Source: a virus | Reading direction: 5' to 3' (one strand) | DNA: 34,921 nt | Virus record (IMG/VR): IMGVR_UViG_3300025759_000308 | Location: 1 to 34,921 of that record | Shown here: one piece after another, positions 1 through 34,921 of the stretch | Position numbering within the stretch: position 1 is the first letter of the stretch | How the letters are laid out: each line of letters opens with the position of its first letter | The notes under the pieces: generated by a model | The model's input: only the letters and a program-made list of their open reading frames with translations | Database searches by the model: none | What the model was told of the DNA's origin: nothing | Made by a program: the position numbers and the translations under genes

Positions 1-1
1 T

Positions 2-15
2 GGTAGTTCCGCGAG
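2..15. repeat. left copy of 14-nt terminal repeat (candidate cos overhang)
   Basis: GGTAGTTCCGCGAG is repeated exactly at the right end (34907-34920). The match is bounded here by a single extra T at position 1 and at the other end by a single extra A. A cohesive-end phage with a 5' overhang, once filled in, shows its overhang at both ends, and A-tailing would add exactly this T/A pair. The Nu1/GpA-type terminase genes that follow belong to cos-packaging phages. The cos reading is an inference. Confidence 0.6.
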
Positions 16-48
16 CGCCTGTTCCACATTCTGGGTGGATTTTACGCA

Positions 49-100
49 ATTGGTTATACCTTGACCAATCATTATGAATTAAACTCATATGCTGGTTATA
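49..100. promoter_or_regulatory. possible terminase-binding region (cosB-like)
   Basis: TGGTTATA occurs twice, at 51-58 and 93-100, 42 bp (about four helical turns) apart. ATTGGT (49-54) is also inverted as ACCAAT (64-69). In lambda the small terminase subunit binds repeated sites beside cos, and this lies between the candidate cos and a Nu1-like gene. The function is inferred from position only. Confidence 0.25.
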
Positions 101-140
101 TAGTCTAATATTAACATGTTGTTTATTTTTAAAAAAACGT

Positions 141-674
141 GTGGGTCTAAAATTGAAAATTGTGAATAAGGCGGAGATGGCACAGATATTGGGTATAACT
201 ATGCGTACTTTTGATGAGCATTTACGCAGCGGTTGCCCGTTTAATCAAAAAGGTGGACGCGGAAAGGAATGGGAATTCGAAACGTCTGCTGTAATAAATT
301 GGTCTAGGGATCGCGAGAAGTTAAAAAGTAGCGGTCTAGAAGACAGTAAAAAACGAAAAGCTGCGGCGGATGCTGAGCTGGCGGAACTGAAGGCGGGTAA
401 GGAGCTTGGGTTGTATGTTGAGATTGACGAGGTTGTTAAATCGGTAGTTGAGGATTATATAATTATTAAGACTCAATTTTCACAAATCCCTAAACGGCTA
501 CCTCCTGTTTTGGTAAATGAGTCGCCCGAGGCGATGGCAAAGATTCTTAGCGAAGAAATAGGGGCTGTATTTGACAGTATCAAAAATAGATTTATCACAG
601 AGCGCGGCAGTATTGCGGAGGCGGCTCAGGAATGCGGTATCGTACCTGATGCCCCCACCGAAATTAACTGTTAG
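141..674 (+). CDS. terS: terminase small subunit, Nu1-like
   Basis: This is the DNA-recognition subunit that would bind the packaging site and deliver it to the large subunit. The N-terminus (residues 8-57) reads as the lambda Nu1 winged-helix pattern: NKAEMAQILGITMRTFDEH, then a glycine-rich wing (KGGRGKEWEFETSAVINW). A lysine/glutamate-rich helix follows (residues 62-90), where Nu1-family proteins dimerise and contact the large subunit. Its length of 177 aa fits the family (lambda Nu1 is 181). The start is taken as GTG at 141, with no good ribosome site; GTG at 162 is an alternative. It is the first gene after the candidate cos end and overlaps the large-subunit gene by about 100 bp. Confidence 0.85.
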   Translation: MGLKLKIVNKAEMAQILGITMRTFDEHLRSGCPFNQKGGRGKEWEFETSAVINWSRDREKLKSSGLEDSKKRKAAADAELAELKAGKELGLYVEIDEVVKSVVEDYIIIKTQFSQIPKRLPPVLVNESPEAMAKILSEEIGAVFDSIKNRFITERGSIAEAAQECGIVPDAPTEINC

Positions 675-2508
675 TGAGTGGGCTGATGAATATCGGGTAA
701 TATCTCAAGCTAACGCGGAGCCTGGAAAGTGGCGTACTACCAGGGTCCCTTATCAGCGTGAGCCTATGGACCTTGTTTCGGACCCCTCGGTCCAGAGGAT
801 AACTTTAATGTGGGGCGCGCAAACTGGTAAAACCGACGGTCTTATCAATAACACTATCGGCTATTATATTCATCAGGATCCTAAGTCGATAATGGTTATG
901 CATCCTACTCAAACAGATTTAAATACGTGGATTGAGGCCAAGCTAACACCTTTAATCAATGAGACGCCAGCTCTAACAGAGCGTGTTGCAAAACCCAGGA
1001 GTCGGGATGGTGTTAATAATAAAACGATGAAGGGGTATCCTGGTGGGTATTTGATGTTTTCGTGGAGTGGTTCGCCAAATACTCAGCGCGGGCGGTCAGC
1101 TCCTGTTATTTTGTGCGATGAAATCGATGGTTATGAATTTAATGCTGAAGGTGATCCTGTTCAACTGCTTTGGCAGCGTTCAGCAACTTTCGGCGATGCT
1201 AGAAAACTTATCGAAACGAGCACTCCCACTATAAAGGGCATCTCAAGAATAGAGAAAAGCTTTGATGCAAGCGATCAGCGTAGGTTTTATATACCTTGTC
1301 CCAGTTGTTATACAATGCAAATACTAAAATGGGGTAACGTTAAGTGGGTCAAGGATGAGTTGGGCGATCATGATCCTACAACGGCTTACTATCAATGCGT
1401 AGGTTGTGAGTATCATATTACTGATAGTGATAAAATAGTGGCTCTAAAAAAAGGAGAATGGAGGTCGGAAAAGCCTTTCAAGGGGCATGCTGGATTTCAT
1501 CTTAACGAGCTGTATTCTCCTTTTCGTCGGTGGCGTGATATAGTCCAGAGTTTTATTGATAAAAAGCAAAGTGGTGATTTACAGAGTTTTGTCAATGTAT
1601 CGCTCGCTGAAACGTGGGAGGAGGAGGGCGAGAGCGCAAATGATCATGAGTTATTTGCGCGGCGCGAGAAATACGATTATCAGGTTCCAGATGACTTTTG
1701 GGTTTTGACTGCTGGAGTTGACGTCCAAGACGACCGGTTAGAAATTGAGGTGGTAGCGTGGGACGATGAAGAAAGAAGTGCTAATATAGATTATAGGGTG
1801 ATTTACGGCGACCCATCAGACAATCCAGGTGAAGGAATTTGGAAAGAATTGGATCATTTTTTAAATGGAACATATAATGGTAAGTATGGTGTTTATCAGA
1901 TAGCTAGTGCCTGCGTGGATTCCGGTGGGCATCATACAAGCCGTGTGTATGACTACTGTAAAACGCGGCGTAAAAATCGTATTTTTGCTATAAAAGGGCG
2001 CGGCGGGGAAGGTTTGCCGATAGTCTCAAGCCCTTACAGGCGGGCATCAGGGCGCGAAAAGCGAAAAGTGGAGCTATATATTGTCGGCGTTGACGGTGTT
2101 AAGCTTACTGTTATGCGGAGGCTCCAGCTATCCGAGCCTAGTGCGCCAGGTTATTGTCATTTTCCAGAAGAACGGGACGCGGATTATTTTAAACAGCTAA
2201 CAGCCGAAAAGCTGGTTACACGTTATAAGCAAGGGCAGGCGGTTAGGAGTTGGAGCAAGCCTTCCAATGCTCGTAACGAAGCGTTAGATTGTAGAGTATA
2301 TGCGTTCGCAGCGCTTAAAATTTTGAATCCAGTTTGGTCTGCGTTGGTGACAGACCGGAGCTTCGGACAAGCTGAAGAGAAAGAAACGTCGGAAACGGCG
2401 GAGGCGGCGGAAACGGCGAAAGATACGAGGCCGTTAGATAAGATTGTTAATAAAAGAGCGAAGCGCTCAAACGTGAGGAGGCGGCGCGGTTTTGCGTCGA
2501 GTTGGTAA
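571..2508 (+). CDS. terL: terminase large subunit, GpA family
   Basis: ATPase and nuclease that translocates DNA into the prohead and cuts concatemers at cos. Residues 33-41 (TVSEWADEY) match the GpA N-terminal motif. The Walker A-like loop is GAQTGKT (82-88) and Walker B is VILCDEID (179-186). Two CxxC pairs (CPSC, CVGC; roughly 243-276) form a probable zinc site. The nuclease domain begins at AGVDVQDDRLE, and the conserved RNEALDCRVYAFAAL motif is near the C-terminus. The TTG start at 571 is favoured because AGGGG lies 6 nt upstream and the residues before TVSEWAD (LRRRLRNAVSYL) still look like lambda GpA. An ATG at 649 would remove that part. The tail contains an ETAEAAETA low-complexity run. 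Confidence 0.95.
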   Translation: MTVSKIDLSQSAAVLRRRLRNAVSYLMPPPKLTVSEWADEYRVISQANAEPGKWRTTRVPYQREPMDLVSDPSVQRITLMWGAQTGKTDGLINNTIGYYIHQDPKSIMVMHPTQTDLNTWIEAKLTPLINETPALTERVAKPRSRDGVNNKTMKGYPGGYLMFSWSGSPNTQRGRSAPVILCDEIDGYEFNAEGDPVQLLWQRSATFGDARKLIETSTPTIKGISRIEKSFDASDQRRFYIPCPSCYTMQILKWGNVKWVKDELGDHDPTTAYYQCVGCEYHITDSDKIVALKKGEWRSEKPFKGHAGFHLNELYSPFRRWRDIVQSFIDKKQSGDLQSFVNVSLAETWEEEGESANDHELFARREKYDYQVPDDFWVLTAGVDVQDDRLEIEVVAWDDEERSANIDYRVIYGDPSDNPGEGIWKELDHFLNGTYNGKYGVYQIASACVDSGGHHTSRVYDYCKTRRKNRIFAIKGRGGEGLPIVSSPYRRASGREKRKVELYIVGVDGVKLTVMRRLQLSEPSAPGYCHFPEERDADYFKQLTAEKLVTRYKQGQAVRSWSKPSNARNEALDCRVYAFAALKILNPVWSALVTDRSFGQAEEKETSETAEAAETAKDTRPLDKIVNKRAKRSNVRRRRGFASSW

Positions 2509-2510
2509 AG

Positions 2511-3062
2511 ATGGCAGCAGAGATCCCGAAGGTCGAGCCAACAGAATTTAGGCTAGGCGACACACTCACGTTTAAAAAGTGGCTTGATGACTACGACCCG
2601 ACGAACGACACGCTAACATATACACTGGTAACAGGTAATCATATTTATTCTATTGTTTGTACTGATAACGGAGACGGGTATTTTTTAGCTTTTGTTGCGG
2701 CGTCGGTTACCCAAACATGGACTGCTGGCACGTACAGCTACCAGGCGTATATAACAAGCGGCTCTGGTCGGTACACCGTCGGCAATGGCACAATAAAAAT
2801 ATTGCCAGACCTTACGCGCGGGGCTGTAGATACTCGTTCGCATGTTAAGAAGACATTGGACGCGCTAGAGGCTACAATGCAAGGTAGGGCGACCAATGAC
2901 CAACTGAGCTATTCGATCAACGGTCGTTCTATATCAAAAATCCCTCTAACAGAGTTGATACAGTTTCATAGCCACTACTCGGCGCTATACAGGCAAGAGG
3001 TTCAGGCCGAGAGAATTAAAGGCGGCGCGGGTAAGTCTAATATTGTAAGGGTGCGTTTTTAA
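2511..3062 (+). CDS. head completion protein: Ig-like domain fused to a gpW-like domain
   Basis: About 183 aa. The last 70 residues (KTLDALEATMQGRATN...YSINGRSISKIPLTELIQF) resemble lambda gpW, a 68-residue head-tail joining protein ([26 protein letters not shown]). gpW normally sits between the terminase and portal genes, exactly as here. The first ~100 residues are beta-rich (LGDTLTFKKWLDDY...GTYSYQAYITSGSGRYTVGNGTIKI) and look like an immunoglobulin-like fold. So this appears to be a gpW with an added N-terminal surface or adaptor domain. The ATG at 2511 is used; a TTG at 2502 overlapping the terminase stop is an alternative. The portal start overlaps its stop (TAATG). The fold assignments are by eye. 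Confidence 0.6.
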   Translation: MAAEIPKVEPTEFRLGDTLTFKKWLDDYDPTNDTLTYTLVTGNHIYSIVCTDNGDGYFLAFVAASVTQTWTAGTYSYQAYITSGSGRYTVGNGTIKILPDLTRGAVDTRSHVKKTLDALEATMQGRATNDQLSYSINGRSISKIPLTELIQFHSHYSALYRQEVQAERIKGGAGKSNIVRVRF

Positions 3063-4570
3063 TGTTTGGTTTTTTTAAAAAAAAGCAGGTTGAAGAAACG
3101 AAGGCGGAGCCTAAAAAAAAGGTTTACGTCCGTAATTATAACGCCGGTAAAACTGATTTGTTAACTGATGGGTGGAGCACTCAGCCCATGCCGGTTAATC
3201 AGGCTATACGGTTAAATCTTTCCGCAATGCGTGCGCGGAGTCGTGAGCAGGCTAATAATAATGATTATGTAAAACGTTTTGTTAAGTCGGTGCGATCTAA
3301 TGTTGTCGGGCCTAAAGGCGTAACTTTACAGGTCGACGTTAGAAACAGTGACGGATCAGGCGACCCTTTAGCCAGTGAAGCTATTGAGCGTGCGTTCAGG
3401 GACTGGTCCAGAAAAGGCAATTGTGACGTGTGCGGTTCTGTGGGTTTTGCTGATATTCAGCGTTTAGTTATGTCTGGTATGGCCGTTGACGGTGAATTTT
3501 TGGCGCGTAAAGTTTTTGGCCGTGATGCTGGAAAATACGGATATCAGCTTCAGCTACTTGATCCTGAGTTACTTGATGTAACTTTTGATCAGGAGCTTGA
3601 TGGTGGGAATTTTGTCTATATGGGGATCGAGTACAGCGAGTACGGTAAACCAGTTGCGTATCATTTGCTTGATCGGCATCATGATAGGGGCGTAAACGTC
3701 GAGTTCAGGCGCGAGCGCAAGCGTATACCTGCGGATCTGATTATCCATCTCTTTATTCCAGATTTAGTTCAACAAAAACGGGGCGTGCCTTGGACAGCTT
3801 CAGCGTTAAATCGCCTTAAAAACTTGGCTGGTTATGAGCACGCAGCGGTAGTTAATGCACGAGTTGGTGCATCTAAAATGGGGTTTTTTACACGCGGAGA
3901 AGAGGCAGGGGAGTACACTGGGGAAGAACAAAGCGATGGAAGCCTTGTAACTGATGCCGATCCAGGAACTTTTGAAGTGTTGCCTGATGGCTACGGTTTT
4001 TCAGCGTTTAATCCAGATTATCCGCATAGCCAGTATGCAGAGTTCACGAAAGCCTGTCTGCGTGGTGCTGCAAGCGGATTAGGCATCTCTTACAACACGT
4101 TAGCAAATGACCTCGAAGGCGTTAATTTTTCAAGTATCAGGGCTGGGGTTCTTGAAGATCGGGAAATGTGGAAAGAACTTCAAGAATTTCTAATCGAGTC
4201 TTTTTTGTTGGATGTTTTTGAGGATTGGTTGAGGATGGCGCTTTTAACGTCTAATATAAAAGTAAAAGGCAAGGCGTTAAATATCACTAGGTTTGATCGT
4301 TATAATTCCCCCCGCTGGATGCCTCGAAGGTGGGCGTGGGTTGATCCGTTGAAAGACTCAAAGGCTAACGAGTCGCTCGTATCGATGAATGCGGCGTCTA
4401 TTTCTGAGGTGATTAGGGACCGAGGGCGAGATCCTGAACAGGTTTACAATGAAATTGCGCGTGATAAGGAAATCATGCAGGAATTGGGTATAAAATCAGA
4501 AGAGGTGTTGGGTAATGGTGACGGTCAATTTGGATCAGATCAAGGCGGAGATGGTGACGCGAACTCTTAA
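3062..4570 (+). CDS. portal protein, lambda gpB family
   Basis: Dodecameric ring at the unique head vertex through which DNA enters and leaves. At 502 aa its length is typical (lambda gpB is 533). Diagnostic stretches include SREQANNNDYVKRFVKSVRS (residues ~60-79), the VVGPKGV loop, the DPELLDV and GIEYSEYGKPVAYHL strands, and AACLRGAASGLGISYNTLANDLEGVNFSS-like sequence near residues 334-360, the hallmark of this family (seen here as KACLRGAASGLGISYNTLAN). The C-terminus is acidic and glycine-rich (GNGDGQFGSDQGGDGD). The gene overlaps the protease-capsid start by 56 bp, suggesting translational coupling. Confidence 0.93.
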   Translation: MFGFFKKKQVEETKAEPKKKVYVRNYNAGKTDLLTDGWSTQPMPVNQAIRLNLSAMRARSREQANNNDYVKRFVKSVRSNVVGPKGVTLQVDVRNSDGSGDPLASEAIERAFRDWSRKGNCDVCGSVGFADIQRLVMSGMAVDGEFLARKVFGRDAGKYGYQLQLLDPELLDVTFDQELDGGNFVYMGIEYSEYGKPVAYHLLDRHHDRGVNVEFRRERKRIPADLIIHLFIPDLVQQKRGVPWTASALNRLKNLAGYEHAAVVNARVGASKMGFFTRGEEAGEYTGEEQSDGSLVTDADPGTFEVLPDGYGFSAFNPDYPHSQYAEFTKACLRGAASGLGISYNTLANDLEGVNFSSIRAGVLEDREMWKELQEFLIESFLLDVFEDWLRMALLTSNIKVKGKALNITRFDRYNSPRWMPRRWAWVDPLKDSKANESLVSMNAASISEVIRDRGRDPEQVYNEIARDKEIMQELGIKSEEVLGNGDGQFGSDQGGDGDANS

Positions 4571-6380
4571 AATAGAGATTCGCGAAGCGAAAAAAGTTGA
4601 GGGCGAGGAAGATGACAGGTTGGTTGATGTTGCATTTTCTAGCGAGGAACCTTGTGAGAGATATTACGGCTACGAAATACTAGATCACGGCGCGAAATCT
4701 GTTAGGCTGGAACGCTTAAAAGATGGCGCGCCGGTTCTTTTGGGCCACGATTCAGACGATCAAGTCGGGGTTGTGGAAAATGCTAGGATCGATGGAGACA
4801 GGAAAGGTAGAGCCGTTCTTAGATTCAGCAGAAGTGGGCACGCTGACGAGATTTTAACGGATATTCGGGACGGGATACGCCGAAAAATCAGTGTAGGTTA
4901 TCGCGTGCATAGTATTGTATTAGAGAAAAGCGACGAGTCTGGGGATGTTTACAGGGTCGATGATTGGGAGCCTTTCGAAATATCAATAGTAAGTATACCC
5001 GCAGACAATGTAGGGGCGGGTGTCGGTCGTTCAATAAATCAAGAGGGTGAAAAAATGTCGGGTAATAAAAAAGTTTCTGAAGAAGCTGTGGTAGGCGATA
5101 AAGTGGACGTGCAGGTTATCGCGAACGAAGCGCGAAAAAAAGAGGTTGATAGGATCAAGCAGATTGCCGCTTTTGGTCGAAAGTTTGATAATACAGAGTT
5201 AGCAGATAAGGCGGTCGATGAGGGTTGGAATGTTTCCGATTTTCAATCTCGCCTATTAGATGATTTAAGCGAGCGCGGCGGTTCTGGGGTAACTAAGGCA
5301 GAGGGCCCAGAGATCGGAATGAATGAAAAGGAAATGAAATCATTTTCTTTTTGTCGCGCTTTAGCCGCACTTGCTAATCCACAGGATCGGAGGCTACAAG
5401 AACGGGCCGCTTTTGAATTTGAATGTTCGCGTGCTGCTGCTGAAAAATACAAAAAAGACCCCCAAGGCTTAATGGTGCCTTACGATGTTTTATCTAAACG
5501 TGATCAGACTGTTGGAACGAGCACGGAGGGTGGTCATACAGTAGCAACTAATTTACTTGCGTCTAGTTTTATTGATGTTTTGCGAAATAGAACGGCGGTT
5601 GTTCAAAATAGTACTGTTTTTAATGGCTTGACAGGTAATATAGCTATTCCGCGTCAAACAGGTGAGGGTACGGCATACTGGGTAGCGGAATCTGTTGCGG
5701 TAACGGAATCTCAAGGAGCATTCGACCAGGTCTCATTGTCGCCTGAAACACTTGGTGGGTTCACCGACTTCTCAAGAAAATTATTTTTGCAGTCGTCTAT
5801 TGATATAGAGGTTTTCATTCGTAACGAGCTTGCACGTGTACTCGCTATCGAGATTGACCGAGTATGTATTAACGGTTCAGGTTCTGGTAGTGAGCCTGAA
5901 GGCATTATGAATGTAACCGGCATCGGTGATGTTGCCGGAGGCACTGACGGGCTTGCACCGTCGTGGGATCATATCGTAGATTTAGAGACTGAGGTTTCAC
6001 AGGACAATGCCGATATCGGGTCGCTAATGTATCTCGCAAATGCAAAGGCTCGCGGCAAGCTGAAAAAAACGCGGATAGAGGCGGGGGCACCTGAAATGGT
6101 TTGGGCTAACAACTCCTCGCTTATTAACGGCTACGGTACTATGATTACTAATAACGTTCCAAGTAATTTAACTAAAGGTTCGGGCACCAATCTTAGCGCG
6201 ATTATTTTTGGTAATTTCGCCGATCTTTTAGTTGGTTTTTGGTCAGGGTTGGACATTTTAGTAGACCCTTACACAGCGTCTACGACGGGAGTGGTTCGCG
6301 TTGTCGCGCATCAGGATTGTGATATGGCTGTAAGGCATCCTGAAAGTTTTAGCGCAATGCTTGACGCAATCACGGTTTAA
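4515..6380 (+). CDS. prohead protease fused to major capsid protein (HK97 fold)
   Basis: 621 aa, two proteins in one chain. Residues 17-175 are a U35/HK97 gp4-like serine protease with a probable triad His78 (LLGHD), Ser126 (RKISVGY) and Glu155 (WEPFEISIVSIPAD). Residues 181-310 are a charged scaffold-like (delta) segment. Residues 320-621 are an HK97-fold capsid protein (VGTSTEGGHTVATNLL, ...AIPRQTGEGTAYWVAE, ...GGFTDFSRKLFLQSSIDIE). The protease would cleave itself and the delta region during maturation. ATG 4515 has AGAGG 9 nt upstream; ATG 4551 is also possible. An internal start at codon 181 has its own strong ribosome site and could give capsid protein alone (441 aa). Confidence 0.93.
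   Translation: MVTVNLDQIKAEMVTRTLKIEIREAKKVEGEEDDRLVDVAFSSEEPCERYYGYEILDHGAKSVRLERLKDGAPVLLGHDSDDQVGVVENARIDGDRKGRAVLRFSRSGHADEILTDIRDGIRRKISVGYRVHSIVLEKSDESGDVYRVDDWEPFEISIVSIPADNVGAGVGRSINQEGEKMSGNKKVSEEAVVGDKVDVQVIANEARKKEVDRIKQIAAFGRKFDNTELADKAVDEGWNVSDFQSRLLDDLSERGGSGVTKAEGPEIGMNEKEMKSFSFCRALAALANPQDRRLQERAAFEFECSRAAAEKYKKDPQGLMVPYDVLSKRDQTVGTSTEGGHTVATNLLASSFIDVLRNRTAVVQNSTVFNGLTGNIAIPRQTGEGTAYWVAESVAVTESQGAFDQVSLSPETLGGFTDFSRKLFLQSSIDIEVFIRNELARVLAIEIDRVCINGSGSGSEPEGIMNVTGIGDVAGGTDGLAPSWDHIVDLETEVSQDNADIGSLMYLANAKARGKLKKTRIEAGAPEMVWANNSSLINGYGTMITNNVPSNLTKGSGTNLSAIIFGNFADLLVGFWSGLDILVDPYTASTTGVVRVVAHQDCDMAVRHPESFSAMLDAITV
5043..5057 (+). promoter_or_regulatory. internal ribosome-binding site and in-frame ATG for free capsid protein
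   Basis: GAGGGTGA (5043-5050) lies 4 nt before an ATG at 5055-5057, in frame with the fused gene at codon 181, exactly where the protease domain ends and the scaffold/delta region begins. This is the best Shine-Dalgarno match inside the gene. It could yield capsid subunits in excess of protease-capsid fusions. Confidence 0.55.
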
Positions 6381-6383
6381 GCG

Positions 6384-6400
6384 TTAAAGCTTTGCTTTAA
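6384..6400 (+). other. hairpin directly after the capsid gene
   Basis: TTAAAGC-TTT-GCTTTAA is a perfect 7-bp stem with a 3-nt loop, starting 3 nt after the capsid stop codon. No U tract follows. It is probably part of a tandem 3' structure with the palindrome at 6412-6435, acting as a partial terminator or an mRNA 3'-end stabiliser. Confidence 0.5.
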
Positions 6401-6411
6401 ATGTAAAACTA

Positions 6412-6435
6412 AATAGAGGGGCGCGCCCCTCTATT
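6412..6435 (+). terminator. 24-bp perfect palindrome after the capsid gene (attenuator or mRNA stabiliser)
   Basis: A perfect 12-bp inverted repeat (arm AATAGAGGGGCG) with a G+C-rich core. It would fold into a very stable hairpin between the capsid gene and the next head gene. Only GCTTAAAA follows, not a run of T, so a leaky terminator, an RNase barrier or a processing site is more likely than a full stop. Confidence 0.5.
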
Positions 6436-6463
6436 GCTTAAAATGGAATAAGGGGATATAGAT

Positions 6464-6640
6464 ATGTGGGTAAAATTTACAGCAGGTTTTCAGGTGCGCG
6501 GTAAAAAAGGTGCCACTTATATAAAGGGCCAGGTCCGATACTTGCCTAGTTCGATAGCCGCCGAGGCGATAGATATAGGGGCTGCGGAGGAGACTTCGGC
6601 GCCGAAACTTTCTAGCCAACAAGGCTCGGTAAAAAGATAA
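6464..6640 (+). CDS. small head-region protein, 58 aa
   Basis: MWVKFTAGFQVRGKKGATYI and then KGQVRYLPSSIAAEAIDIG, ending SSQQGSVKR. AGGGG lies 8 nt before the ATG. Short proteins with this pattern (a basic beta-strand start, then K-G-x-V-x-x-L-P...A...AI..G.A) commonly follow the capsid gene in HK97/lambda-like phages. Their function is not established; a minor head or connector role is assumed. It sits between the post-capsid hairpins and the next connector gene, whose ATG is 3 nt after its stop. Confidence 0.6.
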   Translation: MWVKFTAGFQVRGKKGATYIKGQVRYLPSSIAAEAIDIGAAEETSAPKLSSQQGSVKR

Positions 6641-6642
6641 TT

Positions 6643-6927
6643 ATGGCATTCTCTGAAGACTTGAGCGTATTTTTTAATACTGATGATTTCGCAGTTAATG
6701 CGGTCAAGTCTGACGGTGTTACAAATGTCGTGGGTATATTCGATATAGAGCCTGTCCAACAAGATGACTTTATATCTAATGAGCCTACTTTTTTAATTAA
6801 GCAAAGTGACGTTTCCTTGGTTCCACGTGGAACGGTTCTGACTATAAATGGCTCTACATATACAGTTAAAAACTTAGTTAGAGATGAAGAAAAGTTAATT
6901 AAATTGGTGCTTCAAAATGGCTCATAA
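6643..6927 (+). CDS. head-tail joining protein, lambda gpFII-like
   Basis: 94 aa. The pattern NTDDFAVNAVKSDGVTNVVGIFDIE...EPTFLIKQSDVSLVPRGTVLTINGSTYTVKNLVRDEEKLIKLVL matches the small beta-barrel joining proteins (gpFII family): a DFA start, a GIFD strand, an S-DV-x-G/P turn, then T-I-N/D-G-x-x-Y-x-V. It would close the head and offer the docking surface for the tail. The next gene's ATG lies within its last codons (11-bp overlap). Confidence 0.75.
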   Translation: MAFSEDLSVFFNTDDFAVNAVKSDGVTNVVGIFDIEPVQQDDFISNEPTFLIKQSDVSLVPRGTVLTINGSTYTVKNLVRDEEKLIKLVLQNGS

Positions 6928-7348
6928 AGCAGAGCAGATACTTTCATCAATCAATACCAGTATAAACACAATTTCAGGCGTAACGGCTGAGCGCTCTAGG
7001 TTTTACGCTCTAGAATCTGATCAGGTTCCTTTTGTTATTGTGCGGCAAGGCGTTGATTCGAAGCAATCAGAATATGGTAACGCTTTTGTTGATAGTCTTC
7101 TGCGCGTTAACCTCGTAGTTTTTGTTGATGAGTCTTCGAATGATTTCGAGACGGCTTTATCCGGTATTAGGAAAGATATTAATGTAAAACTGCTCACTGA
7201 TCACAGTTTAGGTCTCTCTTTTGTAATCGATACAGACGAGGCCGAGGCGGCAGAGCCAGAAATAATCGAAGGTAATCAGCCGCGAGCAATGCAGATTTTA
7301 AGCTATGATGTTTTGTATAGACGTGATCGTATTAATCCAGAAAATTGA
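6917..7348 (+). CDS. tail terminator protein (gpU-like)
   Basis: 143 aa, placed between the joining protein and the tail tube as in lambda and GTA-like gene orders. It begins with an amphipathic helix (MAHKAEQILSSINTSINTISG), followed by beta-strands (PFVIVRQGVD, LRVNLVVFVDESSNDFETALSGIRKDIN). It ends in SYDVLYRRDRINPEN, an ending common in phage tail terminators (V-x-Y-R-R/T-D..DP). It would cap the tail tube and bind the head connector. The identification rests on position plus this pattern, not on a strong motif. Confidence 0.65.
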   Translation: MAHKAEQILSSINTSINTISGVTAERSRFYALESDQVPFVIVRQGVDSKQSEYGNAFVDSLLRVNLVVFVDESSNDFETALSGIRKDINVKLLTDHSLGLSFVIDTDEAEAAEPEIIEGNQPRAMQILSYDVLYRRDRINPEN

Positions 7349-7359
7349 GGTAAAATGTT

Positions 7360-8295
7360 ATGTTGACAAGGCGTGAAGTTGTGGCGGCGAAAGTCGAAAC
7401 CACTTACAGGACGGATTCTAGCCCAGGTGCTAGTGATGCTATATATGTTTTAAATCCGACATACGGAAGCGAGGCGAACATGATAGAGCGTTCGTCGGGT
7501 GTTAAAGGCTCGCTTGCACCGTTCCAAGATATTTTTGGCGGACGCTTAGCAACTATATCTTTTGACGTAGAGGTTAAGCATTCGGGCACTGTAGATACCG
7601 CGCCTGAAATAGGCACTCTGCTGAAGGGTTGTGGTTTTGCTGAAACGGTTAACGCATCTACTAGCGTAGTCTATGAACCTGTTTCTACTGGTTTTGACTC
7701 GCTTACTATACTCTACTATCAAGACGGTAAATTAAAAAAATTGTTCGGGGCGCGTGGGTCTGTTTCATTTGCTGGTTCAGCGGGTGGGCTTTTGTTGGCG
7801 TCGTTTACGTTTACGGGGCATGACGGTACTATAACGGACTCAGCTATTATATCGCCAACTTATGATTCTAGCGTTCCGCCTGCCATACTTTCTAGCGGTT
7901 TTGACTGGGCGGGTGAGGGTTCATCAAATCTTTCCTTAGAAAACTTTGCGTTGGATATGGGGCTAGAGATTTCAAAGCCCAAAAACATGAACGAGTCCAA
8001 CGGCTACGGCGAGATACTTATTACGAGTAGAAAAATCACTGGAACGTTCGACCCGCTCGATGTCCTAGATGCAACGATTGATTTCTACAGTCAGTGGGAG
8101 GGCGGCACACTTGGCGCTATCTCTTTTGATATCGGCACGGCTGGCGGTAACCAGGTTGCGTTCAGCATGCCTAAGTCATATATAACCGGCATAAGTGAGG
8201 GCGACAGAGAAGGCCAACGAATGCTAGAAATTAGCTATGCATCAGTTGAAAACACGTCAAACGGTGACGATGATTTGACAATCACTTTCAATTAA
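7360..8295 (+). CDS. major tail tube protein
   Basis: 311 aa. It starts LTRREVVAAKVETTYRTDSSPGASDAIYVLNP and continues GRLATISFDVEVKHSGT...APEIGTLLKGCGFAET, the usual opening of tube proteins in GTA-like and lambda-like tails. It is largely beta-strand with internal repetition (GGLLLASFTFTGHDG, KITGTFDPLDVLDATIDFYSQWEGG), consistent with a tube domain plus an outward-facing domain. TGAGG is 9 nt before the ATG. The chaperone pair and tape measure follow, as expected. Confidence 0.8.
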   Translation: MLTRREVVAAKVETTYRTDSSPGASDAIYVLNPTYGSEANMIERSSGVKGSLAPFQDIFGGRLATISFDVEVKHSGTVDTAPEIGTLLKGCGFAETVNASTSVVYEPVSTGFDSLTILYYQDGKLKKLFGARGSVSFAGSAGGLLLASFTFTGHDGTITDSAIISPTYDSSVPPAILSSGFDWAGEGSSNLSLENFALDMGLEISKPKNMNESNGYGEILITSRKITGTFDPLDVLDATIDFYSQWEGGTLGAISFDIGTAGGNQVAFSMPKSYITGISEGDREGQRMLEISYASVENTSNGDDDLTITFN

Positions 8296-8319
8296 TTTTA
8301 ATTTAATTAGGAAAATAGA

Positions 8320-8646
8320 ATGGCTATAAATGCTCATACACCTTTAGGACCATTTGATTACACGTGCAAAGATGATGTAAGCGACCCTACCATTTTTAGG
8401 CTTAAGGGGCTTGATAGTGAAGCGTACAGTGACGTTCTTTTTGATTTGCGCGTGGATTGTGACGACCTTGTTTTTACTCATAACGGCATAGTTAAAACGC
8501 TTAAATATGGTCTTATAGGGTGGAAAAACTTTACGCACCCATTCTTGCGTGAAAATTTTGGCTATATCCCACCTGGTGTCAGGACGGAGCTTGCTTACAA
8601 AATTATAGAGGCCAGCAAGGCGGGAGATGACGTTATAAAAAAGTAG
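8320..8646 (+). CDS. tail assembly chaperone, gpG-like zero-frame product
   Basis: 108 aa (MAINAHTPLGPFDYTCKDDVSDPTIFRLKGL...). It lies between tube and tape measure, where nearly all siphoviruses carry a chaperone made in two forms by frameshifting. The short form would coat the tape measure during tube polymerisation and is not part of the virion. The reading frame ends ATA AAA AAG TAG, so the last sense codons form the slippery heptamer A AAA AAG right before the stop, and the -1 frame stays open for a further 107 codons. Confidence 0.75.
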   Translation: MAINAHTPLGPFDYTCKDDVSDPTIFRLKGLDSEAYSDVLFDLRVDCDDLVFTHNGIVKTLKYGLIGWKNFTHPFLRENFGYIPPGVRTELAYKIIEASKAGDDVIKK

Positions 8647-8671
8647 TCGCGGCGCTTGCTGTATATCGGCA
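8637..8671 (+). promoter_or_regulatory. -1 programmed frameshift site of the tail chaperone
   Basis: The heptamer A AAA AAG (8637-8643) is in the correct phase (X XXY YYZ) and the zero-frame stop TAG follows immediately. TGCTG-TATAT-CGGCA (8657-8671) can form a 5-bp hairpin with one G-U pair 13 nt downstream. A AAA AAG is among the most slippery heptamers in E. coli. Confidence 0.75.
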
Positions 8672-8966
8672 CCCAGAGCGTTTTGATTGCGGGGCATGTG
8701 ATTGGGGTAAGCGGTGCAACAGGTTTTCGGACAGTAACGGGCCGGCAGATTTCCCTATGTTCGCATATGAGGCAGGCGGCGTTAAGGTTGAGTCGAACAG
8801 TTGTTTTTTACCTGATATCACTGCGACAGATAGAGGTTTTATTTCGATGTATGGACACTATAAAAACGGCGTACTGTACCGCGGCGGCGGATACAGTAAA
8901 CAACCTAACTTGTATTTAGAAATTATGGGGTTCATAGACCGGTGCCTAAACAAGAATTCCGAATAG
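8643..8966 (+). CDS. tail assembly chaperone, gpT-like extension reached by -1 frameshift
   Basis: This frame has no good start of its own upstream of the heptamer and begins in effect at 8643: VVAALAVYRHPERFDCGACD and onward to FIDRCLNKNSE. Joined to the 108-residue upstream protein it gives a 215-residue fusion, the equivalent of lambda gpG-T, which recruits tube subunits to the tape measure. The extension holds a short cysteine cluster (DCGACDWGKRC) that could bind a metal. An internal ATG at 8757 is probably not used. The tape-measure start lies inside its last 25 nt. Confidence 0.75.
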   Translation, partial: VVAALAVYRHPERFDCGACDWGKRCNRFSDSNGPADFPMFAYEAGGVKVESNSCFLPDITATDRGFISMYGHYKNGVLYRGGGYSKQPNLYLEIMGFIDRCLNKNSE

Positions 8967-10729
8967 CGGCAAAAGATGATACACGGCGTGCTGTAGATTC
9001 AGCTAAGAAAAACTTTTCAGGATTAAATAAATCCATAGGCTCTGCTAAAAAAGGGCTGATAGCGTTTGGCGCGGCTGTAGGCGTTGCTAAAGTATTTGAG
9101 CTAACAAAAGAGACAGCGGCAGCAAAAGATGAACTAGGTAAAATGGCTGGTCAGCTAGGGTTGACTGTTGAGCAGCTGTCGCGGTTTCAGTTTGTGGCGG
9201 AGCGGTCCGGTATAAAGTCTACAGAGTTCAACGCTTCGCTTCAGCGAATGGAGCGCAGGCTGGCAGAAGTCGCGGCAACTGGTAAAGGTGAGGCCGTTGG
9301 CGCGTTAGACGCGCTCGGCGTGTCGATAGATTCGCTTAAAAAATTATCTCCTGATGAGCAGTTTTTAAAGCTTTCTGATGCTATGGATGGCGTAGAAAAT
9401 CCATCCGAAAAAGTCAGGATTGCGTTCAAATTGTTTGATTCTGGCGGCGTCAAAATGATTAGAGCGATGGAAGGCGGTAGCGAAGCTATAAGAGGCTTAA
9501 TGCGCGAATCCGACCGGCTCGGCGGCACGCTTAGCACTCAAGCCGCAACAGATTTTGCCAGCTTTAATGACTCTTTAACAAATTTAGATACTGCTTTTGA
9601 TGGCTTGAAAATAAAGATATCATCTGTTGTGGCTAAGCCGTTAACAAAGTTTTTCAATTTTCTAGCGTTTGCTATCCCTGATGCTGCTGGAACTTCTGTA
9701 AAATCGCTTGAAGAGCTTGATTCAAAAATATCTGATTTAGATTCAAGAATAGCAGGCGGAGAAAAGTCTAGAGGGCAGCGTTTGAGGAGGAACCTTTCAA
9801 GCCTGAAAAGCGAACGGGAAGAGATAGTAAAAAATCAAAACGAGATAAAAAGGCAGACAGAATTTAGGCGTGCAGCCTCGGCGGAACAGTTAAGGATTCA
9901 TCAGCTCAATCTGGCCAAGGCAGCAGATGAGCGCGAGCTGGAGCGCGAGAAAACGACAGCGGATAGTGCAAGGTTAAACATGGTCCGAAAATACCAGGAC
10001 TCAATAGTAACCTTATCGGAGGATATACAGGCGGTTACAGATTTGAGTCTTCCCGCGCTAATTGAAGAGCGTGCGATAGATGACTTAACCGGCAAGTACG
10101 CAGCTATTCAGGATGCCACTATTGAGCATCAAATGATTCTTGATGGTGTTCACGCTGAGCATATACAAAAAAGAAATGAGTACGAGAAAGCAACATCGGC
10201 TCAAAAAACCGCGTTTGTAGTAAAAGATTTAAGCACAATAACTGGCGCTTTCGCTGGTCAATCTAAAAAAATGTTTGAAATAACCAAGGGTTTATCGATA
10301 GCAGAAACTTTGATAAATACTTACAACTCAGCAACCTCAGCATATAAAGCTATGGTTGGTATACCGTTTGTTGGGCCTAAGTTGGCGGTAGTTGCGGCAG
10401 CGGCAGCAATAGCGGCGGGTAAGGCCAATGTGGATCAGATACGCGCTCAAAAATTCCAAGGTCAGGCTCATGACGGCCTTGACTTTGTTCCAAGGACGGG
10501 TACTTTTCTTCTTGAGCGTGGGGAGCGTGTTGTTAAAAAAGAAGATAATAAAAAGTTATCGCAAGCCATTGATAATGGCCTTGGCAGCGGTGAGCTTACT
10601 GTAAATTTTAATATCAGCGCTTTAGATTCGAGATCAGCTACAGATTACATAGTTGATAATCAGAATATTATCATTTCCATAATACAAAACGCCTACACTG
10701 ATCGTGGCCGAGCGGGGCCGCTGGGGTAA
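8942..10729 (+). CDS. tail tape measure protein
   Basis: 595 aa, GTG start overlapping the chaperone extension. N-terminal helices (KDDTRRAVDSAKKNFSGLNK) are followed by a conserved tape-measure segment (GQLGLTVEQLSRFQFVAERSGI, RMERRLAEVAATGKGEAVGAL, ..DSGGVKMIRAMEGG). A charged coiled coil spans about residues 255-350. A hydrophobic alanine/glycine-rich stretch (YKAMVGIPFVGPKLAVVAAAAAIAAGKANVDQIR, ~475-505) is typical of the segment that may insert in the host membrane. At roughly 1.5 A per residue the tail would be about 90 nm long. C-terminal RERGERVVKKE-type sequence (LLERGERVVKKEDNKKL) is common in the family. Confidence 0.88.
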   Translation: MPKQEFRIAAKDDTRRAVDSAKKNFSGLNKSIGSAKKGLIAFGAAVGVAKVFELTKETAAAKDELGKMAGQLGLTVEQLSRFQFVAERSGIKSTEFNASLQRMERRLAEVAATGKGEAVGALDALGVSIDSLKKLSPDEQFLKLSDAMDGVENPSEKVRIAFKLFDSGGVKMIRAMEGGSEAIRGLMRESDRLGGTLSTQAATDFASFNDSLTNLDTAFDGLKIKISSVVAKPLTKFFNFLAFAIPDAAGTSVKSLEELDSKISDLDSRIAGGEKSRGQRLRRNLSSLKSEREEIVKNQNEIKRQTEFRRAASAEQLRIHQLNLAKAADERELEREKTTADSARLNMVRKYQDSIVTLSEDIQAVTDLSLPALIEERAIDDLTGKYAAIQDATIEHQMILDGVHAEHIQKRNEYEKATSAQKTAFVVKDLSTITGAFAGQSKKMFEITKGLSIAETLINTYNSATSAYKAMVGIPFVGPKLAVVAAAAAIAAGKANVDQIRAQKFQGQAHDGLDFVPRTGTFLLERGERVVKKEDNKKLSQAIDNGLGSGELTVNFNISALDSRSATDYIVDNQNIIISIIQNAYTDRGRAGPLG

Positions 10730-10732
10730 TTT

Positions 10733-11338
10733 ATGTCTGGCAATTTGGATTTAAACAGTTATAGCGTAAGATCGTTTGAACTAACAAGCGAACAACCAAC
10801 AATGGTTAGTATGTCGCAAAGCGGCGTTAGGCAGGCACGCAACGTGGGCGCTCACGTTTGGAAAATAACGGTTGATATAGACAAGATGGAGCGTGCAGAT
10901 TACCAAGCGCTATACGGATTCCTAGTTAGTCAAAAGGGGCGTTCTAGCACTTTCACAGCGCCATTTATTACGCACGATGCGCCGATAGGTACAATAACAG
11001 GCTCCACCGTTTACAGCAGTACCGTTAATGATAACGAAATCATAATTGACGTGGTTGGTACCGGTACGACGTTCAAGGCGGGCGACGTGTTCACCCTTGC
11101 AGGCGACGAAAAAGTCTACATGTGTACAGAGGATACTACAGAGGGCGCGGGAACCACTGCCAATAAGATGGTTATTAAATTCGAGCCAGCGTTGAGGAAA
11201 ACACCTGGCGCGGCAGCGGCCTTTACTTACAACAATGTCGCGTTTACTTGCGCCTTAGATGACAAAAAGATAGGTTTTGTTAGGCAGGATAACAAAGTGG
11301 CTGGCCTTAAATTTAGCCTTGTGGAGTCGTTAACCTGA
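10733..11338 (+). CDS. distal tail protein candidate
   Basis: 201 aa, predicted mostly beta-strand (MSGNLDLNSYSVRSFELTSEQPTMVSMSQSGVRQARNVGAHVWKITVDIDKM...). This is the first gene after the tape measure, where siphoviruses encode the distal tail (Dit/gpM-like) ring joining tube and tip. A G-T-x-F-x-A-G-D-V-F-T-L-A-G-D motif at ~117-131 looks like a small beta-barrel insertion. Its stop overlaps the next start (TGATG). No specific family is recognised with certainty, and the role is assigned by position. Confidence 0.5.
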   Translation: MSGNLDLNSYSVRSFELTSEQPTMVSMSQSGVRQARNVGAHVWKITVDIDKMERADYQALYGFLVSQKGRSSTFTAPFITHDAPIGTITGSTVYSSTVNDNEIIIDVVGTGTTFKAGDVFTLAGDEKVYMCTEDTTEGAGTTANKMVIKFEPALRKTPGAAAAFTYNNVAFTCALDDKKIGFVRQDNKVAGLKFSLVESLT

Positions 11339-11919
11339 TGGGTATATCCAAGTATGGCCGAGAGACGAATGAGCCGGCTAATTACAGCGCTTATCAATCC
11401 TTCCATCTGATTGATTTAATGTTAGACACACCAGTCTATATGACTAGCGCCTACAAGGATATTGTTTACAGCGGTAACACCTATTTACGTTTGGGCCACT
11501 TGCTCAGCATTGGTAGAATAACCGAAAACGCCAACATGACAGCGTCAAGTGTAACCATCAATTTATCGGGTGTTGATCAATCGTTTATTTCAACCTTTTT
11601 GGGTTCGTCGGTTACCAACAAAGTGGTTAATATTTATTTTGGTTACATAGATAGCGCGGGTGATTTTTACGACAATTCTCCCAACAGTAACCCGTTGAAA
11701 CTATACAGCGGCTTTATTGATACGTTTTCGATCAGCGAGACGCCCGACAGTAAAAGCACGATATCTTTGAAAACCGCCAATCATTGGAGTGTTTTTAACC
11801 GTAAGTCTGGTCGTCGCATAAACGACGAGGACCAGCAATACTACTACCCAGGTGACCGTGGCCTACAGTACGCTGCGGAAACGGTCAGTGATTTAAAGTG
11901 GGGTACTGAGGATGTCTGA
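11338..11919 (+). CDS. tail hub protein, DUF2163-like
   Basis: 193 aa. The pattern DTPVYMTSAYKDIVYSGNTYLRLGHLLSIGRITENANMTASSVTINLSGVD...YSGFIDTFSISETPDSKSTISLKTANHWSVFNRKSGRRINDEDQQYYYPGDRGLQYAAE is shared by hub proteins placed just before J-like tip genes, and is related to the DUF2163 component of gene transfer agents. It probably forms part of the baseplate hub that closes the tube. The final residues (DLKWGT) match the family end. It overlaps the tip gene by 8 bp. Confidence 0.7.
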   Translation: MGISKYGRETNEPANYSAYQSFHLIDLMLDTPVYMTSAYKDIVYSGNTYLRLGHLLSIGRITENANMTASSVTINLSGVDQSFISTFLGSSVTNKVVNIYFGYIDSAGDFYDNSPNSNPLKLYSGFIDTFSISETPDSKSTISLKTANHWSVFNRKSGRRINDEDQQYYYPGDRGLQYAAETVSDLKWGTEDV

Positions 11920-14362
11920 AACAGCGTCTTTACAATCTGAAATAGAGCGTGTCAGTCAATCCATACCGGACTTAGAACCGGAAAGCTTAATAATACAGAA
12001 TACTATTTTTGACGGTGTTGATGATGAGGTTATTACCACTCCAGAAGATGATGTTTACATATCGGATAATGATAAAGTTAAAGAGAACATAACAACCAAC
12101 ACTAAAAAACTACCTGTTGTTTACGGGCGCGGCGTATTGGTAAAAGGCGTTACTGTTTTCACAGGGGTTAGCGGCACCAGCAATGAGTATTTGCATTTGG
12201 TTAGTGTGTTTTGTGAAGGCGAAATCTCGGCATTCAATACCGTTTATATTAACGACATAGCGACCACTGATAGCTACTACAGCGGATTAATAACGAAGAC
12301 TGAATACAAGGGTGAAAGCGGTCAAGCTGCCGACACAGACTTAATAAACGCCTTTGGCGGTATCGGATGGACTAGCAACCATCGGTTGCGCGGTATTGCT
12401 TACACCCACCTGAAAATACTTTATGACGAAGAAAAATTTAAGCGCTTTCCAGTGGTAACGGCAGACATTGACGGGCGATGGTATGACGACGGAGGGACAC
12501 CGCGCTGGACGCCTAGCTGGTTAGTATATGACTACCTTACTAATGCGATTTACGGCGCAGGCTTGAGTATACCCTCTACAAACTTCGATCATGCCGACGA
12601 TAGACTCGCGCAAGATACCAGCGTTACGGACAATACAGCCGACTCGGGGACTATTGACGAGTATTCAATAAACGCAATTATCAAAACCGAAAACACGCTA
12701 CTCAAGAATTTAAAAGAAATGTGTCAGGCGTTTTTTGGTGGTGTTACGTATCAAAACGGGGAGTACGTACCGTGGATCGGCACAAACAACAACCGGACAA
12801 TAACGAGCACAATAGATGAAGATGATATTTTGATGAATAGCATTAAAATATCACAACCGTCAAGGCGGTCACGTTATAACGGGGTCAAAGTCGCTTTTGT
12901 AAATAAAGATAAAGACAGTAAATCTTATATCTATACTAACGTGGTTAGCTCATACGTTACAGAAGATGGTGGGCTGGAGAACATTAAAGAGGTCTCGCTA
13001 AAAACCGACAACGACCCGGACAGGGTGAAGCGCTGGGCTGAGGTCTATCTGAAAAAATCTCGACAAGGTTTAATGTTCGAGTGCATGCTAACGCCCAAGT
13101 GGATTTACGCCGAAATAGGTAGAATTTACCAGATAACCCACACAACGCCAGCTTGGACGAACAAACAATTTCAACTCGTTAAACTGACCGTAAGCAATGA
13201 CCTATCAGTGAGTGCGGTATTTATAGAGTGGAATAGCTCGACGTATGACAGCACCACGCCCGGCAAAGAAGAGGCGCAACCAGATACTAGTTTGCCCGAT
13301 CCATATAGCGTATCTAATCCGCTAATAACATCGGTTACAAGCGGCACCAGTGACCTTTTACAGGCCGGTGATGGCTCGATCGTGTCGCGCATTAATTTAC
13401 AGTGGTCGCAACCAGCTGATCAATTCATAAGCCATTATGAAATACAGTTTAGGAAAAACGGCGATGCAACCTATTTGAGCAGCGCGCCTGCGGTTGGTGC
13501 TACAACCACACAGGCGTATATAACAGGCGTTGAAGATGGGGCCACTTATAGCGTAAGAGTTAGAGCGGTTAATAATTTTAGAGCGGTCAGTGATTGGGAC
13601 ACGACAAGCCACGTAGTGGTTGGTAAAACTCAAGCGCCTAGCGATGTTACAACGTTCCAAGTCTCGGAGCAGGCTGATAGAACAAGGGTTTATGAGTGGA
13701 CGCACACGGCGCCGGATATTGACTTGGCAGGTTATCGCGTAAAATACCACGCCACGGCCTCCACGGCGTGGGCTAGTATGACCCTGTTGCATCCGGTCGG
13801 GCTTCTAACGTTTTCGCCGTGGGAAAATAATTTACTTACTGCTGGGACGTACGATTTTGCGATAAAGGCAGTTGATACCAGCGGCAATGAATCGACAAAT
13901 GAAAAGCGCGTTCGAGTAACGATCAGCGACCCACGCGAAGGCGCGGCGTTCCTAGTTGTTAATGCGCACGTTGAAGGATGGCCTGGAACGCTAACAGATT
14001 GCTTTATAAGCGGCGCAATACTTGAGGCGGATCTAACCCAGACGTGGGACGGTTTAACGACGTGGGACGCTTATAACGAGTGGGCCGGCTCGGGCGCGTC
14101 GGATATGACCTATGAACATGACCCGGTCAACCTTGGTTCGAGTACCACTTTCAAGCTAGACTCAAGCAGCAATTACAACGGCGACACAGTGACATTCAGC
14201 GAAGCGCACAGCACCGACGGAGTTAGCTATTCGAGTTTTACAACAATAAACCCGGCTACCGAAATAACCGCGCAGTATGTTAAACTAAAGATCAATGTTA
14301 CAAAATCAAGCGGCTCAGCGGCAACGATAAGCACTTTCAAAACCAGTTTTATAACAGTATAG
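11912..14362 (+). CDS. tail tip / host specificity protein, J-like
   Basis: 816 aa. Residues 65-230 carry the TipJ-type hub sequence (KLPVVYGRGVLVKGVTVFTG, FCEGEISAF, YTHLKILYDEEKFKRFPVVTADIDG, WLVYDYLTNAIYGAG). Two fibronectin type III-like domains follow at about 463-560 (NLQWSQPADQFISHYEIQFRK) and 570-672 (YEWTHTAPDIDLAGYRVKYH). The last ~130 residues look like a beta-sandwich receptor- or sugar-binding end (TWDGLTTWDAYNEWAGSG). It forms the central tip and contributes to adsorption. It is shorter than lambda J (1132 aa). Confidence 0.88.
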   Translation: MSETASLQSEIERVSQSIPDLEPESLIIQNTIFDGVDDEVITTPEDDVYISDNDKVKENITTNTKKLPVVYGRGVLVKGVTVFTGVSGTSNEYLHLVSVFCEGEISAFNTVYINDIATTDSYYSGLITKTEYKGESGQAADTDLINAFGGIGWTSNHRLRGIAYTHLKILYDEEKFKRFPVVTADIDGRWYDDGGTPRWTPSWLVYDYLTNAIYGAGLSIPSTNFDHADDRLAQDTSVTDNTADSGTIDEYSINAIIKTENTLLKNLKEMCQAFFGGVTYQNGEYVPWIGTNNNRTITSTIDEDDILMNSIKISQPSRRSRYNGVKVAFVNKDKDSKSYIYTNVVSSYVTEDGGLENIKEVSLKTDNDPDRVKRWAEVYLKKSRQGLMFECMLTPKWIYAEIGRIYQITHTTPAWTNKQFQLVKLTVSNDLSVSAVFIEWNSSTYDSTTPGKEEAQPDTSLPDPYSVSNPLITSVTSGTSDLLQAGDGSIVSRINLQWSQPADQFISHYEIQFRKNGDATYLSSAPAVGATTTQAYITGVEDGATYSVRVRAVNNFRAVSDWDTTSHVVVGKTQAPSDVTTFQVSEQADRTRVYEWTHTAPDIDLAGYRVKYHATASTAWASMTLLHPVGLLTFSPWENNLLTAGTYDFAIKAVDTSGNESTNEKRVRVTISDPREGAAFLVVNAHVEGWPGTLTDCFISGAILEADLTQTWDGLTTWDAYNEWAGSGASDMTYEHDPVNLGSSTTFKLDSSSNYNGDTVTFSEAHSTDGVSYSSFTTINPATEITAQYVKLKINVTKSSGSAATISTFKTSFITV

Positions 14363-14370
14363 GATTAGCT

Positions 14371-15663
14371 ATGGTTTGGCCTACAGATGACCTAACAACA
14401 ACCCACCTGGACGCAGGAACAGACGATCCTGGGCAAGCACGCGCAGAGATAAAGGCTTGTGTTGATAAATTAAAAACCGTGTTGGGTGAGGTGTCCAGTG
14501 GCGCCACGGTGTGGCACTCAGGCAACGATGGTGGCGGATCGGGGCTTGATTCGGACTTGCTAGACGGGCAACAAGGTTCATATTATCGAAACGCGAGCAA
14601 CATAAACGCGGGTAAAATAAATAACGCTTATGTTAACACTGGTGCGGGTAACGGGCTTGATTCAGACCTACTAGACGGGCAACACGGAACCTATTATCAG
14701 AACGCTAGTAACCTTAACGCTGGATCAATACCAGGTGCTCGTATAGCGGCAAACACTATATCTTCATCAATGATACAGTCAAGCGCCGTAGGGCAATCTG
14801 AAATAGCAGCCGGTGCTGTGCATCAGAGCGAGCTTGACACTACTTCGGAAGAAGATAGCACCAGCTCAGCATTTGCTCAATTTACTACATCAGCTGGAAA
14901 GTACGGTTTTTCTCCAAGAGCGCGGTCTAATTCTTCATACACAGGTAACTTCCACGTTGGTGCCGGTATGGACGTGTTCGGCTCGGCATCAACAAGACAG
15001 GATAGTAATGCTATAACAGCAACCAATACATCGTATATAACGATCGGAGAGTCAGTGGGCACTGTTATTTACGCAGAGACTACATATGTGACTGCTTCGG
15101 GGCCGTATGATATTGGAGATGGTGAGATACCTTTGTTTTGCTTTGTGCTTTTGAATAGTAATTCAGAGATTGTATCTATACAAACATCAATTACTCCACC
15201 GTGGGCATATAATGGGCCAACAGATATAAGGCCGGATAGATTATTACTGGATGCCGGCATTATTAGAAAATTTAAAAATATAAAAAGCATAAATGAGTTA
15301 ACGGGCGATATTGTAACTAATGAAGTAGAAATAACTATGTCAATGAAAAACGCCGATATGGACATAATCCCACATCCCTTTTCATCGATGAGCGAAAGCG
15401 ATACCGTGATAATACTTGACCCGCCCGATACCTTGTACCTTAGCGAACTAAAAAACTCTAATGAGTCTATAAACGAGCTTTTACACAATGACTACCTGCG
15501 TTTAGATAACGCCACAATAACTAGAGCTACCCCCAACGGAGTAACACCGTCGAAATTTAAATGGAAAAACACAGTAAAACGCGCAGGCGAGTCGGTCGAG
15601 GACAGGCGGTTGCAGCGTGGACCTTTTACCCCACCTACCCCACCTGCCCCGCCTACCCCGTAA
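14371..15663 (+). CDS. tail fibre protein with DSDLLDGQ repeats
   Basis: 430 aa. The N-terminus (MVWPTDDLTTTHLDAGTDDP) resembles virion-anchoring ends. Two copies of GLDSDLLDGQxGxYYxNASN (near residues 57-77 and 92-112) are the fibre repeat seen in many phage side-fibre proteins. A beta-rich distal domain follows, and the C-terminus is a short proline-rich tail (PPTPPAPPTP). It lies directly after the tip gene and probably trimerises as a receptor-binding fibre. Base composition near 15100-15500 is richer in AT than in the first third, which may mark a swapped distal domain. Confidence 0.7.
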   Translation: MVWPTDDLTTTHLDAGTDDPGQARAEIKACVDKLKTVLGEVSSGATVWHSGNDGGGSGLDSDLLDGQQGSYYRNASNINAGKINNAYVNTGAGNGLDSDLLDGQHGTYYQNASNLNAGSIPGARIAANTISSSMIQSSAVGQSEIAAGAVHQSELDTTSEEDSTSSAFAQFTTSAGKYGFSPRARSNSSYTGNFHVGAGMDVFGSASTRQDSNAITATNTSYITIGESVGTVIYAETTYVTASGPYDIGDGEIPLFCFVLLNSNSEIVSIQTSITPPWAYNGPTDIRPDRLLLDAGIIRKFKNIKSINELTGDIVTNEVEITMSMKNADMDIIPHPFSSMSESDTVIILDPPDTLYLSELKNSNESINELLHNDYLRLDNATITRATPNGVTPSKFKWKNTVKRAGESVEDRRLQRGPFTPPTPPAPPTP

Positions 15664-15680
15664 ACTTGAGGCTGATTTAA

Positions 15681-16103
15681 ATGAGAAAAATATCTAAAAT
15701 AGTCGTACACTGCACAGCGACAACACCGTCGATGAATGTAGATGCCGAAACCATCCGGCAGTGGCATACAGCTAAACCACCAAACGGGCGAGGCTGGTCT
15801 GATATCGGCTACCATCACGTGATACTTAGGAACGGGCTGATAGAAAAAGGCAGGCCAGAGAGCGTAGAGGGCGCCCACTGCTCGGGACATAACGAGGACT
15901 CGTTAGGGGTGGCGTTAGTCGGCGGGTTAAATGATGCCTACTACCCTACTTTTAACTTTACGTTTCTCCAGATGCATTCACTTAAAAATCTGTTAGATAA
16001 ATTAGTTATGACGTACCCCTCATCTATAGTTTACGGTCATAACGACCTCTCAAGCTATAAAACGTGCCCAGTTTTTAATGTAAAAGAATTTTACTACTGC
16101 TGA
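15681..16103 (+). CDS. N-acetylmuramoyl-L-alanine amidase (endolysin, T7-lysozyme-like)
   Basis: 140 aa, the size of a single-domain Amidase_2 enzyme such as T7 lysozyme (151 aa). Zinc ligands are probably His10 (VVHCTAT), His120 (YGHND) and Cys129 (KTCPVF). Tyr44 (GYHHVI) and Lys127 match the catalytic pair of T7 lysozyme. It cleaves the bond between muramic acid and L-Ala of the peptide stem. No signal peptide is visible, so export would need a holin. T7 lysozyme also regulates its RNA polymerase, but no such polymerase is encoded here, so lysis is the likely role. GAGG lies 11 nt before the ATG. Confidence 0.92.
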   Translation: MRKISKIVVHCTATTPSMNVDAETIRQWHTAKPPNGRGWSDIGYHHVILRNGLIEKGRPESVEGAHCSGHNEDSLGVALVGGLNDAYYPTFNFTFLQMHSLKNLLDKLVMTYPSSIVYGHNDLSSYKTCPVFNVKEFYYC

Positions 16104-16108
16104 TTAGT

Positions 16109-16117
16109 TGCTACAAT
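16109..16117 (+). promoter_or_regulatory. candidate extended -10 promoter for the replication genes
   Basis: TGCTACAAT fits the extended -10 form TGnTATAAT with one mismatch. It lies in the 49-nt gap between the amidase stop and the first replication-region gene. There is no good -35 (TTTTAC at 17 bp). This is weak evidence by itself, but the gap separates late from early genes. Confidence 0.35.
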
Positions 16118-16152
16118 TTAGTTTCAACCAGAATTTAAAAGGTTTTTTTCAA

Positions 16153-16425
16153 ATGCTAGAAACTGAATTAAGTAATCTAATAGCATGTATCGAAGATATA
16201 AAAGAAAAGCTGGAAAACATTCCAAGCCTACCTAGCAACACCGAGGCAGAAGTAGAGCTAACCTCCATGGCCGTTAGAGACATAGCGATAAAATTAGTTC
16301 ATTCAGACGTTAATAATTCATCAAAAATCACTGACATACTATCAAACTACAATGTTGACAGATTTGAACTGCTCGATAAAAAGCACCTCAAGTCAGTTGA
16401 ATCAAAGCTAAGGGCCTTACAGTGA
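16153..16425 (+). CDS. hypothetical protein, 90 aa
   Basis: First gene of the replication block. The ATG at 16153 is chosen over a TTG at 16108 because AAAAGG precedes it by about 10 nt. The sequence is mostly helical and charged (MLETELSNLIACIEDIKEKLENIP..., SVESKLRALQ), suggesting a small coiled-coil protein. Its stop overlaps the next start by 4 nt (GTGA). No family is recognised; a role with the adjacent Cas4-like protein is only a guess from coupling. Confidence 0.6.
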   Translation: MLETELSNLIACIEDIKEKLENIPSLPSNTEAEVELTSMAVRDIAIKLVHSDVNNSSKITDILSNYNVDRFELLDKKHLKSVESKLRALQ

Positions 16426-17555
16426 CAGCGCACGCGAGATTATCAGCGAGCAGCGCGCACAGATGGGCGCGGTGCCCCTACTCTATCACAGCCGAAAAAG
16501 ACATTCCTAACACCTCAAGCGCAGCATCAATAGAAGGCACTTGCGCTCACGAACTAGCGGAAATATGCCTACCTGAGAAGCTGGACCCACGCGATTACAT
16601 AGGTACAGAGGTCGCCAATCACGTAGTAGATAGCGACATGGCGGACCACATTCAAGGCTACATAGACTATATATACAGTCATGGAGTTGGGAGTTCTGCG
16701 CGCTTTTATGAGTTGCGCGTATGCTACGCTCACGTAGTCCCCGACGGGTTCGGAACGTGTGACTGCGTAGTTATATCTGGCGACACGCTACACATTATAG
16801 ACTTAAAGTACGGCATAGGTGAGCACGTAGAAGCGAGAGAGAACTACCAGCTTTTACTTTACGCTATAGGTGCTATGCAGTATTTTTCCTGGATAAACTT
16901 TAGCTATATAAAGATGCATATATATCAGCCAAGGAAAAACAACGTCGACTCGTGGACACAAGCGGCTAGTGATTTTGTTTTGTGGCGAGAGTTTTTCTCA
17001 ACGAGAGCTATGGAGACATACAGCGATGACGCACCCGCCCTGCCCTCTCCTAAAGGGTGTCACTGGTGCAGAGCACGCGGTGAATGCGTAGAGCTGGCTA
17101 AATACGTAGAGCAGCGCGTAAAATTCAAGGACGCTATAGAAAAAGACAGAAAGACAGACTTAGAATATAGTGAGGCGGTTTTTAAGGACAAAAAGGTTAT
17201 CGAGTCTTTTTTGAAAGCGAACGAAGAGCGCCTAAAAAACGCGCTTGAGATGGGCATCAAGTTTGAAGACGTAAAGCTGGTTAAGCGTAGAGCGGTTAGA
17301 CGTTTTGAGGATGACGACTTATTAAAAGAGGCTTTAGAAAACCAGATAGGCGACAAAGCATATAAAAAGGAATTAATAAGCGTAAGCAAGGCGGAAAAAA
17401 TCATAGGTAAAAACAGGTTTAAAGAACTGGGCTTTTCTTCTTTTGTTGTTTATCCGGATATAGGAACAGCCGTGGCTCTATCAAACGACAAAAGGAAAGA
17501 GGTTAAAATTAATATTATTAACGGAAGTTTTGAGGAGATAAAACAGAATGTCTAA
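16422..17555 (+). CDS. DUF2800 protein, Cas4/RecB-like PD-(D/E)XK nuclease
   Basis: 377 aa. The N-terminus HARLSASSAHRWARCPYSI is the DUF2800 signature. Nuclease residues are visible: His43 (CAHELAE), Asp114 (GFGTCD), Asp127 and Lys129 (IIDLKYG), and Gln143/Tyr147 (QLLLYA). Cys18 plus the three cysteines of CHWCRARGEC (near residue 217) are placed like the iron-sulfur cluster ligands of Cas4 and AddB. It probably trims DNA ends in replication or recombination. It lies directly upstream of the SSB-like DUF2815 gene, the usual partner in many phages. GTG start, 4-nt overlap with the gene before. Confidence 0.9.
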   Translation: MTAHARLSASSAHRWARCPYSITAEKDIPNTSSAASIEGTCAHELAEICLPEKLDPRDYIGTEVANHVVDSDMADHIQGYIDYIYSHGVGSSARFYELRVCYAHVVPDGFGTCDCVVISGDTLHIIDLKYGIGEHVEARENYQLLLYAIGAMQYFSWINFSYIKMHIYQPRKNNVDSWTQAASDFVLWREFFSTRAMETYSDDAPALPSPKGCHWCRARGECVELAKYVEQRVKFKDAIEKDRKTDLEYSEAVFKDKKVIESFLKANEERLKNALEMGIKFEDVKLVKRRAVRRFEDDDLLKEALENQIGDKAYKKELISVSKAEKIIGKNRFKELGFSSFVVYPDIGTAVALSNDKRKEVKINIINGSFEEIKQNV

Positions 17556-18105
17556 AAAAGAAGGTACCGCACGTTTCCAGATAAAAAAGGTTAGGTTGTC
17601 TTACCCATCATTATTTAAAAAAGCGAAATTTGAGGGGGTAGAAACAAAATACGAAGCAACATTTTTAATACCGAAAACGGACCATCAGCTAAAAGAGATT
17701 AGAAGGATTTTGGGCGACGCAGCAAGCGCATATTTTGGAGACCCACTACCCGCTAAGCTTAAATGGTGTATACAAGACGGAGACGCAGAAGACAGGGACG
17801 GTTACGAGGGATGCTACAGTCTTAAAGCGGCCAATCCAGACCGACCAAACATTGTCGGCGCAAGGCGCGAGCAGCTATGTGAAGATGATAACGTAATATA
17901 TGCAGGATGCTACGTTAACGCTATTATTCAGCCGTGGATACAAGATAATAAATGGGGTAAAAGAGTTAACTGCAACCTGTATGGCGTCCAATTTCACTCA
18001 GACGGTGAGCCATTCAGCAATATTCCTGATGTATCAGACGAGTTTGATGACATCGGAGACCCCGCAGGGAAAACGTCGGGCGACCTTGACGACATTCCTT
18101 TTTAA
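17548..18105 (+). CDS. DUF2815 protein, probable single-stranded DNA-binding protein
   Basis: 185 aa. ARFQIKKVRLSYPSLFKKAKFEG...KYEATFLIPKTD and the FGDPLPAKLKWCIQDGD, GCYSLKAANPDRPNIV, YAGCYVNAIIQPW segments are typical of DUF2815, an OB-fold-type ssDNA-binding family found with DUF2800. The last ~30 residues are acidic and end SGDLDDIPF. This is the same C-terminal tip (DDIPF) that bacterial SSB uses to recruit repair and replication proteins such as RecO, RecQ, PriA and the Pol III chi subunit. GAGGAG precedes the ATG by 10 nt, and the gene overlaps the nuclease gene by 8 nt. Confidence 0.88.
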   Translation: MSKKEGTARFQIKKVRLSYPSLFKKAKFEGVETKYEATFLIPKTDHQLKEIRRILGDAASAYFGDPLPAKLKWCIQDGDAEDRDGYEGCYSLKAANPDRPNIVGARREQLCEDDNVIYAGCYVNAIIQPWIQDNKWGKRVNCNLYGVQFHSDGEPFSNIPDVSDEFDDIGDPAGKTSGDLDDIPF

Positions 18106-18390
18106 ATGCGCGAGTCAATAATAGAGGGCAAGGTCTCAGCGTATGCTAAAAAACTCGGATGGTTAACTTTTAAGTTTTCCAGCCCGAGTTTTAGGGGCGT
18201 GCCGGATCGAATTTTCTTAAAAATGGGGGCTGTTATTTTTATAGAGTTTAAAGCAACAGGTAAGCGGCCTTCAGCCCTGCAAGCTCGAATAATAGGGATG
18301 ATACGTCGAGCCGGGTTTGCCGTTTACGTCGTTGATAATATTGAAGAAGGCGAAGAGGTTTTTAATTTTTACAATATGAAAGATTATTAA
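18106..18390 (+). CDS. VRR-NUC domain nuclease
   Basis: 94 aa, a stand-alone VRR-NUC (PD-(D/E)XK) fold. The motifs are Glu7 (SIIEGKVSAYAKKLGW), RGVPDR (Asp near 34), IFIEFKATGKRPS (Glu and Lys near 46-48) and Q-A-R-I-I-G in the following helix. Family members act on branched or flapped DNA, probably resolving replication intermediates. The ATG directly follows the DUF2815 stop, and the SNF2-like helicase follows 6 nt downstream, an association seen in many phages. Confidence 0.92.
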   Translation: MRESIIEGKVSAYAKKLGWLTFKFSSPSFRGVPDRIFLKMGAVIFIEFKATGKRPSALQARIIGMIRRAGFAVYVVDNIEEGEEVFNFYNMKDY

Positions 18391-18396
18391 GCCCCT

Positions 18397-19761
18397 ATGC
18401 TATCAAGAGCCAACCTTCACGACTACCAAGTACAGAGCTACAGACGGATTATAGAAACTGAAAAAATAGCTCTATGGTTAGACATGGGGCTAGGGAAAAC
18501 AGTAACAACTTTGACAGCGTGCGCCGATTTGCTTGCTATAGGAGACATAAAGCGCGTCTTGATAATCGCCCCCCTACGTGTTGCTAACACTGTATGGCAC
18601 AAAGAAATAGAAAATTGGGAGCAATTAAAGCATCTAACATACTCAATAGCGACCGGCCAAAAAGCAAAAAGAGTGAGGGCGCTATCTAAAAAATCAGACA
18701 TAACGATAGTTAATAAAGAATGCGTGGAGTGGCTTGTTGACACACACAAGAAAGACTGGCCATATGATATGGTTGTTATCGATGAATCCAGCTGTTTTAA
18801 ATCACATCAAGCAAAACGCTTTAAGGCGCTAAAACGCGCATCCAAATACATCCGAAGAATGATACAGTTAACCGGCACGCCTGCGCCTCAATCGCTAGCT
18901 GACGTTTGGTCACAAATTTATCTGCTAGACGGCGGTTCAAGGCTGGGACACAATATAACAGCATTTAGAGCTAGATATATGCAGCCTGATTTTAACGGCT
19001 ACGGCTACAATATGCTACCAGGATCAAGTCAAGCGATATATGACGCTATTGAAGACATAGCCATAACGATGACAGCAAAAGATTACCTTGATCTACAGCA
19101 ACTAGTTGTCTACACTATCAGCGTACCCGTGAGCATATCATCAATGCTGCACTACACGACGCTGGAGAAAGAGTTTTTTTTGGAGTTAAACAGCGGAGAT
19201 ATAACAGCAGTTAATGCGGGAGTGCTCGCGGGTAAATTGCTGCAACTATGCAACGGTGCATGCTATATAGATGAGAGTAACGGCTCTTACAGTGTCGTTC
19301 ACGACGCTAAAATTGACGCCCTAAAAGAGATTGTGTCAGATAACAGCGGCGAGAACATACTGGTTGCATACAACTTTAAGAGCGACAAAGAGAGGCTCAC
19401 CGAAGCTTTTCCAAACGCTGTCGTGATGGATAAGAACGGCGAGTGCGTGGATAGTTGGAATAGAGGAGAAATAAAAATGCTACTGGCCCACCCTGCTAGC
19501 GCGGGACACGGGTTAAATCTTCAGTTCGGCGGGAGTATGATTGTCTGGTTTGGCCTTAACTGGTCGCTTGAGTTATACCAGCAGTTCAACACGCGAGTAT
19601 ACCGTCAGGGACAAAAAAACACGGTAAGGATTGTACACCTCGTTGCAACGTGCGAACGGAACGGTAAAAAGATTGAACTTATAGATGAGCGGGTCCTGCG
19701 CGCTTTAAACAGTAAATCCGAAAATCAAAACGAATTAATCGAGGCTCTAAAGTGCGACTAG
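18397..19761 (+). CDS. SNF2-family DNA helicase/translocase
   Basis: 454 aa. Motif I is DMGLGKT (29-35), motif Ia is LIIAPLRVANTVW, motif II is VVIDESSCFKS, and motif III is QLTGTPAPQSLADVWSQIYLLD. Motif V is ASAGHGLNLQFG and motif VI is QQFNTRVYRQGQKNTVRIVHLVA. These make a complete two-lobe SF2/Snf2 ATPase without accessory domains. It probably remodels forks or strips proteins together with the VRR-NUC nuclease next door. The ribosome site is poor, so translation may be coupled to the gene upstream. Confidence 0.93.
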   Translation: MLSRANLHDYQVQSYRRIIETEKIALWLDMGLGKTVTTLTACADLLAIGDIKRVLIIAPLRVANTVWHKEIENWEQLKHLTYSIATGQKAKRVRALSKKSDITIVNKECVEWLVDTHKKDWPYDMVVIDESSCFKSHQAKRFKALKRASKYIRRMIQLTGTPAPQSLADVWSQIYLLDGGSRLGHNITAFRARYMQPDFNGYGYNMLPGSSQAIYDAIEDIAITMTAKDYLDLQQLVVYTISVPVSISSMLHYTTLEKEFFLELNSGDITAVNAGVLAGKLLQLCNGACYIDESNGSYSVVHDAKIDALKEIVSDNSGENILVAYNFKSDKERLTEAFPNAVVMDKNGECVDSWNRGEIKMLLAHPASAGHGLNLQFGGSMIVWFGLNWSLELYQQFNTRVYRQGQKNTVRIVHLVATCERNGKKIELIDERVLRALNSKSENQNELIEALKCD

Positions 19762-20015
19762 AATACAAAAGACCACGAACAATAAAAGTACCTAAGCGTA
19801 CAGCCGATGGAAAGCATGTAACGCCGGTTGGAGTAATAAGCGGCAGCACTCAGGATTTTTTAGATATAGTGTCAATGATGCCATGCGTTTACGCCGACAT
19901 TAAACAGTTAAAACTGGATGCTAAAAAGGTGCATTCAGAGATTGAATTAAATGGACTCAAGATAAATTCAGATAACGTACACAAATGTTTTGAGAGCCTA
20001 AAAGAATCGCGCTAG
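19752..20015 (+). CDS. hypothetical protein, 87 aa
   Basis: GTG start overlapping the helicase by 10 nt, with GAGG about 8 nt upstream. The N-terminus is basic (RLEYKRPRTIKVPKRTADGK); the remainder is probably helical (DFLDIVSMMPCVYADIKQLKLDAKKVHSEI). No family is recognised. It is the last gene of the coupled replication block. Confidence 0.6.
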   Translation: MRLEYKRPRTIKVPKRTADGKHVTPVGVISGSTQDFLDIVSMMPCVYADIKQLKLDAKKVHSEIELNGLKINSDNVHKCFESLKESR

Positions 20016-20025
20016 CGATAAAAGT

Positions 20026-20050
20026 AGAGACGCGGATGGGCCGCGCCTCT
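20026..20050 (+). terminator. hairpin at the end of the replication block
   Basis: AGAGACGCGG-ATGGG-CCGCGCCTCT forms a 10-position stem with one A-C mismatch. It lies in the gap between the 87-aa gene and the membrane-protein gene. Only TTCGTT follows, so it may attenuate rather than stop transcription. Confidence 0.45.
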
Positions 20051-20078
20051 TCGTTAACACAACCTGGAGAGAAAAGTT

Positions 20079-20783
20079 ATGTCAACAGATACATATAATA
20101 GCACACACACAAACACAGTGTCATCACCTACCGGTTTTATGAGAGCTTACGTATTTTTAGCAACAATCCTTGCTGCTGGGGTCTCTTTTTGGTTTGCGTA
20201 CACTTTCGGCAAAGCTATGTCTGACACTTACGCTATAGCTATAGCGTTAGCTACAATATGTCTAACGTTGATTTATTCAAGATGGCTATCCCCTTCTGCC
20301 CTTAATTTATGTAAGAGCATTGCAACCTACGGACTAATATTTTTTACAATTTTGACCGGCCTAGGCTATTACGCTATGACAGCGCAGGAGAAAAAACACC
20401 CAGCACTAGCTGAAGCACGGCTCGCGATTGTTGACGCACAAGCTTACAGAGCAAAAACGTATATAAAAGATGATTTTTTTATGTCCAACAATCAAATGGG
20501 AAACTCTGCTATGCAGAGCGAAAGGATCAGTGACGCTACAAAAGACGTAGCTATAGCTAGACTACACTACCAAAACTTGATAGCGAAACTGGGCGAGTAC
20601 GAAGTTGGCCCTTTCGCTATCCTCGGCTGGCTCGCTGCTCTAAATATTTTCAACGCTGAAACCTGGGGGCTGATAATCGGCACCCTTTTAGCCGTGGTTC
20701 TGTGCTGTAATGAATTGTGTATGGGGGCCCTTTTCACGGGTAGGCTTGACCTAAACGGCAATGTAGTAAATTTGGGAAAGTAA
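20079..20783 (+). CDS. multi-pass membrane protein, zero-frame product of a frameshift gene
   Basis: 234 aa. Hydrophobic segments lie near residues 23-43, 50-67, 80-100, 178-192 (weaker) and 195-217. A soluble, mostly helical loop spans ~101-176 (EKKHPALAEARLAIVDAQAYRAK...DATKDVAIARLHYQNLIAKLGEY). GGAGAG is 8 nt before the ATG. The gene ends TTG GGA AAG TAA, so its last sense codons form the heptamer G GGA AAG, and a -1 slip continues into a 167-residue DNA-binding extension. No family is recognised. The short form would be a membrane protein ending in a brief tail (LNGNVVNLGK). It could serve as a membrane anchor partner of the long form. Confidence 0.8.
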   Translation: MSTDTYNSTHTNTVSSPTGFMRAYVFLATILAAGVSFWFAYTFGKAMSDTYAIAIALATICLTLIYSRWLSPSALNLCKSIATYGLIFFTILTGLGYYAMTAQEKKHPALAEARLAIVDAQAYRAKTYIKDDFFMSNNQMGNSAMQSERISDATKDVAIARLHYQNLIAKLGEYEVGPFAILGWLAALNIFNAETWGLIIGTLLAVVLCCNELCMGALFTGRLDLNGNVVNLGK

Positions 20784-20839
20784 GACGCGCTACAGCATAC
20801 ACTACAAGCGCCGACAGTGTCGGCGCTACTGATAGCGCG
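20774..20839 (+). promoter_or_regulatory. -1 programmed frameshift cassette (GGGAAAG plus RNA structure)
   Basis: The heptamer G GGA AAG (20774-20780) is in the correct phase and the zero-frame stop TAA follows at once. It is the heptamer used by lambda G-T. After a 5-nt spacer, CGCGCTA (20786-20792) pairs with TAGCGCG (20833-20839). That stem encloses a second perfect hairpin, AGCGCCGAC-AGT-GTCGGCGCT (20807-20827). Slippery site, stop, 5-nt spacer and G+C-rich structure together are the classic arrangement for stimulated -1 frameshifting. Confidence 0.85.
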
Positions 20840-21283
20840 AACGCTACAGATTCACTACTATTTGGCGCAAATAGTAGTGAATCTGTAGCTGATGTAGTAG
20901 AAGAGGAGCCTGTAGTAGAGGAGCCTGTAGCTGATGTAGCAGAGGAGCCTGTAGCAGAGGAGCCTGTAGCTGATGTAGCAGAGGAGCCTGTAGCAGAGGA
21001 GCCTGTAGCAGAGGAGCCTGTATCAACGCGTAGAACAAAACGTGTAGCTAAACGCAAAACAGGAGCTGAACGCGACAAGTGCGCGCTTGTACGGCACGCT
21101 ATTTTAGCGCACGAGATAAACGGTGATCGATGGAGCTATAAAAAGTTGTCAGATACATTTTCGGTCAGCGAGTCGACTGTAAGAGACATAATTTTAGATA
21201 TGTCAAAAAACAGCGAGCTTGAGAAAGTAGGCAGAAAATGGGTGATCACTGATGAATGCCGAAAATTAATATTGGAGGACTAA
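20780..21283 (+). CDS. -1 frameshift extension: acidic EEPVA repeat linker plus winged-helix-like DNA-binding domain
   Basis: This frame opens at 20750 and has no ATG, GTG or TTG before the C-terminal domain, yet it codes for an ordered protein. It adds 167 residues, giving a 401-residue fusion with the membrane protein. Extension residues 1-36 are a Ser/Thr/Ala-rich segment. Residues 37-81 are an acidic linker built from VAEEP units. Residues 83-93 are a basic patch (TRRTKRVAKRK). Residues ~97-165 read as a helix-turn-helix with a following wing (RWSYKKLSDTFSVSESTVRD, then KVGRKWVIT). The upstream protein ends just after a membrane helix, so this would place a DNA-binding domain on a long acidic tether at the membrane. 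A sequencing indel could mimic the frame change, but the cassette argues against that. Confidence 0.8.
   Translation, partial: VRRATAYTTSADSVGATDSANATDSLLFGANSSESVADVVEEEPVVEEPVADVAEEPVAEEPVADVAEEPVAEEPVAEEPVSTRRTKRVAKRKTGAERDKCALVRHAILAHEINGDRWSYKKLSDTFSVSESTVRDIILDMSKNSELEKVGRKWVITDECRKLILED
20843..20889 (+). repeat. 22-bp perfect inverted repeat, 3-nt loop
   Basis: Arms 20843-20864 and 20868-20889 are exact reverse complements (left arm begins GCTACAGATTCACTACT), separated by GCG. It lies inside the frameshift extension, codes for ATDSLLFGANSSESVA, and starts 3 nt after the frameshift structure ends. The RNA would form a long rod, possibly an RNase III-type target, a ribosome roadblock or an additional frameshift stimulator. 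Confidence 0.85.
20894..21019 (+). repeat. 15-bp tandem repeats encoding VAEEP units
   Basis: Units of the form GTAGCAGAGGAGCCT recur about seven times, twice interrupted by GTAGCTGAT (VAD). They encode the acidic linker of the frameshift extension. Near-identical copies at the DNA level suggest recent expansion by slippage. Confidence 0.85.
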
Positions 21284-21285
21284 GC

Positions 21286-21447
21286 TTGAAGTTAAGCGCG
21301 ATTCTAGCAGGATGGTTTATGTTAGTTATTTCTTGGCATGCAACAAAATATGGCTATGCTGAGCTAGGTATCGCGCTATACATAAGTATGTGTATATTAA
21401 TGGCGGCAGAAGTTATAGCGCACAAACGAAGGAAATTAAAGGGGTAG
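21286..21447 (+). CDS. small two-helix membrane protein (holin candidate)
   Basis: 53 aa from a TTG start with a near-perfect GGAGG about 8 nt upstream; an ATG at 21256 lacks such a site. It has two hydrophobic segments (LSAILAGWFMLVISWHAT and LGIALYISMCILMAAEVIA) joined by a short polar turn (KYGYAE), and a strongly basic end (HKRRKLKG). This is the outline of class II holins, and the amidase lacks its own export signal. However, it lies in the early region right after the membrane/DNA-binding gene, so it could instead be a partner of that protein. Confidence 0.65.
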   Translation: MKLSAILAGWFMLVISWHATKYGYAELGIALYISMCILMAAEVIAHKRRKLKG

Positions 21448-21451
21448 AATC

Positions 21452-21925
21452 ATGTTTAAGTTAATACATAAAAAGATACTAATGTATATGAGTGATAATG
21501 TTAATAATCTTTTAAAAGAGGGTATCCTCTCCAGAGAGATTGACGAACTTATAAATAAAGCCGACAATGACACAAAGAATGTATTTAAAAAAATGATTAA
21601 CGACAAAGAAAAATCCAATTTGATGAATGCGTTTTTTGCTGTACATTTAGTTAGAAAATATAGAGAGGTATTTGATATTATACTTTATGAAGTTGGTGTG
21701 GGGATATGGGAGGACGCGCTCCACCTGGAGACTGAGAGAGTAAATAAAAATTACAGAAAGGGATTTTCAGCGGGTGCGGATAGGTATCTCGAGCTTTTAC
21801 ATAGTGACGTAAAAATGTTATTAACGTTTGACTCTATCCCTAGCAAGAAAGAGGCTGAAGAAAGGGCGCACGACTTAGCGCTTTTGGCTGCCTTTTTTGA
21901 GGTTGGCGGCGATGACATGAGATAG
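21452..21925 (+). CDS. hypothetical helical protein, 157 aa
   Basis: Predicted almost entirely helical and charged (LLKEGILSREIDELINKADNDTKNVFKKMINDKEKSN...). No membrane segment is present beyond a weakly hydrophobic patch at AFFAVHLVRKYREVFDIILYEVGVGIW. It is the last gene before a strong terminator and starts 4 nt after the small membrane-protein gene, so it belongs to the same transcript. No family is recognised. Confidence 0.6.
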   Translation: MFKLIHKKILMYMSDNVNNLLKEGILSREIDELINKADNDTKNVFKKMINDKEKSNLMNAFFAVHLVRKYREVFDIILYEVGVGIWEDALHLETERVNKNYRKGFSAGADRYLELLHSDVKMLLTFDSIPSKKEAEERAHDLALLAAFFEVGGDDMR

Positions 21926-21973
21926 ATAAGAGCTAAAAACAATCAGTCACTTTTTAACCAGCACATAAGGAAG

Positions 21974-22001
21974 AGGTCGTTTTTTAAGCGGCCTTTTTTT
22001 T
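21974..22001 (+). terminator. Rho-independent terminator
   Basis: AGGTCGT (21974-21980) pairs with GCGGCCT (21988-21994), a 7-bp stem with two G-U pairs and a TTTTTAA loop, followed by eight T's. It ends the transcript of the preceding operon just before the promoter at 22023. Confidence 0.8.
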
Positions 22002-22010
22002 ACTTTTTTT

Positions 22011-22051
22011 ATGCACAACGAGTTGACATATAACAACTCGTTGCGCATAAT
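22011..22051 (+). promoter_or_regulatory. strong sigma-70 promoter overlapped by a double operator
   Basis: The -35 TTGACA (22023-22028, consensus), a 17-bp spacer and the -10 CATAAT (22046-22051) form a promoter. Two copies of CAAC-NN-GTTG (22016-22025 and 22034-22043) sit over the -35 and the spacer/-10. They are part of a larger inverted repeat whose 15-nt arms (ATGCACAACGAGTTG, 22011-22025, and its partner 22034-22048) differ at one position. It probably drives the accessory operon from 22094 and is repressed by a dimeric protein. Confidence 0.8.
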
Positions 22052-22093
22052 AACAAACATCAGAGCAAACAACGCAACCAAGGAGAGAAATAT

Positions 22094-22780
22094 ATGATAT
22101 CTGCATTTCACGAAATAGGCGCGTACAGAGGACAGAGAAACCCTATTTCGCTGTCAAAGCAACTAACGCAAGCCATGCAAACGAGCGGAGAGATTTGTGT
22201 TGCTGACAGGCCAATTGGCGCGTTTGGCTGTATTGTCGGCGGGGAGTGCAGAAGAGTATTTGACACTGACGTATGGTCTTACGTCAGAGGTGACGGAAAG
22301 AGAGACACGGAAACGTGGTATTGCTACGAAGATACAGTCCCCAACTCTCAAAAAGAGTTTGAGAAATTTTGCAAAGAAGCAAAAAGCGAAAGGCGGTATC
22401 ACTCTAGCTATTTACAGTTTAAAGAGGCAGATTTGAAAATTAACTTCGGCGCGGCTGGCAAAGCAGAGCTAGAGTACAAGTTGACAGATTCAATCTTAAA
22501 AACACATTTTAAAGAGCTGATGAGGCTAACTATGTGTTATGACAGCTACAAAAAAACGGGGTACATAACCGACAAATCTGTTTCTAAATTTAAAGCGCTG
22601 GTTGAAAAGATAGAAAAAAGCGACGCTAAAAGAGCTAAGGCGTCACACTCAAAAACTAAAGCGAGCGCTAAAAAAAGATACGCATCTAAATGCGATCATG
22701 GCGACTTAGGATCCATGGGACACATCCACGGCACTATAGTAAAATGCGATCACTGTGGCCAAATGGCCGAAGTCTGGTAG
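22094..22780 (+). CDS. unknown early protein with C-terminal zinc-finger-like motif
   Basis: 228 aa, the first gene behind the strong promoter, with AAGGAGAG before the ATG. No family is recognised. The body is mixed alpha/beta (MISAFHEIGAYRGQRNPISL..., DTETWYCYEDTVPNSQKEFEKFCKEAKSERR). A lysine/alanine-rich hinge (AKRAKASHSKTKASAKKRY) is followed by CDHGDLGSMGHIHGTIVKCDHCGQ, whose Cys/His spacing could bind zinc. The basic hinge plus zinc knuckle suggests nucleic-acid binding. The first position in a strongly promoted early operon suggests host takeover, but that is inference. Confidence 0.65.
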   Translation: MISAFHEIGAYRGQRNPISLSKQLTQAMQTSGEICVADRPIGAFGCIVGGECRRVFDTDVWSYVRGDGKRDTETWYCYEDTVPNSQKEFEKFCKEAKSERRYHSSYLQFKEADLKINFGAAGKAELEYKLTDSILKTHFKELMRLTMCYDSYKKTGYITDKSVSKFKALVEKIEKSDAKRAKASHSKTKASAKKRYASKCDHGDLGSMGHIHGTIVKCDHCGQMAEVW

Positions 22781-22881
22781 CAACCCAGCAGAAAACTACA
22801 TTGATCGAGATTTGGCGAGATTTAGCGTCACTAGTCAGGAAGCATAATCAAGAGAAAGCATAAACAAAAGGAGGTAGGTTA

Positions 22882-22953
22882 ATGTGTGATGTTACATGCC
22901 CTTTCTGTGAGCACATTTACGGAAACGAAACGATAAAAAGCAGAGGAGCGTAA
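22882..22953 (+). CDS. 23-residue zinc-knuckle microprotein, possibly the start of a longer frameshifted gene
   Basis: An excellent AAAGGAGGT lies 7 nt before the ATG, and the peptide MCDVTCPFCEHIYGNETIKS opens with a CxxxCxxC cluster. The -1 frame remains open from about 22909 to a stop at 23058-23060 and looks like protein (SFYWTVTFWNYYASGARKKK followed by YTIGDEPIAIFGSE). One more A in the AAAAA run at 22934-22938 would join the two into a protein of about 60 residues. A natural slip or a sequencing error at this homopolymer are both possible. Confidence 0.45.
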   Translation: MCDVTCPFCEHIYGNETIKSRGA

Positions 22954-23030
22954 TCTCTTTTTACTGGACCGTTACGTTTTGGAACTATTATGCATCCGGT
23001 GCGCGTAAGAAAAAGTACACTATAGGGGAT

Positions 23031-23053
23031 GAGCCGATAGCCATATTCGGCTC
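23031..23053 (+). other. hairpin upstream of the pentapeptide-repeat gene
   Basis: GAGCCGA (23031-23037) pairs with TCGGCTC (23047-23053), a perfect 7-bp stem with a 9-nt loop. It ends 34 nt before the ATG at 23088. No T run follows. Confidence 0.4.
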
Positions 23054-23087
23054 TGAATAACATAATCGTTGAATAGGACGGGGCAAT

Positions 23088-23849
23088 ATGAATATAGAGC
23101 TATCAGAAAACACGATGACAAAGTCTGGGCGCGTGCTTTATCAAGTGCGCGCAGTCAGTGACTTTTGGGGGGTGAGTAAGGGTGCTATGGGCGGCTACGT
23201 GGAAAGCCTGGACTCTCTAAAAAATGGCGCTTGGGTCGATAAAGGCTCAGTAGTTTTTAGGGAGGCGTCGATTCACGACGGAGAAATTCACGGCGGTGAT
23301 ATATACGGCGGTACGATTCACGGCGGCTATATTTACGGAGGTACGATTCGCGGAGGTACGATTCACGACGGCTATATTTACGGCGGCGAGATTACAGGCG
23401 GTACGATTTACGGCGGCAGTATTTACGGAGGTACGATTCACGACGGTTTGATTCACGGCGGCGAGATTAACAACGGAGAAATTCACGGCGGAGTGATTCA
23501 CGGCGGCCATATTCACGGCGGAGTGATTGCAGGCGGCAATATTTACGGCGGCTATATTTACGACGGCTATATTTACGACGGTGATATATACCGAGGAGAA
23601 ATTCACGGCGGCGTGATCGAAACAGAAAATCACATAGGGTTTTCTAACGTCGGATCAAAAAACGCATATCTCTTTGCGTACGTAATTGATAATCAGATAA
23701 CTATATCAAGGGGGTGCTTTCACGGATCGATAGACGAGTTTTACGACAAAGTCGAAAGGGTGCATGGCAGCAATAAGCATGGAGTGCTTTATAAAGCGCT
23801 AAGACCAATCATCGAAATGAAACTTAACGAATTCACAAAAGGAGAGTAA
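23088..23849 (+). CDS. pentapeptide-repeat (IxGGx) beta-helix protein
   Basis: 253 aa. Residues 12-50 (KSGRVLYQVRAVSDFWGVSKGAMGGYVESLDSL) match the N-terminal domain of a widespread phage family that carries a repeat beta-helix. The C-terminal RGCFHGSIDEFYDKVERVHG also fits that family. Between them lie about 24 five-residue units of the form G-x-I-[HY]-G (residues ~62-181), with Ile every fifth residue. This spacing builds a right-handed quadrilateral beta-helix, as in Qnr/MfpA proteins that mimic DNA and bind gyrase. The variable positions are mostly His, Tyr, Asp, Glu and Thr. Its function is unknown; a DNA-mimic or scaffold role is speculation. Confidence 0.8.
   Translation: MNIELSENTMTKSGRVLYQVRAVSDFWGVSKGAMGGYVESLDSLKNGAWVDKGSVVFREASIHDGEIHGGDIYGGTIHGGYIYGGTIRGGTIHDGYIYGGEITGGTIYGGSIYGGTIHDGLIHGGEINNGEIHGGVIHGGHIHGGVIAGGNIYGGYIYDGYIYDGDIYRGEIHGGVIETENHIGFSNVGSKNAYLFAYVIDNQITISRGCFHGSIDEFYDKVERVHGSNKHGVLYKALRPIIEMKLNEFTKGE
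23271..23618 (+). repeat. 15-bp tandem repeat array within the pentapeptide-repeat gene
   Basis: About 24 variants of the unit ATTCACGGCGGCGAG or ATTTACGGCGGTACG, each one pentapeptide. The strong DNA-level similarity suggests growth by slippage or unequal exchange, so copy number may vary between relatives. Confidence 0.85.
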
Positions 23850-23854
23850 TTGTT

Positions 23855-24124
23855 ATGAGTAAAAAGATCAGCAGAGAGGATTACATAAAAGCTAACGGCA
23901 AGAGTAGGGGAGCAAGTCTCGCGCTTACTATACTTTTCGGTCCACTGGGGTTAATGTATTCATCCCCGATTTTGGGCGCAGTGCTGACGGTAGCAGCATT
24001 GCTGCTACTGTCTACAGTAGTCGGGCCTGTAATTATCTGGATAGCGTCGATAATTATAGGCGATCACTGCACACACAAGGTAAACAACAAAGTAAAAACT
24101 GATTTTGAAATTTTAATGAGGTGA
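23855..24124 (+). CDS. two-helix membrane protein, 89 aa
   Basis: A basic N-terminus (MSKKISREDYIKANGKSRGA) is followed by two hydrophobic segments (LALTILFGPLGLMYSS and LGAVLTVAALLLLSTVVGPVIIWIASIIIG) and a charged C-terminus. The FGPLGLMYSS motif is seen in small membrane proteins of phages and bacteria without a known role. GGAG precedes the ATG. Superinfection exclusion or a holin function are possible but unsupported. Confidence 0.7.
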   Translation: MSKKISREDYIKANGKSRGASLALTILFGPLGLMYSSPILGAVLTVAALLLLSTVVGPVIIWIASIIIGDHCTHKVNNKVKTDFEILMR

Positions 24125-24127
24125 AAA

Positions 24128-24328
24128 ATGGGCGAGCATACTATATATGGATATAACGCGGCGCTTAAAGAGGTGTTAAAAATTATAGACAACACAGTAG
24201 CCACTACAGACAGTACAAAAACGGCACTCGACGTGCTCAAGGAGGTAAAAAGCGAAGTGAAGGCGATACGGTACAGGCACGGAGATCAGGACATAGGCGC
24301 AATGGATAAGCGCGGATTATCTAAATGA
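24128..24328 (+). CDS. hypothetical protein, 66 aa
   Basis: GAGGTGA gives a strong ribosome site 5 nt before the ATG, which lies 3 nt after the preceding stop. The sequence is helical and polar (NAALKEVLKIIDNTVATTDS, TALDVLKEVKSEVKAIRYRHGDQ). No family is recognised. It overlaps the lipoprotein gene by ATGA. Confidence 0.6.
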   Translation: MGEHTIYGYNAALKEVLKIIDNTVATTDSTKTALDVLKEVKSEVKAIRYRHGDQDIGAMDKRGLSK

Positions 24329-24567
24329 GAGTAGCCGCAGCGCTTGTACTACCTCTGGCTCTAAGCGCATGCTTAGAGCCTAGGGTGGTAGAAGTGGAGA
24401 AAATAGTAGAGGTTGAAAAAAGGATTGAGGTGGCCTATTTTGTAGATGGAGGCTATACACCGAAACCGAAAGAAATACCGGTACGAGACGCTTACAAAGA
24501 GCTACAACAGAGGATCAGGAAGGCGGAGTCAATGTATGGATGCGAAGAAATGCCGAAGATTTATTAG
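24325..24567 (+). CDS. small lipoprotein (possible outer-membrane spanin subunit)
   Basis: 80 aa with a signal peptide ending in a lipobox: MRVAAALVLPLALSAC, lipidated Cys16. The mature part has a charged stretch (VVEVEKIVEVEKRIEV), a short proline-bearing segment (TPKPKEIP) and a helix. The residue after Cys is Leu, so sorting to the outer membrane is expected. Rz1-type outer spanins are short lipoproteins encoded beside or inside a TM-plus-coiled-coil partner. A TM protein overlaps its 3' end here, but that protein lacks a coiled coil. Spanin is a guess; the lipoprotein nature is clear. Confidence 0.7.
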   Translation: MRVAAALVLPLALSACLEPRVVEVEKIVEVEKRIEVAYFVDGGYTPKPKEIPVRDAYKELQQRIRKAESMYGCEEMPKIY

Positions 24568-24682
24568 CTTATTGGGTCTTAGCGCGGCAACTGTTATTGT
24601 TTTTATAACAGTTGTACCGGCAGCGGGGATTGTTTTTATATTCGATGAGGAGAGAGAGTGTGGTAAGCGAAAGCGAAGATGA
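24536..24682 (+). CDS. single-helix membrane protein, 48 aa
   Basis: ATG at 24536 is chosen over 24446 because GGAG (24525-24528) lies 7 nt upstream. The basic N-terminus MDAKKCRRF is followed by one long hydrophobic helix (SLLGLSAATVIVFITVVPAA, continuing GIVFIF) and a charged end (DEERECGKRKRR). It overlaps the lipoprotein gene by 32 nt in another frame. The size and single helix resemble small lysis or regulatory membrane peptides. Function unknown. Confidence 0.55.
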   Translation: MDAKKCRRFISLLGLSAATVIVFITVVPAAGIVFIFDEERECGKRKRR

Positions 24683-24866
24683 TAGACTGGAAAAAAAAAG
24701 ACTCTCAGCAAAAGAGAGTATGCAGAGGACTAGGAGCCGACGAAAGCAGGAAGCTAAAAAAAAAGGTCTGGTAAGATTGAATCTAAACGATGTTTACGTA
24801 AAAAAGGAGACAAAGGAGGCTGTTCTAAATCTGATTAAAAAGAGTGAGACTAAATGTAAGGGTTAG
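24660..24866 (+). CDS. small basic protein, ribbon-helix-helix-like
   Basis: 68 aa from GTG 24660, with AGGAG 7 nt upstream; an ATG at 24645 is also in frame. A basic helix (RLSAKESMQRTRSRRKQEAKKKG) is followed by a strand (LVRLNLNDVYV) and a helix (KKETKEAVLNLIKKSE). This order is seen in small phage RHH-type regulators (R-x-R-R-x-x-x-x-x-x-G-x-x-R-v-x-v, then a helix). It probably binds DNA. It overlaps the TM-peptide gene by 23 nt and lies just before a control region with dyad sites. Confidence 0.5.
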   Translation: MVSESEDDRLEKKRLSAKESMQRTRSRRKQEAKKKGLVRLNLNDVYVKKETKEAVLNLIKKSETKCKG

Positions 24867-24880
24867 CGGCGATATTGAGA

Positions 24881-24923
24881 GAGAGTGTTAAACTAAGTTT
24901 GGCGACCATGTGTGAACACTCTC
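24881..24923 (+). other. inverted repeat in intergenic region
   Basis: GAGAGTGTT (24881-24889) is matched by AACACTCTC (24915-24923) with a 25-nt loop. It may be an RNA hairpin ending the upstream operon or a protein site; no T run follows. The 214-nt gap 24867-25080 otherwise holds the two dyads and the promoter listed separately. Confidence 0.4.
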
Positions 24924-24950
24924 CCAATCCATTGCTTTTCCCGTTAACCG

Positions 24951-24963
24951 ATCACAGGGTGAT
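24951..24963. promoter_or_regulatory. second copy of TCACA-GGTGA operator-like dyad
   Basis: ATCAC-AGG-GTGAT shares TCACA(G/A)GGTGA with the palindrome at 25024-25040 (10 of 11 bases), and both are dyads. Two such sites 75 bp apart upstream of a small HTH gene suggest cooperative operators for that protein. Confidence 0.45.
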
Positions 24964-25017
24964 TAGCAATGCCATAAGTATAGCAGCTACGCCTGATAGT
25001 TGGAGTTTTTTTTTGGT

Positions 25018-25046
25018 TTGAATGTTTCACAAGGTGAAACTATAGT
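25018..25046 (+). promoter_or_regulatory. sigma-70 promoter whose spacer is a 17-bp operator palindrome
   Basis: -35 TTGAAT (25018-25023) and -10 TATAGT (25041-25046) are separated by exactly 17 bp. That spacer is entirely GTTTCAC-AAG-GTGAAAC (25024-25040), a perfect dyad. Binding there would block RNA polymerase. The HTH gene at 25081 is the natural candidate repressor, and the primase-helicase gene follows it. Confidence 0.7.
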
Positions 25047-25080
25047 TATTAACTACCCGCAAAAAAGAGGTTTAAGATAT

Positions 25081-25269
25081 ATGATGAGGGATAAAAACAG
25101 GCTAAGGCTTGTACAGCTAATGAATCAAGCGTCACTAACAAATAGGACTTGCGCGCAAATTATGGGTGTGAGTGTATCCGCGGTATCAAAATGGCGCGCA
25201 CAGAACGTAGAGCGCAGCATTAGTGATAGAGATTTAGAGTATTTACAGTACAAACTCAACAGAAAATAA
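25081..25269 (+). CDS. Cro/CI-type helix-turn-helix protein, 62 aa
   Basis: ATG at 25081 (or 25084) is preferred to an upstream start at 25000 because AAGAGG lies 10 nt before it and the upstream start would sit before the operator. RLVQLMNQASLTNRTCAQIM followed by GVSVSAVSKWRAQN is a clear HTH: the recognition helix is VSVSAVSKW. Its size fits Cro-like repressors. It is the first gene behind an operator-bearing promoter and is followed 20 nt later by the primase-helicase gene. It probably autoregulates and sets the timing of replication-gene expression. Confidence 0.75.
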   Translation: MMRDKNRLRLVQLMNQASLTNRTCAQIMGVSVSAVSKWRAQNVERSISDRDLEYLQYKLNRK

Positions 25270-25288
25270 GGTAAACAGGGGGTGGAGA

Positions 25289-27661
25289 GTGGAGCAGCAA
25301 AAGGGATTTTTGTTAGAGCACGATGGAACAATAACTATAGCGACAGGAAAAAGAGTAGATTCTAAAACTTGGAAAAATGAAATAATAAAAATATCAGAAC
25401 TATCAAAAAGGCTTTCGCAGCCAGTTTTAACAAATGAGACTTTCACAGAATATAAATCGATGGACAGAGAGAGCCGCGCTACTTGCAAGGATCACGGCGG
25501 CTACGTGGGTGCATCAGTCAAGCACAAAAGTAGAGCGAAGGATAATATACAATCGCGCTGGATAATAACCTTGGATTTAGATCACGTAAAAAAAGAGGAC
25601 AACATATATGAGAAAATCCAAAAACTAGATTTTGCTTACACTGTACATTCCACGCATTCGCACAGCGTAGAAGAGCCTCGGCTAAGGCTTATAGCTTATA
25701 CTGATAGGTGTATGCTGTCTAACGAATATCAAGCAATTGCGCGAGCAATTGCTGGTACAGTGGGCATAGATCATTTTGATGATACGACATATGATATTAA
25801 TAGGCTAATGTTTTGGCCTTCGAAATCGCAAGACGGTGCCTGGTATTATCAGCATGAGGACCAGAAACTTTTACAAGTAGATAAGTTTTTAGATAAATTT
25901 TACGGAGGTGCGGGCGCCTGGAAAGATGTTACTAAGTGGCCAAAGTCGTCGCGGCAGGTAACAAAAATTAGGACGGGGTTAGAAAAAGCTTCGGACCCAA
26001 AAACTAAAAATAACATTGTCGGAGCATTTTGCAGAGCTTATGATATACATTCTGCTATATCTGAGTTTTTACAAGACGTTTACGAGCCGACGCAAAACGG
26101 ACGATACACGTTCCTGGGAGGTAGCAGCGTAAACGGTGCGGTGACATATAACGATACTTTTATGTATTCAAATCACGAGAGCGACCCAGCGAGCCAGCAA
26201 CTATGTAACTCGTTCGACCTTGTTAGACTGCATCTTTTCGGGAGTAAAGACGGGAGCACAACGGCGACGGAGTCTACAAAAAAACCAAGTTTTAGAGCAA
26301 TGGTTGATTTTCTCGACGGTAACGAGTACGTCGCGGGGCAGATGATAACCGTTAAAACCGTTGAATTTAAAGAGCTGGGATTTGATGATAACGAGCCGAT
26401 CGTTGACGAGGATTCAAAAAATTCAAAATGGCAAGCCAGAATACAGCGTAACGAGCTAGGAAAAATCAAGAGCACGCAATTTAACGCAGACATACTTTCA
26501 ACTCACGACCCCGTACTAAAAGGTAGGGCTTTATATAATGAGTTTACATCGCGTGTAGTGAAAAAATGTAGCGATGAGTGGAGCGACTACGACACGACAG
26601 TTTACCAGCATTACCTGGGCGAAAAATACGATGTTGATTTTGGCGTAGATAAAATGGATCGAGCTATCGATTTTGCTGCGAGGAAGAATTCATTTCATCC
26701 AATCAAAGACTTGATTGGGGGTGTGGAATGGGATGGGGTCGAGCGGTTAGATACACTTTTTATAGACTACTGGAAAACTGAAGATAACATTTATTACAGA
26801 GAGATAGCCAAAAATTTTTTAATAGCAGGATGTAGACGCATACAGCGAAAACTTGGATACAAATTTGATTATGCCCCGGTTATCGAGGGGCCGCAAGGGC
26901 TCGGGAAAACCACTTTTATAATAGAGCTTGCTTTCGGCGAGTACTACTCGACGCTCGACAGCATCGAGCCTGCACGAGCTGTGGAGTGTCTAAGCGGATC
27001 GCTGGTGGCTGAAATCAGTGAACTATCAGTTATGAACGCTAGCGATCTGGAAGCGCAAAAGAAGTTTATGTCCGACACGTTTACACGCGTGCGGCTTGCA
27101 TATGATCGTAGGCCTGAGCGCTATTTTAAGCAGTGTGTTTTTGTTGGGACTACTAATAAAAGTGAGTATCTTAAAGATCCGACGGGGAATAGGAGGTGGT
27201 GGCCAGTTATACCAGGGCTAAAAGCTGGGCAGTTCTGGGATTACGAAAAACTGAAATCAGAACGGCTACAAATTTGGGCGGAGGCGTGGAGCAGAGCTGA
27301 GGGCGACGAAGAGACCGAGCTAACATCGGCAGCTAGAGAGATAGCAGTTAGTTTACAAGATGCGGCGCGGGAGTCTGACGACTGGGAAGGGCGCGTTGAG
27401 GCGTGGCTAAGAGAAGAGGCAGCGGTTAGGAGATACGACAGCGCAGAGTTAATACCTTCTCCAAATCTTACAGCCCCGAGAGATAAAGTTTGTTTGGCTG
27501 AGGTCATGGCTGATTGTCTTTTTATAACACGGCCAACAGTCGGTGAAACAAATCGATTAAAACGAGTTATGCGAGTTTTGGAAGACCGGCACTGCTGGAC
27601 TAAAAAATCGATGCGTTTCGGTGTACGTTTCGGGACGCAACGCGGCTGGGTTTTGGCATAG
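25289..27661 (+). CDS. primase-helicase, AEP-like primase fused to VapE/D5-type ATPase
   Basis: 790 aa, GTG start. Residues ~60-200 look like an archaeo-eukaryotic primase core: the Asp96/Asp98 pair (ITLDLDH), HSTHSHS with His123, then PRLRLI, and NRLMFWPS near 171. Residues ~470-690 are a virulence-associated E helicase: Walker A GPQGLGKTT (534-542), acidic motif LVAEISEL, and sensor FVGTTNKSEYLKDPTGNRRWWPV. A C-terminal domain of about 110 residues has a winged-helix-like end (TRPTVGETNRLKRVMRVLEDRHCW). It would melt the origin, unwind DNA and make primers. The candidate origin lies about 100 bp downstream. Confidence 0.9.
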   Translation: MEQQKGFLLEHDGTITIATGKRVDSKTWKNEIIKISELSKRLSQPVLTNETFTEYKSMDRESRATCKDHGGYVGASVKHKSRAKDNIQSRWIITLDLDHVKKEDNIYEKIQKLDFAYTVHSTHSHSVEEPRLRLIAYTDRCMLSNEYQAIARAIAGTVGIDHFDDTTYDINRLMFWPSKSQDGAWYYQHEDQKLLQVDKFLDKFYGGAGAWKDVTKWPKSSRQVTKIRTGLEKASDPKTKNNIVGAFCRAYDIHSAISEFLQDVYEPTQNGRYTFLGGSSVNGAVTYNDTFMYSNHESDPASQQLCNSFDLVRLHLFGSKDGSTTATESTKKPSFRAMVDFLDGNEYVAGQMITVKTVEFKELGFDDNEPIVDEDSKNSKWQARIQRNELGKIKSTQFNADILSTHDPVLKGRALYNEFTSRVVKKCSDEWSDYDTTVYQHYLGEKYDVDFGVDKMDRAIDFAARKNSFHPIKDLIGGVEWDGVERLDTLFIDYWKTEDNIYYREIAKNFLIAGCRRIQRKLGYKFDYAPVIEGPQGLGKTTFIIELAFGEYYSTLDSIEPARAVECLSGSLVAEISELSVMNASDLEAQKKFMSDTFTRVRLAYDRRPERYFKQCVFVGTTNKSEYLKDPTGNRRWWPVIPGLKAGQFWDYEKLKSERLQIWAEAWSRAEGDEETELTSAAREIAVSLQDAARESDDWEGRVEAWLREEAAVRRYDSAELIPSPNLTAPRDKVCLAEVMADCLFITRPTVGETNRLKRVMRVLEDRHCWTKKSMRFGVRFGTQRGWVLA

Positions 27662-27733
27662 CTGGAGGAGTTTATAGGGCGTTATTTGTTCAAATTTAGA
27701 TAAAATCGCAGATTACAATTTGTGCATAATATC

Positions 27734-27760
27734 AAAAACCACCGAGAGGTGGTTTTTTTT
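27734..27760 (+). terminator. Rho-independent terminator after the primase-helicase
   Basis: AAAAACCACC-GAGA-GGTGGTTTTT is a perfect 10-bp stem with a GNRA tetraloop, followed by more T's. The A run on the 5' side would let it work on both strands. It separates the early operon from the origin region. The 72 nt between the stop codon and this hairpin hold no recognisable gene. Confidence 0.9.
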
Positions 27761-27762
27761 TA

Positions 27763-28035
27763 GGCGTTACAAAAATGTTACGGGTGTTACAAAAGTTCAA
27801 TAAGTGTACAAAAAGGGGGTGTTTTTGGTATGTTTATTGAGCAAATGGCGTTACAAAAATGTTACAGAAATTAATTCTGTAACACCAGGCCACTATATTG
27901 ATATCGCATGGTTACTTTTTAGGCGTTAACAAAACTGAAAAGTGTAACACTTTTGTGACACTTTTGTAACGCCGTAAGCCATTGATATACATGGGAAAAT
28001 CAAAGAAGTGTTAACAGAATTACAAAAGTTACAAC
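27763..28035. other. candidate replication origin with GTTACAAAA iterons
   Basis: GGCGTTACAAAAATGTTAC occurs twice exactly (27763-27781 and 27847-27865). Further TGTTACAAAAG-type copies lie at 27785-27795, and degenerate ones at 27804-27815, 27922-27934 and 28019-28035. Inverted copies spaced 11 bp lie in 27941-27973 (ending CTTTTGTAACGCC). A 10-bp inverted repeat (arm TGTTACAGAA) spans 27860-27884. No gene is present. Repeated sites beside an initiator-type gene and next to an AT-rich tract are the usual build of an iteron origin. Confidence 0.65.
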
Positions 28036-28150
28036 AAAAAAACTATTTAAAAAAGTTATTTTTTTATTTTAAAATATAGCTGTTTTGTATATATAATATA
28101 CAAAATATTGGTTTTGCATAATAAAAAAAAAATAAAAAAAACTTTTTTTG
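28036..28150. other. AT-rich tract, probable duplex-unwinding element
   Basis: About 115 bp almost devoid of G and C, with long A and T runs and a 10-bp inverted repeat TTTTGTATAT-ATA-ATATACAAAA (28083-28105). It directly adjoins the iteron cluster, where strand opening would be expected. The remaining part of the 650-bp gap (28151-28314) holds the promoter listed next and no gene. Confidence 0.6.
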
Positions 28151-28194
28151 GCTTAAAGTTTCAAATTCCCGAATTTTGTTAACACCAGATTTTT

Positions 28195-28224
28195 TTGACA
28201 TTCGATCGTATTTGTGTATACACA
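28195..28224 (+). promoter_or_regulatory. sigma-70 promoter with palindrome over the -10, candidate late promoter
   Basis: -35 TTGACA (28195-28200), a 16-bp spacer and -10 TATACA (28217-28222). TGTGTATACACA (28213-28224) is a perfect 12-bp palindrome covering the -10, so a repressor or activator site is likely. A TATAAT at 28274-28279 without a -35 is a second weaker possibility. It faces late module 2 and, across the joined ends, module 1. Confidence 0.6.
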
Positions 28225-28314
28225 GAACGGTCGATCTTTCGGCTATTTAAAATGCAGCACTCAAAAAATGGTATATAATTAGTTTTGTAAAAAAGTTTAT
28301 GCGAGTTTTTTTTT

Positions 28315-28587
28315 GTGTTTAATTTTGAAGATTTTGCAGGACCAGCAGGCGGCGCGTTAGCTGTTGCATTTGCAACGGGCGCGGCAGCGGGTTGGGGGTT
28401 TGCGGAAAAAACGGTTATGAGATGGGCTAAAAAAGAGATTAAGGCTTTGGGCGATCTGACGAAAAAGCAGGAATTAGATTGTCATGATAAAATTTTAGAG
28501 CTGAAGCGGTTTTTTGATATGTTAGATGAACAGTACAAGGAGAGAATATCGAAACTCGAGAAGCGGCTTAGTCACTTGGAGAGTTAG
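28315..28587 (+). CDS. TM plus coiled-coil protein, holin or spanin candidate
   Basis: 90 aa, GTG start with a weak ribosome site. It has a glycine/alanine-rich hydrophobic segment near residues 9-30 (AGGALAVAFATGAAAGWGF), followed by a basic turn (KTVMRWAKKE) and a long charged coiled coil (KKQELDCHDKILELKRFFDM, YKERISKLEKRLSHLES). This layout matches inner-membrane spanins or small lysis-cassette proteins. It is the first late gene after the origin and carries no other family mark. The gap to the sulfotransferase gene is 9 nt. Confidence 0.6.
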   Translation: MFNFEDFAGPAGGALAVAFATGAAAGWGFAEKTVMRWAKKEIKALGDLTKKQELDCHDKILELKRFFDMLDEQYKERISKLEKRLSHLES

Positions 28588-28596
28588 CGTAGTTGT

Positions 28597-29094
28597 ATGA
28601 TTTGGTATGAGGTGGACGGTAGAACTATCGTTGCTAGTATTAACAAAGTGGCCTCAACCTCGATAGCAGAGGCGCTTGTTGGTTGTAATCGACTAACGAA
28701 TCATAGGGCAGAGCTTTATGATAAAAGGGTAATGTGGATTAGAGAGCCGATTGAGAGATTGTATTCTTGCTGGCGGTTTTTGAAAACAACAGGCTCGCAG
28801 TTAGCGACAATGCCGGATCTTCGGAGTTATGAACGTTTTGTAGATTACATTTTAAGGATACCTGACACACATTGGACGCCTCAAGCAAATTTAGTGACAC
28901 ATCAAGATAGATTTATACCAACCGTTGTTTATAGTTTTAAAGCGATAGGTGATACCTTTTCCAGGTGTACTGGGCGAAAACTGGGTAAGTTTAATGTAAG
29001 TAGTAATATTGAATATGATAAAAGATATCGTTTAGATGATCTTAAAGAATTTTATAGAGAGGATTTAAGGCTTTGGCATTTGGCGGTACGGTAA
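28597..29094 (+). CDS. sulfotransferase (PAPS-dependent, Sulfotransferase_2-like)
   Basis: 165 aa. INKVASTSIAEAL (15-27) matches the 5'-phosphosulfate-binding loop of carbohydrate sulfotransferases (K-V-A-S/C-T-S/N). WIREPIERLYSCWRF (47-61) matches the 3'-phosphate-binding motif (R-x-P-x-x-R-x-x-S). The enzyme would move a sulfuryl group from PAPS to a sugar hydroxyl or a Tyr. At 165 residues it is short, near the minimal core. It lies among late virion genes and overlaps the next gene by 22 nt, so it may modify a host surface glycan or the phage's own proteins. Related genes are known in marine phages. Confidence 0.8.
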   Translation: MIWYEVDGRTIVASINKVASTSIAEALVGCNRLTNHRAELYDKRVMWIREPIERLYSCWRFLKTTGSQLATMPDLRSYERFVDYILRIPDTHWTPQANLVTHQDRFIPTVVYSFKAIGDTFSRCTGRKLGKFNVSSNIEYDKRYRLDDLKEFYREDLRLWHLAVR

Positions 29095-29810
29095 CAAGTA
29101 GAGGACACGGCCAGATAAATTATTCAGGTACTACTGGGGACGTTGGCGACACTTTTACTCCTGCCGAAGATGATATTATTCTGGTAATAGTTGCTAACTC
29201 AAGCTCCACTGGTTCGGTTACTTCTATGACTGCCTCTAATTGGAATATTACGTTCAGTGAGGTAACTGGTTCCCCTTGGGGTGGGCAGGCAAAAAGGCTT
29301 GGGCTTTGGGTCGGTCGTGTTGGCGCGTCGCCTACATCAGATAGAGTTACAGCTAATCGTTCAGGTATGATTACTCGTTCAGGGTTTTATATAGTTCAAA
29401 TTTCAGGTTGCAAAACAGATGGAACGCCGGAAAGTGTTTTAGAGCAAATCAGTTCGCTATATGAGGCTTATCAAGGGGGTGGTAGTCCTATAACTATAGA
29501 TACTCTGTCCTCTTTTCAGACAGACTCGCTAACTTTCTGTTTTGGGCTTTACGGTAAAGGCGGCGCTACTTGGACTACCCCTTCCGGCTATACAGGATTT
29601 ATTGATGATGATACTTATTCATTGTCTGTTATTGCAGTTTATAATACAGCTGAGGATACTACACCCAACCTTGAGTATTCCAGTCTTCCTACTTATGAGT
29701 ATGTAGACGCCATAGCGCTAGAGATCAGATCAGATTCAGGCGGTGCAGGTTCGGTTGTGCCTATAATCATGTCAAACTTAAATCAATTTAATGGAGGAAT
29801 AATTAAATGA
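29073..29810 (+). CDS. probable virion protein, beta-sandwich
   Basis: 245 aa from TTG 29073, inside the sulfotransferase 3' end, with TTAAGG just upstream. It is rich in Ser, Thr and Gly and in predicted beta-strands (MAFGGTVTSRGHGQINYSGT, DDIILVIVANSSSTGSVTSM, RLGLWVGRV, DSLTFCFGLYGKGG, YVDAIALEIRSDSGG). Proteins of this form (early GDTFTPAEDDIILVIV, late EYVDAIALEI) are common hypothetical tail or capsid-decoration proteins. It is translationally coupled to the next gene (ATGA overlap). Confidence 0.55.
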   Translation: MAFGGTVTSRGHGQINYSGTTGDVGDTFTPAEDDIILVIVANSSSTGSVTSMTASNWNITFSEVTGSPWGGQAKRLGLWVGRVGASPTSDRVTANRSGMITRSGFYIVQISGCKTDGTPESVLEQISSLYEAYQGGGSPITIDTLSSFQTDSLTFCFGLYGKGGATWTTPSGYTGFIDDDTYSLSVIAVYNTAEDTTPNLEYSSLPTYEYVDAIALEIRSDSGGAGSVVPIIMSNLNQFNGGIIK

Positions 29811-30133
29811 CTCATTCTAGCGAACAGACTTGGGGAGTTATGAGTAATAGGGTTTCGGGTGTTTGTGATAATGTTCTTACTGCTTTAATTAGTGCAGAGG
29901 AAAATTATCAGGATATGCTTGAAGTTTATTCTTGGGCTGGCAGTACAGATACCCGATTTGCTAATCTTCTTTTTGCAGGTGATCCAGATTTAACGACAGC
30001 AACACAAGACGAAATAGATAAGGCCACAGATTTGAAAGATGCAATGGTTGCAGTTCATCAGTTGTATCAGGCTATGACTAATGTTGCTGTAACAACTTCA
30101 GATAGGGCCGCATCTCTTCGCCGCATGAGCTAA
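29807..30133 (+). CDS. hypothetical late protein, 108 aa
   Basis: GGAGGAA gives a strong ribosome site before the ATG. The protein is helical (VCDNVLTALISAEENYQDML, EIDKATDLKDAMVAVHQLYQ, AMTNVAVTTSDRAASLRRMS). The ending AVTTSDRAASLRRMS resembles small proteins encoded beside tail-fibre genes in marine phages. It is probably structural or an assembly factor. The 46-nt gap after it shows nothing beyond AT-rich sequence. Confidence 0.55.
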   Translation: MTHSSEQTWGVMSNRVSGVCDNVLTALISAEENYQDMLEVYSWAGSTDTRFANLLFAGDPDLTTATQDEIDKATDLKDAMVAVHQLYQAMTNVAVTTSDRAASLRRMS

Positions 30134-30179
30134 ATTAAGTATTAAGGATTAATTTGAATTTAATAAATTTGGTGCTGCT

Positions 30180-31238
30180 ATGATTTTGAAATCTGGATCT
30201 ACTGATGTATCTTGCGTGATACGTATTATAGACTCTACTGACGGTACGCCAGAAACTGGAGTTGAGCACAATAGTACTGGGATCGATTTGTGGTATCGGC
30301 GTGACGTTGACCCAGGTAGCACACCTCTTGCTAAAGTTCCAATCACGGAAGCGGCTTTAGCATCGCTTACTACAGCGCATGCGGATGGTGGTATAGAGCA
30401 TATTGGTGATGGTTATTACCGTTTAGATTTGGAGGATGCAGCTGTTGCGGCAGGTGCGGTGGGCGTTATGATAGGCGGTACTGTAACCGGCATGATTGTA
30501 ATTGGAACTTATATTGGGTTAGTCGATTATGATCCACAAGACTCTGTTAGGTTGGGGATTACAGCTTTACCTAACGCGGCAGCGGACGCAGCAGGTGGGC
30601 TACCAATTTCTGACGCTGGCGGCTTAGATTTAGATTCGAGGCTGGATGCTGATATATCAAGTAGATTAGCTCCTACAGTTGCGTCAAGAACGCTGGATGT
30701 AACAGCAACGGGCGCGGCGGGGATAGACTGGGGTAATATCGAAAATAAGGCAACAGCTAATGATTTGAGCGCTACTGATATTCAGCTATGCGATTTAGTA
30801 ACAGCTAATACTGATATGCGTGGCACAGATAGTGCTGCGTTAGCGTCAAATTGGACAGCAACTAGAGCAGGATATGTGGATAATCTTAACGGGCATACTG
30901 CACAAACAGGAGATTCTTTTACCCGCATCGGCGCTGCAGGAGCGGGGCTAACAGATATGGGCGGTATGAGTTCGGCGATGAAAGCAGAGGTTAATTCCGA
31001 AGTGCTTGATGTTATTAATGCAGACACTTTCGCGGAACCTGGCCAAGGCGCACCAGGTGCAACCGTTTCTTTAGCAGCGAAAATTGGATATCTCTATAAA
31101 GCTTGGCGTAATAAATCCACTATGACCAGCACTACTTATTCACTTTTTGCTGATGATGCGTCTACAGTGGATCAAAAGGCAACGGTAAGCGACGACGGGA
31201 CGACGGCTACAATTAACGAAAAAGCAAGTGGTCCATAA
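30180..31238 (+). CDS. probable tail/fibre structural protein, 352 aa
   Basis: The N-terminal ~120 residues form a beta domain (TDVSCVIRIIDSTDGTPETG, ...IEHIGDGYYRLDLEDAAVAAGAVGVMI) resembling the anchoring domains of BppU-like or neck-type proteins. The middle has the LPISDAGGLDLDSRLDADIS..RLAPTVASRTLDVTATGAAGIDW pattern that recurs in marine phage structural genes. The C-terminus (AAKIGYLYKAWRNKSTMTSTTYSLFADDAST) is also characteristic. It likely forms a trimeric fibre shaft. No receptor-binding end is evident. Confidence 0.6.
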   Translation: MILKSGSTDVSCVIRIIDSTDGTPETGVEHNSTGIDLWYRRDVDPGSTPLAKVPITEAALASLTTAHADGGIEHIGDGYYRLDLEDAAVAAGAVGVMIGGTVTGMIVIGTYIGLVDYDPQDSVRLGITALPNAAADAAGGLPISDAGGLDLDSRLDADISSRLAPTVASRTLDVTATGAAGIDWGNIENKATANDLSATDIQLCDLVTANTDMRGTDSAALASNWTATRAGYVDNLNGHTAQTGDSFTRIGAAGAGLTDMGGMSSAMKAEVNSEVLDVINADTFAEPGQGAPGATVSLAAKIGYLYKAWRNKSTMTSTTYSLFADDASTVDQKATVSDDGTTATINEKASGP

Positions 31239-31240
31239 AA

Positions 31241-31444
31241 ATGGCTATAGATACGAGAGCAAAACGTTTTTCTATGCTGAACTTTTCGTGGGTGCCTTCG
31301 GTCGTGCTTTTTGAAGCTGATTCTACAGTAGATGCGGATGATAAGTCTCACATGTTGAATTTATATTCTGGTATTTCTCTCGATAATCCTGCGGCGGCAG
31401 TGGGGCAGAGATCGAGGTTACTTTTATTGGGGGTAGGTCAGTAA
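31241..31444 (+). CDS. small structural-module protein, 67 aa
   Basis: MAIDTRAKRFSMLNFSWVPS...EADSTVDADDKSHMLNLYSGI. Short proteins opening MAIDTR-x-KR-x-S and holding a D-x-x-H-M/L-L-x-L-Y-x-G-I segment recur in tail-fibre modules of unrelated phages. Their role is unknown. The start is 2 nt after the preceding stop, and the stop overlaps the next ATG (TAATG). Confidence 0.65.
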   Translation: MAIDTRAKRFSMLNFSWVPSVVLFEADSTVDADDKSHMLNLYSGISLDNPAAAVGQRSRLLLLGVGQ

Positions 31445-33606
31445 TGGTTGATAATGTGGAGCTTTCAAGCGGCAGCGGTGGCGCGACTGTAAAGACGGAC
31501 GACGACGGCACGGCGCATTGGCAATATGTTAAAATCGCGTATGGTGCAGACAATACACAAACGCGAGTAACGACAGCGGCTCCTCTTCCGGTAGATCTCA
31601 GGACCGATAATTTAGCCGGTAATCTCGATGTTAATATTGCGGCGCAAACGTCTGACATAACAATTGCAGACGGCGGTAATACTATAACAGTAGATGGCAC
31701 GGTAACTGCTAATCTTAGCGCTACAGATAATTCTGTATTGGATCAAATAGAGGCTAATACAAGTTACGGAGATAATACAGGCGGTGGCGCTGAGGCTGGA
31801 TGTTTGCGTGTCACTCTTGCTAATGATTCAACCGGAGTTGTTAGTATTGATGATAATAATGGCTCGATTACTGTAGATAGCGCTGATTTAGTAACGCTTG
31901 CGGGTGCTGTTAGTGGCTCAGAAATGCAGGTTGATATAGTCAGCGCGCTACCAGCCGGTGCAAATGCGATAGGTAAGTTGTCTTCAAACTCTGGAGTAGA
32001 TATTGGTGATGTAGACGTTACATCCGTTATTCCTGGCACCACTTCTGCAAGCCTAGGCAAAGCGATAGATAGCGTTGTCGGCGCTACCGATACAGGTATC
32101 TTACTACTCGGCAAGCATCAGGAGGACCAGGTTCATTTGTCCACCTCGGATGGTGATTACGACGCTTTGACCATCGATTCGTTGGGCTCTTTGCACGTTA
32201 ACGCTGAGGCTCACCATATTTTTGATGAGCTCGGCGCCACTACGGGCTGGTCCGCTTTAAGTAATGATACATTAAATCTGGCGACCACGACAAAACACGT
32301 GATGGGTATTCTCGCGCTTACATTTGATAAAGTCAATGGAGCCGCAAATACCGCGCTAGCGGGTATACAAAAAACACTAACGTCTACGGATTTAGGGGAT
32401 GTTTCGCCGCATGATATTTTGCAGAGCTCTTTTTATATACCCGATTTAACAGATGTTAGTTATGTATTTTTGAGGCTTGGCACCGACTCGTCTAATTATA
32501 ATGAGTGGAGGCTAGATGCGTCTACATTGACAGCTGGAGTTTTCGAGACTGGTGCGCTAACGATCGGCGACGCTGATTACAACGGGATAACAGGCAACGG
32601 AATGAACTCCTCTGCTGTCTCATACATAGCGCTCGGCGTTGCGTTTAATGCTGAGACAGACACGCTAGCAGGCATTGTATTTGATCAAGTCAGCTATCAT
32701 ACAAACCAGCATACATCAACCTCCATAAATTCAGAGGTCTCCTCTTCTGTATCGTCTGCTAATGTAAATATTAATAAAATAGGTAATAAAGTTGTAAACA
32801 CGGAGGCGGGGAATGTCGCTACTGGTACGCAGCGTATCACTATTGCGACTGATGACGCTAATTTGTCAGCTATTAAAACAGCTGCTGAACTCGTTGACGA
32901 TTGCGTTTATGTAGATGATGCGGATTGGGTAGCGGCCAGTTCTAAACATGCTTTGATTGGCGGCGTATATTCTTCATCGCCCAGAGCTGTTACGGATGGA
33001 GACACGGCGCCGCTTGCTATTGATGTTAACGGACACGCGATAACTAGCGCACATGCCGCATCTGTTGTGCTGTCTGATAATGTTTCTAATACTGCAAATT
33101 TAATGGTTGATGAAGCGGACGCTTTTATGGGCTCGGCCACATTCGGCTATATGTTTGATGGTTCAGCGTGGGATCGTTTGCGCGGCGACGCAGTTAATGG
33201 TTTAACTGTAAACCTTGGTAGTAATAATGATGTAATTTTGGGTGTGAGTGCTTCTGGTGGTGCCGCGTCTTATCGTAATTTAGATGTAGATGAAACAGAG
33301 GACGAGGTAAAAGGCACAGCGGGACAAATTTATTGGTTGCATGCCATGAACGCGACAGCTGCACCTTTATACCTTAAAATTTATGATGCAACAGCGGCAA
33401 GTGTTGTTGTTGGTACGACTGCGCCGAAGCATACCTTTATGATACCTACGGCTGGTGATACTAATGGGGCTGGGTTTAATTTATCAGTACCGAACGGTAT
33501 AGAGTTCGGCACAGCAATAACGGTTGCATGTACAACGGCGCTAGCTGATGCTGATACAGGTGCGCCTGGTGCTAATGCATTAGTATTAAATATGGGGTAT
33601 GCGTGA
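31444..33606 (+). CDS. large tail fibre / structural protein, 720 aa
   Basis: Asp/Ala/Thr/Val-rich beta protein with short strand repeats (e.g. DVNIAAQTSDITIADGGNTI). The segment VDDADWVAASSKHALIGGVYSSSPRAVTDGDTAPLAIDVNGH (~485-527) is a motif widely found in marine phage fibre proteins. The last ~110 residues (GTAGQIYWLHAMNATAAPLYLKIYD...TFMIPTAGDTNGAGFNLSVPNGIEFGTAITVACTT) form a separate beta-sandwich domain, also widespread, probably exposed on the virion. A concanavalin-like region may lie at 255-430 (LATTTKHVMGILALTFDKVNG, VFLRLGTDSSNYNEWRLDAS). Confidence 0.65.
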   Translation: MVDNVELSSGSGGATVKTDDDGTAHWQYVKIAYGADNTQTRVTTAAPLPVDLRTDNLAGNLDVNIAAQTSDITIADGGNTITVDGTVTANLSATDNSVLDQIEANTSYGDNTGGGAEAGCLRVTLANDSTGVVSIDDNNGSITVDSADLVTLAGAVSGSEMQVDIVSALPAGANAIGKLSSNSGVDIGDVDVTSVIPGTTSASLGKAIDSVVGATDTGILLLGKHQEDQVHLSTSDGDYDALTIDSLGSLHVNAEAHHIFDELGATTGWSALSNDTLNLATTTKHVMGILALTFDKVNGAANTALAGIQKTLTSTDLGDVSPHDILQSSFYIPDLTDVSYVFLRLGTDSSNYNEWRLDASTLTAGVFETGALTIGDADYNGITGNGMNSSAVSYIALGVAFNAETDTLAGIVFDQVSYHTNQHTSTSINSEVSSSVSSANVNINKIGNKVVNTEAGNVATGTQRITIATDDANLSAIKTAAELVDDCVYVDDADWVAASSKHALIGGVYSSSPRAVTDGDTAPLAIDVNGHAITSAHAASVVLSDNVSNTANLMVDEADAFMGSATFGYMFDGSAWDRLRGDAVNGLTVNLGSNNDVILGVSASGGAASYRNLDVDETEDEVKGTAGQIYWLHAMNATAAPLYLKIYDATAASVVVGTTAPKHTFMIPTAGDTNGAGFNLSVPNGIEFGTAITVACTTALADADTGAPGANALVLNMGYA

Positions 33607-33731
33607 TGTTGTTGATGTTTATTAGTAATTTAGGAATGGGTGCAAGCGGTGCGGCTGTTGCTGCACCAAGCCACAGTGTCGGTGTTAAATCCATAATCTA
33701 TGCCACAAAAGGCGTGAGAAGCGGGGTTTAG
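33606..33731 (+). CDS. 41-residue late protein
   Basis: The ATG overlaps the preceding stop (TGATG) and the stop directly abuts the next ATG, so it fits an operon without gaps. The sequence is MLLMFISNLGMGASGAAVAA and then PSHSVGVKSIIYATKGVRSGV. Its ISNLGMGAS opening resembles short proteins in phage fibre modules. Function unknown. Confidence 0.5.
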   Translation: MLLMFISNLGMGASGAAVAAPSHSVGVKSIIYATKGVRSGV

Positions 33732-34073
33732 ATGACAGTTAAGCAAAACGAGTCAGGATTTACTTTGCGTGTGGCAGCGTGTTTTGATATGTCGAGCAAC
33801 ACAGAGATAACTTTAGTTATTCGCAAGCCTGACGGTTTTAAGCTAACTAAAACACGTACTGGTGGTGATGTTGTGTTAGGTCTGGTTAACGTTACGGACC
33901 CAGACCTTGGGGCGCTTCTTGCAAATCAGTATGTTGAGTATAATGTAGAGGTCGGCGTTTTGGATTTGGTAGGTGTCTACTCAGTAGAGTTAAAGTACGA
34001 GGATAGCGCGTCATCTGAATTGTTGTATGGAGGCACTGTTCAGCTTGAATCTGTTAGAAACGTAGATGATTAG
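33732..34073 (+). CDS. probable tail protein with Ig/BppU-like fold, 113 aa
   Basis: FTLRVAACFDMSSNTEITLVIRKPDGFKLTKTRTGGDVVLG...YVEYNVEVGVLDLVGVYSVELKYEDSASSELLYGGTVQLESV has the order of strands (D-L/I-S-x-x-T-x-x-x-L-x-I-x-K-P-D-G, then G-V/x-Y) seen in N-terminal domains of baseplate or fibre-anchoring proteins. It probably connects fibres to the tail. It overlaps the gpZ-like gene by 8 nt. Confidence 0.55.
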   Translation: MTVKQNESGFTLRVAACFDMSSNTEITLVIRKPDGFKLTKTRTGGDVVLGLVNVTDPDLGALLANQYVEYNVEVGVLDLVGVYSVELKYEDSASSELLYGGTVQLESVRNVDD

Positions 34074-34701
34074 ATTAGATATTGATGGTGATTTAGAAAA
34101 GTTTGAAAGCACGCTTAATACATTCAAGAAGCGTGCTGGTAAGTTTATTGTAATGAATACAATAAATGATACCTTGTTTGATCTTCGCGAAAAGAGCGTT
34201 AAGCAGGCGGTTAAACAGATAGATAAGCCTGCACGTTTTACTCTAAAAGGCTTTCGTGTTAAAAAGGCTAAAGTTTCTAGCTTGTCTGGTAGCGTATATA
34301 TAACGCCGCAAGTTTCTAAGTATTTATCAAAGCTGATTTTAGGTGGCGTGCATTCAAAGTCTGATAAGCCTCTTGTTGTACCCGTCAATGCTCGGCTTAA
34401 CAAGTATGGCAATATACCGGGGCTTAGAGGTGGGAAGAAAATAGATTCGTTGATCCAGGGCAAGCGGACATTTGGCATGAGCAGGAGAGGTTTTGATGGG
34501 CCGCCAGGGATTTGGCGTCGGGTAAATCGTAACAAAAAGTTAAAAACAGTTATTTTGTTGCAGGATAGGCGAGTAGTGAAGAAGCAATTTTATTGGTATG
34601 AAATGCTTAATAGTAGCGCGTCTAAAATATTTAATCGCAATATGCGTAGGTATATCAAAAAAGAGATCGCTTATATTGAGACACGGAATAAAGCGAGCTG
34701 A
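34066..34701 (+). CDS. tail completion protein, lambda gpZ-like
   Basis: 211 aa. LDIDGDLEKFESTLNTFKKRAGKFIVMNTINDTLFDLREKSVKQAVKQIDKPARFTLKGFRVKKA has the layout of minor tail protein Z: an early helix, A-x-x-x-x-x-N-x-x-N-D-x-x-F-D-x-R, then R-F/P-T-x-x-G/A-x-x-V-x-K-A. The C-terminus is very basic. gpZ-type proteins complete the tail before head joining. In lambda this gene lies between the FII and U genes. Here it lies at the far right end, next to terminase only after the ends are joined, an unusual position. Confidence 0.65.
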   Translation: MIRLDIDGDLEKFESTLNTFKKRAGKFIVMNTINDTLFDLREKSVKQAVKQIDKPARFTLKGFRVKKAKVSSLSGSVYITPQVSKYLSKLILGGVHSKSDKPLVVPVNARLNKYGNIPGLRGGKKIDSLIQGKRTFGMSRRGFDGPPGIWRRVNRNKKLKTVILLQDRRVVKKQFYWYEMLNSSASKIFNRNMRRYIKKEIAYIETRNKAS

Positions 34702-34726
34702 GGTTTTGCTTATCGGCGGCGATGCG

Positions 34727-34834
34727 ATGATGGCGATCAGGTTGGATGGTGAGTTGGGTGATGTCGATTTTCTTTTGTGGTTGGTTAATGCGTGGCCGCA
34801 TAAGACAATTAAATCCGTGAGGCTCTTAACATGA
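34727..34834 (+). CDS. hypothetical short protein, 35 aa
   Basis: MMAIRLDGELGDVDFLLWLV followed by NAWPHKTIKSVRLLT. The same frame is open upstream to 34598 inside the gpZ-like gene, so the start is uncertain. Its stop overlaps the next ATG (ATGA). The segment DFLLWLV resembles LFWLLWLV of the next short frame. Weakly supported. Confidence 0.35.
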   Translation: MMAIRLDGELGDVDFLLWLVNAWPHKTIKSVRLLT

Positions 34835-34911
34835 GTAGAATTCATGATGAATTGTTTTGGTTGCTGTGGTTGGTTAAAAAAGGTACTAGGATGATGCTTC
34901 AGAGTGGGTAG
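34831..34911 (+). CDS. hypothetical short protein at the right end, 26 aa
   Basis: MSRIHDELFWLLWLVKKGTR and then MMLQSG. It starts in an ATGA overlap with the preceding frame and its TAG stop falls inside the 14-nt terminal repeat. It may be a tiny membrane-active peptide (one hydrophobic stretch) or noise. There is no ribosome site beyond the coupling. Confidence 0.3.
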   Translation: MSRIHDELFWLLWLVKKGTRMMLQSG

Positions 34912-34920
34912 TTCCGCGAG
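34907..34920. repeat. right copy of 14-nt terminal repeat (candidate cos overhang)
   Basis: This is the exact copy of 2-15. It is followed only by one A, which differs from the C that follows the left copy. See the left copy for interpretation. Confidence 0.6.
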
Positions 34921-34921
34921 A

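Follow-up and report, generated by a model that had tools for sequence, protein, structure and literature searches.

A conserved cassette in a tailed phage in which a -1 frameshift very probably joins a membrane protein to a winged-helix head

A cassette at positions 20079-21283 of a 34921-base virus record (the window, i.e. the whole stretch of DNA that was analysed) very probably employs a programmed -1 frameshift to join a membrane protein to a winged-helix head. The window carries tailed phage genes for terminase, portal, head, tape measure and fibre proteins. The same arrangement was found in a divergent relative, contig IMGVR_UViG_2806310817_000002, and these two are the only members of the cassette family that were found.

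Organization of the cassette

The cassette and its flanking genes comprise the following features.

16422-20015, + strand: conserved block 5' of the cassette (DUF2800/PDDEXK exonuclease, Gp2.5-like ssDNA-binding/annealing protein, VRR-NUC-type nuclease, SNF2 helicase, small protein)
20079-20783, + strand: 0-frame ORF for a membrane protein of 234 residues, by hydropathy, with a 65% identical homologue in the relative
20774-20780, + strand: slippery heptamer G GGA AAG, in phase, with the TAA stop (20781-20783) directly after it; kept in the relative
20780-21283, + strand: -1 extension of 167 codons, in a frame that is open from 20750 and lacks start codons 5' of the winged helix
20786-20839, + strand: proposed stimulatory stem, with a 10-bp outer stem (20786-20795/20829-20839, one bulge) that encloses a 9-bp hairpin (20807-20815/20819-20827)
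20843-20864/20868-20889, + strand: perfect 22-bp hairpin with a 3-nt loop
20882-21029, + strand: acidic tether of VAEEP-type repeats, replaced by EP/KP repeats in the relative
21030-21283, + strand: basic patch TRRTKRVAKRK and winged helix (21059-21280, 74 residues)
21256-21447, + strand: next gene, for a small hydrophobic protein, which begins before the extension has ended; a homologue also lies 3' of the relative's cassette

Slippery heptamer and downstream structure

The 0-frame ORF ends with the codons TTG GGA AAG TAA, in which GGGAAAG has the X XXY YYZ phase, and this heptamer occurs only once on the + strand of the window. In both phages, an in-phase GGGAAAG has a chance of about 0.013 when synonymous codons are reshuffled. 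The 0 and -1 frames overlap over only some 30 nt, in both phages, and the shift must therefore fall within this interval. A further in-phase sequence, AAATTTG at 20768, was set aside as it is not conserved in the relative. The G_GGA_AAG sequence has been reported to be highly shift-prone in E. coli, where it forms an efficient site (PMC5009743).

The spacer between the heptamer and the proposed stem measures 5 nt in the window and 6 nt in the relative, which places the structure of both phages within the distance of about 5-9 nt that was used to define a shift cassette. The predicted MFE fold includes the pairing of 20786-20792 with 20833-20839 together with the 9-bp hairpin, with a z-score of -5.1 for a 60-nt piece. 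This is the G+C stem that a preliminary description, made from the letters of the sequence, had placed 5 nt past the heptamer; its other readings at this site, namely a 234-residue ORF at 20079-20783 with the terminal codons given above and a lambda-type heptamer in phase just before the stop, equally match the sequence. The 22-bp hairpin had escaped that description, and is possibly a second stimulator or a pause element. A 131-nt piece that takes in this hairpin folds with a z-score of -9.1, and in folding energy the 120 nt past the heptamer rank lowest of 1161 tiled 120-nt windows of this phage. An imperfect 24-nt inverted repeat at 24343-24394, near the start of ORF 24325-24567, is another of the window's most stable folds.

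Conservation in a divergent relative

The contig of the relative is 23.8 kb long and probably a fragment. Its membrane protein ends CTG GGA AAG CGG TAG, with GGGAAAG (3699-3705) on homologous codons and in the same phase as in the window, while the residues shared by the two membrane proteins keep the same codon in 65 of 151 cases, i.e. in less than half. The relative's stem has 12 bp and encloses further hairpins (z-score -6.6); this fold is strong, albeit not exceptional for its contig, as 27 of 791 windows have a lower energy. The -1 extension of the relative consists of EP/KP repeats as tether, followed by a winged helix that is homologous to that of the window (38% identity; tblastn E-value 2.7e-15). 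The two sequences thus share the anatomy of the cassette: heptamer, phase, spacer and stem are conserved, and both halves are homologous. The preliminary description had asked whether homologues of the two halves adjoin in -1 phase with a slippery heptamer, which is the case in the one relative found. Its central proposal, a membrane protein that receives a DNA-binding head by frameshifting, is strongly supported by this comparison; the five membrane helices that were part of it are probably wrong.

The membrane protein

On a transmembrane (TM) scoring scale that is approximate, hydropathy identifies good TM segments at residues of about 23-41, 50-68, 80-98 and 195-213, and four such segments are found in both phages. 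The segment that would make a fifth helix, 175-193, has a weak score of 2.39 and no counterpart among the candidates in the relative. The membrane half is therefore best read as having four TM helices, in agreement with a structure model of low confidence (pLDDT 56). Given the poor quality of this model, the topology rests on hydropathy and charge. The four segments and a positive-inside count suggest an N-in/C-in topology with both ends in the cytoplasm and with residues 99-194 as a helical loop that is predicted to be non-cytoplasmic. A DNA-binding head would thereby be placed in the cytoplasm, where it would have to sit. No relatives of the membrane half are known in Pfam, PHROGs or PDB, and the copy of the relative gives weak matches to NEMP and EcsB that are below cut-off.

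The -1 extension

After the heptamer, the extension encodes a lead rich in Ser, Ala and Asp, the VAEEP repeats, the basic patch and the winged helix. The tether, basic patch and winged-helix-like domain named in the preliminary description are all present, the last of these now backed by a structure model and a GntR match. The domain model has a mean pLDDT of 92, and its secondary structure (helices 2-21, 27-34 and 38-50; strands 54-57 and 60-63) corresponds to a helix-turn-helix with a two-stranded wing. A profile of the two winged-helix sequences matches GntR-family regulators in PDB (E-value 5.6e-5), Foldseek returned many winged-helix regulators, none of them below 1e-3, and Pfam HTH models matched below cut-off only. 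These data support a GntR-like domain, a classification of the predicted fold that applies at the domain level. The tether is likely a spacer, to judge from its length and from a sequence that appears free to change; its replacement between the two phages, with the winged helix kept, is as expected of a spacer and a functional head.

In each of the three parts tested, codon usage fits the -1 frame better than either of the other two sense frames. As described earlier, these 167 residues lack a usual start, since no ATG, GTG or TTG occurs before 21146. Near-cognate starts (ATT, ATC, ATA, CTG) are likewise absent from the -1 frame between 20750 and 21101, a position that already falls inside the winged-helix domain. 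The sequence evidence thus indicates that the tether with an intact head can be reached only from the frame of the membrane protein.

Genomic context and distribution

Both phages have in common the DUF2800 exonuclease, the ssDNA-binding/annealing protein, the VRR-type nuclease, the SNF2 helicase, the small protein, the cassette and the small hydrophobic protein (37% over 35 residues between the two phages, E-value 5e-6). Outside this block only a weak tape-measure match was found (23% identity), and the structural genes are not common to the two. The cassette therefore goes with the recombination/replication block. The closest annotated helicases are those of Pseudoalteromonas and Vibrio phages, no more than a hint at a marine gammaproteobacterium as host.

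The tape-measure gene of the window (8942-10729) does not adjoin the cassette. It is preceded by a -1 shift site of the tail-chaperone type (8320-8966), in which an ORF at 8320-8646 contains A AAA AAG (8637) and is extended in the -1 frame to 8966. The corresponding sites 5' of the tape measure differ between the two phages, with AAAAAAG at 8637 in the window and GGGAAAC at 8493 in the relative. Since each phage has a site of this type, both plausibly use the ribosomes of their hosts for -1 shifting.

Further members of the family were sought in several ways. Neither tblastn of the membrane half against phage and plasmid records, nor that of the relative's extension against phages, gave a match. 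In scans of viral contigs with either half or with the neighbouring helicase, and in scans of genome contigs, the relative alone was found to carry the cassette; such pattern-based searches of collections miss divergent relatives. A profile search that included helicase relatives and annotated Pseudoalteromonas, Vibrio and Marinobacter phages yielded no further member. Other phages with related helicases are without the cassette, which is thus not a general need of replication. Phage Persinger, which ranked first among viral structure matches to the winged helix, was rejected as a member, as its annotation has no visible membrane gene joined by a frame break. The match is probably its 366-bp gene at 18281-18646, judging from the size of 121 residues; the Persinger terminase was also among the matches.

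Several other regions of the window may be mentioned. ORF 23088-23849 encodes a repeat protein with about 17 tandem 15-nt units (23225-23641), and two large ORFs at 30180-33606 (352 and 720 residues) are without a PHROG match. Sites resembling TGTTACAAAA, with one mismatch allowed, occur 16 times in the window against 4.5 expected. Seven of these, on both strands, cluster within about 207 bp (27765-27971), 3' of a VapE-type helicase gene (25289-27661), and adjoin a very A/T-rich region with long imperfect inverted repeats (28049-28149). The cluster is a plausible candidate for an origin or operator.

Proposed mechanism and alternatives

We propose that most ribosomes stop at 20781 and produce the four-helix inner-membrane protein. 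A minority, held by the stem that begins 5 nt past the heptamer, would slip by -1 on G GGA AAG and would read on through the repeat tether, the basic patch and the winged helix to give subunits of about 401 residues. These long subunits would mix with plain ones in anchors that are probably oligomeric, and the shift ratio would set the number of anchors equipped with a DNA-binding head on the cytoplasmic side. Phage DNA is the most likely target of this head, perhaps in an origin-like region, and binding would keep the genome at the membrane during replication or recombination.

That this mechanism applies as a whole, with two products and a shift-set share of membrane anchors whose heads hold phage DNA at the membrane, is on balance favoured; shifting and its rate, topology, DNA binding, mixing of oligomers and a role in replication are what we infer within it. 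One observation, the sharing of the cassette with the recombination/replication block, suggests that phage DNA or the replisome would be attached to the membrane. More tentatively, translation itself may fix the attachment points of the genome on the inner membrane, through a ratio of plain to DNA-binding subunits that is set by the frameshift.

Our second choice after DNA attachment is that the same frameshift produces a membrane-tethered transcription regulator. Its membrane part would sense the envelope (in late infection, superinfection or lysis timing) and its head would act on a phage promoter. The sequence of the winged helix, which is closest to GntR regulators, the large loop 99-194, which could sense something, and the existence of membrane-bound winged-helix regulators of the ToxR/CadC type agree with this. 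We nevertheless consider it rather unlikely, as the domain order and the four TM helices are unlike those of ToxR/CadC and the neighbourhood is one of recombination and replication, not a regulatory region.

Less probable still, the long form would be a minor by-product of a structured shift site that serves mainly to adjust the membrane protein or to link translation to the next gene, with only a small role for the head. Regulatory use of shift signals is known (PMC5009743), and in the window the next gene starts within the extension; in the relative, however, it begins only past the stop of the extension, and the winged helix has been kept across the two phages despite the changed tether.

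Two separate genes, with an unusual start or re-initiation for the winged-helix gene, are very improbable. A GTG at 3939 of the relative would give nearly the whole winged helix without the tether. The preliminary description had raised, as a counter-explanation, homologues whose second half has a start of its own. In the window, the first candidate starts lie inside the winged helix, and the tether and basic patch would stay unexpressed although their codons fit the -1 frame. The retention of frame break and heptamer in the relative makes two ordinary genes unlikely as well. By the same token, a plain fused gene that was split by an error of sequencing or assembly, conceivable for a virus contig and likewise considered beforehand, is largely refuted, as a second phage that differs by about a third in protein breaks frame at the homologous heptamer.

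Comparison with known systems and significance

The proposed shift cassette resembles that of the lambda-type tail chaperone gpG/gpGT in the kind of signal (G GGA AAG), in a shift just before the 0-frame stop, and in a minor product that is lengthened by a further domain; the proteins are different, and the present cassette does not adjoin the tape-measure gene. ToxR and CadC have an N-terminal winged helix and a single TM helix. They share with the present protein a winged helix on an inner-membrane protein, which here is C-terminal, accompanied by four TM segments and very probably made by frameshift.

Known cases of -1 shifts in phages include tail chaperones and capsid extensions (PMC5009743), and in the papers searched tail assembly and capsid extension are their main uses. 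In T7/T3 gene 10 and similar capsid extensions a -1 shift likewise gives a fraction of the product an extra C-terminal part (PMC5009743), but these are structural capsid proteins without a membrane part or DNA-binding head. The closest functional comparison is p16.7 of phi29, an integral membrane protein for which a role in bringing the phage's DNA to the membrane has been proposed (PMC4974454). The present protein differs in its four helices, long tether and GntR-like winged helix; its membrane part has no sequence match in PDB, and p16.7 is not among the winged-helix matches listed; by these comparisons p16.7 is no relative. To our knowledge, p16.7 involves no frameshift. In line with the earlier statement that no such phage gene was known to its author, no membrane protein with a frameshifted DNA-binding head was found in the open-access literature, to which the search was confined.

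If true, this would be a new use of frameshifting, a conserved -1 shift by which a membrane protein acquires a DNA-binding head. Whether and how tailed phages hold replicating DNA at the membrane is an old question, mostly open outside phi29, and a single heptamer would then offer a simple, mutable handle on this process.
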